From a virus, in the IMG/VR virus record IMGVR_UViG_3300035180_000994, positions 1 to 64,000 of that record: DNA of 64,000 nucleotides. One strand, given 5' to 3'. A program made the translations under genes and the position numbers. Each line of letters starts with the position of its first letter. Positions within the stretch are counted from its first letter, which is position 1. The notes under the pieces were generated by a model. The model did no database searches, was not told the DNA's origin, and saw nothing but the letters and a program-made list of their open reading frames with translations. Positions 1 through 64,000 of the stretch are shown here, in pieces.

Positions 1-254
1 TGACCTCCCTGGAGCAGGTCTTCGAGCCCGTGACGAACATCAAGCTCGGCATCGGGGTCCTCGTGGACAACTACCGGGGCGCGATCATGGCGGGCAAGTC
101 GTCGGAAGGCGACTACGTCCGGGCCCTATGGGCTTACAACGGCGGGGGTGAGGTCTACGCCCGTCTGGTGATGGAGAAGGTCGTCCCCTACAAGAAGCGG
201 CTGGAAGCCCCACTCCAGGGGCAGGTCGGGCAGGTCCTAGAGGCCCGTAAGTGA
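1..254 (+). CDS. Lytic transglycosylase (SLT domain), C-terminal part
   Basis: The reading frame is open from the window edge (frame from base 3) and ends with TGA at 252-254, so only about 84 C-terminal residues are present. They match the end of the soluble lytic transglycosylase fold: a VFEPVTNIKLGIGVL stretch like the family's P-x-x-NI-x-x-G helix, then ALWAYNGGGEVYARLV, equivalent to the ALAAYNAG motif. Such enzymes cleave the glycan strands of peptidoglycan. The catalytic Glu would lie upstream, outside the window. The role is either endolysin or virion-associated murein hydrolase. It is one of only two plus-strand genes and overlaps the next small membrane gene, which favours lysis. 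Family assignment is fairly firm; the exact role is inferred. Confidence 0.75.
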   Translation, partial: TSLEQVFEPVTNIKLGIGVLVDNYRGAIMAGKSSEGDYVRALWAYNGGGEVYARLVMEKVVPYKKRLEAPLQGQVGQVLEARK

Positions 255-391
255 GTGAGACCACCAGAGCCCTCCTGCTCTGTGCGGTGGCTGGGAACTT
301 CCTGGGCCTCCTGCTCTGGAAGTTCCCGACACCACCTCCACCCCCGACTGAAGGTCCGGGCGACGTAGACGGCTGGCACGGCCCGAACTAG
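251..391 (+). CDS. Small single-TM protein, possible lysis accessory
   Basis: A 46-residue open frame starts with GTG at 251, overlapping the stop of the transglycosylase by four bases (GTGA), and ends with TAG at 389-391. Residues 7-24 (ALLLCAVAGNFLGLLLWK) form one hydrophobic segment, followed by a proline-rich PTPPPPPTEGPGD tail. The arrangement fits a small holin, spanin or lysis regulator translationally coupled to the muralytic enzyme. The Cys in LLLC is not in a canonical lipobox. No homologue is recognised; function is inferred from position and the membrane segment only. Confidence 0.5.
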   Translation: MSETTRALLLCAVAGNFLGLLLWKFPTPPPPPTEGPGDVDGWHGPN

Positions 392-735
392 CGGCCTGTG
401 GTGTCGATGAAGATCGGCGGGAAGACGCGGGGGGTGTTGTAAAGACTCCCCGCGCCTCCCGCGTTTCCATCGTTGGTGCGGTAGACCGGCGGGAAGGTCA
501 GGACCATCTGGCGGCCCATGGGCGGAGTCGGGATCCGGAGTGCCTCCTGGATTACGGGCTTGGGGCCCATGGTGCCGAACTGGGTCATCGCCCAAGGGTG
601 GGGGTTCCAGATCGGGCAGGCCATCTGTGGCATCCCGAACGTCGGGATCCCCGGCTGGACGAGAAGTATAGAGAGATCCGGCCCCAGCTTGGATAGGGTC
701 GTGGGGTCCGTAAAGTTCTTGACTGGAGCGGCCAT
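388..735 (-). CDS. Small Pro/Gly-rich protein, probable structural
   Basis: This 115-residue protein ends in TAG (388-390), which shares the tetranucleotide CTAG with the stop of the convergent plus-strand gene. It begins MAAPVKNFTDPTTLSKLGPD and is rich in Pro, Gly, Met and Thr (for example GIPTFGMPQMACPIWNPHPW) with no predicted membrane segment. It lies immediately downstream of the 636-residue tail-type gene and so is probably co-transcribed with the tail genes. I recognise no family; a minor virion component is a guess from context. Confidence 0.6.
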   Translation of the reverse strand: MAAPVKNFTDPTTLSKLGPDLSILLVQPGIPTFGMPQMACPIWNPHPWAMTQFGTMGPKPVIQEALRIPTPPMGRQMVLTFPPVYRTNDGNAGGAGSLYNTPRVFPPIFIDTTGR

Positions 736-747
736 AGGCTATCCCGA

Positions 748-2658
748 TCAGGTGGGCTTGGTGGTGCCGCAGTAGAGGGCGCCGCCGTTGATCTTCGTGA
801 ACCACAGGCCCTGGGCGCAGGTGTCCCCGTTGTAGTGGTTGTAGGCCACGGTGCCGAAGCGGGACCGAGTGCAGCCCGTGAAGGAGTTGGCGGTGATACC
901 CGTGTATTGGATGATCTCGTTCTCGATCACGACGTAGCCGGAGGAGGCGAAACCCGACGTGGAGACCACGGGGATCGTCACGGCACCAACGGCGAGATCG
1001 GCGGTGATCGTCGTGAGCTGGATGGTGTCAGCGACCATGATCAGGGCCTCGTCCGCCGCCGTGCCCACGAACTTATACCAGTCCTGGATGTCCAACACCG
1101 GTGCGACGCAGCGAGCCATACCCGTGTTGACCGAGCCGTAAATCTGGGACTCACCAACGGCCCCCATGCGGTGGATCTGGAAGTCATTACCGATTAAGTC
1201 TGCCCCGGTGAAGAAGTTAGAACCCGAGAGAGCGATGTAGTCCGCCGCCCGGTTGGGTATGTAGGTGCCCGAAGTCATCATGTCCTGGATCTTGTTCCGG
1301 ACGCAGAACGCAGAGACGGGGTGGCCCGGCTGGTTGACGGACATGGGCTGCGGCCCACCAGAGGTGCCGTTGCCCATCCCCCACCAGTGAGACAGGTGAC
1401 CGAAGGACGAGGTGTTCCCGGCCACGTCGTCGGTCCCGACCACCAGCTCGATCATGGCAACCGGCTGGGCCCAGCCCGAGGGCGGGATGCACGCGGCGGC
1501 CTTGGTGTTGCCTGCCCAGCAGGCGTGGATAGGTCCGTAGTAGGCGGAGTTGGTTTTCGTCGCCAGGGCCAGGGAGCGGGCGTTGATCTGGAGGTAGTAG
1601 ATGAAACCGTTGATGAGGTCGATGGTCATGGTCTGGGCGATGCACAGTGCCCGCTGGTTGACGATACCCGCCGCACAGTAGAGCCCGATGACCGCCGCAT
1701 TGACGTTCGCGTTGGGGGTGATGGCCTTGGGGCCGTCAGTCTTCCGCACACCGTAGATCCAGGTATTGGTGTCGTCGGCGTTCTGGACGGCCAGGGGCTG
1801 ATACTCCCAGGTGTAGTCTGTGAAGTTCGCGTCGGCAGAGGCGCGGATGGCCTCGTAGAGGTAGCGATGGTTCTGGATAGCAGTGTTGCCCGCGCTGACC
1901 GTCCCGGGATCCTGGACGACCGTGACTCCGCCGATGGTCACACCGGCCTGAACAGCTCCAGCCGTCTTCGGCCAGATACCGATGGTCTGCTTGATGCTCT
2001 GTAGGTATTGGATGACAGGACGGATGGTGAGCGTCGTGCCCGTGATCTCGATGCGAGTCATCTCCCGCGCAAAGGAGTTACCGAAAGTCTCTGTGGCGGG
2101 GCCGAGCATGTCGATGTAGTTGAGGCTCGACGTGACGCGCCCGGCGGCGTCTTCCAGGGTGAAGAGGCCCACGTCGGTGGAGCCCCCGCCGTTGCGGGCC
2201 GTGACCTGGAGGCGCCAGTAGGCATGGGATCCCGCGCCGGTGATGGCGTAGCGGTGCTGCTCGTAAAGGCCATACCACTGCTCATTCGTCCAGGACTGGT
2301 GGGTGGTCCAGGCGGAGCCGTTGTCGGACCAGTCGAGGGAGAAGCTGAGCGGGGACTCACTCAGGGTCGCGCCGTTGGCGAGGTGCATGAACACCGGGGT
2401 AAACCCGGCGGCGAGCTGCATGTTCACGTAGTTCGGCAGGGCGACGTTCATGACCAGGATCGACGAGTAGTCGTTGTCAAATGGGCTGGTCGCCGACCCC
2501 GAGGAGGGTGTCGAGCTGGTCATGGAGATTGGGGGATAGGCTTCCTGGATGCACTGCCAGTTCCGGGAGATCAGGGTGTTCTTGAACGTGTCCTGGACCT
2601 GCTGGGTCGTGGAGCCCAGTGAGATCAGGAAGCTCTCGAACGCAAGGAAGTCAGACAT
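748..2658 (-). CDS. Tail/adhesin-type structural protein (636 aa)
   Basis: A 636-residue protein starts MSDFLAFESFLISL behind an AGGAG ribosome site at a proper distance. The middle contains a discoidin-like stretch (SFSLDWSDNGSAW, then YWRLQVTARNGG and LFTLED). The C-terminal ~85 residues hold a beta-rich module TTITADLAVGAVTIPV followed by GYVVIENEIIQYTG, a pattern common in phage tail, neck and fibre proteins that often ends with FTGCTRSRFGT as here. It follows the repeat-rich fibre gene by nine bases. Role: probably a tail-tip or fibre component for host-surface binding. The structural role is well supported; the exact position in the virion is unknown. Confidence 0.65.
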   Translation of the reverse strand: MSDFLAFESFLISLGSTTQQVQDTFKNTLISRNWQCIQEAYPPISMTSSTPSSGSATSPFDNDYSSILVMNVALPNYVNMQLAAGFTPVFMHLANGATLSESPLSFSLDWSDNGSAWTTHQSWTNEQWYGLYEQHRYAITGAGSHAYWRLQVTARNGGGSTDVGLFTLEDAAGRVTSSLNYIDMLGPATETFGNSFAREMTRIEITGTTLTIRPVIQYLQSIKQTIGIWPKTAGAVQAGVTIGGVTVVQDPGTVSAGNTAIQNHRYLYEAIRASADANFTDYTWEYQPLAVQNADDTNTWIYGVRKTDGPKAITPNANVNAAVIGLYCAAGIVNQRALCIAQTMTIDLINGFIYYLQINARSLALATKTNSAYYGPIHACWAGNTKAAACIPPSGWAQPVAMIELVVGTDDVAGNTSSFGHLSHWWGMGNGTSGGPQPMSVNQPGHPVSAFCVRNKIQDMMTSGTYIPNRAADYIALSGSNFFTGADLIGNDFQIHRMGAVGESQIYGSVNTGMARCVAPVLDIQDWYKFVGTAADEALIMVADTIQLTTITADLAVGAVTIPVVSTSGFASSGYVVIENEIIQYTGITANSFTGCTRSRFGTVAYNHYNGDTCAQGLWFTKINGGALYCGTTKPT

Positions 2659-2667
2659 GTTGTTCTC

Positions 2668-5112
2668 CTAGAAGGGCTCTGTGACAATGTCGAACTGAAG
2701 GGTCTGAGTGATGGAGCCGTCGTTGGTCAACGAGCACCGGAGCTTCCCAGCGGCCTGGGAGTCGCGGTAATACCAACCCTGGGCCACGTCCTGGAAGAGC
2801 ACGTCGGTGAACGTCCCGGAATACATGAGGGTGTTGAAGACCGAGGGGGCGGACTCGTTGCCCCATAGCTTGAACTTGAAGTTCGAGTTCGGGAGCACAG
2901 AGCCCCCCGTGATCGCCACCTTCACGCCGTAGACCCGATTGGAGGGGATCGTTTCATACCAATAGACGGTCTCGCCTGGGTTGACCGTCTTCGACACGGT
3001 GGTGATGTAGGACGTGGCGGGCATGGGGGCGACTGGCCCCTGGATGCTCCCAATGAGCCCGTAGACCCCGGCGGCCTTCTGGTAGACGTTGCCGTTGCCG
3101 AAGTCCAGGTAGTAGTCGCCGTTGATGCCGATGGCGTTTGAGGGGACACCGGTGCCGTGATACCACGTGGAGCCGGGGATACCAGCGGGCCCGATGTTGC
3201 CCTGGGGGCCCAGGATGTTCCCGGCCATGCCCCAGGTGCCTGCGGTCTTCAGCCAGACGTTGCCCTTGCCTGCACCGGCACCGATGTCTAGGTAGCAGTC
3301 GCCATCCGCACCCAGGCCAACGCCGGGGGTGCCGCTCCCGATATACCAGTGGGCCGCCGTGGTGTTCGCCACCCAGGACAGGGCCCCGGCGACGATGGAG
3401 AGGAGCTGGCCGTCGGCGCCCTTGGCGAAGCGTGTGGGCGCCCCGGCGATCCCGCCGACCAGGATGTCCCACTGGGTGGTCATCGGGTTTGAGATCACGC
3501 CAGCGGGGAGGTCGGCCCAGGCAGGTGAACCAGCCACGAGGCTCAGCCACTGACCGTCCGTGCCCTTGGCGAGGCGGGTAGGCGCCCCGGCGGCGCCACC
3601 GTAGATCAGGTCCCCAGCGGCGGACATCGGGGAGGTCATCCATGGGGCCGTGGCCCACCCGGGGCTGCCCGAGACCATGAGGAAGACGGTGCCATCGGCG
3701 CCCTTGGGCAACCGTGTGGGGGCACCAGCGGCGCCGCCGATCTCGATGTCACCCAGGGTGGTCATCACGGTCGTGACCGGTGCGGCCACCCAGGCGGGGA
3801 GCCCGGCCACGAGGCCCAGGATCTTCCCGTCGGTGCTCTTCGCCAGCCGGGTCATCGTCCCGTTGGTCCCGCCGATGATCATGTCGCCCGAGGCCGTCAT
3901 CGGGCTCGTTGCAGGGGGCTGGGCCCAGCCGGGAACGCCGCCAACTATGGTCAGCAGGTAGCCCTCGGTGCCGGGGCCCAGGCGCGTCGCGGCGCCTGCC
4001 ACGTCGCCGACGATGAGGTCGCCGGGCGTGGTCATGGGGTTCTGGAAGCCTGGAGGGATCGGCATCCCCAGCACACCCGAGAAGGTCACGGGGCTGGTGC
4101 CGAGGGTGGGGACGGTCGCGTTGGTGTTGGCCCAGCCCTGGCCTGCGTGGTTGCCAGCGGTAATGAACCAGATCCCCGCCCATAGGCGCTGGCCGGTGTC
4201 GGCGTCGTCGGCCCGGAGCAGGGGGAGGGCAGAGCCCTTCCATAGGTAGACGCCGTTCTCCTCCGGGGCCACCTGCCCGGTGAGGATGACGCGGTCGTCG
4301 ATCCCCATGGTCACGCCGTCGATGGAGGGCCCGGGGGCTGCCACATTCGTCTGGGTGCTCGTGAGGGCCTTGACCTTCTTGCGCTTCCAGGGGGTGGCCG
4401 GGAGGTTCACGTCGAGGAGCAGGCTGTCGGCTCCGAGGCCCGCGACGCCCGAGGCGACGCCGACGGCTGTGGTGGGGACGGCGCCGACCTGCGCGGCGGT
4501 CGTGGCGTGGGGGTTCAACGTGGAAGCGATGTGGGCCAGGACGGCGGGGTCGGTCTGGTCAATCCCCGTGCTGCCCACGGAGTGCCCAGGGTCTGTCGCG
4601 CCGGTGAAGAAGCAGTAGAGGAAGGCGTCGTCCACCATCGCCACGGTGAGGACGTGCTGGATCCACTTGCCAACCGTGGTCGGGCGCGTCGCGGTGAACG
4701 AGCCGGGGACGGTCGTCGAGAGGTAGAGAACCTTGCCCACGTCGCTCGGGGTCCACGTGCCGGTGTTCGCCAGGGCCACGAGCCCCTGGACGAAGGCTTT
4801 GACAGCGGCGCCTGCGGAGACGTTCTGCTTGACGAAGCAGGAGGCGATGGTGCCTTGGTCCCCCGCGAGGGCCTTCCGCAGCTTCTGGACCCCGCCGACG
4901 TTCACGAAGTAGCAGAGGTCCCCGGACTGGAGGGACTCGTCGGCGACGACGGGGATGGCTGGGTCGTAGTTGGAGGGCAGGAGGGTGGGGTCGATCAGCC
5001 CGTCGATGCCTAGCTCAATGGGCTGGCCACGGAGACCCGGGCCCTGCTGGATCCCCGTGACGGGGAGCATCAGGCCATTGACGGGGTCTTGTCGGAGATA
5101 CTCGTGAGCCAC
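2668..5112 (-). CDS. Tail fibre protein with ~47-residue repeats
   Basis: An 814-residue protein. Residues about 355-600 hold five tandem repeats of roughly 45-50 residues with the pattern GDhIhGGxxGxxTRLAKGxDGxxLxLVxGxPxW, typical of trimeric phage fibre shafts. Collagen-like GPQGNIGPAGIPG follows, with two copies of a WYHGxGxPxxxxGxxGDYYLDxGNG module, then a beta-rich end. The start MAHEYLRQDPVNG lies just after a strong terminator, so this gene probably opens a transcription unit. It likely forms a receptor-binding fibre together with the 636-residue product. The repeats are visible directly; the fibre role follows from comparable phage proteins. Confidence 0.75.
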   Translation of the reverse strand: MAHEYLRQDPVNGLMLPVTGIQQGPGLRGQPIELGIDGLIDPTLLPSNYDPAIPVVADESLQSGDLCYFVNVGGVQKLRKALAGDQGTIASCFVKQNVSAGAAVKAFVQGLVALANTGTWTPSDVGKVLYLSTTVPGSFTATRPTTVGKWIQHVLTVAMVDDAFLYCFFTGATDPGHSVGSTGIDQTDPAVLAHIASTLNPHATTAAQVGAVPTTAVGVASGVAGLGADSLLLDVNLPATPWKRKKVKALTSTQTNVAAPGPSIDGVTMGIDDRVILTGQVAPEENGVYLWKGSALPLLRADDADTGQRLWAGIWFITAGNHAGQGWANTNATVPTLGTSPVTFSGVLGMPIPPGFQNPMTTPGDLIVGDVAGAATRLGPGTEGYLLTIVGGVPGWAQPPATSPMTASGDMIIGGTNGTMTRLAKSTDGKILGLVAGLPAWVAAPVTTVMTTLGDIEIGGAAGAPTRLPKGADGTVFLMVSGSPGWATAPWMTSPMSAAGDLIYGGAAGAPTRLAKGTDGQWLSLVAGSPAWADLPAGVISNPMTTQWDILVGGIAGAPTRFAKGADGQLLSIVAGALSWVANTTAAHWYIGSGTPGVGLGADGDCYLDIGAGAGKGNVWLKTAGTWGMAGNILGPQGNIGPAGIPGSTWYHGTGVPSNAIGINGDYYLDFGNGNVYQKAAGVYGLIGSIQGPVAPMPATSYITTVSKTVNPGETVYWYETIPSNRVYGVKVAITGGSVLPNSNFKFKLWGNESAPSVFNTLMYSGTFTDVLFQDVAQGWYYRDSQAAGKLRCSLTNDGSITQTLQFDIVTEPF

Positions 5113-5145
5113 GGCGTTCCCTGGGGGCGGAGAAGCCCTACCAAG

Positions 5146-5175
5146 GGAACAGAAAACCGGGCCTTGCGGCCCGGC
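5146..5175 (-). terminator. Rho-independent terminator
   Basis: In minus-strand sense a 7-bp G+C stem (CCGGGCC / GGCCCGG) with a GCAA tetraloop is followed by TTTTCTGTT. It lies between the stop at 5197 and the start at 5112, as expected for a transcription-unit boundary. Confidence 0.85.
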
Positions 5176-5196
5176 TGTAACTGGGAGCGTCGGGGC

Positions 5197-6387
5197 CTAT
5201 GCCTGGACAGGTCGGGTGGGGCGCGTGCCGCCGCGATCCTTGCGGACCACGCCTTCCTGCTTCTTCACCCGGCGGCCACCGTGCTCCATCGTCTCAGCAA
5301 GGTTGGCACTCGTATCCTTGGGATCGGCCAGCATCTGCTGCATCTCGCGCTCACCCGGGAGGTCGGACTCTTCCCCACCCAGCTCGGCGTCGATGAGGGA
5401 GGCGGCCTCGTCCTGGCCCATGTCCATCTCACCCATATCGTCCCCGAAGACCACGGTCTCGTGCTTGGCCACCTTGGTCGCGGGCTTCAGGCGATCCATG
5501 GCGTCGCCGGACATCACGCGGGTCTCCAGCACCTTCTTCACCACGGGCTCGTCGTCCTTGTGCTCAGGTTCCGGCGCGGGAGCGGCGGCGACCTTGCGGG
5601 TATGGGGCAGGCCGGGGATCTCTGGGTTGGGATCCCGGCTGATCGTGACCTCGGCCTCGGCCTGCACGCGGGCGCCGGTGTTGAAGTGGGCGACCGGGGC
5701 CGCCTCGTTCTCTTCCAGGAACTCCTCACCCTGCTCCTCGTCCGTCTGGGCGCTGGCAGCCTTGAGGATCTTCGGCCCGTTCTTGCCCATGGTGATCACG
5801 AGGCCACCCTTGGGGATGGTGTCGGCGGTCAGGCCCTTCAGGGCGTCCTTCATGCGGTCATCCCGATCCCCGCTGCCATCGTAGACGGTGCGGACGGCCA
5901 GGACCTTCTTGGGCTTGTCGGTGGGGTGCACGGGGTCGGGCTGGCGGGTGGCCATGGTCTCGTAGCGCGTGCCCTCCTCGACGGGGGCGGCGGTCTCCAC
6001 GGCCTGGGTGGCAGTGGGCTGGGCCTTGGCGCCGCCGTAGAAGTCCTCCAGGCGGGTCCAGATGGTCTCGTGGGTGTTCTTGTTCAGCAGCCGCATGTGC
6101 TCGTAGTGCTTGCCGTCGCAGGCCAGCAGGCGGGTCTGGATGACCTGGACGGTGCCGCCGTCGCCGATCTGCATGAGCAGGTCGTGGGGCGTGGCGCCCT
6201 GGGCCTTCAGCATCTCTGCCAGGGCCAGGATGGCGTCGTCGAAGTCGAAGGCCATGCGGGGCCTGGGCTCGAAGCGGCCCTTGGCCTCCAGGCTCGGGGT
6301 GACGACCTCGACCTCAAAGGCGTCGAAGAGATCCGCTTGGCAGGAGGTCTTGAACCGGGGCTTCAGAAGGGGGGCTGGTGCGCTCAT
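5197..6387 (-). CDS. Hypothetical protein (396 aa), acidic C-terminal half
   Basis: The start MSAPAPLLKPRFK has an ideal GGAGGAG ribosome site and a GGGTATCATC element 19 bases upstream. The first ~130 residues look globular (DLFDAFEVEVVTPSLEAKG, then FDFDDAILALAEMLKAQG). The remainder is charged and low-complexity with long Glu/Asp runs (EEQGEEFLEENEAAP) and LPGEREMQQMLADPKD near the end. It ends 22 bases before a terminator, so it closes its unit. No family recognised and no catalytic motif seen. Confidence 0.7.
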   Translation of the reverse strand: MSAPAPLLKPRFKTSCQADLFDAFEVEVVTPSLEAKGRFEPRPRMAFDFDDAILALAEMLKAQGATPHDLLMQIGDGGTVQVIQTRLLACDGKHYEHMRLLNKNTHETIWTRLEDFYGGAKAQPTATQAVETAAPVEEGTRYETMATRQPDPVHPTDKPKKVLAVRTVYDGSGDRDDRMKDALKGLTADTIPKGGLVITMGKNGPKILKAASAQTDEEQGEEFLEENEAAPVAHFNTGARVQAEAEVTISRDPNPEIPGLPHTRKVAAAPAPEPEHKDDEPVVKKVLETRVMSGDAMDRLKPATKVAKHETVVFGDDMGEMDMGQDEAASLIDAELGGEESDLPGEREMQQMLADPKDTSANLAETMEHGGRRVKKQEGVVRKDRGGTRPTRPVQA

Positions 6388-6406
6388 CTAGGAGTTCTCC
6401 TCCCAG

Positions 6407-6416
6407 GATGATACCC
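6407..6416 (-). promoter_or_regulatory. GGGTATCATC element upstream of the 396-aa gene
   Basis: A perfect copy in minus-strand sense, ending 19 bases before the ATG at 6387 and followed by CTGGGAGGAG. TATCAT resembles a -10 hexamer. A TTGACC lies only 8 bases upstream of it, too close for a -35. Confidence 0.5.
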
Positions 6417-6423
6417 AAGACGG

Positions 6424-6780
6424 TCAAGCCTTGGTGGTTTTCTCCACTAGAACAAGGTCCCCATGGGCACCTGACTCTTCTTTTGGGGATCGTCCCAGCA
6501 TCTCCGAGAGCTGTTCGTGCACGGCGCGGAGCTTATGGATCCCCGCTGGGCGTGGGCGGGCGTCCCCCGAGGTGTTATCCATCCACTGGATGCGGGTGAT
6601 CCCGTTCTTATTCTGGATGACCATGAGGTCGGCCAAGGAGTCGTAGGTAGCGATGGTCGAGGGCTTGGAGGTCCAGTTGATGACGACCTTTCCGGACTCG
6701 AAGACCACCCCTTCAGCGACTACCCCCGGTTCGTTGTGTGAGTCGTGGTCGTCGCGGACGAGGTTGAATCGCTTGGCCAT
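6424..6780 (-). CDS. Hypothetical protein (118 aa)
   Basis: Start MAKRFNLVRDDHDSHNE is preceded by GGGAG. The protein is soluble and mixed in composition: VVINWTSKPSTIATYDSLADLMVIQNKNG looks like a small alpha/beta domain, then HKLRAVHEQLSEMLGR forms a likely helix. It precedes the 396-residue gene, but the element at 6407 suggests separate initiation for that gene. No function assigned. Confidence 0.65.
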   Translation of the reverse strand: MAKRFNLVRDDHDSHNEPGVVAEGVVFESGKVVINWTSKPSTIATYDSLADLMVIQNKNGITRIQWMDNTSGDARPRPAGIHKLRAVHEQLSEMLGRSPKEESGAHGDLVLVEKTTKA

Positions 6781-6847
6781 CTCAGACTCCCAGGTCTATC
6801 GGTGGCCCAAGCATCGGTCCGCACGTCAGCGAGGTCCATAGGGCCGT

Positions 6848-7360
6848 TCAACTAGATTCCGGAAGCTGGGATATTACGTTCGTTAATACTGGGGGGATGG
6901 GGCAGGCGGCCATCGCAGAGATCAGGTAATCCCGGCCTTCTGGGTCCATCTCGGCGGCGGCGCGGGTGAGGTGGGTGTGCAGGGTCACCAGGGTCTCGTA
7001 GGCCGTGGCCTCTACCTGGGGGAGCATGTCGGGCTGGAGGGAGATCGCCACGGAGACGAGGCAGTTCTCCACATGGGTGCCCAGCACGCCGCCGCAGATG
7101 ACGCAGCCATCCTTGGTCAGGGTGGTGAGCACCCTGTCCTTGAAGGCGAGGACAGCGGCGATCAACTGCTCGAAGTCCCGGATGGTCCGCAGGTGGGCCT
7201 GCCCATCGGCGCCCAGGATGGCCTGGAGCATCTCGGCGGCGGCCTGGGGGTCCCCGGCCTTGATCAGCGTGACGGCCTCGGCGATGGCCTCCTCGTAGTT
7301 CGTGACCCTCGCGGTCAGCTCGGCGGTGGACATGTCCGGGATGGGGTGCACGATGGTCAT
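6848..7360 (-). CDS. Hypothetical helical protein with a zinc-knuckle-like motif (170 aa)
   Basis: Starts MTIVHPIPDMSTAELTARV with a CGGAG site. Mostly amphipathic helices (NYEEAIAEAVTLIKAGDPQAAAEMLQAIL). Near residue 98 lies CVICGGVLGTHVENC, a C-x2-C-x6-H-x3-C pattern that could bind zinc. The 75-residue product at 44966 has a related C-x2-C...H-x3-C arrangement. No enzymatic signature; function unknown. Confidence 0.65.
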   Translation of the reverse strand: MTIVHPIPDMSTAELTARVTNYEEAIAEAVTLIKAGDPQAAAEMLQAILGADGQAHLRTIRDFEQLIAAVLAFKDRVLTTLTKDGCVICGGVLGTHVENCLVSVAISLQPDMLPQVEATAYETLVTLHTHLTRAAAEMDPEGRDYLISAMAACPIPPVLTNVISQLPESS

Positions 7361-7382
7361 AGCGGTCTCCGAGTAGAACTAT

Positions 7383-7415
7383 CCCCCAGACCTACTAGGT
7401 AGGCAAGTCTGGGGG
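7383..7415 (-). terminator. Stable hairpin with imperfect terminator features
   Basis: In minus-strand sense CCCCCAGAC pairs with GTCTGGGGG (9 bp) around a loop containing CCTAGTAGG. It sits between the stop at 7422 and the start at 7360. The following bases (ATAGTTC) are not a T-tract, so it may be a leader structure or a weak terminator. Confidence 0.45.
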
Positions 7416-7421
7416 AAGAGG

Positions 7422-8513
7422 TTAGGCGAGGAACTGGCGAAGGACGGGGCTGGCCTCGACCTGCTTGGCGAAGGCGATGAGCTTCTGGATCTCATCGGCC
7501 TTGGAGCGCAGGACATCGGACTCGGTCGTGTAGTGCCCGACGGGGATGCTCAGGCGTCGGTGGAGCTTCTGGGTGGACTGCACGAGCTGCTGGTGGCCCT
7601 TACCGAGGTCGCGGACCAGGGTCTCCAACGCCTCGATGCGCTTGCTCTGGATGTCGGACCGGTGGGCCTGGGTCGCTCGGTCCTTCTGGAGGCTCTCGAT
7701 GATCTTGAAGAGGAACTGGGTCTTCACCTTCTCGTCCATGTCAGCGAACATCTGCTCGTGCTTGTCCGTGCCTTCGAGCATCGCGGACCCCTCGCGGAGC
7801 AGGGCCTCGACGGTGTCAGCGGTGTGGGCGTGGCCCCAGCCGTCACCGGCGGGGTGGGTGTCCGTGTGCTTCTCGTCGGGGCAGGCGATGGGGATGATAC
7901 GCCCCTGGGGGTCGGGGAACGGTGAAGCGGCGGGGAGCTTCCTGGTCGTGGCCTTGACGTAGATGGCCTTCTTGAGGTCCTCGGAGAGGCTCATGATCTT
8001 CCTGCGGTTGTGGTCCACCACGTCATGGCCCAGACCAGCGCCCATGCTGTCGGCGAGGTTGGCGATGCGGAGAAGGGTTTCAACCATGTCCCCGACCTCG
8101 TCAGCGGTGAAGCTCGTGCCGTCACCGACGGGTTCGGCGAGGATGACCCCGACCTTCGGGATGATCCGGATCAGGAACGGGTTGGGGCCCTCAAGGGTAT
8201 CCAGGCGCAGGCGAGAGATCGTCTCCGCCCAGGCTTGCTGGTCACCGGCGAGGCCGTCGGTGCCGACGTTGGTCGCCCGCATGACGCCCAGGAGTTCCTC
8301 GAAGGGGATGGTCCAGATGTAGGCAAAGATGTTGCTCTCGACGTTCTCGATCTGGTTGTAGATCGCGGCGGCCTTGGCGGTGTTCTCCTGGCCGAGGGCG
8401 ACGGGGGCCATGTAGGAGGAGACCATGAGGGCGACCTTCTTGAGGTCTCCCACCAGCTTGGCACCTGATGGGCACTCGATTTCGATGAGGAAGGATGACA
8501 GGCGGTCGTTCAA
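7422..8513 (-). CDS. Hypothetical protein with C-terminal coiled coil (363 aa), TTG start
   Basis: Begins with TTG at 8513 (reading MNDRLSSFLIEIECP) with AAGGAG five bases upstream and only two bases after the previous stop. The first ~170 residues look globular and helical; CPDEKHTDTHPAGDGWGHAH in the middle is a Cys/His cluster that could hold metal. Residues ~240-340 form long helices (VKTQFLFKIIESLQKD, RIEALETLVRDLGKGHQQLVQ) with coiled-coil spacing. No family recognised. Its unit mate is the 170-residue gene just upstream. Confidence 0.65.
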   Translation of the reverse strand: MNDRLSSFLIEIECPSGAKLVGDLKKVALMVSSYMAPVALGQENTAKAAAIYNQIENVESNIFAYIWTIPFEELLGVMRATNVGTDGLAGDQQAWAETISRLRLDTLEGPNPFLIRIIPKVGVILAEPVGDGTSFTADEVGDMVETLLRIANLADSMGAGLGHDVVDHNRRKIMSLSEDLKKAIYVKATTRKLPAASPFPDPQGRIIPIACPDEKHTDTHPAGDGWGHAHTADTVEALLREGSAMLEGTDKHEQMFADMDEKVKTQFLFKIIESLQKDRATQAHRSDIQSKRIEALETLVRDLGKGHQQLVQSTQKLHRRLSIPVGHYTTESDVLRSKADEIQKLIAFAKQVEASPVLRQFLA

Positions 8514-8515
8514 GG

Positions 8516-9028
8516 CTACTCCTTGGGTGGGATGAAGTGGGGCACCTGGATGGCGCCGGGTTCAGGGACGGTGGTGAAACCCACGCCGGAAGCGTTCCGG
8601 ACGAGGGTCTTGGCGATGCGGAGGACGGACTCGTGATCGTCCTTCATGCGCTTCTCCAACTCCTGGAAGGTCATGGCGATCTGCTCCTTGGTCTTCAGGT
8701 TGTTGATCACGCAGTAGGAGAAGGGCCCGGCCATCTTGGAGAGGAACTCGTAGGAGGCCCAGAGGTTTTCCTGGGTGGGTCCCCAGAACTCACAGGTGAG
8801 CTGTTGGCCGTGGCCACGGAAGCGGATGTAGCCGTAGCGCATGACGGAGAGGAGAACCTTCTCGCGGCTGTCGCCCTTGAAGTCGCAGGAGTAGGGCTCG
8901 ATCTCCGCCCGGCACCGCTGGTTCAGCCCCATCTGGTCGGCGCCCTGCTGGGACTTGGCGAACATGCAGTGTTCGTCTACCCACCAGAACTCGCCGGTCT
9001 TCGCTCGGATCCACGCACCTTCTTTCAT
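8516..9028 (-). CDS. Hypothetical protein (170 aa)
   Basis: Start MKEGAWIRAKTGEFWWVDEH has a textbook AAGGAGG site and a GGGTATCATC element 15 bases upstream, directly after a terminator, so it is probably the first gene of a unit with the 363-residue gene. Features include EFWWVDEHCMFAK, RYGYIRFRGHGQQLTCEFWG and a helical QEQIAM/FQELEKRMKDD region. I do not recognise the domain. No membrane segment. Confidence 0.7.
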   Translation of the reverse strand: MKEGAWIRAKTGEFWWVDEHCMFAKSQQGADQMGLNQRCRAEIEPYSCDFKGDSREKVLLSVMRYGYIRFRGHGQQLTCEFWGPTQENLWASYEFLSKMAGPFSYCVINNLKTKEQIAMTFQELEKRMKDDHESVLRIAKTLVRNASGVGFTTVPEPGAIQVPHFIPPKE

Positions 9029-9043
9029 GACCTACCTCCTTGA

Positions 9044-9053
9044 GATGATACCC
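9044..9053 (-). promoter_or_regulatory. GGGTATCATC element after a terminator
   Basis: Perfect copy lying between terminator 9061-9090 and the start at 9028. This is one of the best positional arguments that the element drives new transcription. Confidence 0.55.
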
Positions 9054-9060
9054 GTGACGG

Positions 9061-9090
9061 GGAAAGAAAAGGGCCCCCGGCAGGAGGCCC
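9061..9090 (-). terminator. Rho-independent terminator
   Basis: Minus-strand GGGCCTCC-TGCC-GGGGGCCC (8 pairs, one G-U) followed by TTTTCTTTCC. It lies 25 bases after the stop of the 1029-residue gene. Confidence 0.85.
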
Positions 9091-9114
9091 TGGACGGACG
9101 TGACGACCGGGGCC

Positions 9115-12100
9115 CTAGATGAGGCCGGAGAGGTCGATGGTGATCAGGGAGCGCCCTGACCTAGGCTGGGCACAGATCACCACCCCCTCGGACTTGCCGA
9201 GGTCCCGGAGCTTCTCCGTGCTGGCCCGCAGGGCGGCCCAGTCCATGTTCGTCGGGGAGATGGCCATCAGCTCGCTGCCGGTCACCTCCACGCTCCACTG
9301 GGGGAACATGGCCTTGAACTTGTCGGCGAACTGGGCTTTGCTGGTGTTGCGCTTCATCTGGGCCATGACACTGCCCTCCTTGGGTGCGTGTTCCCACGGC
9401 TTGCTCCAGTCGGGGCGGGGGCCTGGGGGAAGTTCGCGGAAAGCCTGCTCGATGTCCGCCATGAGGACTTGCTGCTCGTGACGGTGTTCCATGAAGAGTT
9501 GGGAAGCTCTGGTTTTGTCGCCGGTGCGGCGGGCGGCGTCGATGAGGGTGCGGTAGCCTTCGTCAAGCACTGACCAGCACGCCTTAGTGAACTCCCCGAT
9601 GGTCTTACCGTGCATCTTATAGGGGGGGAGATCCGTGCCGTCAGCCCGGTGCATTTCCGCCTCGTAACCGTCTTCGACGGGGGTGGCGAAGATCGTGTAG
9701 TGGTAGCCTAGGCGGGGTGTTAGCTCAATTTTTACAACCCTGCCGGTGGCGTCTTCCAGGTCATAGGCGGTGGCAGCCACCTTGGACAGGGGCTCCGAGT
9801 GTTCCCATAGGTCCTGGAGCTTCAGGCCAAGGCCCTTGTCCCATGTGGTGGCGAAGCCCTTACCGATGGCGGCGCCCTGGGCCCACACACGGTCCCTGGT
9901 CTTCACGAGCTTGAACTGACCGGGGACGACCCCGGTGACGATCCTGTCTTCGATGTAGGCCCTCTGGCGGGTCGAGGGGCGCACGCAGTAGGCCCATGAG
10001 ATTTGACCCGGGGGGCTCAGCTTGAGCAGCACGTAGTAGGGGGTCCCGGCCTCCTCTTCGACCATGGCGCTGTCGGAGGTCTCGGTGACGAAGTCGGCGC
10101 CGAAGATCGCGTTGAGACCGTCGGCCTTGGTCTTGAACTTGTGGCCGTGACCGCCCTCGATTTTCATGAGCTGGTTGAGATTCTGGGAACCTGAGAGGGG
10201 CAGCCACTCGGTGAGGAAGATGTCGTGGTGCACCAGCTCATGGGCGATGATCCGCTCCAGGGTCTGGCGGTCGTTGACGACGGCCTTCTGGATCTCGATG
10301 GTCGTGTTGCCTTCCCCGGGGACCCAGAGGTCCCGAGCCAGCCAGGAGGTGCCCAGGCTGTTCACGACGCGGACGTTCGGGCGGGGCAGGCCAGGGGTGA
10401 GGTAGGGCATGAACTTGGTGATCACGGCAGGGATGTCGGTCTCAGATGCGTAGACCATAGAGGCCGCCTTGGTTCGGATCTCCACCGTGCCGCCCTTGCG
10501 CTCCCGCCACTGCTGGATGAAGTCCTCGGGGAGCTTGCCGTAGTGGAGCACCAGGGGTGTCGTGGGCTCGTTCTGCTCACGGATGACCTGCTGGGCCACC
10601 TGCTGGTATTGGTCCTGCGAAAGGGTTGTGGTATCCCGGGTGCCGAAGAGGTTCTCGGAGACCCTGGCGTAATCGTCGTCGGTGGAACCCGCCTGCCGAG
10701 GCAGGATCTCGACGACGGCGATGATCTTGTTCGCGCCACGGAAGCCGATGGGCTCCATGACGCGGGCGGTGGGCGCGAAGGTCTCCTGGGATACCTCGGG
10801 GCGGGCGGCGGCCTTGAGGGTTCGGGTGATCTTGTCGATGACCCTGCGGTAGGCGGCCTCGCCCTCTTCAACGGAGGGCCATATGGCCTTGATCTTCGCC
10901 TTCAGGACCTCCCACCCGGCGTCGTCGATGTCGCGGGTCGCCTCGGGAAACACCTGCTGATACTGGCGGACCTGATCGTAGTCCTTCATGGTCTTCACGT
11001 GGTGCGCGGTCAGGCGGGTGAGCCCGGCCATCCAGGCGTCTTCGAGAAGCCCTGTGATCCGCTCCAGGAGCTGGGGATGATCGAGACGGCTGCCGAGCTG
11101 GGAGTTCAGATACTTGAGCTTCCGCTCGACGTAGGCCGTGCGGTAGTTGTTCACGTCGGTCTGCCAGCCATGCCCCAGCTCCGCTGGATCAGCGTTGGCG
11201 GCCAGCCAGATCATCGGCACGTGGTAGGAGCTGTCGGTCAGGTGGCCCAGCACGTCGTTCAGACGGCCCGCGTAGTCGTCCTCGTCGGCGATGAACGTCC
11301 TGGGTTGGAGGTGCATGACCACCACCAAGGTATTGATCTTGCGGTTCCGAGGGGCGGAGGTCGCGGTTGAGAGGTTGCGGGTGACGTAAGTGCCCCCGTA
11401 GCTCTCCCGTGAGGGTGTGTGGATCCCGGAGTTCTCGTCGGAGTCCCAGTTCCGCTTCTCTTTCACCATGGGGATCAGGCCGTGGGCCATGATCGACCGG
11501 AGGTTGTCGGCGGTGGTCCCGTGATACCAGATGGACCGCTCCTTCTCCGCGCCGGAGTAGGCGAGGATCATCTCAGGAGCGGGGAGCACCTTGGCCTTGC
11601 GGTGGAAGAGGCTGGCCTTCACCGGCGCTAGGGGCTCGTGGGTGACACCCTCCTGGGGGATCTTCGGGTGCCCGAACATGACCTTCTCCGTGGGCTGGCC
11701 GCCGATGGTGCGGGTGTAGGTGAACTCACCGGTCTGGGTGACCTCTTTGGGGGCCAGGACCTTCACCACGTCCTCCACAGGGACCTTCGGGGCGCCGATG
11801 CGCTCCAGGGCGGACAGCATCTTACCGCTGGCCTCGCAGAAGTAGTGACCAGCGGGGTCGGACAGGCGGACGCGGATGCTCAGCATCTCCATCTTCTGGG
11901 CCTTGGTGGTATATGGGGAGGTCCCCGACACCACGAACTTCCGACCCAGGGCTGTGGTCTTCAATCCGGAGAACCACACGATCTTCGTGGGGTCTTCGTC
12001 ATCGGTGCCAACGATCCAGGTGTCGATCTCCTGGAGAACATCCTCGGCGTTGAAGATGTTCCCGGCGGAGGTGTAGGCGTAGGCATGGTCCAGGAACTCC

Positions 12101-12204
12101 TTCACCAGCTCGGGGGTGAGGGGGTGGTCGTTCTTGTCGAAGAACTTGAACGCCGCCTGTTTGGCAAGCAGCGCCGCGAACTTCTCCTGGAACCCATTGG
12201 GCAT
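9115..12204 (-). CDS. Large multidomain protein: ADP-ribosyltransferase-like motif plus SprT-like metalloprotease motif
   Basis: The ATG at 12204 has GAGGGG six bases away; a TTG two codons earlier is a weaker alternative. Product about 1029 residues. Residues ~229-320 carry WYHGTTADNLRSIMAHGL, then YGGTYVTRNLSTA: the order of an ADP-ribosyltransferase/RNA phosphotransferase-type fold. Residues ~655-692 carry IIAHELVHHD (HExxH) and then GGHGHKFK, as in SprT-like zinc proteases. A YDLEDATGRVVKIEL region and helical tail follow. Such multi-enzyme giants can be virion proteins injected with DNA. It is followed by a terminator and preceded by an esterase gene. Motifs are seen; activities and injection are inferred. 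Confidence 0.6.
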   Translation of the reverse strand: MPNGFQEKFAALLAKQAAFKFFDKNDHPLTPELVKEFLDHAYAYTSAGNIFNAEDVLQEIDTWIVGTDDEDPTKIVWFSGLKTTALGRKFVVSGTSPYTTKAQKMEMLSIRVRLSDPAGHYFCEASGKMLSALERIGAPKVPVEDVVKVLAPKEVTQTGEFTYTRTIGGQPTEKVMFGHPKIPQEGVTHEPLAPVKASLFHRKAKVLPAPEMILAYSGAEKERSIWYHGTTADNLRSIMAHGLIPMVKEKRNWDSDENSGIHTPSRESYGGTYVTRNLSTATSAPRNRKINTLVVVMHLQPRTFIADEDDYAGRLNDVLGHLTDSSYHVPMIWLAANADPAELGHGWQTDVNNYRTAYVERKLKYLNSQLGSRLDHPQLLERITGLLEDAWMAGLTRLTAHHVKTMKDYDQVRQYQQVFPEATRDIDDAGWEVLKAKIKAIWPSVEEGEAAYRRVIDKITRTLKAAARPEVSQETFAPTARVMEPIGFRGANKIIAVVEILPRQAGSTDDDYARVSENLFGTRDTTTLSQDQYQQVAQQVIREQNEPTTPLVLHYGKLPEDFIQQWRERKGGTVEIRTKAASMVYASETDIPAVITKFMPYLTPGLPRPNVRVVNSLGTSWLARDLWVPGEGNTTIEIQKAVVNDRQTLERIIAHELVHHDIFLTEWLPLSGSQNLNQLMKIEGGHGHKFKTKADGLNAIFGADFVTETSDSAMVEEEAGTPYYVLLKLSPPGQISWAYCVRPSTRQRAYIEDRIVTGVVPGQFKLVKTRDRVWAQGAAIGKGFATTWDKGLGLKLQDLWEHSEPLSKVAATAYDLEDATGRVVKIELTPRLGYHYTIFATPVEDGYEAEMHRADGTDLPPYKMHGKTIGEFTKACWSVLDEGYRTLIDAARRTGDKTRASQLFMEHRHEQQVLMADIEQAFRELPPGPRPDWSKPWEHAPKEGSVMAQMKRNTSKAQFADKFKAMFPQWSVEVTGSELMAISPTNMDWAALRASTEKLRDLGKSEGVVICAQPRSGRSLITIDLSGLI

Positions 12205-12214
12205 ATTCAACCCC

Positions 12215-12844
12215 TCACAAGGGGGCGGGGGAGCCGCTGGCTTCCCCCAGGGTTGAACGGATGCCGTCGGGGTCGCTGCCGCTGAGGTAGAGGGCGGAGA
12301 CCATGGCCACCGTCTTCACATGGGCGTCGTGGTCGTGGGTCATGCCCGGCACGTCGATGGCGAACTTGGTGGCCAGGGGCCAGAGCCCCGTCCGGCCCGC
12401 GATGACCTCGTCGTCGGTGGAGCTGTAGATGCTCAGCAGGTTGCCCCGCTCGGCGTGCACGTTGACCTTGTGGCTCCCGACCTGATCCGGCGCTGAGATG
12501 GCGATCACCGAGCACCCGAAGGACTCCTGGGCCAGGGCAGCGACTAGGCCCCCCAGGGAGGTCCCGATGATCAGGGTGTCCTTGGGGTCCGCCCCGTCGC
12601 ACTTCAGGGTCTCCAAGAGCTGGTCGAGGCCAATGACAAGCCTCAGCTCCTTCTCGCCCTCGCTGTCGTCGTAGCGGGCGCCCTCGGAGAGCGCGAAGGG
12701 CATCGTGAGGTTCGAGGAGATCCCAAAGACCATGCCGGGCCCCATGGAGCGCCCGATGGCGTGGTAGGCCGTCAGCACGGAGCCCTGGGGGTTCCCGGCG
12801 TAGCCGTGCAGGAGGTAGGTTCGTTTGAATCTCGCGTAGCTCAT
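12215..12844 (-). CDS. Alpha/beta-hydrolase (esterase-like)
   Basis: A 209-residue protein opening with YLLHGYAGNPQGS, the strand plus oxyanion-side loop of alpha/beta hydrolases. LIIGTSLGGLVAALA at ~92-106 is a nucleophile elbow (GxSxGG, Ser96). The acid may lie in SSTDDEVI and the catalytic His in MTHDHDAH. It resembles compact YqiA-type esterases. The start overlaps the previous stop (ATGA), so translation is coupled to the 206-residue gene. Substrate unknown; a cell-envelope ester is possible. Confidence 0.7.
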   Translation of the reverse strand: MSYARFKRTYLLHGYAGNPQGSVLTAYHAIGRSMGPGMVFGISSNLTMPFALSEGARYDDSEGEKELRLVIGLDQLLETLKCDGADPKDTLIIGTSLGGLVAALAQESFGCSVIAISAPDQVGSHKVNVHAERGNLLSIYSSTDDEVIAGRTGLWPLATKFAIDVPGMTHDHDAHVKTVAMVSALYLSGSDPDGIRSTLGEASGSPAPL

Positions 12845-13461
12845 TTGGCACCTTCAGCGACGCCGGATCTCCAGGCGTCGATCAAAGCCCCCATCTTCTC
12901 AGGGTTCGTCGCCTGGGAGTAGCCGTAAGCCTCTTCCCAGTGCTCGGTCCTCATGATGTTCGGGGCGTCGTTCACGGTGGCGCCATGGTTCTGGGCGTCG
13001 AACACCCCGTCTGCCTTGGCCTGCGCCAGCATGTTGTCGTCGAGGGGGAGGAGGGGCACGTCGTCCCCCGCCTCAGCCACGTCCTGGTCACCGGGATCCA
13101 TGCTCTCTTCGTCACCGGCGAACTCAGCGAACTCGCTCTCGATCTCGGCCCAGCGGAGCTGAAGGGCCTCAGCATCCTCAAAATACTCGACATCGACGTG
13201 GCCGTCGGTGGTCTCGGTGAGGATGGCACCGACCTGGAGGTTCAAGAACTCAATCTCGGCGGGGTTCAGCGTGGGGTCGGGGACGTTGTTGTTGACCTCG
13301 TCGCCGAGGGCGGAGTCCTGCGCGGTGGTGAGCTTGCCCCGCCAGCCGTAGCCCTGGTCGGCCAGCTCTTCGTCCACACCGTCCTGGGCGAGGTTCCAAA
13401 CCGCGCTATCCAAGATAGTGTTGAACTTACCGGGGCCATAGGAACGAATCTCATCTGCCAT
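12841..13461 (-). CDS. Acidic hypothetical protein (206 aa)
   Basis: Starts at ATG 13461 (MADEIRSYGPGKFNTILD); the frame extends further upstream, but that part overlaps the protease gene antiparallel to its codon pattern and has no start signal. Strongly acidic, with EFAGDEESMDPGDQDVAEAG and DDVPLLPLDDN. It begins just after a terminator. No family recognised. Coupled by ATGA to the esterase. Confidence 0.65.
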   Translation of the reverse strand: MADEIRSYGPGKFNTILDSAVWNLAQDGVDEELADQGYGWRGKLTTAQDSALGDEVNNNVPDPTLNPAEIEFLNLQVGAILTETTDGHVDVEYFEDAEALQLRWAEIESEFAEFAGDEESMDPGDQDVAEAGDDVPLLPLDDNMLAQAKADGVFDAQNHGATVNDAPNIMRTEHWEEAYGYSQATNPEKMGALIDAWRSGVAEGAK

Positions 13462-13477
13462 GGGGTGGGCCTCTCGT

Positions 13478-13510
13478 GAAAAGGGGTGGGAAGTCGAAAC
13501 CCCCACCCCT
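13478..13510 (-). terminator. Rho-independent terminator
   Basis: Minus-strand GGGGTGGG pairs with CCCACCCC, followed by TTTTC. It lies between the protease stop (13541) and the next start (13461). Confidence 0.75.
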
Positions 13511-13540
13511 CTTAGTAGGTCCGGCGCGGGACCGGATGCA

Positions 13541-14344
13541 CTATCTACTCGCCATCGACCTCGTCCCGTCCTCGACGGAGTAGAGCACCCAGAAGTCGTC
13601 CGCGAGGTTGGCGTCCAGGGCGTAGGCCAGGGGCATCCAGAAGTATCCGTGCTGGCCCCACTTCGGGCCCCAGGAGTTACGGACCAGGAGCAGTTCCTTC
13701 TCCAGGTCGTAGCCGCAGGCGACGACGGCGTGGCCGCCATAGCACTTGTCCTTCTTGCCGGGCATCTGGAGGTAGCCGGTCTTCGCGCACTGCTGGGACT
13801 CGAAGCCCTCATAGACCGTGAAGCCGAAGACCACGGGGTAGCCCGAGGCCAGGACACCCAGGAGATCCTCCTTGGTCTGATCCACGCGGGCGTAGCGTAG
13901 CACTTGGTTCTGGCTGGCGATCTTCATGTCCTCCACGTCGGGCTTGACCTGGAACTTGTCCACGTCGTAGGGCCATTGGTCTTCGGGGCAGACCCCGTAT
14001 TTGGCCAGGACCTTCGCGCCGTCGCGGATCGTCGCCCCAGCATCTTCCTTGATGGTCCCCTCGATCTTCCGCTCCAGGTAGTAGATCATCAGGCGGCTGG
14101 GGGTCCAGCTCGGGAGCTTCTGGCGGATCTGGTCGAACTCGAAGGCCGCGCCCAGGGCGTTGGCCGTGCAGGAGCCAAGCTGGCCCTGGTCGTAGACGGC
14201 GGGCATGTTCCCCCGGAGGTCTACGTGCTGGGGTAGCCCCTGAACAGCCCCGTGCCGGTGGGCGGAGTAGGTCAGGTCCCTATGATCAGGGATGTCAGGT
14301 TTCCACCCATAACGGGCGGCGTGTTTCGTCTTGATTTCGGGCAT
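13541..14344 (-). CDS. Papain-like cysteine protease (C1A fold)
   Basis: ATG at 14344 gives 267 residues (MPEIKTKHAARYGWKPD). All papain landmarks are present: DQGQLGSCTANA with oxyanion Gln53 and nucleophile Cys59, GGHAVVACGYD with His205, and RNSWGPKWG with Asn223. The N-terminus GWKPDIPDHRDL is typical of short bacterial and phage members lacking a long propeptide. No signal peptide. It could process virion proteins or act on host proteins; the sequence does not decide. The ribosome site lies inside a small hairpin. The gene ends before a terminator. Confidence 0.85.
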   Translation of the reverse strand: MPEIKTKHAARYGWKPDIPDHRDLTYSAHRHGAVQGLPQHVDLRGNMPAVYDQGQLGSCTANALGAAFEFDQIRQKLPSWTPSRLMIYYLERKIEGTIKEDAGATIRDGAKVLAKYGVCPEDQWPYDVDKFQVKPDVEDMKIASQNQVLRYARVDQTKEDLLGVLASGYPVVFGFTVYEGFESQQCAKTGYLQMPGKKDKCYGGHAVVACGYDLEKELLLVRNSWGPKWGQHGYFWMPLAYALDANLADDFWVLYSVEDGTRSMASR

Positions 14345-14347
14345 GGT

Positions 14348-14368
14348 GGGCCTCCTCAATAGAGGCCC
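14348..14368 (-). promoter_or_regulatory. Hairpin covering the protease ribosome-binding site
   Basis: Minus-strand GGGCCTC pairs with GAGGCCC across 7 bases. The Shine-Dalgarno GAGGAGG is in the 3' arm and loop, three bases before the ATG. Such a stem would hide the site and could limit or time protease synthesis. Confidence 0.45.
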
Positions 14369-14376
14369 TGGAAGTT

Positions 14377-14706
14377 CTACCGGGTGTGCAGGCTCACACC
14401 GCCGCCGAAGAGGCCCTGGAAGAACGAGATCCAGCCACGACGCGGCTTCGGCTCCCACTTCTCCATCTCCCGACGCTTGGCGATCCGGGGGAAGGTGTGG
14501 CAGTTTTCGTAGTCGGTGTCGATACAGGTGAACGCCTTGACGACCGGCAGCTCGGCCCCCAGGCTACCCAGGCGGGCGCGGGTCAGGTAGGCCGCGAGCT
14601 GACGCTCACAGCTCCGACGGGCCTGCTCAGGGGAGTCCCCCTCACCCTCGAACTGGGCGCTCAGGTGCGCGGGGATGATCGTGGCGGCAAATTTGGTGTG
14701 ATACAC
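14377..14706 (-). CDS. Hypothetical protein (109 aa), GTG start
   Basis: GTG at 14706 is chosen because GTGGAGGA lies 7 bases upstream; a GTG five codons earlier would overlap that site. Product begins with the codons for VYHTKFAATIIPAHL and contains SPEQARRSCERQLAAYL (helix), CIDTDYENCHTFP and a basic WEPKPRRGWISFFQGLFGGG tail that may be amphipathic. The leader resembles that of the gene starting at 17024. Function unknown. Confidence 0.6.
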   Translation of the reverse strand: MYHTKFAATIIPAHLSAQFEGEGDSPEQARRSCERQLAAYLTRARLGSLGAELPVVKAFTCIDTDYENCHTFPRIAKRREMEKWEPKPRRGWISFFQGLFGGGVSLHTR

Positions 14707-14733
14707 AGGGACTTCCTCCACTACCTAGTAGGG

Positions 14734-14743
14734 GATGATACCC
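14734..14743 (-). promoter_or_regulatory. GGGTATCATC element with adjacent TAAGGGTGCATC
   Basis: Perfect copy, 27 bases before the GTG at 14706, followed by CCCTACTAGG. Immediately upstream is TAAGGGTGCATC, shared with leaders at 17065 and 45255. Confidence 0.5.
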
Positions 14744-14756
14744 GAGGGATGCACCC

Positions 14757-15884
14757 TTACTGCTTGGGGACGAGCCGGACGATCTTCACGGGGGTGTGCA
14801 GCGGGCCGTCGTGGAGCAGCAGGTCCAGGACCGGCTTGCTCTCGGCCCAGCGGCTGGCCTCGTTCTGGTCGTAGAACTTGGTGGCCTGGGACTGCTTGTC
14901 CACGAGGCGGGCATCCATGGCAGCCACGTAGGCGTCGGCGCCGGGGGCGAGGTGGACATACTTGTCCCCGACCTTCAGCACGTGGGATGGCAGCCCAGCG
15001 GTGCGGGCACTGGCCGTAGGGCGGGCAAGGTCAGTCTTCTCCGCCGGAATGACTTTCTTGCCCTTCAGATCCTCATGGAGCTTGGCCTTCGCCGTGTCTC
15101 CATCAGGGGCGGTGATGACCTGGGCCTTGGAGTCATTGGGTGCATCAGTGACCTGAGCGGCTTCGGCCTCGGCCTTGCCCTCTTCAGTCTCCCGGATGGA
15201 CCAGGAGCCATCCTCGCGGTGCACACCCACGAAGGTCTTGTCCTTGGCGACGACGGCCACTGGCGGCATGAAGTTGTCCTTGGCGGACTCGAAGTCGTCG
15301 ATCATGAAGATCATGTCGCCGTCCTCGAAGGCATCCCCGTTCTTCGTCAGGGTGTAGCCGTCCTCGGTCTTGAGCTTGGAGCCCTGGGGCAGGGTCTTCA
15401 GCGTCTCGACGAAGGCGGGCCACTCGGGGCTCTCGGGGTCCACGAAGATCAACGCGGCGGTGCGCTGGAATAGCGCAGCCTTCTTGCCCTGAACGGGCTC
15501 GGGGGTCGGCAGGAGGCCCTTGGCCTCGGCGTAGCGGTAGGCAGAGGTGTGCATGTCATGGGGATCCAGGTCCCCAGCATCGACAGCGGCGGTGACGTGC
15601 TCGTCCCACCAGGAGACGATGGAGGCCCCCGCATACTTCAGGGCGACGTGGGCACGGCCCTTCTCGGCCCAGCGCACCAGCTCGGTGGCTTCCTTGGGCA
15701 CGTAGGCTGCGCCCTTGGTGTTGGTCACGCGGTTCCCGAACCGGTCGTCCTGGTTGGAGTCACGGTAGTCCTGGGTGGAGTTCGGCTGGCCGGGGGTCTG
15801 CTCCAACAGCTCGGGGTCCACGTCGGATTCATCCGGGATGTGGGTCACGGCGGCGAGGTGTTGCTTGGTGAACAGAGTGGCCAT
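14757..15884 (-). CDS. Hypothetical protein, virion-like composition (375 aa)
   Basis: Starts MATLFTKQHLAAVTHIPDE with AGGAG. Features: DYRDSNQDDRFGNRV, a helical VRWAEKGRAHVALKYAG region, SAYRYAEAKGLLPTPEP and an ordered GSKLKTEDGYTLTKNGDAFEDGD stretch. The C-terminal third has KYVHLAPGADAYVAAMDARL and a basic end. No catalytic motif or membrane segment. It sits in a run of small unknown proteins. No family recognised. Confidence 0.65.
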   Translation of the reverse strand: MATLFTKQHLAAVTHIPDESDVDPELLEQTPGQPNSTQDYRDSNQDDRFGNRVTNTKGAAYVPKEATELVRWAEKGRAHVALKYAGASIVSWWDEHVTAAVDAGDLDPHDMHTSAYRYAEAKGLLPTPEPVQGKKAALFQRTAALIFVDPESPEWPAFVETLKTLPQGSKLKTEDGYTLTKNGDAFEDGDMIFMIDDFESAKDNFMPPVAVVAKDKTFVGVHREDGSWSIRETEEGKAEAEAAQVTDAPNDSKAQVITAPDGDTAKAKLHEDLKGKKVIPAEKTDLARPTASARTAGLPSHVLKVGDKYVHLAPGADAYVAAMDARLVDKQSQATKFYDQNEASRWAESKPVLDLLLHDGPLHTPVKIVRLVPKQ

Positions 15885-15899
15885 GGGGTCTCCTGGGGC

Positions 15900-16472
15900 T
15901 CAGGGGGGTGAGTCGATGGTAGTCGAGGCAGGACGTTTTTCTTCGGCGCGAATAATCGCCTCAATGAGCGCCTTCAACACCCCGTTGGAGAAGGCGTAGT
16001 AGGCGACGTTCTTCCAGCAGTTGGCGCTGTCAGCGTCGTTCTTGTCGGTGACGGCTTTCGCCCCGGCATCCCGAAGGTATGACAGGGCATGGGCCTTGGC
16101 CTGGGACAGGAGCATGATCCCGAAGCCTTGAATCTGGATCTCGGGGTCGTAGGCGCTGGCCTTCTTGGACGCCTGGGGGCCCGGCGCGAAGGCACGGGTG
16201 CCTCCAGTGGGGTGTGGGACGCGCTGCTGGGGAGACTGGGTGTCCGGGATGGTCTCGTCGGCCTGCCCCATCGTCAGCTCACGGATGGACTGCTGGTGAT
16301 CCTCGGCGATGGAACCCCCGGCTGACTTCGCCCGGGAGATCCCGATGCTGATCGCCTTACCTTCATCCCCAGTCTCTTCCAGGACGGCGTTGGCGATGCC
16401 GATGGCCTTCCGACGCACCTTGGGGTCAAGGTTTTTCATCGACGCTGGGTAATCACCGGGGGACCAGGGCAT
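15900..16472 (-). CDS. YdaT/DUF2188-type N-terminus protein (190 aa)
   Basis: ATG at 16472 with GAGGTG gives MPWSPGDYPASMKNLDPK, followed by KAIGIANAVLEETGDEGKAI and IGISRAK. This matches the short MPWxxxDYPxSxKNLxxxVRxKAIxIANALL module found in bacterial and phage YdaT-like proteins. A linker with GGTRAFAPGPQASKK and a helical C-terminal half (QAKAHALSYLRDAGAKA) follow. The function of the family is unclear. The N-terminal match is strong by eye. Confidence 0.65.
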   Translation of the reverse strand: MPWSPGDYPASMKNLDPKVRRKAIGIANAVLEETGDEGKAISIGISRAKSAGGSIAEDHQQSIRELTMGQADETIPDTQSPQQRVPHPTGGTRAFAPGPQASKKASAYDPEIQIQGFGIMLLSQAKAHALSYLRDAGAKAVTDKNDADSANCWKNVAYYAFSNGVLKALIEAIIRAEEKRPASTTIDSPP

Positions 16473-16543
16473 GGGCACACCTCGCCTAAACACTTCACTA
16501 TCGTAGCGGAAAGTCAAGACGGTATTGGGGAGAATCACCGAAC

Positions 16544-16723
16544 TTAGTCCCAATCCTCGTCGTCGGCGAAGCCCTTGGTCTCCGGTGTGGAGCGCACGGG
16601 GGCGTCGTGGACCTGATCACGAGAGAACACGGGCTCCCCCTGGGCGTTCCGGGCGATGGACTCCTCTCCGGCCTTGACGTTGTAGCCGATCTCGCGCCAC
16701 CCCGCGTAGGTTAGCTTCTTCAC
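16544..16723 (-). CDS. Small protein (59 aa), GTG start
   Basis: A compact open frame begins with GTG at 16723, one base after the preceding TGA (TGAGGTG), and ends with TAA at 16544-16546. The product reads MKKLTYAGWREIGYNVKAG, then EESIARNAQGEPVFSRDQV, ending in acidic FADDEDWD. The ordered YAGWREIGYNVKAGE segment and the coupled start argue for a real gene that fills an otherwise unexplained gap. The segment is reminiscent of small phage proteins with a GYxVKxGE motif. Function unknown. Confidence 0.6.
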   Translation of the reverse strand: MKKLTYAGWREIGYNVKAGEESIARNAQGEPVFSRDQVHDAPVRSTPETKGFADDEDWD

Positions 16724-16724
16724 C

Positions 16725-17024
16725 TCAGCCCTCGGTAAGGTAGGACAGGTTGATGATGTTGATGAACTCTGTGAGGGACATCTCGAACCAGCCGTCGTCT
16801 TTCATCTGGTTCCGCAGGTAGGTTGGCACGTCCAGGTCCAGCACGCTGACGCGGATGCCTTCATCCTCGGGGCTGAAGGGGATCACGCCCATCGGGGTCC
16901 GCACCAGGAGCCGCTTGAACTCGGGGTCGAAGCGCATCTGCGAGGATAGGAAGGGCTCGGTGAACCCAGGGATCTTCACTTGGTAGTTGACTTGCAGCAG
17001 CAGGGGCGTTCGCTCAGTGGACAT
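16725..17024 (-). CDS. Hypothetical protein (99 aa)
   Basis: ATG at 17024 is chosen because GGAGGA lies 7 bases upstream; a GTG five codons earlier overlaps it. The product MSTERTPLLLQVNYQVKI has a beta-rich core (FLSSQMRFDPEFKRLLVRTPMG) and ends in FEMSLTEFINIINLSYLTEG. It overlaps in translation with the 59-residue gene. Leader region resembles that at 14706. No function assigned. Confidence 0.65.
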   Translation of the reverse strand: MSTERTPLLLQVNYQVKIPGFTEPFLSSQMRFDPEFKRLLVRTPMGVIPFSPEDEGIRVSVLDLDVPTYLRNQMKDDGWFEMSLTEFINIINLSYLTEG

Positions 17025-17074
17025 AGGGTATTCCTCCACTCCCTAGTAGGCCGGGATCCCCAGGTGATGCACCC
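17025..17074 (-). repeat. Intergenic repeat family II, copy 2
   Basis: Minus-strand TAGGGGTGCATC, then CCTACTAGG, then GTGGAGGAATACCCTATG. The same modules occur at 14706-14757 and, in part, at 45228-45269. Confidence 0.5.
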
Positions 17075-17779
17075 CTACTTGCGGCGGGGGAGCAGCAGGG
17101 TGGGAACCCCTGCCCTCTTGGATGCCATGGCAGGCACCGGCGCAGCGGGCTCGAACCCAGCGATGGGGCCCAGGTCGTGCCAGCCGGTTGTGGAGCCCTG
17201 AACGGGCTTGCCCTGGACCATGGGTTGCTTGGCCTGGAAGAAGAAGGGGCGCTGGCCCTGGATCCCGGCGACATCCGCCAGGGCGTTGACGTTCGCGGCG
17301 GTGGTCATGGTCGGCCACCCGGCCCAGGAGGCGAAGGCGTGGCCGTTCTCGACATAGAAGATGGGGTTGCCGTGCAGGGAGATGACCTTGCCGTCGGTGC
17401 TCAGGTTGCCGGACTTGCCCGGGCGGCCCTGGATGGCGAGGTTGTAGACGGCCTCGGACTGCAAGCGGGGGATCCGGGCCTCCTTGGAGGCAGCCGTGGG
17501 TGCGGCGGCGGGGGCCTCAGGAGCAGCAGGCTCTTCCGGGGGAGGCGGGGGCAGGGCGGCGACAGCCTCGGAGGCGGAGGACACGAGCTGCTCGGCCTTC
17601 TGCTTCTGGACGAAGATGTTGTCCCGGATGGCCTTGAGCTGAGCGCCCAGCTCGCTCCCGATGGGGAGGTTCAGCAGGGCGTCGTCCACCTTGAAGTAGG
17701 TGTCGGAGAGGGCCTTGGCCACCGTGGTGACGGTCTTGTGCACGGCCTCGGTTTGCTTGGCGGGATCGTTCGCTGCCAT
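17075..17779 (-). CDS. Hypothetical protein with Ala/Pro linker (234 aa)
   Basis: Start MAANDPAKQTEAVHKTV with GTAGGAG. The N-terminal ~85 residues are helical (KALSDTYFKVDDALLNLP, IFVQKQKAEQLVSSASEA). LPPPPPEEPAAPEAPAAAP forms a flexible linker. The C-terminal half is globular, with SGNLSTDGKVISLHGNPI and FASWAGWPTMTTAANVNALA. The domain order resembles virion proteins, but no family is recognised. Confidence 0.6.
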   Translation of the reverse strand: MAANDPAKQTEAVHKTVTTVAKALSDTYFKVDDALLNLPIGSELGAQLKAIRDNIFVQKQKAEQLVSSASEAVAALPPPPPEEPAAPEAPAAAPTAASKEARIPRLQSEAVYNLAIQGRPGKSGNLSTDGKVISLHGNPIFYVENGHAFASWAGWPTMTTAANVNALADVAGIQGQRPFFFQAKQPMVQGKPVQGSTTGWHDLGPIAGFEPAAPVPAMASKRAGVPTLLLPRRK

Positions 17780-17787
17780 GGGGGCTC

Positions 17788-18057
17788 CTACTGCCAGTTG
17801 TATTCGTCAGCCAGCTTGACCATCTGGTCGGTCAGGTGGTTGATCTGGATCTCGGGGATCCCGTTGAGGATCTGGGCGGCCTTGGAGAGGTCCTTGCCCG
17901 TGTTCTGATAGTAGTCCAGCAGCACGGCCTTCACAGCTTCGGCCCGGACGCCAGGATCAGCGTTGCTCAGGCCGGAGAGAAGGTGCTCGATGGACCCGTC
18001 GCGCCGGGCGTAGACCATCAGGCCGGTCGCGGGGGGGAGTGTGGGGATGGGGGACAT
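17788..18057 (-). CDS. Hypothetical small helical protein (89 aa)
   Basis: ATG at 18057 yields MSPIPTLPPATGLMVYARRD, then DPGVRAEAVKAVLLDYYQN and LSKAAQILNGIPEIQINHL. A longer upstream frame lacks a good start and has unlikely composition. The stop is followed at once by the 234-residue gene. Probably two or three helices; no function assigned. Confidence 0.6.
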   Translation of the reverse strand: MSPIPTLPPATGLMVYARRDGSIEHLLSGLSNADPGVRAEAVKAVLLDYYQNTGKDLSKAAQILNGIPEIQINHLTDQMVKLADEYNWQ

Positions 18058-18083
18058 AGCAGCTCCACTAGGGAGGCAGGAAG

Positions 18084-18998
18084 TCAGTTCGGCCCGCCGA
18101 AACGATAGGAGAAGCCACCCACCATGTAGTTGCCCACGATGCCGCCAGTGATGCCCAGGTGTGTGGTCATCCGATAGTCCAGCAGGGCCGCAGGCATCCA
18201 CTTTGAGGGCTGATTGGGGTCGTTGCTGAAGGTGAGGGACCGGGCGGGGCCGAGGGTGATCGTCCAGCGGGGGACATCCGGGGCGCCGCCGGGCAGCGTG
18301 CTCGGGGAGAAGCTGGCGGTGGCGTCGGAGATCGGGATGTTCTCCTCGCCGACCTTCGAGCCGTCAGGCCGGAAGACCGTGCGACGGAGGTTGAACGTCC
18401 CGAAGTAGCCACCGTCCTTCTTCTTCCACTCGACCACCGAGGGCTTGAAGTCCTCACGGTAGTTCGTCCAGTCTCCGAGCAGGCGCTTGGTGGGGTCCTT
18501 GGCCTTGGGGTCGTAGGTGAGGCTGACCTCGGTGAGGGCCGGGCCGCCGGTGCGCCCCTGGAGCATCCGGGCTTCCTTGAAGGAGCCGTCCTGCCCGGGG
18601 GTGACCGGTGTGGTCGTGCCCTGGTTCCTCACCAGCTCGGCGATGATCCGGCCCTGAGCCTCGAACATCGCCTGCATCTGGTTGCCCTGGGCCTTCATCT
18701 GGGCGACGATCTGCCCCTGGTTGGCCGTGGCTGCCAGGAGGGCGGCGTTCTGGTTCTCCAGGATCTTCCCCTGGCCGACCACGGAGTCCCCGATGACCTG
18801 GAATTTCGTCTCCAACGTGCTGGTCTTGGCGACCTGCTGCTGGAGGGCGGCCTTGGTGTCCCGGTAGTCGTTCCAGACGTAGATGGCCACGGCCACCCCA
18901 AGGACAGACAGGATGATCCTGATCTTCCCGGTGGCCCAAATCTCCTTGATGCGAGCCTGGGCCTGGATGATCTCGGGGCTGTCCTTGAGGGGGTCCAT
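18084..18998 (-). CDS. Membrane-anchored coiled-coil protein with beta-rich C-terminus (304 aa)
   Basis: Short N-terminal cytoplasmic stretch, one membrane segment at ~26-43 (IRIILSVLGVAVAIYVW), a coiled coil at ~48-125 (AALQQQVAKTSTLETKF, GQGKILENQNAALLAA), then a beta-rich region from ~165 ending TGGIVGNYMVGGFSYRFGG. The end looks like hydrophobic beta-hairpins. This order (inner-membrane anchor, coiled coil, beta domain) recalls spanin-like or envelope-spanning proteins, but no lysis genes adjoin it. Function open. Confidence 0.6.
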   Translation of the reverse strand: MDPLKDSPEIIQAQARIKEIWATGKIRIILSVLGVAVAIYVWNDYRDTKAALQQQVAKTSTLETKFQVIGDSVVGQGKILENQNAALLAATANQGQIVAQMKAQGNQMQAMFEAQGRIIAELVRNQGTTTPVTPGQDGSFKEARMLQGRTGGPALTEVSLTYDPKAKDPTKRLLGDWTNYREDFKPSVVEWKKKDGGYFGTFNLRRTVFRPDGSKVGEENIPISDATASFSPSTLPGGAPDVPRWTITLGPARSLTFSNDPNQPSKWMPAALLDYRMTTHLGITGGIVGNYMVGGFSYRFGGPN

Positions 18999-19007
18999 GG
19001 TGCTCTC

Positions 19008-20129
19008 CTACTTGGCGCTGCTGATCCGGAAACGGGCCATCTTGAGTGCCCCCATCGCTACAGCATACAAGGGATCCGCCGCCTGGGTGGCATTGGTGCT
19101 GTGGGGGAAGCGGAGGTCCAACTCGGACAGGACCAGTTCGTCGAAGAGCTTGAGGAACCCGGGGGCGCAGGTGGTGCCGCCGCCAACGAGGACAGGGATG
19201 TTCTCGGGGATCTCTACGCGGTTCTCGGATCGGGAGAAGAAGTCGTTCATCGCGTCACGGAGCTTGGTGAGCAGCTCCCGATACATCAGGGAGATCGCCT
19301 CGGCCTGCCGCTCGGACTGCGTGTCGTGGAAGGTCGTCTGGTTGACGATCTTGCCGGTGAGGAGATCCACACCTCCGACATCCCCGCCTTCCTTGAGGAT
19401 TGTCACCTGGGTCAGGGGGCTGTTCGTGGCCTTGGCTGCCGACTCGTCGATGAAGTCGCCGCCGAAGGGCAGCGAGAAGCTGCGGATCAGCATGGACTTG
19501 TAGACCAGGGCGATGTTGATCATCCCGGCGCCGAAGCTCAGGGACAGGGCGGTCAGGGGTGGGGTGTCATCCGTGGGGGTCTGGGTCTCTGCATAGACGA
19601 GAGCCATGGCCTCGTTGATGGGCATGGGCTTGTAGCCCAGCTCCTTCAGCCGGTCGGAGAAGAAGCGGGTGTGATACTGGGCCTTGGCGGTGTCACCATC
19701 GAGGGGCACGCCGGGGACGGAGAAGACAGCCAGCTCACCCTCGACCCGGGCGGGGCCCATGGAGGAGCGGAGCAGGAGGTTCAGGACCTCCTTGGACAGG
19801 TCTTCCTTCTCGGAGACGAAGCCACGGGCCAGGGGGCGCCGGAGCTGGCCGCCCAGCACACCCGCGATGGTCACCGCGTCGGCGCCGACGACGAAGAGGT
19901 TGTTGCCGTCCTCGGAGGAGTAGACGGTGACGCCAGCGGCCTCCAGGTTCATCTGCTCTTCAGCGGGGAAGCTGATGAAGCAGTCGCGGTGCATGGTGAT
20001 CTCGACCTCACTCACGCCGTAGCGAGCTGAGGCGATGTTGGCCGTGCCGATGTCCACGCCGTGGCCGAGCAGGGGCTGGCCGGGGGTGGCCACCGCGTCA
20101 GGCTTCGCGGTCTTCTTGGGGGTGGTCAT
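19008..20129 (-). CDS. Actin-like ATPase (ParM/Alp type)
   Basis: A 373-residue protein with actin-superfamily landmarks in order: phosphate-1 loop GVDIGTAN (~24-31), phosphate-2 loop SLSFGAGMINIALV (~196-209) and adenosine motif IPVLVGGGTTCAPGF (~311-325). The KxFxDxL-type linker and total length fit bacterial and phage filament-forming actins. Such proteins can segregate or position DNA in the cell. No ParR-like partner is obvious nearby, although the membrane coiled-coil protein lies directly downstream. Good ribosome site (AGGAG). Confidence 0.7.
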   Translation of the reverse strand: MTTPKKTAKPDAVATPGQPLLGHGVDIGTANIASARYGVSEVEITMHRDCFISFPAEEQMNLEAAGVTVYSSEDGNNLFVVGADAVTIAGVLGGQLRRPLARGFVSEKEDLSKEVLNLLLRSSMGPARVEGELAVFSVPGVPLDGDTAKAQYHTRFFSDRLKELGYKPMPINEAMALVYAETQTPTDDTPPLTALSLSFGAGMINIALVYKSMLIRSFSLPFGGDFIDESAAKATNSPLTQVTILKEGGDVGGVDLLTGKIVNQTTFHDTQSERQAEAISLMYRELLTKLRDAMNDFFSRSENRVEIPENIPVLVGGGTTCAPGFLKLFDELVLSELDLRFPHSTNATQAADPLYAVAMGALKMARFRISSAK

Positions 20130-20160
20130 GTGGATCTCCTAGACGGTGCCCGTGACGGGC

Positions 20161-21777
20161 TCAGGGGTGGGCTTCTTCGCCTTCTTGGCGCGGGGCTTGG
20201 GTTTGGGGGGCCAGCTTCACGGTCTTGCCGATGACCTGGGTTGGACGGGGCTTGGGTGCGGGTGCGTCAGGCATCTGCCGGACAGCGGTGACCCCCTTGA
20301 TGAGCACGGGGGTGGGCTTCTTGGGGATGATACCCTCCACCTGCTTGGTGACCTTGATGCCGACGATGGGCTTGAACTGCTTGGCCCGCTGGTCTAGGAT
20401 CGTCTGCTCCAGGCTGGGGTGGTGCTCCCGGAGGAACACGGTGGTGATGTGCAGGGAGGGGGAGAACAGCTCGGCCAGGGCCTTGATGTCGTGGCCGGTG
20501 TGCGTGGCCTTGAAGTGTTTGAGGACCTGGGTGCGGATGGCCTGGGTGAAGGAGTCCAGGTGCTTGGGCGCCCGGATGTCCCCGGAGAGGATCCGGTCGG
20601 CCATGGGCGCCATGAGGGCCATGAGGTCGTAGTTCTTGGCCACGAGGGCGGCCCGGATGACCGACGTGACGGTCGCTGTGGTGTCCTTGGGGATCTCGAT
20701 GATCGGCGCGGGGACGATGACGACGGCGTCGCCGGGCTTGAGCTGGCGGAGTGGCAGCTCGGGGATGGCCTTGAGCACGTCCGAGGGGGTCAGGTCAAAG
20801 GTCTTGCCATGGTGGTTGAGGATGTCCGAATAGGTCTTGATCCGCGTGTCGTCCCCGAACATCGTGGTCACCACGGTCTCCCGGATGACGTGCCAGAGGA
20901 TCGTCGCGGTCTTCGGGCTCTTGATGACCTTGCCCCGGATGGCCTCGACCGTCTTGGTCAGCAGGACCTTCACGTCCTTTTCGCCCTGGAGGATCAGCCC
21001 CTTGACGAAGCGCGTGGGGGTCTGCTCGCGGGAGGTGTGGTGCTTGAGGGTGGCAGTGCCGCGTTCGGTGGACGTAGGCGACTCCTCTTCATCGGGGCCC
21101 AGGAACGCCTTGAGGGCATCCTCGTTGAAGGCTCGGTCGTCGTGGATGGCGGTCTCGGCCTCGATCCCCATCTCTTCGAGAAAAGCCTTCACGGGCTCGG
21201 AGTAGTAGAACACCCGATGGGCATCGGGGACGTGGCTGAGGTCCAGTAGGTTGTGGATCAGGGTCTGGACGTTGACCATCTTGGTCTTCTTGTCGATCCG
21301 GACCATGGCGAGGTCACCATCGACGGCCATGACGAGTCCGCAGTAGTCCCGGGTCTGGCCATCGAGGATCCGCACCCAGGAGCCGACCTTGATCGTCTGG
21401 GCCCGCTTGTAGTGGGCATCCCAGCACTGCTTGATCAGGCCCTGGACGTAGTCGTCGGGGACGCGGAGGAACTTGGTGTGCCGGGTGGACTCATCCTTGG
21501 CCAGGACGCCCTGCACGCCGGTGACGCGCTTGAGCTTCCCGACCTTCAGGGGGTTGTCCGCCCGGACGAACACGTAGCACTCCGTGAGGAGTACGAAGGT
21601 GTCGAGGTCGCGCTGGATCACCGGGATGAATACCTCAGCGGCGTCCTCCTGGAAGATGTCCTTCATGGCCTTCCCGATCCGCTTGATCGTCTCCTCGGAG
21701 GTCTTCTCCGAGCGGAGTTCGAGCATGAACCACTGGTCTGTGGTGATCGGATTTACACCTGGGTATTCGAGAATCAA
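20161..21777 (-). CDS. NusG-like transcription factor with long C-terminal extension
   Basis: A TTG start at 21777 reads MILEYPGVNPITTDQWFMLE. Residues ~16-95 fit the NusG N-terminal domain: WFMLELRSE, AEVFIPVIQRD, ECYVFVRADNPL, VTGVQGVL. Residues ~130-165 fit a KOW domain: VGSWVRILDGQTRDYCGLVMAVDG, then VRIDKK. NusG binds RNA polymerase and affects pausing and termination. The remaining ~350 residues are unrelated and include VIVPAPIIEIPKDTTATV and a basic tail (KPRPTQVIGK). Family lengths are usually ~180, so this is a large extension. Likely role: antitermination on phage transcripts. Domain assignment by eye. Confidence 0.6.
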   Translation of the reverse strand: MILEYPGVNPITTDQWFMLELRSEKTSEETIKRIGKAMKDIFQEDAAEVFIPVIQRDLDTFVLLTECYVFVRADNPLKVGKLKRVTGVQGVLAKDESTRHTKFLRVPDDYVQGLIKQCWDAHYKRAQTIKVGSWVRILDGQTRDYCGLVMAVDGDLAMVRIDKKTKMVNVQTLIHNLLDLSHVPDAHRVFYYSEPVKAFLEEMGIEAETAIHDDRAFNEDALKAFLGPDEEESPTSTERGTATLKHHTSREQTPTRFVKGLILQGEKDVKVLLTKTVEAIRGKVIKSPKTATILWHVIRETVVTTMFGDDTRIKTYSDILNHHGKTFDLTPSDVLKAIPELPLRQLKPGDAVVIVPAPIIEIPKDTTATVTSVIRAALVAKNYDLMALMAPMADRILSGDIRAPKHLDSFTQAIRTQVLKHFKATHTGHDIKALAELFSPSLHITTVFLREHHPSLEQTILDQRAKQFKPIVGIKVTKQVEGIIPKKPTPVLIKGVTAVRQMPDAPAPKPRPTQVIGKTVKLAPQTQAPRQEGEEAHP

Positions 21778-21786
21778 GTCAGCCCC

Positions 21787-22968
21787 CTACTTGGACAGGA
21801 TGGTAGCTCCCAGAGCCTTGGCGAGGTCTGAGGCGGACGGACGAGAGTGAGAGAGAGGAGGGGGCGTGGGTTCTTCAGCTCGGGGCGTAGGCGACGCGGC
21901 GGGCCGGGCCACCGGAGCGTCTGCGACGACCCGGAGGGAGTGAAGCTCATAGATGAACAATGGGAGGGCATCTGCGGGGATCCGATCTGCGGATGACCAC
22001 TTGAGGAGGATGGCCGTGACCTGGGCTGGCATGGGGAAGCGGGCCTTGACGACATTGTAGCGGCGAAGTTCGTCGGGTGTGAGTTCACCGTCACTAAATA
22101 CTGCTCTTCCGTAGGCTGCGAAGACCTCCTCGACCGCCTTGGCCGGGGGCTGAGTCCTGGCCATCTCGTCGATGATGGCGATGGCCTCCGGGAGCTTGTC
22201 GGCGGCGATGAGCAGCAGGGTGTTCAGGGCTTGATCCTGGTAGGACGTGTCAGCCACGGTGGACACGAGGTCCTTCGTGACCCTGCCGATGGAGGCCACC
22301 TTGTCGAGCATGACCAGGGCGTCGCGGACGTGACCCTTGGCGGCCCGGGCGATGAGCTTCACGCCGTCCATCTCGTAGTCCAGGCCGCCCTTGGCCGCCG
22401 TGGAGACCAGGAGCCCGGCGATGATGTCCGTGGCCACCCGGGCGAACTTCACCGTGCAGCATCTGGACTTGATCGTCTTGGGGATGCGGGAGGCGTCGGT
22501 CGTCGAGAAGATGAAGACCACGCGGGTGTCAAGCTGCTCCAGGGGCTTCAGGTAGACATCCCAGGCTTCGCGGGAGAGGCGGTGGGCCTCGTCGATGAGG
22601 ATCACCCGGACCTTGCCCAGAGAGGGCAGCTCCGACGCCTCGTCCACGATCTTCCGCGCCGCGTCCACACCGGAGTAGGAGGCGGCATCCACCTCTTTGA
22701 ACTCCGGGTGGGCGTCAGGGTGCTCGTTGAAGACGAGGCAGGAGGCGCACTTGCCACAGCCGTAGGGGTTGTCCCCTATACACATCATGGCCTTGGCCGC
22801 GACATAGCCGGTGCTCGTCTTGCCGTTGCCATGCGGGCCTTCGAGGATGATGCCGCGTGGCAGGAACTTGCCGTTCTTGAGGATCCCCTTCAGGACCCTC
22901 AAGGCCCGATCCTGCCCCACGATCTCTTCCCAGACCCCTGGCCTAGTGGTGATCGAGAGGGCTTCCAT
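21787..22968 (-). CDS. dnaX: Clamp-loader ATPase (DnaX gamma/tau-like)
   Basis: 393 residues in the AAA+ clamp-loader pattern. WEEIVGQDRALRVLKGIL opens, Walker A is GPHGNGKTS (~44-52), four Cys (63, 71, 74, 77) form the zinc module in CIGDNPYGCGKCASC, Walker B/DExx is VILIDEAHR (~122-130) and the SRC sensor is at ~168-170. It is shorter than bacterial DnaX and lacks tau domains. It would load the clamp-like product at 26970 for the phage polymerase. Next to the RdgC-like gene. Confidence 0.85.
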   Translation of the reverse strand: MEALSITTRPGVWEEIVGQDRALRVLKGILKNGKFLPRGIILEGPHGNGKTSTGYVAAKAMMCIGDNPYGCGKCASCLVFNEHPDAHPEFKEVDAASYSGVDAARKIVDEASELPSLGKVRVILIDEAHRLSREAWDVYLKPLEQLDTRVVFIFSTTDASRIPKTIKSRCCTVKFARVATDIIAGLLVSTAAKGGLDYEMDGVKLIARAAKGHVRDALVMLDKVASIGRVTKDLVSTVADTSYQDQALNTLLLIAADKLPEAIAIIDEMARTQPPAKAVEEVFAAYGRAVFSDGELTPDELRRYNVVKARFPMPAQVTAILLKWSSADRIPADALPLFIYELHSLRVVADAPVARPAASPTPRAEEPTPPPLSHSRPSASDLAKALGATILSK

Positions 22969-22975
22969 GCTGCCC

Positions 22976-24577
22976 TCAGATTTCGATTTCGGTTTCAGTG
23001 GCCTTGGCGTGGACGGTCACACCGGGCTTGCCCGGCGTCATGAAGGTGATGGACTCGCCGGGCAGGAGGTTCTCCTGCATGGCCTTCGCCATCTTCTTCG
23101 CAGCCTTCTTCACCCTGGTGCTACCACCGGCAGGGCCGTCTTCGGTCCAGGGAGCGGACTGCTCCTCGGGGACCAGGACCTCGGTGGTCGCGGCGGCGCC
23201 CATGGTGCGGGGAGCGGGCTTGATCGGCGTCAGTTCCAGGGGGGTGCACAGGGAGTTGATAAGGAGGTTCTCGGCCCACCGGAGCTGGAGGTAGTAGTTC
23301 ATCCAGAAACGGTTGACCTTGTCAGCCATACCCGTGTAGTCCGTGGGGAACGGGCCATCTGGGTAGAAGTCCCGCTGGAGCTTATCCAGGGCGGGGACAT
23401 TCAGGTCGATCTCCAGGCCCTTGTAGTTGCACTCGTTGAGCAGGGCGCTGACCTCGACGTGCACGGTGCCCTTGCCTTCACCCACGGGGGTGTGGAAGGA
23501 GCAGCGGGCGGCGGCCACGTGGGCAGTCTCCACGGACTTCAGGACGGTCAGGGCATCGACGGGACGCTTGGCGAGCACGGAGGTCATGCCGGGCTTGCCC
23601 AGGGCGATCAGGGCGTCGCAGCCGACGTTGACGATCAGGCCGCTGTCGGGGGCGTAGGTGGCGATGTCGGCGATGAGGAACTCGTTCTCGTCCTTGGGGG
23701 TCGCGGTGCCCGCCTCGTCCACGCCGTCGTCTTCCATGGCGTCGATGTGGTCGGCGTCTTCCTCCGTGGCGTTCTTGATCTTCTCCCAGGCTTCCTGGCG
23801 CTCCAGCTTGAAGAGGTCCTTCTCGGCCATGGCGCTCAGGGCCAGGGAGGGCCACTCACGGGAGCTACCGGGGGTCAGCTCCATCTTCTCGATGAAGAGG
23901 CCGACGTTGCGGCTCATCCAGAACTTGAAGGCGTCGATCAGCTTCTTCGAGTTCGAGCCCAGCCAGATGTCACCGGTGCCGAAGTCGATGATGACGGGGG
24001 CCTGGGTGCGGGCGATGTAGTCCACGAGGCCGTCGGAGGTGAGCCCGGCGGAGATGTCCTTCTTGGCCTGGGTCGAGAGGGTCTTGAACGGGGCGCCGTT
24101 GGAGGTCGCGGCGGAGTGCTCCTTCAGGGCGTTGAGGTCGTCGAGCCCGGCGCGGGAGTGCAGGACCAGCCAGAAGCCGAAGATGTCGGTCTCGCCGTCC
24201 ACGAGGCGGAAGTCCAGGTCTTTGCGGCCCCAGTAGCGGTCGAACGTCAGGTCCACGCCGGTCGCGTCGGTGACGGTCTCGGGGAGTTCCCAGGGCTCGG
24301 GGATCTCGTCGTTCATGAGGTTGCGGGCCACGTGAGGGTGCACCTGCTTGTCAAGCATGAGCTGGTCGAGGGGCACCGGGCTGTCGCCGCAGGGCCACAT
24401 GGGTGGGTTGATGCCCACGGTGGTGTCCATGTCCTTGCTCACGAGCAGGATGGTCCGGGCGGCGAAGGCAGACGCGGCGAAGAGCTTGCGCTCCTGGGCG
24501 AGGAACGCGGTGAACGTGGGGAGGTCTTCGGTGCGAACCGCGTAGCGGGTCCAGTTACCTTTGCCGAACAGGGACAT
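22976..24577 (-). CDS. RdgC-like recombination-associated protein
   Basis: 533 residues. The pattern IIDFGTGDIWLGSNSKKLI followed by DAFKFWMSRNVGLFIEKMEL resembles RdgC-type proteins of phages, where a folded strand is followed by a helix and the TFGL/LEPL segment. Later DENEFLIADIATYA, GKPGMTSVLAK, VHVEVSALLNECNYKGL and NRFWMNYYLQLRW occur in the family order. Acidic insert at ~275-300 (EEDADHIDAMEDD). RdgC binds DNA and modulates RecA. The gene lies between primase and clamp-loader genes. Homology is remote and needs a profile search. Confidence 0.5.
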   Translation of the reverse strand: MSLFGKGNWTRYAVRTEDLPTFTAFLAQERKLFAASAFAARTILLVSKDMDTTVGINPPMWPCGDSPVPLDQLMLDKQVHPHVARNLMNDEIPEPWELPETVTDATGVDLTFDRYWGRKDLDFRLVDGETDIFGFWLVLHSRAGLDDLNALKEHSAATSNGAPFKTLSTQAKKDISAGLTSDGLVDYIARTQAPVIIDFGTGDIWLGSNSKKLIDAFKFWMSRNVGLFIEKMELTPGSSREWPSLALSAMAEKDLFKLERQEAWEKIKNATEEDADHIDAMEDDGVDEAGTATPKDENEFLIADIATYAPDSGLIVNVGCDALIALGKPGMTSVLAKRPVDALTVLKSVETAHVAAARCSFHTPVGEGKGTVHVEVSALLNECNYKGLEIDLNVPALDKLQRDFYPDGPFPTDYTGMADKVNRFWMNYYLQLRWAENLLINSLCTPLELTPIKPAPRTMGAAATTEVLVPEEQSAPWTEDGPAGGSTRVKKAAKKMAKAMQENLLPGESITFMTPGKPGVTVHAKATETEIEI

Positions 24578-24587
24578 GTGGGGCTCC

Positions 24588-25376
24588 TTAGTCGAGGGGG
24601 AGGAGGGTAGGGGAAAGGGTCGTCTTGCTGACGATCTCTTCGTAGAGGACTTTGCGGAGGACTCGGTCTTTTTTTGAGGACCTCAGTGCGTCTGAGGGGT
24701 CGTGGGCGGGGCAGGTGATGGGGATGATCTCGAACTCGGGGTTGCGACGGACAAGGATCTCAGCGGCCTCCTTACCCCTGCCGGATTCTTCGTCGTCGAA
24801 CATGACGTAGACCCGTTGAACCCCCAGTATCTTCAGGTAGGCCCAGTGCAGCTTACCCAACCTCTTGGTCAGTGAACAGAGGGAAGGGACCTCTGGGGCG
24901 GCATAGCGGCAAGCCGCTAGGTCGAACGGCCCCTCCATGACCAGGACCTCACCTGTCTGAATGATAACCTCCAGGGTGGCCTCGTCGTTGCCGAGCCAGG
25001 GTGGCCCGATGAACAAGTGCTTGTCCACTAGGGACAGATACTTCCCACCGTAGCGGGCGTATTGGTCGTCGTTGACCAGACGGATGTGGGCCCGCTTGAT
25101 GTCGCCGGTCACGTCCCGGATGGGGAAGAGGAAGCCGGGGCCGGGCTCCAGGCCCTGGGGGACGTAGATCATCCCCAGATCCTCGACCACCGCGAGCATC
25201 TTTGGGTCGTCGGGGGCGAAGTGCCAACCACGGTTGGCCACGGCCTTCTTCAACGTCGTCTTGGCCACGGTCTCGATCTTCCCGAGCTGTAGAGCCTTCG
25301 TGTAGGTCTTCTCCAGGTTAGCGAGGAGGAGCTGGGGGTTCGTCGCCCAGGGCTCGTCCATCCATCGCTTGGCCAT
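24588..25376 (-). CDS. DnaG-type primase half: TOPRIM domain
   Basis: 262 residues. The centre and C-terminus carry a TOPRIM domain: EVLVMEGPFDLAACRYA (motif with Glu), VYVMFDDEESGRGKEAAE (the DxD-type metal motif) and IITCPAHDPSDALR-like HDPSDAL. The N-terminal region (FLFPIRDVTGDIKRAHIR, YLSLVDKHLFIGPP) matches the RNA-polymerase domain of DnaG. No zinc-binding CHC2 domain is present; it is on a separate gene at 42457. Together they could form the phage primase. Overlaps the upstream gene by 59 bases. Confidence 0.75.
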   Translation of the reverse strand: MAKRWMDEPWATNPQLLLANLEKTYTKALQLGKIETVAKTTLKKAVANRGWHFAPDDPKMLAVVEDLGMIYVPQGLEPGPGFLFPIRDVTGDIKRAHIRLVNDDQYARYGGKYLSLVDKHLFIGPPWLGNDEATLEVIIQTGEVLVMEGPFDLAACRYAAPEVPSLCSLTKRLGKLHWAYLKILGVQRVYVMFDDEESGRGKEAAEILVRRNPEFEIIPITCPAHDPSDALRSSKKDRVLRKVLYEEIVSKTTLSPTLLPLD

Positions 25377-25866
25377 TGGGGGAATCCTGGGGGAGGAGGG
25401 TGGAGAGGTTGTTGAGGAGGGCGGTGATGATCGGGACGGCAGCGGGGGATAGCTTGAGGGTGTCGCCCTCCAGCCGGATCCACGCCTCCGGGGGGCCCTC
25501 GTCAGGCAGGGGCTCGGGTTCGGGCTCCTCCTGGGGGTTGAGTTGGTTGAGCACCCAGAGGAGCATCGCGGCGTCCCGGTGGTTCCTCAGGAGCCACTCA
25601 CGGTTGACGCACAGCTCCCGGAACATCAGCTTCAGCTCGTCGAAGGTGTAGCGGGACTTGAACTGGAAGTCGGCCTTGCAGGACTCTCCGGGGTTGGCCC
25701 CACAGCCCGCGCACCGCTGCACCTTGTTCCCGATCTTCGGGGCGTGCTCGCAGTTCTCTGGCTTGGGGTCCAGGCCAGCCCTGACATACCGCTGGGCGGC
25801 CCGGTGAAGCACCTCGCGGAGCTTCGCCTTCACGTCAGCGATGGGTTTGAGTTCAACACGAGCCAA
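25318..25866 (-). CDS. Hypothetical protein with four-Cys cluster (182 aa), TTG start
   Basis: The start is TTG at 25866 (MARVELKPIADVKAKLREVL) with GGAGG upstream and a GGGTATCATC element beyond it. CEHAPKIGNKVQRCAGCGAN and ESCKADF give a C-x13-C-x2-C-x6-C cluster that may bind zinc. The next part is helical (FDELKLMFRELCVNREWLL). A Pro/Glu stretch follows. It overlaps the primase half by 59 bases in a different frame. No family recognised; a replication accessory is suggested by context. Confidence 0.6.
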   Translation of the reverse strand: MARVELKPIADVKAKLREVLHRAAQRYVRAGLDPKPENCEHAPKIGNKVQRCAGCGANPGESCKADFQFKSRYTFDELKLMFRELCVNREWLLRNHRDAAMLLWVLNQLNPQEEPEPEPLPDEGPPEAWIRLEGDTLKLSPAAVPIITALLNNLSTLLPQDSPNGQAMDGRALGDEPPAPPR

Positions 25867-25883
25867 GGGAGTGCCTCCACCTA

Positions 25884-25893
25884 GATGATACCC
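25884..25893 (-). promoter_or_regulatory. GGGTATCATC element upstream of the primase pair
   Basis: Perfect copy preceded by CTAGCTACCTAGC and ending 17 bases before the TTG at 25866. Confidence 0.5.
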
Positions 25894-25902
25894 GCTAGGT
25901 AG

Positions 25903-26550
25903 CTAGGCTTCTTCCCCGACCGTCAAAGTCCGGAGCGTGGGGGCCCCGATGACCCCACCAACCTGATAGGCGTGGTCCGCCCGGGCGGCCAGCTCCGGCT
26001 GGTGGGTGACGGCGAAGATCGTGTAGCCGTGGTCCTCGGTCAGGGTCTTCAGCAGGGTGCTGACAGATCCGAGGTAAGACTGCGAAACATTGTTGAATGT
26101 TTCATCCAACACGAGGGTCCGGGCGAGCTTGAAGCGGTGGAGCATGAGCACGCGGAGCAGGAAGGCCATGACGTTCACGGGCCCGCCGCCGAAGCTGGCC
26201 ATGGGGTCCCCGATCACGTCGCCCTCGGCGGTCTGGACCTTGAGCTTCACCTTGTAGCTGGTGCCCCGGGCGCCTTCCTTCTTCTCCAGGACGCAGGAGA
26301 CCTTGTCGCCGAAGACGACCTGTAGGCCCTGGGTGACCACATGCTCGACGCGGCCCACACCCTTGGCGGCCACCTCCTGGGTCAGCTTGTCCAGGACGGC
26401 TGAGGTCTTCACGAGGTGGGCCTTCTTCGTCTCCAGGTCCAGCATGGTCTTCTTCGCCACGCCGAGCTGGTCGTCCACCGCCTGCTTCCGCGCCTTCAGC
26501 CCATTGATCGTCGTGGTCAGGTCCTCGGTGCGCTGAAGCAGGGTGGTCAT
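25903..26550 (-). CDS. C-terminal half of an SMC/Rad50-type ATPase
   Basis: 215 residues: a coiled coil (~1-65, TTTINGLKARKQAVDDQLG) followed by the C-terminal ABC ATPase lobe. Signature-like MASFGGGPVNVMAFLLR, Walker B TLVLDETFNNVS and the H-loop FAVTHQPELAARAD are clear. Walker A and the N-terminal lobe are absent, and no such half is seen elsewhere in this window. It may pair with an N-terminal half encoded elsewhere, as in split SbcC/Rad50 systems, or be a truncated remnant. The gene is intact and tightly packed with the HNH gene. Confidence 0.75.
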   Translation of the reverse strand: MTTLLQRTEDLTTTINGLKARKQAVDDQLGVAKKTMLDLETKKAHLVKTSAVLDKLTQEVAAKGVGRVEHVVTQGLQVVFGDKVSCVLEKKEGARGTSYKVKLKVQTAEGDVIGDPMASFGGGPVNVMAFLLRVLMLHRFKLARTLVLDETFNNVSQSYLGSVSTLLKTLTEDHGYTIFAVTHQPELAARADHAYQVGGVIGAPTLRTLTVGEEA

Positions 26551-26558
26551 CGGTCGTC

Positions 26559-26948
26559 CTAGTCGGGGATCCTCTCAGCTTTTACTTGGGCCACGATGCG
26601 CTTGCGACCAGCGGTGTCTGCCTTGAGGTGCGCGGCAGCGTCGGCTACCACGTTGGGGTTGAAGGTCTTGAAGAATCCCCCGTGGCCGATCTGAAGGTGG
26701 CAAAGCTCGGGGGTCATGCAGAGCACGATGACGTTGGAGGGGGTGAGTTCCAGCTCCGGGTGATCGTGGAAGGGGGCGATGTGGTGGACCTGGAGAAGGC
26801 TGGCAGCCCCGCAGGCTTGGCATTTTGGCGACTTTTGGAGGATGTGCTTTCGGAAGGTTGGCCACTGGTCCGACCGGGTTGACGGCTTGGTGACGTGCTC
26901 CCTGATCAGGGCGTGGATGAGTTGCAGGGGATAGAGTAGATTGGCCAC
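26559..26948 (-). CDS. HNH endonuclease
   Basis: GTG start with GGAGG. CQACGAASLLQVHHIAPFHDHPE, then NVIVLCMTPELCHLQIGHGG fits the HNH fold: two zinc CxxC/CxxxxH pairs around the VHHI catalytic strand and the N/H pair. Length of 129 residues is typical for free-standing phage HNH enzymes, either homing nucleases or terminase-linked. It lies next to the half-ATPase gene and the clamp-like gene. Confidence 0.8.
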   Translation of the reverse strand: MANLLYPLQLIHALIREHVTKPSTRSDQWPTFRKHILQKSPKCQACGAASLLQVHHIAPFHDHPELELTPSNVIVLCMTPELCHLQIGHGGFFKTFNPNVVADAAAHLKADTAGRKRIVAQVKAERIPD

Positions 26949-26969
26949 AAAAGACCTCCTACCCCTGTG

Positions 26970-27992
26970 CTAGGAAGTAAGGATCACTCTGAATGATACC
27001 GAGCATCCGCCCCTAGTTACACGGAAGAGGTCCCGATAACCCGCGATGCGGACCAAGGTGAGCTTCTCCCCCTCGGCTTGGCCCAGGGCATCCACGAGGA
27101 GCCGGGCGGTCTTGGGGCTGAATGTGATGGCGGGGAAGGGGTCGGTATCCCCTAGGGACCACGTGCTGGGGTTGCTGTAGATGTCCTTGGTGGAGACGCC
27201 GACACGAGGGCTGACCTTGATGCTGGCGCCCGGAGCGGCATGACCGGCGGCCTTGTCCAGGGCGAGGATGAACCGCCCGGCGGGCAGCTCCACGTCGCCA
27301 TCCTCAACGGGACCTTGGAGGGGCCCGGGGGCGGTGACAGCTTGGTGGCTGGCGATGAAGAGGTTGACCTCGTCGAGCTGGGCCCGGTAGAACCCGTTGA
27401 CCGTCAGCCCCATCACGCACTTGTCCAGGGAGGACACGGCCTTCAGGAAGGACTCACGGGGGTGGCTGGGCAGGCCCGGGGCGTAGGTGTTGGTCCACGC
27501 GATGGTCCCGCTATGGGTCGGGAGGATCAGGGTCTCCCTGATGACCGTGGGCGCCTGGGCCAGGGTAAAGGGTCGGACGTTCAGGCCGCCGAGCCAGTTA
27601 GGCTCCAGGACCTGGAAGATGTCCCCGGCGGTGTGCCGCTTGAACCCGGACCGGGACCGATCCACGGTGTGCACCTGGAGTTCAGTCTGGTAGTCCGAGG
27701 AGGCGGAGCGCAGCAGGGTGCCCCCATGGGCCAAGGTCAGGATCTCGATCTCGTCGGTCTCGATCACCCGCAGGCAGTCCTGGAGGTGGGCGAAGGAGAC
27801 GAAGACCCAGCCCGGGTCATCCAGGCTCGGGGCCTCCAAGGTCTCGACGAAGCCAACGGCGCCGGTGCGGCGCACGTGGATCCTGTCGGGCTCGGCCAGA
27901 TGCAGGGCGACGAACGGGCTCAGACCCAGGGGGTCAATGAGGTCGCTTTGGGCCAGGGCTTTTCGGAGGGAGAGCTTCGCAGATACTGCCAT
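26970..27992 (-). CDS. DNA sliding clamp (DnaN-like)
   Basis: 340 residues with the alternating strand/helix pattern of a processivity clamp: VFVSFAHLQDCLRVIETDEI, ILTLAHGGTLLRSASSDYQTEL, then SFLKAVSSLDKCVMG and a C-terminal FSPKTARLLVDALGQAEGEK, LTLVRIAGYRDLFRVTRG. Length is close to bacterial beta clamps (~370). Placed with the clamp loader and primase, it would tether the phage polymerase. No sequence motif alone proves this; a profile search would. A GGGTATCATG element overlaps its ribosome site. Confidence 0.5.
   Translation of the reverse strand: MAVSAKLSLRKALAQSDLIDPLGLSPFVALHLAEPDRIHVRRTGAVGFVETLEAPSLDDPGWVFVSFAHLQDCLRVIETDEIEILTLAHGGTLLRSASSDYQTELQVHTVDRSRSGFKRHTAGDIFQVLEPNWLGGLNVRPFTLAQAPTVIRETLILPTHSGTIAWTNTYAPGLPSHPRESFLKAVSSLDKCVMGLTVNGFYRAQLDEVNLFIASHQAVTAPGPLQGPVEDGDVELPAGRFILALDKAAGHAAPGASIKVSPRVGVSTKDIYSNPSTWSLGDTDPFPAITFSPKTARLLVDALGQAEGEKLTLVRIAGYRDLFRVTRGGCSVSFRVILTS
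26992..27001 (-). promoter_or_regulatory. GGTATCATT variant upstream of the HNH gene
   Basis: An imperfect copy (CGGTATCATT) 43 bases before the GTG at 26948, overlapping the 3' end of the clamp gene. Confidence 0.35.
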
Positions 27993-27997
27993 ATCCT

Positions 27998-28007
27998 CAT
28001 GATACCC
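27998..28007 (-). promoter_or_regulatory. GGGTATCATG variant overlapping the clamp ribosome site
   Basis: Copy with the last base changed to G, only five bases before the ATG at 27992 and continuing into TGAGGAT. If this were a -10 box the transcript would be nearly leaderless. Confidence 0.35.
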
Positions 28008-28011
28008 AGAA

Positions 28012-29022
28012 CTAGGTTGCGATGATCTGCTCGGAGGAGAACGATGACATCGCGGCGGAGCCCTGGGCTCGGATGGTCAGGTGGTAGGTCACACCGGGCA
28101 TGGTCGGGAAGGGGGCCCGGCGGATGGAGCCCGAGGGGATGGCGACGAAGAGCACGGGCGGTGCGGCGTTGACCCCCACCCAGATTTCGTAGCTGACGAC
28201 CAGATCCGGGCGCCGCTGGGACCACGTGAGGTTGTAGAGCCCGGAGCCCACGAGGTCTGGCTGCTCCCACTCGGGCGCCGAGGGGCGGCCCAGGGCGGAG
28301 TCGTCCTGGGTGGCCAGGATCTCACCCGTGGTCACCACCTTGTTGATCAGGTTCGAGCGGTCCCAGGTGCTGACCACGCGGCGGCCCGGGAGATCCACGA
28401 GGACCTCCGTGGTCGTGCCGTCCTCGGCCTGGGTGCCGACGAGGATCTGACCGGACTTCAGGGAGAGCACGGAGTTGAAGCGGATGAACGTGACGAAGTT
28501 GGCCGGGAGCATCCCGGAGTCCACGTCCAGGCGCAAGGTGTCGGTGACCTCGAAGGTCTCCTCCAGCACCTGGAGCAGGAACACCCCACCCCGGCCATAG
28601 ACGGCGATGACCCGCCTGCTGGCGTTCAGGGGCAGGACAGCGATAGAGCCGTAGCGCCCGGCGACCAGGGAGGTCAGGGGGATGGCGTCGTCCGGCCAGT
28701 CGCTGACCCCGGCGGGCCCCTCGGTGGTGTAGCGGAGGATGCGGCCCTGGTCGGTCAGGAGGTATGCCTTGTCCCGGTCGTCGAGGGTAGCATCCCACAG
28801 GCGCTCACCCGTCGGGGGGTAGCACCGGCGGAAGAACACGGAGAGGTCCCCCTGGGAGATCGCCAGGAAGGACTTGGGGGACGTGTAGCAGAACCGCTCG
28901 TCGCCCTGGTAGTTGTTCACGACCTCGACCTTGAAGAAGTCGGAGAACAGGGCGGATTCCTCCGCCGCTGCCCAGAAGCCTGTGGGGGAGTTCCGCTGAG
29001 CGATGGACGCCTTATAGGTCAT
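28012..29022 (-). CDS. Structural protein with propeller-like body and fibronectin-III-like end (336 aa)
   Basis: Beta-rich product: repeated strand pairs such as DKAYLLTDQGRILRYTTEG, YGSIAVLPLNASRRVIAVYG and GGVFLLQVLEETFEVTDTL suggest propeller blades. The final ~90 residues (YNLTWSQRRPDLVVSYEIWV, TYHLTIRAQGSAAMSSFSSE) have fibronectin type III order. Likely a tail or adhesin component acting with the 750-residue product encoded just upstream. It overlaps the 50-residue gene by 11 bases. Fold assignment is by pattern only. Confidence 0.6.
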   Translation of the reverse strand: MTYKASIAQRNSPTGFWAAAEESALFSDFFKVEVVNNYQGDERFCYTSPKSFLAISQGDLSVFFRRCYPPTGERLWDATLDDRDKAYLLTDQGRILRYTTEGPAGVSDWPDDAIPLTSLVAGRYGSIAVLPLNASRRVIAVYGRGGVFLLQVLEETFEVTDTLRLDVDSGMLPANFVTFIRFNSVLSLKSGQILVGTQAEDGTTTEVLVDLPGRRVVSTWDRSNLINKVVTTGEILATQDDSALGRPSAPEWEQPDLVGSGLYNLTWSQRRPDLVVSYEIWVGVNAAPPVLFVAIPSGSIRRAPFPTMPGVTYHLTIRAQGSAAMSSFSSEQIIAT

Positions 29023-29164
29023 GAGGCCCCCTCAGTCGTTCGGACAAACGCTCGGTGTAGGCGGAGAACTCGGGGTGGCGGTGGTAGCCGTCGGCCTTCG
29101 CCGCTTTCACAGCGAGCTTGACGGCCTTGGGCCGGGTGGTTGGGATGAGGCAGACGCAATTCAT
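29012..29164 (-). CDS. Small protein (50 aa) between two structural genes
   Basis: Starts at ATG 29164, overlapping the stop of the 750-residue gene (ATGA), and ends TAA at 29012. The product MNCVCLIPTTRPKAVKLAVK continues AAKADGYHRHPEFSAYTERL and is basic. The coupling and codon use support a real gene. No function can be named. Confidence 0.5.
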   Translation of the reverse strand: MNCVCLIPTTRPKAVKLAVKAAKADGYHRHPEFSAYTERLSERLRGPHDL

Positions 29165-31416
29165 CACGGCCCCTCGTGGTGGAAAGCCACGGTGACCGTC
29201 TTGGTGACCCCGTTGACCGTTGCGCCCACTGTGAGCGAGCCGGGACCGTAGTCCACGAAGGCCACGCCCCAGCTCGCATCCGAACTGGAGGGGGGAAGGC
29301 GTGGGGAATGGAGGGGATCGTAGGAGACCCAGTTGGTGCCCGAGGCCCAGTTCCACCGGGTGGGATCGCTCAGGGCCCAGGTGTAACCGCTGGGGGCCAC
29401 GGGGATCCCCGCATCGTAGACAACTTGGATGTCCACGACGATCTGCTGCTTGGTGTAGTCGAGGAACAGGTTGTCCGGTGCGTCGAGGTAGACCTGCGGA
29501 TCACCGAGGCTGAAGTCCCCCATGACGGGGCGGAGCACGGCTACAAGGTGCCAGGACAGGGGCGGCTGGGCCGTGGTGTCCATGTAGAAGGCGCGGGCCA
29601 TGTGCCCGGCGTCGAGGTCGCGGTCGATGATCGGCGTGACGTTCAGCACCACGTCGGAGGTGACCACCCGGTTCACCCCATCGTCGGCGGAGACGCGGAG
29701 GGTGACGACCTCACCATCGGGGTGCATCCGGTAGGCATCCACGGACACCGTCGCCCTGTCGGCGTTGGTGAGGGTGACGGGGGTGCCCGTGAGCTGCTGC
29801 CAGAGGATGACCAGGGTGTCTAGGTCGGCGTCGGCGATGTTGGCGTGGATATCCACCCGGGAGTTCCGCAGGACGGCCACGGGGGAGGCCACGGAGATCG
29901 TCGGCTCGGCGTTGAAGGGGACGGTGATGACGGAAGAGGCATGGGTCTGTGGGAGTGCCGCGTGCCCGGGGACGAGGTCGTCCACAGCCACAGAGACCGT
30001 GAAGGAGACCTCCAGGGGCCCGATGGCCTTGTCTACCCGCAGGACCGCCTTCTTACTGCCCTCGAAGGGGGTCAGGTGGATGGCGGCGTCCGCCGAAGAG
30101 GACGACCACGTGTAGGTCAGGGAGTCGAGATCAGGGTCGATGGTCTCGCTGGCGTCCAGGATGTAGTCCACGCCCCGCTTGACCGTTAGGGTCGTGGGTT
30201 TCAGGACGGCCCGGGGCGCGAGGTTGAACTCAGAGAGGTAGGTGCCGGGGCCGCCGCCCATCTCGTTCGCGGGGTCACCCTCGATACCCACCAGGGCCCA
30301 TTTGGACTGGGTGTCCTGGGTGAGCTTGCCACCGCGCAGCCACTTGAAGCGGAGGGAGGCCCAGGCGCCCACGCGGGCCACGAGGGACAGGTCCCCGGGG
30401 GTGATGTTCGCCACGCGGAGGAAGCCCTCCCGGGCGTAGAGCTTGGTGGTCTGGTCGCGGGGGCAGATCAGGTAGGCGAGGTAGTTGCCCACGCCGTCCG
30501 TGCCGATCACGGGTTCCTTGAAGATGTTGTAGCCGTCGGCAGCCAGCTCCCCGAACGTCCAGGCCCACGTGCCGTTGCCGACGCCCGCGCTGAACACGCC
30601 CCAGCCGTAAAGGATCTGGGTCTGCATCCCGTAGGTCTTGGACTGGAGGTGGTATGCTTGGGAGAGCAGGCGGTCACCGTTGGGAGCCGCGATCACCGTG
30701 AGCTTGTCGTCGGTGAACCGGGCGCCGTAGGTCCTGAGCAGGGTCGCCCCCGACCACACCGTGGTGAACGTCCGGAGGTTGATCTTCACCGACACGTCGC
30801 GGAAAGCGAAGACCCGGGGGTGTTCGGTGTAGTAGAGTTCGACCGGTGCGGAGCCACCCGTGGCAACGAGCGAGACGGCCCCGCAGGTCTCCCCGGTGGA
30901 CCAGTGGGTCTCCTGGATGACCTCGGAGGTCACACCCATGGCGGTGATGTGGAAGGCCAGGAGGACGTATTTGGCCTCGTGGCCGACAGGGGTGATGATC
31001 TCCTGCCCGGCGGTGACCACCAGGGCGGCACCGGCGGGCATGGGGACGATGTCGTAGGCGGACTGGGCCTTCGAGCCGGTGAGCAGGGGGATCGCGGGAC
31101 CCAGGGTCACGGACACGGTGTCGAAGACGTAGTAGAACACGTCGGTGAGCAGGGGGTTCGTGTAGTTGGGCTGGCTGTGGACGATGTGGATGTTCGTGCC
31201 GTCGGCGACGATGGCGGGATCCAAGGTCCCTGCCGGGGCGGGGAGCTGGGCGACGACCGTCCAGTTGAGCCCGAAGTCCACGGACTTGTAGATGGCCTGG
31301 GTGGAGTCCGACCGGGTGCCCCCCGCGACGTAGAGGTCGGTGCCGACCTTCACGAGCGCGGCGTTGCCAGTCAGATCGGCGGCAGCCCACGCTTGGACAT
31401 CTACCTTGGAGATCAT
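29164..31416 (-). CDS. Structural protein with Asp-box and Ig-like domains (750 aa)
   Basis: The N-terminal ~380 residues look like a sialidase-type propeller: IYKSVDFGLNWTVVAQLP is an Asp-box, and blades such as NIHIVHSQPNYTNPLLTDV follow. From ~400, PRAVLKPTTLTVKRGVDYIL, LDASETIDPDLDSLTYTWSS fit PKD/REJ-type Ig domains, repeated at ~510-600 (LVILWQQLTGTPVTLTNAD). The end has PSGYTWALSDPTRWNW. Likely a fibre or surface adhesin. It sits downstream of the portal gene. No catalytic sialidase residues are claimed. Confidence 0.65.
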   Translation of the reverse strand: MISKVDVQAWAAADLTGNAALVKVGTDLYVAGGTRSDSTQAIYKSVDFGLNWTVVAQLPAPAGTLDPAIVADGTNIHIVHSQPNYTNPLLTDVFYYVFDTVSVTLGPAIPLLTGSKAQSAYDIVPMPAGAALVVTAGQEIITPVGHEAKYVLLAFHITAMGVTSEVIQETHWSTGETCGAVSLVATGGSAPVELYYTEHPRVFAFRDVSVKINLRTFTTVWSGATLLRTYGARFTDDKLTVIAAPNGDRLLSQAYHLQSKTYGMQTQILYGWGVFSAGVGNGTWAWTFGELAADGYNIFKEPVIGTDGVGNYLAYLICPRDQTTKLYAREGFLRVANITPGDLSLVARVGAWASLRFKWLRGGKLTQDTQSKWALVGIEGDPANEMGGGPGTYLSEFNLAPRAVLKPTTLTVKRGVDYILDASETIDPDLDSLTYTWSSSSADAAIHLTPFEGSKKAVLRVDKAIGPLEVSFTVSVAVDDLVPGHAALPQTHASSVITVPFNAEPTISVASPVAVLRNSRVDIHANIADADLDTLVILWQQLTGTPVTLTNADRATVSVDAYRMHPDGEVVTLRVSADDGVNRVVTSDVVLNVTPIIDRDLDAGHMARAFYMDTTAQPPLSWHLVAVLRPVMGDFSLGDPQVYLDAPDNLFLDYTKQQIVVDIQVVYDAGIPVAPSGYTWALSDPTRWNWASGTNWVSYDPLHSPRLPPSSSDASWGVAFVDYGPGSLTVGATVNGVTKTVTVAFHHEGP

Positions 31417-31419
31417 GCG

Positions 31420-33975
31420 TTAGACCCCTTCGCCAGTGCCTTCGGGGCCATCGACTTCCTCGGTCTCCTTGGGGGTGAGCTGGAGGGACTTCGAGACCTT
31501 GTCGGTGAGGTCGGTGGTCTTGAACAGCCGCTCGGCCACGCCCGCGTAGATCGCGTCGAGGACCTGATTGAACTTCGAGTCCTTCACAGTCAGGAGGTCT
31601 TCCTCCAGCTTGCGCTTGCAGGTCTCGGGGTCGAGGTTCAGGAACTCGTAGATGATGTCCACGGGCAGGCTGCCCTTGGCGTAGAGGTTGAAGAGCATGT
31701 CGTAGACATCGCCCTGGTCGCGGAGGGCCAGACGGCTGAAGCTCAGCTTGGGGTAGATCCAGCGGGGGTTGCCATAGTCGTCGATCTCGTAGAATCCCTT
31801 CCGCATAGCCATGGGCTTGAAGATCATGGTCTCCACCAGCTCGGACAGCACGTCGCGGAACTGGAGATAGGTCGTGTTCAGCAGCTCGATGCGGATGCGG
31901 TCGCCGGAGAAGAAGCCCTCGCCGGTGAGGATCTCCGGGGTGAAGCCCATGCCGACGGCCAGCTCGGCGTTCGTGTGGGCCCACTCAGAGTCCAGGGCCA
32001 ACAGGCGCCCGTCGGTGCCGATCTCGTTCCAGGTCACGTCGTAGTTGACGACGATGGTGTAGTCGGGGTCGGCCTTGGCCTCGTCGATGTGGACGCGGAG
32101 GGCATCGAGTTCCTGGATGGGTGCCTCGGGGGCGACCACCAAGGTCTTCGGGGTCATGTTGCGGGAGGCCAGTGTGTTCTGGACCTGCCGGAGCTTGTCG
32201 CGGTAGATGATCGTCCGGAGGCACCGCTGGAGCACGGAACGTCCGTGGTCCTCGAAGGGGGCCTTCTTCCGGGCGAAGTGCATGACGTAGGAGCCGATGT
32301 TCGGATCGTCGTTCAGGGGCACGAGGCCGTCCTGTTCGAGCATCTCCTTGTCCTTCTTGTCCACGTCGGGGTCTTCGAGGTAGGCAGCCTTCTGCTCTTC
32401 GCTGGGCTTGTAGCAGATGGTGGGATCGGAGTTGAACCGCTTGTCACGCCGGATCTCAACCACGTCAGGGGGCAGGAGGACGATGCGGTCAGGGCCGAAG
32501 TAGTCCTGGTTCACCACGTGGGAGAACAGCTCCCACTCCTGCTTCTTCTCTTCCTTCAGGGCCCGCAGCTCTTCCAGCAGGTCCTTCTTGCGCTCCAGGA
32601 GCTTCAGGTAGCGCCTGAGGTTGACGATGTGCTCGGATTCGACCTGGGGGCCACCTTCGAGGCCCATGTCGTCCATGCCCCCGCCCATTCCGCCGCCACC
32701 CATCGGAGGCATACCGCCCCCGCCGCCCATGTCGCCGCCGAGATCACCCCCAAGGTCGCCGCTTTCGCCACCTTCAGCACCCAGGTCGCCGCCTTCGGGG
32801 GCTTCTGCATCGGGCCCATCCCCACGCATCTCGTTGATGCGCTGGAGGGGGCCATCCATGAGAGGTTCAGGCGGGGCATCCGCCTCGGCAGCCGGGGCAT
32901 CCGCCTCGGCAGCCGGGGCATCCCCGGGCGCCGCAGTCTTGGTCTGGGAGGCGTATTTGGCGCGGAAGGCCGCCTGCTCTTCAGAGACGGCTGCCGCGAT
33001 CTTCTTCTGCTGCTCGACGACGGCCATCACGAGGGACGGCAGGGCCTGATCCATCTCGATGCACCGGGCGATCTTGTTCACCAAGCCCAGCTCGTGGGCT
33101 TCCTTCAGGAGCTTGCTGGCCTTGCCCTTGCCGGTCCACTGATAGATCGACAGCTCGTCCACACCCGTCGCGGGGTTGGAGGCTTCAGGGCTGGGCCCGC
33201 GCATCCGCTCCTTGCGGTCCATCTGACGCTTGGCCACGGGGCACACGGGGAACTTCTCTAGGTCCTCCAGGTGCTCGACGAAGAAGTAAGCCTCGCCAAT
33301 CAGCCAGTATTCACGGCCACCGTGGAGGAGCTGCTCGAAGAGCTTCACGTCGTTGCACCATCCCTGATACCAGTCGTAGACGAAGTCGGCGAAGGACTCG
33401 ACCGAGCAGGTGGGCTTCTCCAGAATGAGCTTGGACATCGGGAGTTCGGTATGCAAGTCGATGGCCCGGCCCACGATGGGGTCGCGGTCGTAAGCGATGC
33501 GGTAGTAGCGGATCTCCTCACGACGGCTCTGGGGCAGCTCCAGGGCGTCATTGGGGAACTCGAAGTTGTAGCTCTGCATGTTCTCGGAGTCGGCGATGTT
33601 GGCGTTGCCGATCCCGGAGTCCATGAAGATCCCGGCGGTCTTGTTGAAGGCTCCGGTGCGCCGGGCCATCTGTAGCTTGCGGTAGAAGGTGGGGTCGTCA
33701 GTGATCTTCCCGTCCTCACCGATCTGGGTGAAGGACCCGACGGTGGCGTAGACGCGCTTCTCACTCGCGGAGCTGGCGCCGCGCACCTTGGGCTTCTGCA
33801 ACCCCATGGCCTTCTCGCGGAACTCCTTGTCGGTGGCGGAGACCCGGTTCTTCCGGATGTTCGCCTTGCCCGCGACGCTGGCAGACTCTGCCCCGGACGA
33901 CGCCCGGACGCGCTCAGCGGACCCGGAGGACTTCGGGGCCTTGGTGGTCGCAGGCTTCTTACGAGGTGTGGTCAT
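31420..33975 (-). CDS. Portal protein
   Basis: ATG at 33975 (MTTPRKKPATTKAPK) has AGGAAG eight bases away; an upstream GTG is less well placed. The 851-residue product follows the large-portal pattern: basic N-terminus, PIVGRAIDLHTELPMSKLIL, helical stem region, WNEIGTDGRLLALDSEWAHTN-like segment, then MGFTPEILTGEGFFSGDRI, FRDVLSELVETMIFKPMA and GSLPVDIIYEFLNLDPET. A low-complexity insert at ~350-450 contains AEADAPAAEADAP and a Gly/Met-rich stretch, unusual for portals. It would form the 12-fold DNA channel with terminase. Confidence 0.75.
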   Translation of the reverse strand: MTTPRKKPATTKAPKSSGSAERVRASSGAESASVAGKANIRKNRVSATDKEFREKAMGLQKPKVRGASSASEKRVYATVGSFTQIGEDGKITDDPTFYRKLQMARRTGAFNKTAGIFMDSGIGNANIADSENMQSYNFEFPNDALELPQSRREEIRYYRIAYDRDPIVGRAIDLHTELPMSKLILEKPTCSVESFADFVYDWYQGWCNDVKLFEQLLHGGREYWLIGEAYFFVEHLEDLEKFPVCPVAKRQMDRKERMRGPSPEASNPATGVDELSIYQWTGKGKASKLLKEAHELGLVNKIARCIEMDQALPSLVMAVVEQQKKIAAAVSEEQAAFRAKYASQTKTAAPGDAPAAEADAPAAEADAPPEPLMDGPLQRINEMRGDGPDAEAPEGGDLGAEGGESGDLGGDLGGDMGGGGGMPPMGGGGMGGGMDDMGLEGGPQVESEHIVNLRRYLKLLERKKDLLEELRALKEEKKQEWELFSHVVNQDYFGPDRIVLLPPDVVEIRRDKRFNSDPTICYKPSEEQKAAYLEDPDVDKKDKEMLEQDGLVPLNDDPNIGSYVMHFARKKAPFEDHGRSVLQRCLRTIIYRDKLRQVQNTLASRNMTPKTLVVAPEAPIQELDALRVHIDEAKADPDYTIVVNYDVTWNEIGTDGRLLALDSEWAHTNAELAVGMGFTPEILTGEGFFSGDRIRIELLNTTYLQFRDVLSELVETMIFKPMAMRKGFYEIDDYGNPRWIYPKLSFSRLALRDQGDVYDMLFNLYAKGSLPVDIIYEFLNLDPETCKRKLEEDLLTVKDSKFNQVLDAIYAGVAERLFKTTDLTDKVSKSLQLTPKETEEVDGPEGTGEGV

Positions 33976-33996
33976 GGGCACTCTTCCTGAAAAGCA

Positions 33997-34551
33997 TCAC
34001 GAAGTCATGGTATCGGGCTTGGGTGCCACTGGTTCCACCTTCCGCACCTTGTCGTTCCTCTTCCGTTGGGCCGCCGTGGAGAGTTGGAGGTCTGAAACGG
34101 GATCCACGGCCTGTTCCAACTCCGCCAGGACGAAGGCCGCCTCGCGGTAACGCATCTGAAGGTTCGCACGTAGCTTCTGGGTATGGGCGAGGTCTCGCTG
34201 GCTCTCGGCGATCAGCCGCTTGACCCCGTAGGTGGGGCCGGTGGCGACCTTGAGCTGGCGCTCGATCTTCTCAATGTCCACCAGGGCTTTCCGCAGGGCC
34301 CCGGCCTTGGCCGTGGAGAGCACGCGGATGCGCTTGGAGAAGTGGCTGATGACGTGGAAGAGGATCTTGATCTCGTTCTGGACGGCCTCATCGACCTCAC
34401 CCTGGCAGTCGGCCAGGAGCTTCACGAGGCCCCCCAGGGACTGGAAGATCGTCCGAAGAGACCCCGCCTGATCAGCACGATGTGCCACTACCTTGGCGTG
34501 CGCCCTCTTGATCTTCTGGGCTTTGCCGTCCGGGATATTAGCTCGGGACAT
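33997..34551 (-). CDS. Helical basic protein near the portal (184 aa)
   Basis: Mostly long helices (IKILFHVISHFSKRIRVLST, KRLIAESQRDLAHTQKLRAN), predicted coiled coil, net positive. Its start overlaps the DNA polymerase stop by 14 bases. Position just before the portal would fit an adaptor, scaffold or DNA-binding protein, but I recognise no family. Confidence 0.6.
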   Translation of the reverse strand: MSRANIPDGKAQKIKRAHAKVVAHRADQAGSLRTIFQSLGGLVKLLADCQGEVDEAVQNEIKILFHVISHFSKRIRVLSTAKAGALRKALVDIEKIERQLKVATGPTYGVKRLIAESQRDLAHTQKLRANLQMRYREAAFVLAELEQAVDPVSDLQLSTAAQRKRNDKVRKVEPVAPKPDTMTS

Positions 34552-37500
34552 CGACGGGGCTCTCCTCCATCACCAGGAACTCGTGAGGGATCTCCGTAGA
34601 TCCTACCTTATCAATGCGGATCAGCTCACCCGTAAAGAGATAGACCTGGATGGTGCGGCCCCCGGCGCCCAGGGCGGGGCGGATGGCTTGGATCTCAGCC
34701 ATAGACAAGTCCCGGAGCTGCGGGATGCCGTCGATCAGCTTGGGCACGCGGTTGACCTCCACCTTCGGGGCGGGGAAGTCATCGGCGGGCGTCTCGCTCG
34801 CATCGGCCTCTTGTTGCACTTCAGGGGCTTCTTGTTTCACAAAAGGGCCCTTTTGTTCACTAGGGGGGGCCTCTTGTTTCACGATCTGCACTTCGGGGAT
34901 CTCGTGGTGGATCACCGGACGCTGGACCGGCTCACCCTCGGCGAGGCCCATCCGGCGCTGGTAGTTCACCAGGGTCTCCTCATTGGGGTCGAACTCCTCC
35001 TGCTCTTCGATGGTCCAGTATTCGTGGAGCTGGAGGATGGCGACCAGGGCCTGGACGGCTTCCTTGGTGTCCATGTCTTTCAGCTTCGGGATGTTCACGT
35101 GCACGCGGGGGTGGGTGGTGGCCTTGAGGTAGGCGTAGACCTCCTCCTTGGCCTCCAGGTCGTTCGAGCGCAGGGCCATGACCAGGGCACGGACGGTCTC
35201 GGGGTCGAACACCGGGGGGATATACTTCTCCAGGCCGGGGATCTTGGTGTAGCCCGCAGGGTTGTGGCCGTCGTCACCGGTGAGGTGCTCCTTCACGTCC
35301 CAGCTCTTGCCGTACTCACAGTCGGTCTCGATGGGCACAGGCCACTTCATGGCCGCGTGCATCTCACGGAGCTTCATCAGCCGGACGAGCCGGGGGAGGA
35401 CGAAGGGGACGTATTCGTTCTTGACCGAGAAGTCCACCTCATCGTGGACGGTCGCGTGGCAGAGCAGGATGTCCCCCAGGCCGACACGGATGGCCCAGCG
35501 GTGGATGAAGCCCAGGGCGGCCCGCATGAAGTCACCGGCGAGGCCCTGGAGTGGGGCGTTGACGGAGACGCGCTGGATCTTCCCGATGAACTTCTTGTAG
35601 TCGCCGACGTTGGCCACGCCGGTGCTCTTGTCCATGTACATGGCCTGGGCTTGTGTCAGTAGCTTGTCGGCTTCCTCTTTACGTTTGGCCTTCATGAGGT
35701 CTTCGGCCTTGCGCTTGAGCTTCCAGAAGTCCTGGTAGGCCGCGTAGTGGTGGGCCTCGGGCTTGTATAGCTTCTGGGACCGCATGGCGGAGTTGAAGTC
35801 GATGATGCGCCCGGACTTCGTCTTGCAGAGCATCTTCTCCCGGGCGATTCCCTGCATCATCTGGGCCCACTCAGCGAACTTGGGCACGCCCTCCCAGTAG
35901 CGGCGCACCATCTCGGCGGCCTTCTCCTTGGTGATCGTGGGGTCCGTGGCCTTCATGTTCTCGTAGATCGTGTGCTCAGTCCCTCCGTAGAGCAGGGCGA
36001 AGTTGATGATCTTGGCCAACGACCGCAGCTCTTTCTTGCGTGCCTTGGGGGTGTTCGGGTCGGAGAACTCCGGGAACACGTTCTTGGCCGTCAGGGTGTG
36101 GAAGTCCCCGGTGCCGTAGAGGAACTCGTCGATGAACTTGGGCTCACCGGAGATGTTGGCGGCGACGCGCATCTCGATGTTCGAGTAATCCACCGTGAAG
36201 TAGGTGTAACCCTCGGGGGCGATGAACATCGAGCGGAGGTTGACGACCTCGTTCGCGTCTACCTTCGTGACCTTGTCGAGGGGGATGACCGTGCCGTCTT
36301 CGAGCAGGCAGGGCTTGTCCTTGGCGAGGGACCACCACTCGCCGCAGTAGCGGGCGATGTGCTGCTTGACCACGCGCTTGACGGCCAGACCCTTCAGCTC
36401 CCGGGTCTCCTTGTCCTTCTCGCGGCAGGCAGGGTCCAGGTCGTCCAGTTCCAGGGCGGTGACGGTGTAGGGGTCAAAGGTCTCCCCGAGGTCAGGGAGG
36501 TCCTCCAGGCGCAGGCGCCGGGCGTTGATCCACAGGTTGCCACCCACGGACACGATGGCCTGGGGGTTGAGCCCGAAGCCGCCGTCCTTGAAGAACGTGC
36601 CGCCTTCGGCAGCCAGACGGCCACCGGCCACGGTGCACTGCTTGAACAGGAGCTTGGCCGTGTGGTCGCGGGGGTCGTAGCGGAGGTGGTCCGGGTGCAG
36701 GGCGGAGTATTCGCGGAACTTCACCAAGGTAGTGAGGAACGGGTGGTTCTTGTCCCGCTTCAGCAGCTCCTCGATCACGTCGGCATCCGCTGAGGGGGCG
36801 CCGGTCTTCCCCGACCGCTTGACGACCGGGAGCTTGAGCTGCTCGAAGAGGACCCGGGCAAGCTGCTCGTTCGAGCCGGGGTTGAAGTCGGGGTTGCCCA
36901 CGATCTCGCACAGCTCGGCCTTGTATTGGTCCAGCTTCTCCCGGTGCCATGCCACGGTCTTGGTCAGGGCCTTCACGTCGATGAGGGGGCGCTGGCGCTC
37001 CACCCAGCCCAGGGCGTCGGCCAGCTCATGGTCGATCTTGTGCACGTAGCGCATCTTGATCGCCTGCTCGTGCATCTTCTCGCAGAGGAGCCACGTGGTG
37101 ATGCCGTCAGCGCCAGCGTAGAGGACGGCCAGCTCCGTGGGGATCCAGTTGAACGGAGCGAGGACCATGCGGTAGCCGGTCTTCCCCGTCTTGGGGTTGA
37201 CGGCGCGGATCTTCACTTTGGCGATCTCATCCAGCTCGATCTGGTCGATGCCCAGCTCACGCTCAGATAGGGCCTTCAGCCCGGCGGACTCGAAGGAGCC
37301 GGTGTCCTCGTCCACCTCGGACTTTGGGTCGAGGAGGAAGTGGTCGATCTGGGCGTCCTCCCAGTAGGGGTAGGGCCGGAACGTGTATCCGCCGAACTGG
37401 GCGAACATCATGATCTCGCGGTCATACTTCCCGTTGAAGAAGCGGAGGAGGCACTTGTCGAAGAAGGGCTGGAGGATCGACCGGACCACGTCGGGGTCGA

Positions 37501-38404
37501 GGTTCTTGCCGTCCTCATGGCTCAGGGGGACGTAGAGGCCCTCGATGCCATCGGCGGACAGGCAGATGCCTGCTATGGCCGCCTGGGGCTCACCGTTGAC
37601 CATGCGGGTGTCGAGGCCCGAGGCCCCGCCGTTGGCCGCGTAGTTCTCGGTGTCCACTGCGACCGCAGGCATCCACTCGTCGGTGCGGGGGACCTGCCGG
37701 TAGAGGGACTTGTCCGCTAGGGTCCGGGCCACCCAGGACTCCAGCTCGGCGGGGGACTGCACGAGGCGCAGGGCCTTCGATGCCATCCAGGGCCGGATCA
37801 GGGTGCCTCGGTCGAGCTTCTCCAGCTTCTCCTCGAAGGCTTCCCGCAGGGTCTTCGGGCTGGGCTTCTCCTTCTTGGGCTTAGGCTCCTTCTTGGGCTT
37901 CAGGGCCTTGGCGCCCTCAGCGTCGTCAGGCAGCGCCACCCGCTTGGCGCGGACGGTCTTCACGGACAGGGCGGGCTGGGCCTCCAGGGGGGTGTGGGGC
38001 ACCCAGCCCGGCCATCCCTCAGGCTCGTCGGCCTCAGAGAGCATCCCGCAGGAGATCCAGGTGATGTAGGGGTCCTCGACCTCGTCGTAGTTGTCATCGG
38101 CGACCGTGGCCCTCCACAACACCTCCAGGATCTGCAAGGGGGTGGGGAAGGGTACGGAACAGTCGGTCTTCAACTGCTGGTAGAAGTCCTCCAGGACCTC
38201 CAGGCAAGACGGGTATTCGTTGAGGTTGTCGGTGTTGAACTCCCCGGCACGCAGCACGGCCAGGAAGGACTCAGCCTTCTCCGCTTCGAGGTCAGCCATC
38301 CGCTCGGCGAACGCCTTGATCAACGCCACCTTGGAGGTGGGCTTGGCCTTCTTCTTCGGGAATAGGACGGACTCGGGTTCGGGCAGGGTATCGGTCATGC
38401 TCAT
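34538..38404 (-). CDS. Family A DNA polymerase with 3'-5' exonuclease and C-terminal extension
   Basis: 1288 residues. Exonuclease motifs: VAVDTEN (Asp251, Glu253), FFNGKYDREIM (Asp328) and YAGADGITTW (Tyr/Asp ~429-433). Polymerase motif A is VDYSNIEMR (~738-746), motif B RSLAKIINFALLYG (~794-807) and motif C TVHDEVDF (~985-991). Residues ~1040-1288 form an extra tail with Gln/Glu-rich KQEAP repeats, and 1-200 include a KEPKPKKEKPSPK linker. It would replicate phage DNA with the clamp, loader and primase encoded here. It starts after a terminator and a GGGTATCATC-like element. Confidence 0.93.
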   Translation of the reverse strand: MSMTDTLPEPESVLFPKKKAKPTSKVALIKAFAERMADLEAEKAESFLAVLRAGEFNTDNLNEYPSCLEVLEDFYQQLKTDCSVPFPTPLQILEVLWRATVADDNYDEVEDPYITWISCGMLSEADEPEGWPGWVPHTPLEAQPALSVKTVRAKRVALPDDAEGAKALKPKKEPKPKKEKPSPKTLREAFEEKLEKLDRGTLIRPWMASKALRLVQSPAELESWVARTLADKSLYRQVPRTDEWMPAVAVDTENYAANGGASGLDTRMVNGEPQAAIAGICLSADGIEGLYVPLSHEDGKNLDPDVVRSILQPFFDKCLLRFFNGKYDREIMMFAQFGGYTFRPYPYWEDAQIDHFLLDPKSEVDEDTGSFESAGLKALSERELGIDQIELDEIAKVKIRAVNPKTGKTGYRMVLAPFNWIPTELAVLYAGADGITTWLLCEKMHEQAIKMRYVHKIDHELADALGWVERQRPLIDVKALTKTVAWHREKLDQYKAELCEIVGNPDFNPGSNEQLARVLFEQLKLPVVKRSGKTGAPSADADVIEELLKRDKNHPFLTTLVKFREYSALHPDHLRYDPRDHTAKLLFKQCTVAGGRLAAEGGTFFKDGGFGLNPQAIVSVGGNLWINARRLRLEDLPDLGETFDPYTVTALELDDLDPACREKDKETRELKGLAVKRVVKQHIARYCGEWWSLAKDKPCLLEDGTVIPLDKVTKVDANEVVNLRSMFIAPEGYTYFTVDYSNIEMRVAANISGEPKFIDEFLYGTGDFHTLTAKNVFPEFSDPNTPKARKKELRSLAKIINFALLYGGTEHTIYENMKATDPTITKEKAAEMVRRYWEGVPKFAEWAQMMQGIAREKMLCKTKSGRIIDFNSAMRSQKLYKPEAHHYAAYQDFWKLKRKAEDLMKAKRKEEADKLLTQAQAMYMDKSTGVANVGDYKKFIGKIQRVSVNAPLQGLAGDFMRAALGFIHRWAIRVGLGDILLCHATVHDEVDFSVKNEYVPFVLPRLVRLMKLREMHAAMKWPVPIETDCEYGKSWDVKEHLTGDDGHNPAGYTKIPGLEKYIPPVFDPETVRALVMALRSNDLEAKEEVYAYLKATTHPRVHVNIPKLKDMDTKEAVQALVAILQLHEYWTIEEQEEFDPNEETLVNYQRRMGLAEGEPVQRPVIHHEIPEVQIVKQEAPPSEQKGPFVKQEAPEVQQEADASETPADDFPAPKVEVNRVPKLIDGIPQLRDLSMAEIQAIRPALGAGGRTIQVYLFTGELIRIDKVGSTEIPHEFLVMEESPVDVPS

Positions 38405-38418
38405 TGGTGCTCCACAGG

Positions 38419-38428
38419 GATGATACCG
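38419..38428 (-). promoter_or_regulatory. Element (CCGGTATCATC) upstream of DNA polymerase
   Basis: Near-perfect copy (one G lost at its 5' side) 14 bases before the polymerase ATG at 38404 and directly after terminator 38438-38468. Confidence 0.5.
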
Positions 38429-38437
38429 GCCACTAGA

Positions 38438-38468
38438 GACAAACAGGCGGACCCGAGGATCCGCCTGT
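38438..38468 (-). terminator. Rho-independent terminator after NDK
   Basis: Minus-strand ACAGGCGGA pairs with TCCGCCTGT (9 bp), followed by TTGT. It separates the NDK gene (stop 38490) from the polymerase gene. Confidence 0.8.
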
Positions 38469-38489
38469 AGCTACTATGTAGCGCACCGA

Positions 38490-38903
38490 TCAGCCGAAGA
38501 AGTAGTGGGCTTCCCGGAAGGCTGCCTCAGGGCTGTCAGAACCGTGCACGACGTTGGCCGGGCGGTTCTCGGGGTCGTTGGAGCCCCACTTCGTGCGGAT
38601 GTCAGGCATGGCGGTGTTCCGCCACCAGTTCAGGGCGTCGGGGCCTTCGATGACCGCGACGGTGACGGCCCCGCTCATGTTGTGGGCCGCGTTCTTCTCG
38701 TAGTAGGGCCGCCCGAGGTGGGAGTAGTAGAGGGCGCGGACCTGGGTATCAGTGAGGAGCACGGGGTGGGCGTGCACCTGGAACCCGGCGGACCGGATCA
38801 TCTCCAGGATGTCATGGGTGTGGTGGCAGCCGTCGGGCTTGACCATGGCGAAGGTGAAGTCCCCGGGCTTCAGGCCCAGGAGGTAGTCGATGAAAGATCC
38901 CAT
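38490..38903 (-). CDS. ndk: Nucleoside diphosphate kinase
   Basis: 137 residues matching NDK: FAMVKPDGCHHTHDIL (start strand with Lys), GRPYYEKNAAHNMSGAVTVAVIEG, and NVVHGSDSPEAAFREAHYFF with the phosphorylated His in HGSDS. It transfers phosphate from ATP to other nucleoside diphosphates, supplying dNTPs. Its ATG shares one base with the stop of the dCMP deaminase, so the two nucleotide-pool genes are coupled. A terminator follows. Phage-encoded NDK is uncommon. Confidence 0.9.
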   Translation of the reverse strand: MGSFIDYLLGLKPGDFTFAMVKPDGCHHTHDILEMIRSAGFQVHAHPVLLTDTQVRALYYSHLGRPYYEKNAAHNMSGAVTVAVIEGPDALNWWRNTAMPDIRTKWGSNDPENRPANVVHGSDSPEAAFREAHYFFG

Positions 38904-39748
38904 CAGTTGGCTCCAGAAGAAGGTTGTAGGTAGAAGGGTTGGGGGGTTTGCTGCTGCCAGTCAACCCCATAGTGCTCTATCCATTCAGCGCGGGCGGTTG
39001 TCTCAGCGGGGGGCATGGACGTGTAGGGTTTGAGGTAACGAACGCGGCGCACACCGGCGATCAGTAACTCTTTGGTGCAACCTAAACAAGGTTCGTGAGT
39101 TACGAACGCGGTGTATGGGGCAGCGTTTCGGGAAGATAGAGCGTTCTGCTCAGCATGGAGGGTTCGGACACACCGGCAGTTCTCGTTGCAGTGGTTCTCG
39201 TTGCAGTGGGGCATCCCCGGCCCGGCGCCGTTGTAACCCATACCTGCCACGCGGCCCTCCTTGGTGAGGAGGACACACCCGACCTTCAGGCGGCAGCAGG
39301 TGCCAAGCCCGGCGATCTGGAGAGCGATCTGGCCGTAGGTGAAGTCCTTCAGGTCCTGGCGTCGGGGATCCTTCCCCTGGACAGCCAAGGCCATGTAGTC
39401 GCGGCTGGGGATGTCATCGGGGGCGGGCTCAATGAACGAGACCTGGACCGGGGGCTTGGGCCCCACGGTGCCCCGGGGCAGCAGCCCTTGGAGCTTGGCC
39501 CTCCAGGCTTCCGTGTAAGGCTCCAGGCCCTCCAAGGCTGGGATCTCTCCACCATGGAAGCCTCCGCCCGCCACGGGGCGCATGGGGGCCGGTGAACAGG
39601 TGCCAGTGGTCTTCGGGGGGACTGCCGGGGGCGCTCCTGGCTTGGGGGCCGGGCCGGAGTAGCCCCCGAGCTTCGTTGGACCACCCAGGCTGTCGGGCTG
39701 CTTGGCCTCTTCAGGCTTGTCGGCCTTCTTCCAAAACTTCCAGGTCAT
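38903..39748 (-). CDS. Deoxycytidylate deaminase with N-terminal extension
   Basis: The C-terminal ~165 residues hold the zinc deaminase core: GCVLLTKEGRVAGMGYNGAG, RTLHAEQNALS (His-Ala-Glu) and THEPCLGCTKELLIAGVRRV (PCxxC). Two further Cys/His positions (HCNENHCNENC) suit the regulatory zinc of dCMP deaminases. It converts dCMP to dUMP for ThyX. The first ~110 residues are Pro-rich, with PKPGAPPAVPPKTTGTC, and have no obvious role. Good AGGAGG site. Confidence 0.85.
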   Translation of the reverse strand: MTWKFWKKADKPEEAKQPDSLGGPTKLGGYSGPAPKPGAPPAVPPKTTGTCSPAPMRPVAGGGFHGGEIPALEGLEPYTEAWRAKLQGLLPRGTVGPKPPVQVSFIEPAPDDIPSRDYMALAVQGKDPRRQDLKDFTYGQIALQIAGLGTCCRLKVGCVLLTKEGRVAGMGYNGAGPGMPHCNENHCNENCRCVRTLHAEQNALSSRNAAPYTAFVTHEPCLGCTKELLIAGVRRVRYLKPYTSMPPAETTARAEWIEHYGVDWQQQTPQPFYLQPSSGAN

Positions 39749-39763
39749 CGGGGACCTCCTGAT

Positions 39764-39952
39764 TCAGTGCCGCCACTGAGCCATGTAGGCTTTTCGCCGG
39801 GCCAGGGACTCTTTGAGGGTTGTCGTCTTGGGCTTGGGGGCGGGGGCGGCGCAGTGGGGGCAGTTCGTCTCGTCGAGCTTCCGCCCGCCGCCGCAGTGAT
39901 CGCAGTGGCCAGTTGTAATCTTGGGCTTGCCGGGGGCGTCAGTGATGACCAT
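39764..39952 (-). CDS. Small zinc-ribbon protein (62 aa)
   Basis: ATG at 39952 gives MVITDAPGKPKITTGHCDHCGGG, with CDHCGGGRKLDETNCPHC as a C-x2-C-x10-C-x2-C zinc ribbon. A basic tail (KESLARRKAYMAQWRH) follows. Sits between the kinase and deaminase genes, so it may assist nucleotide or transcription functions, but this is only context. Confidence 0.6.
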   Translation of the reverse strand: MVITDAPGKPKITTGHCDHCGGGRKLDETNCPHCAAPAPKPKTTTLKESLARRKAYMAQWRH

Positions 39953-40088
39953 GGCCGCCTTTCCGAGAGAGCAGACCTCTGCCCTCTGGTGTCTCCAGGA
40001 GCACACTCAGCGTCGAACGAGTAGGGGCCACACCTAACGTGAGGTCAAGGACCATGGGACGAGGTGGGAGAGGAGAGGGGACGGACAT
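39939..40088 (-). CDS. Possible small ORF (49 aa) filling the gap
   Basis: An ATG at 40088 overlaps the TGA of the kinase gene (TGATG), and the frame stays open to TGA at 39939-39941, overlapping the zinc-ribbon gene by 14 bases. The product is Pro/Leu/Arg-rich (MSVPSPLPPRPMVLDLTLGV), without a recognisable domain. The coupling is suggestive, but composition is not convincing; it could be a non-coding leader. Confidence 0.3.
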   Translation of the reverse strand: MSVPSPLPPRPMVLDLTLGVAPTRSTLSVLLETPEGRGLLSRKGGHGHH

Positions 40089-40555
40089 CAGCGCGGGACC
40101 TGTCGGGCGTTGATCACGTCGGACATCATCTCGTCGGCGCCGAGGACCACGTGCTCACAGCCCTCCTGGTCTTCCAGCTCGGTGATGAAGCCCGCCCAGT
40201 TGCTGCCGATCATGGTCACGAAGTCCTCGGAGCTGCCCCGGCGCCGATAACGTTCGAGGTATTCCGCCCGGAGATCCATCTCAGGGTAGACGAGGGTGAA
40301 GGGGATCCCGGCGGCGACCAAGGCATCGCGGACGGCCTTGTGGCTGGAGACGAAGATGATGTCCACCTGCCCGATCTTGTCCTTGACGTGTTGGATGTAG
40401 TTTCCAGGGAAGTCCGGGGAGCGCACACCAGGGCTCGCCCAGGAGAACAGGGAGCTGTCGCTGTCGAGCACCACCTGATCCGGGCCCTGGTTGGCGTAGA
40501 CCCAGGTCTTGCCCGTGCCCGGGAAGGCGGAGACGACTAGCGTGTCCTTGCTCAT
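40088..40555 (-). CDS. P-loop kinase-like protein (155 aa)
   Basis: Walker A is SAFPGTGKTW at ~9-18, followed by a strand ending LDSDSS and IIFVSSHKAVRDALVAAGI. The central region VYPEMDLRAEYLERYRRRG and NWAGFITELEDQEGC resembles a common phage family of small P-loop nucleotide kinases. No substrate can be named. The start overlaps the upstream stop by four bases. A GGGTATCATC copy lies 29 bases upstream, within the membrane-protein ORF. Confidence 0.7.
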   Translation of the reverse strand: MSKDTLVVSAFPGTGKTWVYANQGPDQVVLDSDSSLFSWASPGVRSPDFPGNYIQHVKDKIGQVDIIFVSSHKAVRDALVAAGIPFTLVYPEMDLRAEYLERYRRRGSSEDFVTMIGSNWAGFITELEDQEGCEHVVLGADEMMSDVINARQVPR

Positions 40556-40740
40556 TTTTCCCTCGTGAAGATCAAGTAGGTAATGATGATACCCCAGATC
40601 AGAAGGGTGGTCACATCGACGATGAACATCGTGCGGGCCCAGGCGGGTTTGCTCGTTAGGGCGCCGGTGAAGCGCATCGTCGCGGGGATCAACCAGCCGG
40701 TCAGACCGTAGATGATCGGGATGAGGGTTGAACGCCTCAT
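40552..40740 (-). CDS. Small membrane protein, two TM segments (62 aa)
   Basis: MRRSTLIPIIYGLTGWLIPA gives a first membrane segment, and TMFIVDVTTLLIWGIIITYL a second, with basic ends (RR at the N-terminus, TREK at the C-terminus). Small size and no other domain. Overlaps the kinase start by four bases. Function unknown; a lysis or envelope role is possible but unsupported. Confidence 0.6.
   Translation of the reverse strand: MRRSTLIPIIYGLTGWLIPATMRFTGALTSKPAWARTMFIVDVTTLLIWGIIITYLIFTREK
40585..40594 (-). promoter_or_regulatory. GGGTATCATC copy inside the membrane-protein ORF, upstream of the kinase
   Basis: Perfect copy that is also coding (WGIII region) and lies 29 bases before the kinase start at 40555. 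It may be functional or chance. Confidence 0.35.
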
Positions 40741-41126
40741 ACAGGACCTGGGGTGACGATGATGTTCGTGCGGGGATCCGCCCAGAGACTGGCGTCCACC
40801 ATGGCCTTCGTCGCCTGGAAGACCGCCGTGTTGAACTGCTCGGGGGCGAACTTGGGGGTGCAGGAGCAGAAGGCGCTCAGGCTGTTCCGGCCCGCGACGT
40901 TCAGGGAGAGCTTGCCATCCTCGGTCGTCTCGCAGGTGACCACCACATCGGTGTAGCCAGCGGCGCTCAGGTTCTTGGTCACGAAGTCCAGGACATCCAT
41001 GGGCGGCAGGGTGACCGGCGAGGGGATGAACGGGATGACCTCGGTCTGGACGGGCTCGGGAACAGGGGCGTCAGCACTGAGGGGTGCGACGGCCCTGGCG
41101 GCGCAGGTCTTCTTGGGGGTGGCCAT
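40737..41126 (-). CDS. Hypothetical protein (129 aa)
   Basis: MATPKKTCAARAVAPLSADA leads to a Pro/Val-rich segment (VIPFIPSPVTLPPMD) and a small alpha/beta domain (VLDFVTKNLSAAGYTDVVVT, FCSCTPKFAPEQFNTAVFQA). GGAG site. It may be an accessory of ThyX or kinases, but no family is recognised. Confidence 0.6.
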   Translation of the reverse strand: MATPKKTCAARAVAPLSADAPVPEPVQTEVIPFIPSPVTLPPMDVLDFVTKNLSAAGYTDVVVTCETTEDGKLSLNVAGRNSLSAFCSCTPKFAPEQFNTAVFQATKAMVDASLWADPRTNIIVTPGPV

Positions 41127-41134
41127 GGAGGCTC

Positions 41135-41392
41135 CTAGTCAAAGGCGTGCGGTTTGGCCTCGAAGGGGTTGGAGTTCCACTTGGATGCATCGTAGATCAA
41201 GGTATTCCCAATGTAGCCGAGGACACCCAGGTCTTTCCACACACCAGTAGCGGGGTGGACGACGTTCAGAGGGGAGAACCCCCGGAGGTCGCCGAACTCT
41301 TCAGCGGTGAGGACGACGGGGTTGTGGGCAAGTTGGGCAGCCTCGACCTTGGCGAACAGGGCGTCGGTGTCGATCACGAGGAGCTGGGTCAT
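41135..41392 (-). CDS. Hypothetical protein (85 aa)
   Basis: ATG at 41392 overlaps the stop of thyX (ATGA). MTQLLVIDTDALFAKVEAAQ, then NPVVLTAEEFGDLRGFSPL and YIGNTLIYDASKWNSNPFE. A compact alpha/beta protein. Similar short proteins occur in phages, but I cannot name the family. Coupled expression with thyX. Confidence 0.6.
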   Translation of the reverse strand: MTQLLVIDTDALFAKVEAAQLAHNPVVLTAEEFGDLRGFSPLNVVHPATGVWKDLGVLGYIGNTLIYDASKWNSNPFEAKPHAFD

Positions 41393-42147
41393 TGTCCAGC
41401 CTCCACCTGGATGCCCAGGCGGCTGGCCGTCCAGATGTCCTCGAAGAGGACGGGGACGATCTCGTGTAGTTGGCGCAGGACCTCGCGGGCGATGACCTGC
41501 ATGTCGGGGTGGGCGCTGCCGGGCGTGCGGAGGCCACAGAAGTGCCGGAGGGCCCGGAGGTTCATCGTGGTCACGATCTCGGTCTTGCAGTCGTTGGGGA
41601 GGAAGCCACGGGCCTCCTGGGGCTTCCACTGGAACCGCTCCAGGGCCTTGATATAGAGGCCGAACTCCGTGACCATACCCTCGTGCCAGAAGATGTTCAT
41701 GTTCGGGTCGTTGTATTTGAGCAGGTGCCAGGGGAGGATCGCCTGGGGCGGCCTCTTCCCGTAGGAGACGTAGCGGGTGGACTCCTGGGTGTAGGAGGCC
41801 AGCCGATGCCGGACCAGCTCATGGGTGACGCCTCGGCAGGTCACGATCCGGAACGTGAAGCCAACGTGCTCCAGTGTGGACTCGTGCTTCAGGCTCATGA
41901 TGTGGCTGAGGACCTTTTTATGGCTGTCGGGGCCGATCTTGTCCTCGGACTTGTAGGCGGTGCGGATCGCCATCTCCAGGAAGCGCATGATCTCCTCGCC
42001 GTCGCGCATCGGGGAGATCAGCTCCACCGTGGGGACGAGAACTTCGACACCCTTCGTGGTTGGGAACAAGCCCATGGCTCGGCTGACATCGAAGTAGCTG
42101 GCCAGGGCCTCAAGGGGGTTGGGAACGTCTACGGGCGTGAACTGCAT
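41389..42147 (-). CDS. thyX: Flavin-dependent thymidylate synthase
   Basis: ATG at 42147 has GGAGG upstream; an in-frame ATG in the GGGTATCATC element is rejected because it would begin inside the regulatory region. 252 residues with the ThyX signature RHRLASYTQESTR (RHRxxSxxxxSxR), plus HESTLEHVGFTFRI and NLRALRHFCGLR. The enzyme makes dTMP from dUMP with FAD and methylenetetrahydrofolate. Together with the deaminase it supplies thymidylate. Confidence 0.93.
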   Translation of the reverse strand: MQFTPVDVPNPLEALASYFDVSRAMGLFPTTKGVEVLVPTVELISPMRDGEEIMRFLEMAIRTAYKSEDKIGPDSHKKVLSHIMSLKHESTLEHVGFTFRIVTCRGVTHELVRHRLASYTQESTRYVSYGKRPPQAILPWHLLKYNDPNMNIFWHEGMVTEFGLYIKALERFQWKPQEARGFLPNDCKTEIVTTMNLRALRHFCGLRTPGSAHPDMQVIAREVLRQLHEIVPVLFEDIWTASRLGIQVEAGQ

Positions 42148-42165
42148 ATGGGTGTCCTCCACCCA

Positions 42166-42175
42166 GATGATACCC
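42166..42175 (-). promoter_or_regulatory. GGGTATCATC element upstream of thyX
   Basis: Perfect copy preceded by AAGTAGCTGGT and followed by TGGGTGGAGG, 18 bases before the thyX ATG. Nearly identical to the copy at 43121. Confidence 0.55.
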
Positions 42176-42180
42176 ACCAG

Positions 42181-42447
42181 CTACTTGATTTTCTTCCCGG
42201 TCAGACGGAAAAGCACCCGCTCGGCGGCCTCGACCTCCATGCGGTCCACACGGGTCAGGACGGGGTCCTCCCCGTCTACGTGGACCAGCCCAGTCAGGAA
42301 GCCATCCTCGATGGCCTTCACGACCAACCACATACCTCTGTAGGCGGAGTCAGAGCGCGGGCAGATGCGGACGACGCTGTTGATCTGGACGCGGCGGCGG
42401 TCAGTTTTCGGTTGGAACAGACTGGGGAAGTGTTCCTGGACCGACAT
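42181..42447 (-). CDS. Hypothetical protein (88 aa)
   Basis: MSVQEHFPSLFQPKTDRRRV, then VQINSVVRICPRSDSAYRGM and LVVKAIEDGFLTGLVHVDGE. Beta-rich KOW/SH3-like small fold is possible (VVRICPRS...GMWLVVKAIEDG). Not assigned. It lies between thyX and the primase zinc-domain gene. Confidence 0.6.
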   Translation of the reverse strand: MSVQEHFPSLFQPKTDRRRVQINSVVRICPRSDSAYRGMWLVVKAIEDGFLTGLVHVDGEDPVLTRVDRMEVEAAERVLFRLTGKKIK

Positions 42448-42456
42448 GACAGCACC

Positions 42457-43107
42457 TCACCCCTTCTTCTTAATTAAGGCCCTGACAGTCTCGGCGCCAA
42501 CGACTCGCGCTAATGGTAGGGGATCGTCATGCTTCTCCGCAGTGAAGTAGCACTCAAGTAGAGTAGTCGCTGTGGGCACGGATTCGGTGGTTCCTGCGGC
42601 GGCTTTTATCAACTTCCGGGCAGTTGCGATGAACGCCGGGGCGATGTCCGCGAAGGTCAGCAGGGGCGACGGTGCTTCATCCTCCTCGTCGTCCTCCGGG
42701 AGGTCGTCGAGATCCACGGCGAGGTCGTTGGGATCCTCCTCCAGCTTGGGGAGCTTGAACTCCCGCTCCAGGTAGCGGAGGGCCTGAGGCCGGTTGATCT
42801 CCAGGGTCCTGGCGACGATCTTGACGTTGTCCCAGTAGTTGTCCCCGTCGGGGCAGCCGAAGCAGTGGCAGTCGTTGTTCTCGATGTAGACGTAGAAGCT
42901 GGGCTTGGAGTCCCGGCCATGGAAGGGACAGGACATCGGCGACGACCGGCGGTTGTGGAACATGTAGAGCACGTCCCGCACGTCGATCTGGGTCTTCACC
43001 CGCTCCCATCGGGCGTCGGAGATGCCCTCGACCCGCAGCTCATTGGCATCGCCAAAGTCTACGTCGTCATCTATCAGCAGTTGGGGTTCGTCTTCGAGTT
43101 CAGCCAT
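42457..43107 (-). CDS. Primase zinc-binding (CHC2) domain protein
   Basis: 216 residues. VRDVLYMFHNRRSSPMSCPFHG, DSKPSFYVYIENNDCHCFGCP and YWDNVKIVARTLEINRPQAL follow the DnaG CHC2 order: C-P-x-H and C-x2-C around FYVY, then the helix. The C-terminal part has acidic DDLPEDDEEDEAPS and a helical end. No catalytic domain, which is on the 262-residue TOPRIM gene 17 kb downstream. It probably recognises primer start sites. Confidence 0.75.
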   Translation of the reverse strand: MAELEDEPQLLIDDDVDFGDANELRVEGISDARWERVKTQIDVRDVLYMFHNRRSSPMSCPFHGRDSKPSFYVYIENNDCHCFGCPDGDNYWDNVKIVARTLEINRPQALRYLEREFKLPKLEEDPNDLAVDLDDLPEDDEEDEAPSPLLTFADIAPAFIATARKLIKAAAGTTESVPTATTLLECYFTAEKHDDPLPLARVVGAETVRALIKKKG

Positions 43108-43120
43108 AGTGCCTCACCCA

Positions 43121-43130
43121 GATGATACCC
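43121..43130 (-). promoter_or_regulatory. GGGTATCATC element upstream of primase zinc domain
   Basis: Perfect copy preceded by AAGTAGCTACG, 13 bases before the ATG at 43107. Confidence 0.55.
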
Positions 43131-43135
43131 CGTAG

Positions 43136-44029
43136 CTACTTGGTGGACTTGGGCGCGGACTTCTTCTGGGCGGTCTGGAGGGCGGCGATCTCGGCCTCCA
43201 TCTCGGCGACCTTCTGGGCCAGCCCGGTCTTCTCGTCCTCGACCTTCTTGATCGTGTCGGTCTGCTCCTTGCGGGTCTCGGCGCGGGCCTTCTCGACCGC
43301 TGACTTGGACCCGAAGAAGTAGATGAAGACCCCGACGGAGAGCAGGCCGGTGGCGATGGAGGAGAGGACGGCGGCGGCCAGGGACTCCGCGAGCTTCTCG
43401 ACGAAGATGTCCCACTTCTCCTTCTTCTTCCCGGTCTTGGGGTCGCGGTGGTCCTTGGTGAGGACGACCTCGACGACGGTCCCGATGTTCGGCGCCAGGA
43501 GACCGAAGCCCTCGGCCATCTGCTTGATCGCAGGCACCATGGCCACGAGGGCTTCCAGGGACTGAAAGACCGTGGCACCTTCCTCGTCGCGCCAGGGGCA
43601 CACGGCCTCGGTCTGGAGCTGCTGGGTGAGACCAATGACAGCGTTCTTGATGCTCTCCAGGGCGTCGGACACGTCCATGAGGGTCTCGACCACGGAGGCC
43701 ATGATCTCGGCCTGCCGCCGGGCGGTCTCCTTGATCTCCCCACGAGTCCCATCCACCGTCTGGGTCATAGCATCCACGTCGGTCGAGAGCGTCCCGGCCA
43801 GATCGTGGAGGATCGTGACCTCGGCGGCCACGTTGGCGTCGTTGGCCTTCAGGCCCTTGACCTCGGTGACCACCTTGTTGATCTGCTCGGTCAGGCCCTG
43901 GATGTTCTTCACGGCCTTGATGAGCTGGGCATAGGCATCGTCGCCCATCGTGTAGAGGGCGTTCATGTCGTCCTTGATCGTCGCCCCAGTGGAGAGGCGG
44001 CGCTTGTCAGATGGGCTCTCGCCGCTCAT
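43136..44029 (-). CDS. Membrane-associated coiled-coil protein (297 aa)
   Basis: Long helices (AYAQLIKAVKNIQGLTEQIN, EVTILHDLAGTLSTDVDAMT), then a hydrophobic segment LAESLAAAVLSSIATGLLSV, VFIYFFGS at ~220-245, and a C-terminal coiled coil (VEDEKTGLAQKVAEMEAEIA) ending basic. It may be a membrane-bound receptor-type scaffold. Pairs with the 125-residue coiled-coil product upstream. No family recognised. Confidence 0.6.
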   Translation of the reverse strand: MSGESPSDKRRLSTGATIKDDMNALYTMGDDAYAQLIKAVKNIQGLTEQINKVVTEVKGLKANDANVAAEVTILHDLAGTLSTDVDAMTQTVDGTRGEIKETARRQAEIMASVVETLMDVSDALESIKNAVIGLTQQLQTEAVCPWRDEEGATVFQSLEALVAMVPAIKQMAEGFGLLAPNIGTVVEVVLTKDHRDPKTGKKKEKWDIFVEKLAESLAAAVLSSIATGLLSVGVFIYFFGSKSAVEKARAETRKEQTDTIKKVEDEKTGLAQKVAEMEAEIAALQTAQKKSAPKSTK

Positions 44030-44032
44030 ACC

Positions 44033-44410
44033 CTACCCCACACGCTTACGAAGCTCTTCGAGCACCCGGGCATTGGCCTCGGCGATCTTGGTCAGCTCAG
44101 CCAGGGCCTTGGAGTTAGCGTTGGCCATCCCCTCGACCTGCCGAGCCATCTTGTTGTTGTCCTCGGCGATGGTGCCCCACTTCAGCCCGGCCTTGGCCAT
44201 GGTCTCCTCCAGGGCCTGGGTGCGGGAGAGCACGACAGCCATGTCCTCGGCCATGCCGTTGTAGCTCACCACCAGTTCGTTGACCGTGGAGGTGATGGCC
44301 TCGACCGCGACCAGGGTGTCCTGGATGGCCTTGTCGCTGTCCACGACCTTCCGCACCCGGATGGGAGTGAGCGGGCTGGTCTTCTTTGCGGACTTGGGGG
44401 TGGGCATCAT
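44033..44410 (-). CDS. Small coiled-coil protein (125 aa)
   Basis: MMPTPKSAKKTSPLTPIRVR opens with a basic region; the rest is helical (QDTLVAVEAITSTVNELVVS, MARQVEGMANANSKALAELT) with heptad repeats. GGAGG site 5 bases before ATG. It may bind the 297-residue membrane protein, based on matching helical layout and adjacency. Confidence 0.6.
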   Translation of the reverse strand: MMPTPKSAKKTSPLTPIRVRKVVDSDKAIQDTLVAVEAITSTVNELVVSYNGMAEDMAVVLSRTQALEETMAKAGLKWGTIAEDNNKMARQVEGMANANSKALAELTKIAEANARVLEELRKRVG

Positions 44411-44465
44411 GGACCTCCGGCCCGAGAGACTCAGGCTTCACCCTAGATCCAGGAAGTCGGCGGGC

Positions 44466-44966
44466 TTAGACGAACGGGAACATCGTGGTCACACCCTTGC
44501 CCATGACGTAGATCCGGACGAAACAGGTGTAGAACGGCAGGGTCGGGCTGAGGAGCATCCAGGCCCAGAAGGCGACGTTCCAGACCATGGGGATGGCCAT
44601 GCTGATCTTGTGGAGCTGGGGCGGGCCCTTCTCGAACCACTGGTAGCCCCCGGGCTTGGCCAGGACCTGGAATGTGATCTCCTTCACGAGGTAGAGCCCG
44701 AGGGTCAGGGGAACGGTCGTGAAGAACCAGAGGACCATCGAGTGCTCGACGGCATAGGTCTCCCACCACTGGACGTAGCCCAGACCGGGGATACCCTCGC
44801 GGATGCCCATGACGATCACGAAGCCGATGACCCAGGACCTGAGCCAGAACTTGGCGAAGCCCGCGACACCGGCGCCCTCGTTGCCGGGGACGATGACCCG
44901 CCCATGGTGGTAGATCCTGAGCCAAAAGCTCATGACCAACCCATACATGACCATCCAGTTGAGCAT
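44466..44966 (-). CDS. Polytopic membrane protein (166 aa)
   Basis: About four membrane segments: MLNWMVMYGLVMSFWLRIY, RSWVIGFVIVMGIREGI, MVLWFFTTVPLTLGLYLV and MVWNVAFWAWMLLSPTLPF. Charged loops between them. Its ATG shares the TGATG overlap with the zinc-knuckle gene. A holin-like or host-membrane function is possible but unsupported; no family recognised. Confidence 0.65.
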   Translation of the reverse strand: MLNWMVMYGLVMSFWLRIYHHGRVIVPGNEGAGVAGFAKFWLRSWVIGFVIVMGIREGIPGLGYVQWWETYAVEHSMVLWFFTTVPLTLGLYLVKEITFQVLAKPGGYQWFEKGPPQLHKISMAIPMVWNVAFWAWMLLSPTLPFYTCFVRIYVMGKGVTTMFPFV

Positions 44967-45193
44967 CAGCGTCCTCGGGCAGTGTGGGTCAAGGCGTCCA
45001 GGTAGACACAGTCCGGCAGGTGGACGATGGCCACGGAGACGTTCTGCTTGGCAGCCTCCAGGTTGTCGGCACCACAGAAGAGGCAGACCTCGTAGTCCTC
45101 GCCGGTGATAGAGCAGGAGTCGGGGAACGCCCGGGACTGGTAGGCGTTGTCGTAGATCGCTTTCATCGCCTTGTCCAGCAAGGGGTTAGCCAC
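44966..45193 (-). CDS. Small zinc-knuckle protein (75 aa)
   Basis: MANPLLDKAMKAIYDNAYQS, then YEVCLFCGADNLEAAKQNVS and VAIVHLPDCVYLDAL: C-x2-C...H-x3-C, as in the 170-residue product at 6848. Such Cys/His knuckles are frequent in small phage proteins of unknown role. It begins just after the family II intergenic repeat. Confidence 0.6.
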   Translation of the reverse strand: MANPLLDKAMKAIYDNAYQSRAFPDSCSITGEDYEVCLFCGADNLEAAKQNVSVAIVHLPDCVYLDALTHTARGR

Positions 45194-45210
45194 TAGAACC
45201 TCCTACGCGG

Positions 45211-45227
45211 GGGCCCACCATGGGCCC
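45211..45227 (-). promoter_or_regulatory. GGGCCCATGGTGGGCCC hairpin in the leader of the zinc-knuckle gene
   Basis: A 7-bp stem around TGG just upstream of the ribosome site of the gene starting at 45193. There is no T-tract after it, so it may be a leader structure. Confidence 0.35.
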
Positions 45228-45269
45228 TTCCAAACCCTAGTAGGTGGACAAAAAGTGTCCGATGCACCC
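45228..45269 (-). repeat. Intergenic repeat family II, copy 3, with GGACA/TGTCC hairpin
   Basis: Minus-strand AGGGTGCATC, then GGACA-CTTTT-TGTCC, then CCTACTAGG. It follows the terminase stop and may end transcription weakly. Confidence 0.45.
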
Positions 45270-48200
45270 TAAAAGCGACCCCGGCGAGCCGTCATCCGTG
45301 GGGAGAGGGCAACGCCACCAGCCCGGACGGCGGCCATGCGCCCCACAGCCCGCCCACGTTCAGCGACCCGGAGCTGCGACATCGTGCTGATCTCAGGGTT
45401 TAAGCCCATGTCCCCGGGGCGAAGGCCGTCAGGCCCAATCTGGACCTGCTGCCCGGACAGGGCGAAGAACTTGTTGCCCTCCTCTGCCATCCACTTCTGA
45501 GCACGCCACGCGGCGAGGGCAGCGGCGTCATACATGTCGTCGTGGGCGTTCTTTTCCGTCGGGGCCTCGACTTTGATCTGGTGCTTGCCGACGTAATAGG
45601 CTTCGACTGTCCCCATCTCGTGGCGGAACTTCGGCACGTCGGGGAACCGGCAGATCCCCTGGTTGATGTAGCCCTGGAGGGCGTAGGCGGCCTCGGAGTT
45701 GATCGCGGCGGTCAGGTGGACCAGCTCGATGAAGTCCATCTGTCGCTGGTGGCAGAGCTGGATGAACATCGCGCCCGCGTATTGGTCGATGGCACCGTGG
45801 GCGCCGGGCAGCCACTGGTTCATGTCCCAGAACCAGTCCAGGATCTCGTTGATGTCCAGTTCCTTCACGTGCTCCCAATCACCCTCGCCGACCATCATCC
45901 GGTCCACATAGTCGTAGACCAGGAGGAGCTGACTATCCTGGCCCTGCTCCCAGTGGCAGATGGCGATGGCCGTGGCGTCGTGCTTCATTCCGAGGTCACA
46001 GCCCCAGAAGTATTTGATCCCGACGCGCCGGGGATCGAAGCCGTAGGCGTTAGGGCGCCCGGTGTCGAAGCACTCGTTGAGCTTCCCGATGGGGACGAAC
46101 GTGCCAGCGGACTCCAAGAACCGGCCACCGTGCTCGGCCTGCCACTTCACGGGGTCGCGCTTGAACTTGTTCTTCAGGTAGGACGCGGCGATCTCGGTCC
46201 CGGCCATCTCGGCGGTGGAGCACTGGTAGACGAAGAGGGAGGCGTCCTTGCCGTCAGCCATGCCTTCCTGCCAGAGGGCGTAGGTCTTACCGACCTTGGT
46301 CCACGGGGAGGTCACGGTGATCGTCAGGGAGTCCAGGTGCTCCTCACGGTCCTCCTTGTTGACGAAGCGGGCCGTGGCGGGCGTGGCCGCTTCGTAGACC
46401 TCGTCGGAGGAGGCCCCGGTCGCGGACCGGAAGTGGGCGAACTCGTCGAAGGCCAGGAAGTAGGAGGAGGGACCACGGGCGCTCCGCGTGGTGCAGGGCC
46501 AGGAGGCTACCTGGATGGAGGCTTCCACGTCGCGCCGGTGCCGGTCGGCCTCGGTGATGAACTGCATGGAGTCCACGCCGGGCTTGCCGTGGATGAATGG
46601 GCGGAAGAACTCCGAGCGGTTGACCGCCATCTTGATCTTGTCGTAGAGACGACCAGCGCCGTCCTCGTCCTGGGCCAGGAGGGTGAAGTCAATGGGGTCG
46701 CCGTCGGCCAGCCGGTAGAACTCATGGGGGTTGCGGACGTTCAAGAGCTGGCGGAGCTTCTCAGTCGCCAACGCCGAGATCAGCACGGAGTTGTGGGTGA
46801 CGTTGAAGTTCTTACCGAAGAGGAACAGTCCCTCGGGGTGGGCTACCGTGATACACCGAACCTCTTGTGCACCGATGGGCTCCACAGCAGTAATGAATCT
46901 ACGGCGCTGGGAAGGCTTCACGGTCTTGGGGAGGGCGGCGAGCTTTCGTTGAATCTGGAAGACGGGCGTGGGATCCGTCCACGTCACCCGCACCCGGTCG
47001 GCACACCGCTTCCCGTTCAGAGATGTCTGCCCCGTCGTGATGGTGGGCTTGAGGCCGAGGGAGGCCGCGAGGTGATAAACACCCTGGGACAACGCTGGGA
47101 GTTTACTGGAAAACTCACAACGGGAGCGGTGACACCCGCCGTCCGTGTCCATAAGTCCCTGGAGCAGGGCAAGGCGCTGTTCTCGGGAGGCCCATAGGTA
47201 GGACTCTGGGATGTGCTTGTTCTGGAGGAGGCCCATGGCCCGGAGGGCGGCCTTCACGGGATTTTTGTCTCCGGCGTTGACCCCCCAGGACCCCTTCTTG
47301 GCCCCAAGGACCCGTGAGGTCAAGTGGTAACTAGAGGCTTTGTTGACGGGTCCGGTCTTGGTCTCTTTCCGAAGCTGAAGGCCGTGGCTCTTAGCAAACC
47401 CTTCCAGGAATGTCACGACCTCGGGGTCCATGGTGGTAATCGAGGGGTGCCTTGCCGCCCCGTCCCCAAGCCAAAGGCCGAGGAAGTAGGGATCCAGGGG
47501 TAGTTCCTGTTCAGGGAGTTCTACGACCGCTGCCAGGGGGATGGAGTGGTTGGTCTCAAACTTCCCATCAGGGCGGGCGACGTGAAGTGTGGCCCTGATC
47601 TCCTCCGTGGTGCGGATCGCACCAGAGGTGGAGGCGGTGGAACACGATGCTGGGCGCCGGGCGAGCTGCGGGGAGATACGTCGGCTTCTGGCCTTGCGAT
47701 CTGCCTTGGTCTCCGTCCACCAGAGGTGGCCCCCGTGGGCTACCACGGAGGTCCCATCATCAAAAGCAACGCGATAGCCCTGATCCCGAAAGGGCTCATG
47801 GGCGTAGAGCACTTCGGTGGGTTGTCCGTCTGGCCCGAAGACGAAGTCCCCCGCTTTGAGATCGCGGTTGAGCACCCAACCCTTCGGTGTAGGGATAGGC
47901 TCGTCCATACCTAAGGCTTTTCCGCCTCGGCGCCCGGCTAGGATCTCCGCTTCGGAGAAGCCCTTGGAGGGCAGGTCCCGCCAGTCGGAGAAGTTGCAGC
48001 GGCCCTGGTCCTTCAGGTAGCGCAGGAACTCCCGCTCAGTGAACGTGTGGATGATGTTTTCGCGGAAGTCATCCCAGACGGGGACGAGCTGTTCCTTGTA
48101 GTCCATGGGGATGCCCGCGATGGCCTTGAACAACCACCGCTGGACGGGTAGGAGGTTGATCTTCGGACCCTGGGGAGAGGTCAGGAAGTCCAGGCCATTC

Positions 48201-48289
48201 ATCTGGCTCCGGACATCGGTGATCGCCGAATCGACGATGGCGCCAAACGAACTGGCGCCACCCCTATTGTGCTTGCGGCTTACGACCAT
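45269..48289 (-). CDS. terL: Large terminase subunit containing an in-frame intein
   Basis: 1006-residue precursor; the mature protein would be ~630 residues. Walker A AGRRGGK (118-124) is cut off from SVLISALATEK (501-511); joining them restores a terminase P-loop. Walker B is YFLAFDEFAHF. RNase H-like nuclease motifs are WGCDLGMKHDATAIAI, GAIDQYAGAM and NAHDDMYDAAALA. The enzyme cuts and packages phage DNA through the portal. Residues 125-500 form the intein (separate entry). It follows the 919-residue gene by six bases. Confidence 0.88.
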   Translation of the reverse strand: MVVSRKHNRGGASSFGAIVDSAITDVRSQMNGLDFLTSPQGPKINLLPVQRWLFKAIAGIPMDYKEQLVPVWDDFRENIIHTFTEREFLRYLKDQGRCNFSDWRDLPSKGFSEAEILAGRRGGKALGMDEPIPTPKGWVLNRDLKAGDFVFGPDGQPTEVLYAHEPFRDQGYRVAFDDGTSVVAHGGHLWWTETKADRKARSRRISPQLARRPASCSTASTSGAIRTTEEIRATLHVARPDGKFETNHSIPLAAVVELPEQELPLDPYFLGLWLGDGAARHPSITTMDPEVVTFLEGFAKSHGLQLRKETKTGPVNKASSYHLTSRVLGAKKGSWGVNAGDKNPVKAALRAMGLLQNKHIPESYLWASREQRLALLQGLMDTDGGCHRSRCEFSSKLPALSQGVYHLAASLGLKPTITTGQTSLNGKRCADRVRVTWTDPTPVFQIQRKLAALPKTVKPSQRRRFITAVEPIGAQEVRCITVAHPEGLFLFGKNFNVTHNSVLISALATEKLRQLLNVRNPHEFYRLADGDPIDFTLLAQDEDGAGRLYDKIKMAVNRSEFFRPFIHGKPGVDSMQFITEADRHRRDVEASIQVASWPCTTRSARGPSSYFLAFDEFAHFRSATGASSDEVYEAATPATARFVNKEDREEHLDSLTITVTSPWTKVGKTYALWQEGMADGKDASLFVYQCSTAEMAGTEIAASYLKNKFKRDPVKWQAEHGGRFLESAGTFVPIGKLNECFDTGRPNAYGFDPRRVGIKYFWGCDLGMKHDATAIAICHWEQGQDSQLLLVYDYVDRMMVGEGDWEHVKELDINEILDWFWDMNQWLPGAHGAIDQYAGAMFIQLCHQRQMDFIELVHLTAAINSEAAYALQGYINQGICRFPDVPKFRHEMGTVEAYYVGKHQIKVEAPTEKNAHDDMYDAAALAAWRAQKWMAEEGNKFFALSGQQVQIGPDGLRPGDMGLNPEISTMSQLRVAERGRAVGRMAAVRAGGVALSPRMTARRGRF
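46790..47917 (-). mobile_element. Intein with LAGLIDADG homing endonuclease, class 3 features
   Basis: Intein residues 125-500 of the terminase precursor (376 aa). The N-terminal residue is Ala, not Cys/Ser, beginning ALGMDEPIPTPKGW. Block B is VVAHGGHLWWTE (Trp), block F EVRCITVAHPEGLF (Cys479) and block G FNVTHN followed by Ser501 (Thr498). This W-C-T set with no N-terminal nucleophile defines class 3 inteins. Two dodecapeptides, FLGLWLGDGAA (Asp276) and LLQGLMDTDGG (Asp383), are LAGLIDADG nuclease motifs. Insertion at the P-loop Lys/Ser is a typical conserved site. Splicing is inferred. Confidence 0.85.
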
Positions 48290-48295
48290 GTGCCT

Positions 48296-51055
48296 CTACT
48301 TGGTGCCCTTGGTGCCCGTCACCACTTTGACAACCAGGGTAGTCCCGTCGAGGCTCTGGGCGCGAACGAAAACTTCGTAGTTGAAGCCCCCGCTGCCCTT
48401 GGCGTTGTTGCACCAGACGGCTGCCTGGGCGATGGCGCCGTCCACCAGCATCTTCTTCTGGTCGTCGGTGAGCTTGTTCATCGCGGTCTGGAACTGGGCC
48501 ACGGCGGCTTCCTGGGCCTGTGCCGTCGCCTGGGGTCCACCAGTCACCCGGATGGTCTCGGCGAGGTCCAGGTGGTCCTCGAAGGGTGCGGAGAGGGCGA
48601 GAGGCTTGTTCGTCACCTGGAAGACCGCGATGAGCTGGGCGGCGTAGCCCCCGAGCACACCCTTCAGGAACTTGTCCACGGCGAGGAAGGTCTCGTCCTG
48701 GGGGACGGCGTCTTCCTTCGAGGGCTCGTTGTAGTTGCCGGTCTCGGGTGTCGCGGCGGTCTCGTCGGCATGAGCCTGGGGATGCTCCTCTTCGGCGGGG
48801 GCGGCCATGTCGAGGCCCTGGAAGAACGCGAGGGCCCCGTCAGCCTTCTTGCGGCGGGCCTGCTTGTTCTCGTCCGAAGAGGGCGGGGGGACCATGGAGA
48901 GCGCGTCGCCGACGGACAGGCCGCCAGCCTCGGCACCGGCGCCAGCGGCGGCAGCACCTTCAGCGGCGGCAGCACCTTCAGCGGCAGCCGCGCCACCCTC
49001 AAGGGCAGCAGCACCGGCCTCGGCGATGGGGATCAGCGCGGGGAGGAAGGCTTCCTTGCCGGTCCCGGCGGCCTTGGGCCGCTTGAAGGTCAGGGCGGCG
49101 CTGGGGATATCGGCGTGCGGGGCGTAGAAGTTGCGGGAGAACTCAGGGCCGTAGAAGGACATCTCCTGCCTGAGGGGCACACCACCTGCGTTCGAGTCCA
49201 GGCCCTGGTTCAGGCCAGTGGCGTTGGGGTCCTGGGCCACACCCTTACCGGGGGCGCCGAAGGGGTTGATCAGGTTGGGATCTTCCTGCTGGGAGATGAA
49301 GGGGCTGTCCACCACGTCATGCTGGAGTTCGGGCATGAACTGCTCCAGGACGGTCCCGGGGTTCCACCAGTTGCCCGCCACCTTCTTCTCGGGGCAGGTG
49401 CAGGAGCCGTCGCACTCGTGTCCGTCTTCGCAGGTCTTGGCGATCACCAGGGCGGCGGTCAGCATGTTCCGGCGGACATCATCGGTCGCGGCGGTCTTCG
49501 ACCCGTAGCGGGCCGCCTGGGAGGCTTCCTTGACCCATTCCCCGCCGAAGGTGATGCCGTCCACCATGGCGGCGGCCCATACGGACTTGGTCTTCGGGTC
49601 GGTGATGACGTAGCTGAGCTTGGGAGGATTCTTGTCCTCGGCGGCGAGGTCGCGGTTCAGGATCTGGTATTGTCCCTGGCCGTAGGGCTTGATCAGCCCC
49701 TGCTCTTTCATGAAGAGCACGGCGGGCTTGAGCTTGTCGGTGACCTTCTTCAGCTCGGACTTCAGGCCCTCTTCGGAGAGGACGCGGCCACCCCAGTGCT
49801 GGACGAAGGCGTTGACGGCCTGGACGGTCCCCTGGGAGAACGAGGCACCGGCGTCGAAGAGCCCGGCCTCCTTGGTCTGCATGGCGGTGGCGGCTTCGGC
49901 ACCCTCACCGGGGGCGGTGTCACCCTCGTTCATCTGGGGTGCGAGGCCGGTCAGGGGCACGTTGTTGCCCTCGTCCTCGGCAGCAGCGGTGACAGGGGAG
50001 GGGCCGTCCACGACCTGTGGGGTCCGGTCGCTGACGTTGCCAGCCTCACCCAGTTCGAGGTTCTCACCCCGCTGGCGGTGCTCGTCGAAGTCGGTGTCAC
50101 CGTGGGTCTTCCCGTCGGTGTTGCCCTCGGCGGAGGCCATGGTGAAGATCGGGGTCGTGGCGGGGGCGGTGATCTCAGCGGCCTGGGCCGGGGTGGCGGT
50201 CGAGCCCGCCTGGGGGGCGAAGGTCGAGGCAGGGGTGCACTCGGCAGCCGTGCGCTTGACGTTCTGCTGGACTTCCTTCTCGATGGCCTGGAACATACCC
50301 AGCTCGGCATCGCTCAGGTCCTCGTGCTCCAGCTTGGGGATGTCGGCGCCGGTCAGGCGGATGACCCTGCGGCCCAGGGAGGCGGACTTCGCGGAGGAGC
50401 CTTCCTCAGCGGCGAGGTCCAGGCCCTTGGCGAACTCGGGGTAGTCGGGCTCTTCGCTCTTCTCGATCCGGTAGATGTGTTGGGTGCTCGGCATGATCTT
50501 CGTCAGCGGGGCGCTGTCGGGATCCACGGCGCGGAGCTGGTCGAACACGGAGGAGAGGCTGGGGTCGAAGGGGCTGGCGTAGGCCACATCCCGCAGGTTG
50601 GCCAGGGCGGTGTCCTCATTGTAGACGAAGGACTGGTAGCCGCTGGGGTGGGCCCACGAGGGGGCGAAGACGATGAGGGGAGCGTAGTCGCCCTTCTCGT
50701 TCTTGAACGCGACCTCCTTGAAAGCCTGGAGGGTCTCGCGGCTCAGCTCGTCGCTGTCCACCAGGGCACCCATCTGGAACTCGACCATGCCCTCAGATGT
50801 CGTGTGCTTCCGGAGGTTCACGTCGAGGAGGATGTGGGGGAAGTCCTCGGGCTTGTTGCAGACTGAGACGGGGACGACGTAGACATCCCCGACTTCGATG
50901 TCGTGGCGGTAGCCCTTGCGGTGGAGGGCCACGCGCTGGACTTTCGACTGGGACTTCGCGTCCTTGACTGCCGTCTTCAGGGCGTCAAAGGCGGCGGAGA
51001 GCACCTGATCGTTGGCGCCGAAGACCTGATAGGAGCGGAGGATCGCTTGGGACAT
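48296..51055 (-). CDS. Probable virion protein with Ala-rich segment (919 aa)
   Basis: ATG at 51055 with AAGGAT gives MSQAILRSYQVFGANDQVLS; a longer upstream frame overlaps the previous gene. The N-terminal ~270 residues look globular, for example VGDVYVVPVSVCNKPEDFPH. A Cys-rich patch CEDGHECDGSCTCPEKK lies mid-protein, followed by FISQQEDPNLINPFG and QEMSFYGPEFSRNFYAP. A GGAAALEGGAAAAEGAAAAE stretch and a structured C-terminus (DKFLKGVLGGYAAQLIAVFQ) follow. Large size and position before terminase suggest a virion component. No family recognised. Confidence 0.6.
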   Translation of the reverse strand: MSQAILRSYQVFGANDQVLSAAFDALKTAVKDAKSQSKVQRVALHRKGYRHDIEVGDVYVVPVSVCNKPEDFPHILLDVNLRKHTTSEGMVEFQMGALVDSDELSRETLQAFKEVAFKNEKGDYAPLIVFAPSWAHPSGYQSFVYNEDTALANLRDVAYASPFDPSLSSVFDQLRAVDPDSAPLTKIMPSTQHIYRIEKSEEPDYPEFAKGLDLAAEEGSSAKSASLGRRVIRLTGADIPKLEHEDLSDAELGMFQAIEKEVQQNVKRTAAECTPASTFAPQAGSTATPAQAAEITAPATTPIFTMASAEGNTDGKTHGDTDFDEHRQRGENLELGEAGNVSDRTPQVVDGPSPVTAAAEDEGNNVPLTGLAPQMNEGDTAPGEGAEAATAMQTKEAGLFDAGASFSQGTVQAVNAFVQHWGGRVLSEEGLKSELKKVTDKLKPAVLFMKEQGLIKPYGQGQYQILNRDLAAEDKNPPKLSYVITDPKTKSVWAAAMVDGITFGGEWVKEASQAARYGSKTAATDDVRRNMLTAALVIAKTCEDGHECDGSCTCPEKKVAGNWWNPGTVLEQFMPELQHDVVDSPFISQQEDPNLINPFGAPGKGVAQDPNATGLNQGLDSNAGGVPLRQEMSFYGPEFSRNFYAPHADIPSAALTFKRPKAAGTGKEAFLPALIPIAEAGAAALEGGAAAAEGAAAAEGAAAAGAGAEAGGLSVGDALSMVPPPSSDENKQARRKKADGALAFFQGLDMAAPAEEEHPQAHADETAATPETGNYNEPSKEDAVPQDETFLAVDKFLKGVLGGYAAQLIAVFQVTNKPLALSAPFEDHLDLAETIRVTGGPQATAQAQEAAVAQFQTAMNKLTDDQKKMLVDGAIAQAAVWCNNAKGSGGFNYEVFVRAQSLDGTTLVVKVVTGTKGTK

Positions 51056-51059
51056 GGGT

Positions 51060-51617
51060 TCATCCTTCAGGAAGCAGAGGGGCGGAAGGGGTAGGGGTGA
51101 CTCCAAAAGAGAGTGCGGAATCAGCCGCAACCCTCTCGGTTTCCTTCCTCAGCTCGGGCTCACGGGCGATGAGGAGGTCCCGGAACACGCGGAGGCAGTG
51201 GTTGATGCTGTCTTCGGGCTGCCCGGACTGCTTCAGGGAGGTCCTGAACAGCAGGACCAGCTCGCCGAGGACGAACTTGAACTTGGGGCCGTCGAAGTTG
51301 AGGAAGTCCTTCTTCGAGATCGTTTCCCCCTCCAGGAGCGTCTTCGATAGCTCGCGGAGGGCCTTCACGCGCTCGTTCACCGACCGGGGGTTAAAGTCGA
51401 TCTTCGGGTCGGTCAGGGCGTAGGCGATCTCCAAGGAGATCAGCTTGTTCACCTGCTCCAGGTCGGTGGCCTCGGGGTCATCCAGGAGGGCGATGATCTC
51501 ATCCATGCGGGTGGGGTGGGGCTTGCCGATGTTGTCGTCCGCAGGCGGCACGAACACCCCGGGGGTGCCGGAGCCCCCCAGATCAATCTCCCGCTCTCCC
51601 GCGATACCCTGGCCCAT
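51060..51617 (-). CDS. Helical hypothetical protein upstream of the 919-aa gene (185 aa)
   Basis: MGQGIAGEREIDLGGSGTPG, then a helical body: TRMDEIIALLDDPEATDLEQ, NERVKALRELSKTLLEGETI, FVLGELVLLFRTSLKQSGQP. GGAGG site. It lies two genes before the large terminase, where a small terminase could sit, but no DNA-binding HTH is evident. Function unknown. Confidence 0.6.
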   Translation of the reverse strand: MGQGIAGEREIDLGGSGTPGVFVPPADDNIGKPHPTRMDEIIALLDDPEATDLEQVNKLISLEIAYALTDPKIDFNPRSVNERVKALRELSKTLLEGETISKKDFLNFDGPKFKFVLGELVLLFRTSLKQSGQPEDSINHCLRVFRDLLIAREPELRKETERVAADSALSFGVTPTPSAPLLPEG

Positions 51618-51630
51618 GTAATGCCTCCAG

Positions 51631-52953
51631 CTAGAACTGTAGCGCAGCGATGCTCGGCATCTCTACATCAAGTAGCTGGCGGTCCTGGGCGAAGTCGATG
51701 GTCAGCTCGGGGGCCCGGAGTTCCAGGCCGTCCATGGTGGCCACGCCGTCGGCAGCGGCGACGCTGGCGGTCTTCGCCTGCTTCTCCATGCCGGGGTAGG
51801 ACAGCAGGGTCCCACCGGTGAAGCCGCAGTGCATCCCGGCCCGGAAGGAGCAGGAGGAGCACTTGTCCTTGCCGAGGATGGTCTCCGAGGCGGTGAGGCG
51901 GCGCTTGAGGATCGAGCAGTCCACGGCGGCGAGGTTGATCCGCGCACCCGTCTTCTTCAGGCTGTCGAGGTATTCCCGCACTACCTTCTGGGTCTTGGCG
52001 GAACCGTAAGCCTTCTTGGAGGCCACGTAGACATCGTTCAGGGTCTGGCCGCCTTCGATGCTGGCGGTGACGGTCTTGGGGGTGAAGGACGTGGCGTTCT
52101 CACGGGCCTTCTGGGCGTCCCAGGCGGCCACGCGGGAGACCCCGGCGGTCGTCAGGGTGGCGTCGCGCTCTTCGGACCGGGCGATGACGTTCACGGTGTG
52201 GCCGGGGCGGGCGGTGGACTCACCGTTGTGCCGGGCGACGAGGGAGGCCCTCTTCATCTGGGAACCAGCCAGCCGGGCGACGATGCCCTTGAGGTCCTTC
52301 TCGGAGGACACGATGGGCAGGCCGTAGGTGGCGCACTTGGAGCCGCCCTCCAGGTCGGACTTGCAGTTCTCACAGCCGTCGCAGGCGGCGATGCGCTTGA
52401 CGCTCGCGGCCTTGATCACGCCGTTGGCCTTGATGTGTCGCATGGAGGCCGTGCAGGACTTCTGGTTGAAGTGGTTGGGCTCCAGGTAGGCGTAGCCGAG
52501 GAGGCCCGCCTGATCCTTGAGGAAGCCGTCGGACTCCGTGCGGTCGAACATCTGCTGCTCGGCCAGCTTGTTCAGGTAGGCGGTGACCTGTTTGGGGGTC
52601 TTGCCCAGGTGGAGCAGGGCCCGGATGCGGATCTTCACGTCGGCGGAGGCCATCATTGGCTTGCCCAGACGCTCTTCGTCCACCTTCTCGCCCGACGACT
52701 GCTTGAGCACGTCGTTCATCAGGCTGTCCTCGGTCGTGAAGGGACGCCCGCCGTTCTGCTGCCAGTCCTGCTCGGCAGCGACGATGCCGGTGCCGGGGTT
52801 GGCCGCGTTGTGTTCGCCGCCGGGGGCCAGCTCATCGAGTAGGCCGTCGTCCTCCGTCTCGGACAGGGTCTTGAAGTCCTGGCCGCGCTGGATGGCGCCG
52901 TCGGTGGAGGGGCGGAAGTCGGAGAGGAGCTGGTCAATGAGCTGAGACGACAT
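51631..52953 (-). CDS. Cys-rich probable virion protein (440 aa)
   Basis: ATG at 52953 (MSSQLIDQLLSDFRPSTDGA) lies one base after the previous stop; an in-frame ATG further upstream lacks a site. Cys clusters: ACDGCENCKSDLEGGSKC and CSILKRRLTASETILGKDKC, then SSCSFRAGMHCGF. These spacings could hold Fe-S or zinc. Helical parts include IRIRALLHLGKTPKQVTAYL. Position in the block between the sigma-like protein and terminase suggests a structural role. No family recognised. Confidence 0.6.
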   Translation of the reverse strand: MSSQLIDQLLSDFRPSTDGAIQRGQDFKTLSETEDDGLLDELAPGGEHNAANPGTGIVAAEQDWQQNGGRPFTTEDSLMNDVLKQSSGEKVDEERLGKPMMASADVKIRIRALLHLGKTPKQVTAYLNKLAEQQMFDRTESDGFLKDQAGLLGYAYLEPNHFNQKSCTASMRHIKANGVIKAASVKRIAACDGCENCKSDLEGGSKCATYGLPIVSSEKDLKGIVARLAGSQMKRASLVARHNGESTARPGHTVNVIARSEERDATLTTAGVSRVAAWDAQKARENATSFTPKTVTASIEGGQTLNDVYVASKKAYGSAKTQKVVREYLDSLKKTGARINLAAVDCSILKRRLTASETILGKDKCSSCSFRAGMHCGFTGGTLLSYPGMEKQAKTASVAAADGVATMDGLELRAPELTIDFAQDRQLLDVEMPSIAALQF

Positions 52954-52954
52954 G

Positions 52955-53311
52955 TTAGAACTCCAAGTCGGCGAGGATGCTGTGAAGGGTGCGTTCGGGG
53001 TCGTCGATGTCAGCGGCGGCGAGCTTCTCCCCGTCATCGACGGAGGAATCAGCGCCGGTCAGGCGGACGAGCTTGCCGTTACGGACGGCCCAGAAGTCAC
53101 GGGTCGCAGGCTGCTCGTAGACGTTGCCAGCCACACGGGTGATCGAGATCCCCATATCGTAGGCCATCTTCATCACGGCGGTTTCGTCCGCGATGGGTGT
53201 GGCGGCTGCGGTCTTGCCCAGCCCCAGGCGGCCCAGGGCTTCACCTAGAAGGCCCCCGTCACGCGCCCTCGGGGTGCCAAGCATGTGCTGCTGTGCATGG
53301 ATCAGCGGCAT
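52955..53311 (-). CDS. Hypothetical protein (118 aa)
   Basis: MPLIHAQQHMLGTPRARDGG with GGGAGG, then VMKMAYDMGISITRVAGNVY and FWAVRNGKLVRLTGADSSVD: a beta-hairpin pattern (FWAVRNGKLVRL) with helices. The stop is one base from the next start. Begins after an AT-rich intergenic region. No family recognised. Confidence 0.6.
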   Translation of the reverse strand: MPLIHAQQHMLGTPRARDGGLLGEALGRLGLGKTAAATPIADETAVMKMAYDMGISITRVAGNVYEQPATRDFWAVRNGKLVRLTGADSSVDDGEKLAAADIDDPERTLHSILADLEF

Positions 53312-53422
53312 GACGACCTCCCAAAACAGACTTCTTCACCTAAGTATTGCGAAGTTCGAGTTTTCTTTCCCTCTGAACTTCTCGGCCACGAAGGTAAAGG
53401 GCTGTAGGTGGCGAACGCCATC
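53312..53422 (-). other. AT-richer intergenic region with GAAGTTC repeat
   Basis: The 111-base gap holds GAAGTTC and GAACTTC arms (an inverted repeat) and AATACTTAGGTGA. A copy of the same ATACTTANNTGA occurs at 54204-54215. No good -35 is seen for AATACT here. No ORF with a start is evident. Confidence 0.4.
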
Positions 53423-54160
53423 TCAGTAGGAGGCCCGGGAGACGAGGACGTGCTCGTCGAACATCGGGTCCGTGACGTTGATCCTGAACGCGCCGACGAC
53501 GTTGGGGTCGGCCTTGTGGAGGTGGCTGTGCTTCTGGATCTTGCGGGCAGAGAACCCCGTGCCGGTGATCGAAGCCTTGTCGATCAGGCCGTGGATGTAG
53601 GCCCCGAAGGCGACGTGCTCTTCGTGCTGGTCGCCCATCAGGACGTTCACGGCCTTGGTCAGGGCCCGGCGCACGTCGGGGCGGTGGAGGTGGAGGTTGT
53701 CGGCCACGGCGGTGAAGGAGCGCCGGTGGCGATACTCGTCCACGATGGTCGAGGTCCGCACCCCGTCGATCAACTGGTTCACGTCATGGAGGACCAGAAT
53801 CTCGTCGAGGACGGTGACGGGTGGGTGGCCGTCGTGCATGGCCGCGACCCCGAGCTTCTTCAGCGCCATCCGGATTCGGAAGGAGCACAACGTCTGGGTC
53901 GAGCGGTAGAGCTTGGCGAGGCACCACTGGGGCTTCGACAGTAGGTAGTAGCTCATGAGTAGTTCCTGGTCCTCAGGGTTGAGGTGCCTGAGGAACGGGA
54001 GGAACTGCCCGAAGTTGTCCCGGATGCTCTCGCCGACGGAGTCCTTGGCGAGGTCGCTTTGGGTCTCCAGGGAGATGGTCGCGTCCGCGAAGTCCTCCGC
54101 GCCGACCTTCATGGAACGAGCTGCGGTGATCGACTCGAAGTAGGGCGTCATCTCTGCCAA
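53423..54160 (-). CDS. Putative regulator with two helix-turn-helix-like regions (245 aa)
   Basis: A TTG start at 54160 (MAEMTPYFESITAARSMKVG) has GGGAG seven bases away. HLNPEDQELLMSYYLLSKPQ followed by WCLAKLYRSTQTLCSFRIRM has the order of sigma-70 region 4 (LxxxDxxLLxxYY...T-x2-TxxSFRIRxALKKLG). A second segment, EYRHRRSFTAVADNLHLHRP with DVRRAL, is a classical HTH pattern. No sigma region 2 is present here. It likely binds DNA and may act with the sigma-like protein just upstream. Promoter TTGCCT-17-TATACT precedes it. Confidence 0.5.
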   Translation of the reverse strand: MAEMTPYFESITAARSMKVGAEDFADATISLETQSDLAKDSVGESIRDNFGQFLPFLRHLNPEDQELLMSYYLLSKPQWCLAKLYRSTQTLCSFRIRMALKKLGVAAMHDGHPPVTVLDEILVLHDVNQLIDGVRTSTIVDEYRHRRSFTAVADNLHLHRPDVRRALTKAVNVLMGDQHEEHVAFGAYIHGLIDKASITGTGFSARKIQKHSHLHKADPNVVGAFRINVTDPMFDEHVLVSRASY

Positions 54161-54210
54161 GGCTGTCTCCCTTTATTCGCCTTCGGCACATTCGTGTCTA
54201 GGGTCAAGTA

Positions 54211-54239
54211 AGTATAGGTATTTATCCCCTTCCAGGCAA
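54211..54239 (-). promoter_or_regulatory. Sigma-70-type promoter for the HTH regulator
   Basis: Minus-strand TTGCCT (-35), 17-base spacer, TATACT (-10); this is the best classical promoter in the window. Transcription would start near 54204, about 40 bases before the TTG codon at 54160. Confidence 0.7.
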
Positions 54240-54244
54240 AAAGA

Positions 54245-54264
54245 ATGGGACCCGAAGGTCCCAT
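54245..54264 (-). terminator. Rho-independent terminator with UUCG loop
   Basis: Minus-strand ATGGGACC-TTCG-GGTCCCAT (8 bp) followed by TCTTTTTG. It comes after the stop of the 940-residue gene (54328) and before the regulator's promoter. Confidence 0.9.
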
Positions 54265-54327
54265 GTCCACTAGCTACTTGAGTTTTTTTCGCTTTTTCTT
54301 CCCGTCCTACTTCATGAAGGCCAGGAC

Positions 54328-57150
54328 TTATTCGTCCTTCTTCTCGTCCTTCTTCTCGTCCTTGGGCTGTTCGCCGTGGGGGCCAGCATCGGGGTTGTCA
54401 GCGGGCTCTTCGACGCCGGGGGCTTCCTCGACGGCTTCCTCCTCCACATCCACGGGGGCCGCGTCGGGGAGGGTGATGCCGAGGTTGTCGGCCAGGGCTT
54501 CCGTCTGGGCCATCACCTTGTCCATGGCGAGGTAGAACTCACCGAGGGCTTCCTCCAACTGGGCAGGCTCCTCAGCGGCGAGGTGCTTCAGGCCCGCGAA
54601 CTTCTCCTCGCCCTCGACCTCGGCGACCTCCATGGGGGCGCCCTCCTTGACCTCGGCACCCTCGACGGGGGCCACGATGCCCAGGTTCTCCTGGAGGATC
54701 GTCAGGTTGTTGAGCTGTTCGGAGAGTTGAGACTTCAGGCCGTCGATGGCTTCAGCGATGGCTTCGGGGTTCTCGGCGGCGATGCGCTTCAGCGCGGCGA
54801 ACTTGGCAGACACGGTGGCCTCCTTGAGAGATGACGTGGTCATGTGGTCGGGATCAGGCGCGAAATCGGTCTGCTCCGCTGGGGTGAGGTTGAGTTCCCC
54901 GCCGAGGGAGCGGGCTTGCCGGGGCATACCGGCGTCAATACGAGCAGAGTACTGTTCATCGGTCTCGTCGGGGCGCTTCTGGTGCCACTCATGGGAGCGT
55001 TGCTGCATCTTCCACAGGGGCTCTTTGCCTTCGGACCGGCCCTTGGCATCCATCACGTCCTGGACGGTCAGGTAGGCGGCTGCCTTGGCCCTCTTGGAGC
55101 CGTAACGGGCGGGCTGGCCACTCAGGAGTCCCCCGGGGGTCTTATCCCCGGGGGTCCACTCCTGCTTCTCTTCGTTCCAGACCGGCTTGGGCATCAGAGG
55201 TCCCCAGGCGGCACCAGGGTCCTCACACTCGTCGCACGCGGCGTTGACCGCGATCTGGCGCTTGGCCCCCACGATGTGGAAGCCCTCGGGGCTGTCGTCT
55301 TCAGCGGGGTAGCCCGATGCCGTACGGAAGGCTTCCTCAGCGGCGTCCTTGCCGGGGTAGTCCTTCGAGGCGATCTTCCTCGCGGCCTTGCGTCCATGGG
55401 CACCCTCGGTGAGGGAGGCGGCGACTTCGATGGTGCCCTGCTCAGGGTCCTGGATGGTCACCTTCGTGTCCATCAGGCGGGCGATGTCCATCTTCACGAC
55501 GTTCCGCCAGTCAGCCTTCTGGTCGAACGGGATCTGGAAGTACTCGATGGCGTTTTCCCATACGATGGACCGCAGACGGCGGATTACCTTCTCCAGGAGG
55601 TCGTGGTCCTGCTCCAACACGTCGCCGCGCATCATCGGGATCACGAACGTCCCGACGGCCTGCCGGATGCGGCGCTCGGGGAGGGACTTGTCCTGGCCCC
55701 AGTCACCGACCTCGATCTTGTAGCTCCCGGCGCCGGGGGTGGTCCTCAGCTTGGGGGAGTAGAAGGAGATGTCCATGAAGCGGGGGTTGGCGCGGTTGCC
55801 ACCCAGGCGAAGGTAGAGGATGGACTGCTCGACGACCTTCGGGGCGGCTTCTTTCGTCATGAGGGGGATGTAGGTGGCCAGCTTAGCCATGAAGTCCGAG
55901 GCTGAGGCGCAAGCGGAGATGGGGGCGGTAGATCCGATCTTGGGGGGAGGCTGCTGCATCTCCTTGGCTTTCGTGCCCACCTGCTCCGTGTCCTCCATGG
56001 GCTCTGGGATCGGTTCGGGGGCTGGTGTCGGTTCAGGGGCTGGTGTGCCAACCGCATCGGTGCCTGCTTGTTCAGTGACACGCTGGCGGAGCTTGTTGAT
56101 CAGCTTGGTGAGGTGGCTGTTTGGGGCCTTGCTCGTCCGCGCAAAGTTCTGCAACTCCTCGGCAACGATGGGGAGGATGCGGCGCATGTTCGAGTAGGAC
56201 GTGCCAGTCTCCACGGGCCAGCGGGCCTTGACCTCGGCGCCGTCATGCGCGGTGATGATCAGCCGCAGGAGCTGGATGCACGTCTTGGAGAGGTTACCGC
56301 CCCGGGCGCCCTGGAGGTATTGCTCGAAGGCATCCAGGAACTGGCTGAGGGAGCGGATCGCAGACTCAGATTGGGCCTCAGCCTCCTGGTCCACGTAGTC
56401 CCCCGGGAGCACATCAGCGAGGGTATCCCCCCATCCTTCGCCGTTCACGGGTTCGTCGAGGGTGGAGCCGGAGTCATACTGGCGACCTCGGGCCTTGTCG
56501 CCCGCTTCGGACTTGCCGGTGGCCTGCCACTTGAAGAGCTGGGTGAGGTAGGCGGTGAGCCGCTTCTCCAGCGGGGTCTCCTTGCCGTCCCGGGACGTGC
56601 CCTTCGTGGGGTCGAACCGCTCCAGGACGTGGCGACCCAGGAACAGGGTGACCAGGGCGTCTTGGATGGCGTCCTTGCGCTCTTCCTCGTTCTTCACGCC
56701 AGCGGACATGAAGATGTTGTTCAGCCGAGCGTCCCAGTCAACCGTGGGGTCGATGGGGAGGTCGGCGCTGGTGATGAACTCGTTGATGATGGGACCGAAC
56801 TGGCCGCCCCACGCGAAGACAGCCACGGCTGCCAGCTTCTTTGCCCAAACAGGGACGAAGTCCTGCACGGCGTCCTTGACGACCATCTGAGCCAGCTTCC
56901 CCCGGAGGGTCTGACCGTTGAGGACGAAAAAATCACCCTGTCTCAGCATGGTCTTGGCGACGAACCCTACCCCCGACACCGGCTGGACGTAGGAGCCCAG
57001 CTTGGTCCGGAGAATGGACGCGGTCGTGTTGGAATCCAGACCCGTGGCCGCCCTGTCGATCAAGGCAGCCAGCCGAGCCGCCGGGGGCAGCTCGTGCGGG
57101 GAAGGTGCGGCAGGGGCAACCGTAAGGCTGCCCACGAGCTTCTTGGACAT
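54328..57150 (-). CDS. Sigma-70-like N-terminal domain fused to a large virion-type protein (940 aa)
   Basis: Residues ~156-212 (EERKDAIQDALVTLFLGRHV, ERFDPTKGTSRDG, LEKRLTAYLTQLFKWQATGK) resemble sigma region 2. Residues ~228-256 contain STLDEPVNGEGWGDTLADVL, the region 3 linker pattern (SLDxPVxxxGxTTLGDLLPD). Residues ~262-336 (ESAIRSLSQFLDAFEQYL, SYSNMRRILPIVAEELQNF) suit region 4. After it come IYLRLGGNRANPRFMDISFY, a Cys pair ACDECED and two helical repeats at ~783-825 and ~850-892 (KFAALKRIAAENPEAIAEAI). The tail is KDEKKDEKKDE. Either a sigma factor packaged in virions or a sigma-derived structural protein. Confidence 0.55.
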   Translation of the reverse strand: MSKKLVGSLTVAPAAPSPHELPPAARLAALIDRAATGLDSNTTASILRTKLGSYVQPVSGVGFVAKTMLRQGDFFVLNGQTLRGKLAQMVVKDAVQDFVPVWAKKLAAVAVFAWGGQFGPIINEFITSADLPIDPTVDWDARLNNIFMSAGVKNEEERKDAIQDALVTLFLGRHVLERFDPTKGTSRDGKETPLEKRLTAYLTQLFKWQATGKSEAGDKARGRQYDSGSTLDEPVNGEGWGDTLADVLPGDYVDQEAEAQSESAIRSLSQFLDAFEQYLQGARGGNLSKTCIQLLRLIITAHDGAEVKARWPVETGTSYSNMRRILPIVAEELQNFARTSKAPNSHLTKLINKLRQRVTEQAGTDAVGTPAPEPTPAPEPIPEPMEDTEQVGTKAKEMQQPPPKIGSTAPISACASASDFMAKLATYIPLMTKEAAPKVVEQSILYLRLGGNRANPRFMDISFYSPKLRTTPGAGSYKIEVGDWGQDKSLPERRIRQAVGTFVIPMMRGDVLEQDHDLLEKVIRRLRSIVWENAIEYFQIPFDQKADWRNVVKMDIARLMDTKVTIQDPEQGTIEVAASLTEGAHGRKAARKIASKDYPGKDAAEEAFRTASGYPAEDDSPEGFHIVGAKRQIAVNAACDECEDPGAAWGPLMPKPVWNEEKQEWTPGDKTPGGLLSGQPARYGSKRAKAAAYLTVQDVMDAKGRSEGKEPLWKMQQRSHEWHQKRPDETDEQYSARIDAGMPRQARSLGGELNLTPAEQTDFAPDPDHMTTSSLKEATVSAKFAALKRIAAENPEAIAEAIDGLKSQLSEQLNNLTILQENLGIVAPVEGAEVKEGAPMEVAEVEGEEKFAGLKHLAAEEPAQLEEALGEFYLAMDKVMAQTEALADNLGITLPDAAPVDVEEEAVEEAPGVEEPADNPDAGPHGEQPKDEKKDEKKDE

Positions 57151-57174
57151 GGGGACCTCGTGGGGCTAGGTCGG

Positions 57175-57393
57175 TTAATCCAGGATCTCGTCGTTGGGGT
57201 CGAAGGCGGTCTTGGAGTCCTCGCTGAGGATCTCTTCGACGGTCGAGAGGTAAGCCTCACGGTCCTTGAAGGCATCGGCGGTGTTGGCGGGCAGGTCCTT
57301 GTCAACGATGCCAGCCTGCTTGGCACCGGTAGCGACGGCCCCGGCGTAGAGAGCGTTCATCGCCTGCTTGTCAGCGACTGCGATCTGGGTCAT
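57175..57393 (-). CDS. Small acidic helical protein (72 aa)
   Basis: MTQIAVADKQAMNALYAGAV, then TADAFKDREAYLSTVEEILS with acidic EDSKTAFDPNDEILD. Short, helical, no Cys. It precedes the sigma-like gene by 24 bases, so co-expression is likely. No function assigned. Confidence 0.6.
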   Translation of the reverse strand: MTQIAVADKQAMNALYAGAVATGAKQAGIVDKDLPANTADAFKDREAYLSTVEEILSEDSKTAFDPNDEILD

Positions 57394-57485
57394 GGTGCGT
57401 CCTCCTGGTAAGGGGTCCCTGAGATGAAGAGTGCCCTGGGGGTAAAGGGTTCGTCCAGTAGAAGGTGTGGGAAGTCTCGAAAGGG

Positions 57486-57839
57486 TTAGATCACTGAAAC
57501 TAGGACAGTGCTCGTGATGCTCGCGCTGTTGAGGATGAGGGGTGATCCGTTGTTGCCCAGGGCCACAAGGGTATAGGTGGTGGGCACCTGGATACCGTCC
57601 GGGATCGAGTAGTAACCGGCCCCCTGTGAAGGGATGATACCAGTGTCGAAGCCGCCTGTGGCTGTGATCCTGACCTGGGGGACGTTCGGTGCATCCCAGA
57701 AGAGGACGAGGGTCGTGCCCCGGACCACCGGGTTGGGCACGGAGTAGAACATGTTGATCTGGGGATCGACGACGGCGGCGTCCGGGGTGTCGAGCACCTC
57801 GGCGACGATAGCGAATCCTCCCAGTTGGCGACGGGCCAT
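57486..57839 (-). CDS. Small beta-rich structural protein (117 aa)
   Basis: MARRQLGGFAIVAEVLDTPD, then FYSVPNPVVRGTTLVLFWDA and VPQVRITATGGFDTGIIPSQ; Ig-like or fibronectin-like beta sandwich. It follows the tail genes and likely forms part of the tail or head decoration. Not assigned to a family. Confidence 0.6.
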   Translation of the reverse strand: MARRQLGGFAIVAEVLDTPDAAVVDPQINMFYSVPNPVVRGTTLVLFWDAPNVPQVRITATGGFDTGIIPSQGAGYYSIPDGIQVPTTYTLVALGNNGSPLILNSASITSTVLVSVI

Positions 57840-57847
57840 CTGCGCTC

Positions 57848-58468
57848 CTAGAGTGCTGCTTCAGTGACGAAAAAGCCGACCTCCTTGACCCCGGTGGCGA
57901 TGTGCAGGCGCTCGATGCCGATGGTGAGCCGGGACTTGATCGGGTAGGCTTTCACGTCGTCGGGGTGGATACCCAACACGGGCTTGTCCACGTAGTAGGC
58001 GGGGTCCAGGGAGTTCGAGTAGAGGCGCTGGCGGATCGGCGCGACGAGGAACTCGGGGTCCGTGGACATCAGGAGATAGATCCGGCCCCCGTCATGGCTG
58101 ACGAGGAAGAACCAGCCGTTCTGGTGCACGGCGTGTAGGTAGATGGCCTTGTTCCCGATACCGATGGGTTTGACCTCGGTGGCTGGGTCCCCGAAGTAGC
58201 GGTAGATCACGAGCTGCACATCCCCCGAGGTCATCAGGGCGTAGATGTAGGCGAAGCCGTTGTCGTTGACGAACCCGTGGGCGCTCCGAACGTCCTGCAA
58301 GAGGGTGATGACCTGCTCGGACTCGTAAGCCCGGACCCGCAGCTCATGGGTGGCCGCCGTGACGTAGAACACGACAGCCCGAGACCCCATGCGGAGCAAC
58401 ACCCTGCTGGCGGCCTGTGCTTCAGTCACCAGCGGGGTGTATTTGTGAGGGTCAAGTCCAGTAGGCAT
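57848..58468 (-). CDS. Structural protein, beta-rich (206 aa)
   Basis: MPTGLDPHKYTPLVTEAQAA, then AVVFYVTAATHELRVRAYES, SGDVQLVIYRYFGDPATEVK and GWFFLVSHDGGRIYLLMSTD: repeated strand pairs as in a propeller or fibre base. Its ATG overlaps the 1386-residue stop as TAATG. Probably a partner of that fibre. Confidence 0.6.
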   Translation of the reverse strand: MPTGLDPHKYTPLVTEAQAASRVLLRMGSRAVVFYVTAATHELRVRAYESEQVITLLQDVRSAHGFVNDNGFAYIYALMTSGDVQLVIYRYFGDPATEVKPIGIGNKAIYLHAVHQNGWFFLVSHDGGRIYLLMSTDPEFLVAPIRQRLYSNSLDPAYYVDKPVLGIHPDDVKAYPIKSRLTIGIERLHIATGVKEVGFFVTEAAL

Positions 58469-61400
58469 TAGGCGCGACGACCCCAGGCGTATTTGACGTG
58501 GAGCGTGGTCCCGGTGGTCCCGTCGGGGAGCTTAACGAAGCCGTAGTAGGGGTGCATGATGAACTTGCCCGCGTTGGGCTTGCCGTCGAAGTTGAACCAG
58601 CCCTGGTAGGCCAGATACTGGCTGATGTATTGGGGCGACCACAGGACAGGCGAGGTCTCATCCACCCAGATCGCGGTGGAGTCGGTGGAGACGCCCATGC
58701 ACTCGGGGTCCCAGGCACCGCGCTCGCGGGTGTTGTTCGGGGCCGCCGAGGATCCCAGGCGCAGGCTGTCCATGACGGCCTGGGAGGCGTAATCCCATAG
58801 CTGCACGGGGGGGAGGTGGCGGGTGGCATCGTCCCACCACGCGCCGTTCTTGGTCGTGATCCGAAGCTGCTGGACATTCTGCTGCCGGTCGAAGCAGTAG
58901 AAGGCGCCGTTGTGGGCCCGGAACTTCGGGGTGATCTCAGTGAACCCAGCGGTGTCCGGGGAGGCCACGGCGTTGACCTCGAACTTCAGGCCCTGGACGT
59001 AGTGGGTGCCTGCCATCCCGTTCTGGTTGTCCTCGGAAGCGAGCAGCAGGTCGGCGAAGCTGGCAACCCCCAAGGGGACATCCCAGAGGTTGAAGGAGCT
59101 GTAACGTGGGAAGCCCCAACCCTCCGCCCCGAAAAGGATGCGGTAGTGGCGGTAGCCGGTGGTGTTCGAGGAGATGTCCCGGATAGCGTGGGCCACCCGG
59201 TGATCCATCCCCGTCGGCCACGTGAAGCCGTTGACGGTCTCGATGGTCGTCCAGTTCGTCGGGTTGGTCGTGGCGTCGTTCGACCCCTGGAACACCCAGT
59301 TGGTAAAGATACGGCTATCCGAGTAACCAAGGCGGCCAAAGTCATACGCCTTGATGATCGGGGCGTTGCCCACACCGTAGTCGATACGGACAGAGACCGC
59401 CGCGTTGGTCCACTGTAGCCCAGTGAACTCAGCAGAGGGGGTGGTGATCGAACCCGCAACGATCAGCGGGGCGACGGTGGGGACCTTGGAGAGATCGTAG
59501 GTGACGACGGCGGGGGCGTCGTTGTTCAGGCCCCCACTGGCGACCGGCCACGAGATCGTGTGGTTGTCCCCGGCGCCGGTGATGTTCTGGGCGATACCCG
59601 TGGGGCCGCTGACGGTGATCGGGGCCTCGACTCCGATGAGAACTCGGCGGTGGCCCAGGGTGTTTAGGGCTGCGATGCTCTTGGTCTCGGTGTTGTGGAA
59701 GGTCCGACCGGCGAACATCGTCCAGTCCCAACGGGTGCGCCGGGCGAACTTCACCTGCCCGTAGGCGACGTTGACGGTGTGGAACTCCCCGGGCTGGAAG
59801 GTCGTGTTCGTGCTCGGCCCGAAGGAGAAGACCATGCCGTGCATGACCGGCACGGGAGTGTCGGCGGTAGCCGAGAGGGTGTAGGGGTTGGCCGCCGCGT
59901 CCGCGAAGCTCTTGGCAACCTTCCAGGCCCCACCCGACCACTTCCAGTAGCGGGGGAGGTAGTAGGTGCCGTGGTTGTAGCGATCCGGTGACAAGTGTGC
60001 CTCGGGGAACCCGGGCTGGTAGTAGTTGGCCCCACCTGCCAGGAAGGTCATCTGGTTGTCGGCGTAGTGCACGGGGTAGGTGTATTCCCGTAGGTAGCCG
60101 TCTCCGTAGCTATTGGAGTTGGCGGTCATCCACGTGGAGTAAACGCCATCCTTGGCGATGTTCGTCGTGGCACCCTCGCTGTAACCGTTGAAGCCCTGGA
60201 GGATGAACTGCTCCGTGCCGTCCCATACGAAATCGGGATGGGCGAGGGCGATGGGTGTCGAACCGTTGCCCCAGTAGGAGCCGTTGACGTAGGTCTGCAT
60301 CACGCAGGCCACGGAGGCATCCTGGAAGTTCTTCAGGATGGTCACGGCGGGGGTGTTGGCGTTCATCCCTGCCGAGTAGATGGAATGGGGCTGGCCGAAG
60401 GACACGTCCTTGACCGCAGTGGAGTCCAGGGTTCCGCTCACGTCCACGAGGAACGTCTTGGTCATCCTCCAACCAGCCTGGAGGAGGAGCTTGTTCGCCG
60501 AAACTTCCCCGAAGAACCCGCAGTTCGCCAGGGCTTCATACCCACTCCCGAACGCACCGGAGTTGAGCCCTGCCGTGGTGACCATGGAGGTGTTCCACAC
60601 GTTGCCTGTGGGGTTGTAGACCAGGACCTGATAGGCCATGGCACCGGTGCCAGCCGCCGCGTTCAGGATGCCTGCGTCGAAGTTATCCACACCGTTGATG
60701 ACCTGGAAGATCGTGGAGTGTGCAACATTCGGGCAGTTAGGGACGGTTGTCTGAGTGGCCTGGATGTCCCCGGTGAACCCGCCCCAGCGGCTGCGGGGAA
60801 AGGTTCCGATGACGCTACCGTGGCTGTAGCCCACGTAGTTGTTACCACCGGCGCTCCCGGAGGAGACGTGCATGAAGAAGTAGTAGTCGTAGTCTGGATC
60901 GAAGGGCATGTTGATCCAGTCCGTCGTTTTCATCCCCTCCGTCCAGACCGTCGCGGACTCGACGGTGACCTGCACGCTGTCGGTGAAGTGGGTCCCCACG
61001 GGGGAGCCCTTGGGCACACGCTTCATCGTCGCGGAGATGTTTTGAGCGTAGCTCACGTTGATCTTGAGCTTGAACCGGGTGCAGGACGGGTTGTGGAAGT
61101 CCCGGCCATCCAAGACAGTCACCAGGGTCTCCTGGGCCGTGGCGTTCAGGCTGCAAGACGGGATACTGCCATACTCCTCTAGGACCAACGGGGTGATCAG
61201 GGTGGTCGCGGTGTTCTCAACAGCGGCGGCGAGGCGCCCATCGGCCAGGGCGATCAGCTCCGTGATCGACCGGCTGTTGTGCCGGGCAGCGAGGGGAGAG
61301 TCCGACCGGGCGCCCCAGGTGTTGTTGGAGATCGTGTAGGGTTTGATCCCCACGACACCCGTGGTGGTATTCGCCTGGGAGTTGCCTTCTGAAAAGGTCC

Positions 61401-62628
61401 CGACCAGGGCGTAGAGCTTGGTCCCCTGCTTGACCAGGGCGCCGTAACGCTCCTCACCGGTGACGGCAGTGGCCGCCGCCTTCGGAAGGACCTGACCACC
61501 GGAGACAGAGAAGTCCACGAGGGCCAGATCACCGGACTCCGAGAGGGCCCATATGTTCATGCCGTCCACGGCGATACCCGCGATGCGTTTGTAGGTAGAT
61601 GCGGCCCAGGCCGTAATGGCGAAGTCATAGAGGTAGATGGGGCGCCAGCTCATCTTCGTCGAGAAGATCATGAGCAGGGAGCCCCAGATGCTCGCGTAGT
61701 ATTCCGGGTTGATCATGACGTTCGCGGTCTGGCGGTAGCGGGGATCACTGATGCGGAGAGGTGGGAGCTGGGAGACTGCCCAGGCGCTCTCCAAGGAGAC
61801 GAAGGTCGCCGTGCTGCTGTTGTAGACGATGACCCAGTCGCTCCCGGGGGTGTTGCCCATGAGCCAGCCAGTAGCGATGGGCACCTTGGTGTCCGCGAGG
61901 GGCACGTCGGGGAAGAACGCCGAGGGGTAGTAGGCGTTGGACGCATGGGTGGAGTCAGCGGCGCGGGGCTGGGTCATGCGCCAGGAGGGGCGCTGCTCGA
62001 TCATGAACGAGACGGCGCCGGTGGAGAGGGCCCCGCCGTTGACGATGTGGGCGACGTAGTAGGTGGGGTGGAGGTAGGCGCTCCGGTTCCAGGCGCTACC
62101 CGTGGTGAGCAGGCGCGAGGCGCCATCGGAGGGCAGGGAGGTCGCGTCACGGAACTGGGTCTTGGCCTGATCCGTCGAAGGTATGGGCCACGCGGGGGCG
62201 CCGTGGCCGTAGGGGGTCTCGTAGGAGACGGCGTTGTCGTCCACCTGATCGAAAACGACCGAGGTAGCCCAGTACCCAGAGACCATCGAACCGATGATGC
62301 CATAGCGGGAGACCTCGTCGTTGAAGCTGACGATGCGGGAGTGGAAGCTGCCCCGGGCGCGGGCGGCCCAGTTGTATTCATAGCCGTGGGGCTGCCACCA
62401 CGTGCCAGCGTTGCGGCTGGCCTCGGACTGGTAACCGGAATTGATCCCCAGGGTGTAGCCGTTCCACATCCCCATCGGGGCCGTGTAGTTGGAGAGGTTC
62501 CGGTTGATGTTGTCATTGACGAGGGGAAGCTCGGAGGCGATGATACCCGAGTTGATGGGGGTGTTGGCGTCCCCGTCGTAGATGAGGTTCGTGTTGAGGG
62601 TGAAGGCTTGCCAGGGATTGGCGGACAT
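58468..62628 (-). CDS. Giant tail fibre/adhesin protein (1386 aa)
   Basis: MSANPWQAFTLNTNLIYDGD opens; a beta-rich body with AAVENTATTLITPLVLEEYG, DYDYYFFMHVSSGSAGGNNY (carbohydrate-module-like) and many Gly/Asn turns. Near ~1095-1190, NDAPAVVTYDLSKVPTVAPL leads to FTNWVFQGSNDATTNPTNWT, TGYRHYRILFGAEGWGFPRY, a discoidin/F5-8C-like order. The end (YISQYLAYQGWFNFDGKPNA, HPYYGFVKLPDG) is compact. Likely host-receptor binding. TAATG coupling with the 197-residue gene. Confidence 0.7.
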   Translation of the reverse strand: MSANPWQAFTLNTNLIYDGDANTPINSGIIASELPLVNDNINRNLSNYTAPMGMWNGYTLGINSGYQSEASRNAGTWWQPHGYEYNWAARARGSFHSRIVSFNDEVSRYGIIGSMVSGYWATSVVFDQVDDNAVSYETPYGHGAPAWPIPSTDQAKTQFRDATSLPSDGASRLLTTGSAWNRSAYLHPTYYVAHIVNGGALSTGAVSFMIEQRPSWRMTQPRAADSTHASNAYYPSAFFPDVPLADTKVPIATGWLMGNTPGSDWVIVYNSSTATFVSLESAWAVSQLPPLRISDPRYRQTANVMINPEYYASIWGSLLMIFSTKMSWRPIYLYDFAITAWAASTYKRIAGIAVDGMNIWALSESGDLALVDFSVSGGQVLPKAAATAVTGEERYGALVKQGTKLYALVGTFSEGNSQANTTTGVVGIKPYTISNNTWGARSDSPLAARHNSRSITELIALADGRLAAAVENTATTLITPLVLEEYGSIPSCSLNATAQETLVTVLDGRDFHNPSCTRFKLKINVSYAQNISATMKRVPKGSPVGTHFTDSVQVTVESATVWTEGMKTTDWINMPFDPDYDYYFFMHVSSGSAGGNNYVGYSHGSVIGTFPRSRWGGFTGDIQATQTTVPNCPNVAHSTIFQVINGVDNFDAGILNAAAGTGAMAYQVLVYNPTGNVWNTSMVTTAGLNSGAFGSGYEALANCGFFGEVSANKLLLQAGWRMTKTFLVDVSGTLDSTAVKDVSFGQPHSIYSAGMNANTPAVTILKNFQDASVACVMQTYVNGSYWGNGSTPIALAHPDFVWDGTEQFILQGFNGYSEGATTNIAKDGVYSTWMTANSNSYGDGYLREYTYPVHYADNQMTFLAGGANYYQPGFPEAHLSPDRYNHGTYYLPRYWKWSGGAWKVAKSFADAAANPYTLSATADTPVPVMHGMVFSFGPSTNTTFQPGEFHTVNVAYGQVKFARRTRWDWTMFAGRTFHNTETKSIAALNTLGHRRVLIGVEAPITVSGPTGIAQNITGAGDNHTISWPVASGGLNNDAPAVVTYDLSKVPTVAPLIVAGSITTPSAEFTGLQWTNAAVSVRIDYGVGNAPIIKAYDFGRLGYSDSRIFTNWVFQGSNDATTNPTNWTTIETVNGFTWPTGMDHRVAHAIRDISSNTTGYRHYRILFGAEGWGFPRYSSFNLWDVPLGVASFADLLLASEDNQNGMAGTHYVQGLKFEVNAVASPDTAGFTEITPKFRAHNGAFYCFDRQQNVQQLRITTKNGAWWDDATRHLPPVQLWDYASQAVMDSLRLGSSAAPNNTRERGAWDPECMGVSTDSTAIWVDETSPVLWSPQYISQYLAYQGWFNFDGKPNAGKFIMHPYYGFVKLPDGTTGTTLHVKYAWGRRA

Positions 62629-63221
62629 TAGTTCACTCCCACGACGGACAGGTAGTAGCTGATTTCGAGGATGTCCTGCACTTGGGTTCCGCCCTTACGG
62701 CCCTTCACAGGGATGGGTGTGGGGAGGACGATGAGCGTCTGCGGGGTGAACACCGACCATGCGTTGGTGATGCACCCGGACTTCTGGGCCAAGTTGCTCT
62801 GATCCGCATCCCAGCCGGTGATGCCCAGGGCCTTGAGTTGAAGGTCGTCGGCGAGCTGGGTCCACTGGTAGAAGAGCTTCCAGCGGCCACCGACGTAGGA
62901 GCAGGACGAATAGGCCCGCCAGTGGGGATTGGCCGTCCCGTCGAAGCTGCCGCCGTAGAGGTTGTTCGGGGAGCAGGTGTAGGGTGCCCAGGGGTTCTTA
63001 CGATCCCAGGTGAACCCCGACCAGAGCGGGCCGTCACGGAGGAGGAAGCACCAGGGGCGCACGTCGTTCAGGGTGTCGTTGCTGTAGATGTTCCGGCCCG
63101 AGGCCAGGATGTCGTCCGACACGTCGTTGTGGCTCGTGTATTCGCCCAGGACTTTGCCTGTGACGCTGGAGCGCAGCGTGATCTGGACTTCGTTATCGAA
63201 CTTCAGTGCTGGCGTATCCAT
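62628..63221 (-). CDS. Structural protein (197 aa)
   Basis: MDTPALKFDNEVQITLRSSV, then GKVLGEYTSHNDVSDDILAS, GRNIYSNDTLNDVRPWCFLL and LKALGITGWDADQSNLAQKS. Beta-rich with aromatic clusters (WKLFYQWTQLAD). Its stop overlaps the 1386-residue start (TAATG). Likely an adaptor of the giant fibre. No family recognised. Confidence 0.6.
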   Translation of the reverse strand: MDTPALKFDNEVQITLRSSVTGKVLGEYTSHNDVSDDILASGRNIYSNDTLNDVRPWCFLLRDGPLWSGFTWDRKNPWAPYTCSPNNLYGGSFDGTANPHWRAYSSCSYVGGRWKLFYQWTQLADDLQLKALGITGWDADQSNLAQKSGCITNAWSVFTPQTLIVLPTPIPVKGRKGGTQVQDILEISYYLSVVGVN

Positions 63222-63231
63222 GTGTTCCCCA

Positions 63232-64000
63232 CTAGGTGTAGATGACGAGCCCGCCGAGAACCTGTCCCTGTGAAAGGTTCAGAGAGTCCGACAACCCACC
63301 CGGATCGGCATAGTTCGCGACGACGAACGTCGAAGACCGGGGGGAGTCAAAGAGAACCCCACCAAACTGCTGCGTCATCGGGACGTTCCAGGTGTCCTCT
63401 ACTGGGACAGAGAGGAACTCCTGGGAGACCGAGAAGATGACCCCTGAGATGGACCCATCCCCCTTGCTGGCCTGGATGGTGTCCGCGATGGGGACCTGGA
63501 AGGTCTTGGGCTCGGTGTTGGAGTTCACCCGGATCGTTTGGCCGGGGATGGACTCGTAGTAGAGTTTGGTGGTCGTGAGGTTGGTGTTGACCCCGGCGGC
63601 GTCCCAGAGGCGCCCGAACGTCAGGGCCAGCTCCAGGTTCAACTCCCCGATGCCGGAGAGGGTGAAGAGGCCAACCTCCGGCTGCCAGTCGGCGTAGAGT
63701 TCCCAAGGCCCTGCCGGGGTGTCCCCTGAGGCCGGGGTGCGCTTGTAGACGCGCCACGCCTGGAAGGTCGCGGGGGTGGGGATCTGCGCGACGTGGCGCT
63801 GCATGTCCGTGGAGAACAGGCCGGTATCCGGGTCGTAGAGCAGTCCGTTCGTCCGCTCCAGGTAGCCGAGGTGGGCCTTGGTGTTGTAGCCATCGTCGGT
63901 GGCGGAGATCCGCCCTAAGCGGGATCCACGGGCGCCGAACGCCAGGGCGTCGTGGGGCTCTTCGATGGAGATGTTCGGGGTGTAGGTCGTGGGGTCGATG
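63232..64000 (-). CDS. Structural protein, N-terminus beyond the window
   Basis: The frame stays open to the right edge (codons reading DPTTYTPNISIEEPHDALAF upstream of an internal Met at 63804), so the start is outside; 256 residues are visible. Contents: WRVYKRTPASGDTPAGPWEL, FTLSGIGELNLELALTFGRL, TLKLYYESIPGQTIRV-like strands and SGVIFSVSQEFLSVPVED. Beta-rich and similar in style to the neighbouring genes, so part of the tail or fibre module. No family recognised. Confidence 0.6.
   Translation of the reverse strand, partial: IDPTTYTPNISIEEPHDALAFGARGSRLGRISATDDGYNTKAHLGYLERTNGLLYDPDTGLFSTDMQRHVAQIPTPATFQAWRVYKRTPASGDTPAGPWELYADWQPEVGLFTLSGIGELNLELALTFGRLWDAAGVNTNLTTTKLYYESIPGQTIRVNSNTEPKTFQVPIADTIQASKGDGSISGVIFSVSQEFLSVPVEDTWNVPMTQQFGGVLFDSPRSSTFVVANYADPGGLSDSLNLSQGQVLGGLVIYT

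Follow-up and report, generated by a model that had tools for sequence, protein, structure and literature searches.

A clade-specific family of modular phage proteins with a probable, diverged sigma-like core and a sigma-region-4-like neighbour

The presence of patterns resembling sigma regions 2, 3 and 4 within a protein of 940 residues, encoded among structural genes of the virus record IMGVR_UViG_3300035180_000994, raises the question of whether a large phage protein may act in transcription initiation or whether a helical fold of this kind serves another purpose. The window, that is, the whole stretch of 64,000 nucleotides that was analysed, covers 64.0 of the 68.4 kb of the viral record. 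The open reading frame runs exactly from 57150 to 54328 on the minus strand (54328..57150, 940 aa); it is real, and it is the orthologue of gp345 of Tunturiibacter phage Tunturi_5. The initial annotation had described it as a sigma-70-like module fused to a virion-type protein, lying next to structural genes and continuing with a Cys-knuckle and duplicated helical segments. Its surroundings are as described: a large tail-like ORF with a weak tail match (58468-62628) adjoins it, and the block ends in a terminase. Likewise, the duplicated helical segments are borne out: a helical unit repeated in tandem towards the C-terminal end (residues ~776-926) is genuine and has homologues. The Cys-knuckle reading fails because the protein, which has four cysteines in all, contains a single CxxC (residues 639-642), and a zinc knuckle was rejected on this count.

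The layout of the protein follows from comparison with its relatives. The N-terminal segment (residues 1-104; 56839..57150, minus strand, as are all coordinates of this protein) has no match in relatives at the thresholds used. The part common to the family spans residues ~105-350 of the window protein (56101..56838 for residues 105-350) and comprises a region-2-like helical core (residues ~139-223; 56482..56736), delineated by hhalign to ECF sigma2 and by AlphaFold, and a second helical domain with an HTH-like end (residues ~262-338; 56137..56367) that is sigma4-like by a hint from the fold only. The middle region (residues 391-775; 54826..55980), which holds the single CxxC, is specific to the 940-aa protein and found no relative among the fetched loci, and the C-terminal tandem helical module (residues 776-926; 54373..54825) occurs in many relatives as a separate adjoining gene.

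Used as a single query, the protein gave nothing useful in Pfam, PHROGs or PDB, and single-sequence scans of viral contigs were equally unproductive. Among 50,697 phage records the sole relative was Tunturi_5 gp345 (XOB77788.1, E = 5e-5), from a phage of 308,711 bp whose host belongs to the Acidobacteriota, and the same single record was returned when other family members were used as probes. The neighbouring gene, homologous to gp346 of that phage, is conserved enough to be used for fishing out relatives; its search led to 24 viral contigs, and profiles of the sigma-like region gave 39 and 37 matches, many of them sharing contigs. The family now counts 38 distinct ORFs, a few of which are near-identical or cut by contig ends, on contigs of up to 463 kb. 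All come from uncultured phage contigs or from the isolate Tunturi_5, of a giant soil-phage group, and the bacterial genome contigs searched yielded no relative of the family.

The gene order around the 940-aa protein is conserved to a large extent. Six genes, gp345, gp346, gp347, gp348, gp349 and gp350, followed by the terminase, are collinear between the window and Tunturi_5, with identities of 45% for gp346 over its length, 35% for gp348, 33% for gp349 and 45% for the terminase; gp350 is annotated as DarB-like. In the window, the homologues of gp347 to gp350 and the terminase large subunit occupy 45269..53311 (minus strand). Across the family, the order sigma-like gene, C-terminal module, gp346, gp347, gp348, gp349, gp350 and terminase recurs, whole or in part, in most lineages with a long enough locus, L063 and L097 being among the exceptions. 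A terminator-like hairpin (ATGGGACC TTCG GGTCCCAT then TCTTTTT; 54238..54264, minus strand) follows the 940-aa ORF, and hairpins stand at the equivalent place in several relatives; as this one lies between the sigma-like gene and the gp346 homologue, the two may belong to separate transcription units. It is also of note that the terminase ORF (45269-48289, minus strand) shows an apparent intein-like insertion of an extra ~350 residues, homing-endonuclease-like by eye, which splits the terminase match, and that a portal match (phrog_16240, E = 1.7e-21) is located at 31420-33981 (minus strand), apart from the terminase block and next to a DNA polymerase ORF.

The claim of a fusion holds for the 940-aa ORF itself and is not sustained as a fixed trait. 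In one clade (L014-L018, L020, L022, L023) the sigma-like region is a free-standing gene of 301 aa, and the next gene encodes the C-terminal two-repeat helical module of ~160 aa; in other lineages both are fused into proteins of 544 to 1395 aa, while in still others the C-terminal module is separate and the sigma-like protein itself reaches 2109 aa. Fusion is thus one state of a modular family. Tunturi_5 gp345 occupies the same place in the conserved block and likewise combines a sigma-like region with the C-terminal module, but it is 667 aa long with another middle region. Further domains appear here and there: an ADP-ribosyltransferase of the ART-PolyVal type lies above cut-off in one member (L012:7240-9324, E = 3.9e-14; none in the window protein by Pfam search), a BRCT domain occurs in L097:9779-13873 (E = 3e-10), DMP19-like domains stand near cut-off in L036 and L044, and several homologues are rich in CxxC pairs, up to 21. 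Most family members have an acidic pI. In the best reading, the variable domains and the helical repeat at the C-terminus are additions of polyvalent-protein type.

How sigma-like is the conserved region? None of 26 family members matches a Pfam sigma model, PF04542 and PF04545 are absent from the window's record, the PHROGs sigma family is touched by one of the 26 (E = 0.055), and a profile search of the PDB with the family gave nothing useful. We also compared the family with sigma profiles built from E. coli RpoD, RpoS, RpoH, FliA, RpoE and FecI together with sigma genes of other genomes, for which the positive control, ECF against larger sigmas, gave 99.2%. Aligned over the whole domain by hhalign, the family matched sigma factors at E = 0.015 and 3% probability with the correct region-2 register; column shuffles reached 0.11 at best, yet genuine, unrelated families at those loci reached 0.009, so this comparison alone is no evidence. 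Shuffles of 15-column blocks were dropped as a null, single helices staying intact in them and being able to exceed the real score. Taken alone, domain A (residues ~139-223) matched ECF sigma2 at E = 7.9e-4 in the correct register, and its score of 22.1 was the first of 103, the 102 control windows, taken from other families encoded at these loci, reaching 17.1 at most; the result is weakened by the fact that the split into domains was tried only after the whole-domain test had failed. Domain B gave no signal against sigma4 (E = 0.15), and the helix that would serve for recognition shows poor conservation and only a mildly basic character. Of the three sigma regions initially placed at residues ~156-336, region 2 has a hint in the profile, region 3 is weak and region 4 is without sequence signal. 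The proposed region 3 motif STLDEPVNGEGWGDTLADVL does not hold up as more than weak evidence, because it is poorly conserved and falls in the linker that AlphaFold leaves disordered (pLDDT 28-43). The most conserved motif of the family is LPxDxxxxW, and we know of no such motif in sigma factors.

For residues 100-361 of the window protein (25 aligned sequences, the row of one public phage record being left out), AlphaFold returned two well-predicted helical domains joined by a disordered linker (pLDDT 73), and for the stand-alone relative L016 the model attained a pLDDT of 81 overall and ~93 in both cores. Neither model reached significance in Foldseek against the PDB, the E-values of L016 being all above 1. 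Thermus sigmaA nonetheless took rank 1 for L016 (E > 1), sigma70-family proteins made up 15 of the 44 chains listed (all E > 1), and the sigmaA region 4 chimera 7kug_B (TMt 0.54) had the top probability of the list, 0.57. Since RpoD-like entries number 87 among 177,635 distinct PDB sequences, sigma chains are markedly enriched in that list, although the hits are mutually related and hence not independent. The initial annotation had left its sigma reading to be judged by profile search and structure prediction, and the outcome is divided: single-sequence profiles were negative, and both the domain-level sigma2 comparison and the top of the Foldseek list, the latter at E > 1, speak for it. Taken together, we regard a diverged sigma-like module in the family as fairly probable. 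The predicted pair of helical domains with a flexible linker and the region-2 register recall the arrangement of ECF-type sigma-70 factors (sigma2, linker, sigma4); unlike these, the family lies beyond curated recognition, shows no sigma4 sequence signal in domain B, carries the additional conserved LPxDxxxxW segment and has other modules attached to it or encoded next to it.

The sigma-region-4 signal is stronger in the next gene downstream than in the 940-aa protein. The gp346-family gene (53423..54160, minus strand) encodes two units resembling the HTH of sigma region 4 or of antitermination protein Q. Sigma70_r4_2 matches five of 13 members (best E = 2.5e-5) and Phage_antitermQ 11 of 13 (best E = 1.1e-4), all under the curated cut-offs, and the hhalign comparison of a gp346-family window with ECF sigma4 (E = 7.6e-5) is the highest of all windows. 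In Tunturi_5 gp346 is labelled 'exonuclease'; two tandem sigma4/antitermQ-like HTH units were found instead. Because the closeness of the two genes is conserved, we infer that the gp346-family product is a candidate partner of the sigma-like protein. Split sigma systems exist in phages, namely gp55/gp33 of T4 and gp34/gp33 of SPO1. By description these resemble the present pair, in which sigma2-like and sigma4-like functions would likewise sit on separate genes. What emerges is a modular protein family specific to this phage clade, whose core is probably a diverged sigma-like one and whose neighbour is sigma4-like.

As to function, our main reading, to which we give a probability of about 0.48, is that a diverged sigma-70-like module binds the host RNA polymerase and, with the gp346-family product, steers it to phage promoters. 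The conserved core would consist of region-2-like helices, a flexible linker and a second HTH-like domain; the protein carrying it would bind the host polymerase, and together with its sigma-region-4-like neighbour it might direct the enzyme to phage promoters, while the C-terminal repeat and variable domains would be polyvalent-type attachments to this core. An RNA polymerase beta-prime domain was not found in 11 records, the window's own included, and a canonical sigma gene occurs in only one of 11 relatives; both absences are provisional, as several records are fragments. The 456-kb record of L076 (G004) also encodes a canonical ECF-like sigma (L100:1393-2022, PF04542, E = 1e-20). Jumbo phages that lack a polymerase of their own are described as recruiting the host enzyme through sigma factors of phage origin and orthologues of gp33 (PMC7824862). 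The simplest mechanism may be that the family and gp346 recruit the host polymerase in this clade, and a stand-alone sigma-like gene near a second sigma-like gene may therefore serve the takeover of host transcription.

A candidate promoter word also emerged from the window. The sequence GGTATCAT is strongly enriched, occurring in 13 copies, all on the minus strand, where 0.5 are expected; ten of them have their first base (minus strand) at 6415, 9052, 14742, 25892, 27000, 28006, 38427, 40593, 42174 and 43129. About ten sites stand a short way ahead of start codons; in nine of ten the box is preceded by a T at a distance of five bases, and there is no -35 box. Judged from these patterns, GGTATCAT is probably a single-box phage promoter of the window's replication half; it might be used by a phage-specific initiation factor, a host sigma could use it as well, and nothing links it to the 940-aa protein. 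In the L014, L037/L054 and L063 groups, words of GTATTA or GGTATTA type are enriched ahead of genes and possibly represent the same promoter type.

Whether the protein travels in the virion is a further matter. Packaging and delivery at infection appear plausible from the terminase and tail-like ORF block, the DarB-like gene, the homologue with ART-PolyVal and the giant modular forms, yet we hold this idea only tentatively. DarA and DarB of P1 are described as protecting the transferred DNA (PMC5512222). The polyvalent proteins of Iyer et al. 2017 (PMC5512222) resemble the family in being large and modular with variable domains, in the ART-PolyVal of one homologue and in the DarB-like neighbour, but the text of that paper does not contain the word 'sigma', and packaging of the sigma-like family is only putative. 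N4, whose early transcription is driven by an injected protein, the virion RNA polymerase (PMC5512222), offers the same general idea, with the difference that it packages a polymerase whereas the sigma-like protein would help the polymerase of the host to initiate. A literature search for packaged sigma factors gave nothing usable. Tunturi_5 gp345 owes its label of 'virion structural protein' to a structure-based, Phold-based annotation pipeline and not to proteomics, and the label was rejected as proof of a virion location.

Three other explanations have to be weighed. The family might have no kinship with sigma factors at all and be an unknown helical phage protein whose generic amphipathic helices imitate them, as one could suppose from Foldseek E-values that never fall below 1, from the failure of all 26 members to match a curated Pfam sigma family and from a whole-domain score that ranks amid unrelated families; the first place of domain A among the 103 windows, in the right register, and the dominance of sigma chains in the list obtained with the better model, that of L016, make this somewhat unlikely. 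Unlikely, too, in our view is that a sigma-like or merely helical fold is used structurally, in an internal virion or injected protein for assembly, DNA packing or binding of host proteins, polymerase recruitment having been lost. The location in the terminase and tail block would suit such a role, and so would the acidic pI of most members and the weakly conserved HTH surface. The family has also recombined with segments rich in CxxC and with ADP-ribosyltransferase and BRCT domains, giving proteins of up to 2109 aa, which one would not expect of a sigma factor. Against this reading stand the two-domain core, kept free-standing in one clade, and the sigma4-like gene that stays nearby.

The remaining alternative retains the division of labour between a sigma2-like protein and an HTH protein of its own gene, and places it inside the cell: the two would form an unpackaged late transcription factor pair after the manner of T4 gp55/gp33, made after infection, with module fusion being incidental. 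The phage sigma factors and gp33 orthologues described in polymerase-less jumbo groups (PMC7824862) are in keeping with it, but domains of polyvalent type and lengths that reach 2109 aa would be odd for such a factor and the T4 late promoter TATAAATA has no occurrence in the window, so that we consider it rather unlikely. The recruitment of host polymerase by the sigma-like module and the gp346-family product thus remains our preferred reading. It can be extended to a two-gene, virion-delivered system in which a sigma2-like part on a packaged polyvalent protein and its sigma4-like neighbour would direct the host polymerase, as soon as infection begins, to single-box promoters of the GGTATCAT type; such a system, if true, would be the bacterial-virus counterpart of packaged early transcription factors, and of all the proposals made here it is the one we believe in least.

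How transcription starts in large phages in which no RNA polymerase can be recognised needs an explanation for most of this uncultured group, and two conserved neighbouring genes with diverged sigma2- and sigma4-like parts now provide a testable candidate. Both the phage Tunturi_5 and the Tunturiibacter that it infects are cultured (PMC11924767), which makes the question accessible to experiment. Finally, the sigma-like core, joined to polyvalent-type modules and parted from them time and again, would exemplify how a transcription factor becomes joined to the arsenal of injected proteins.
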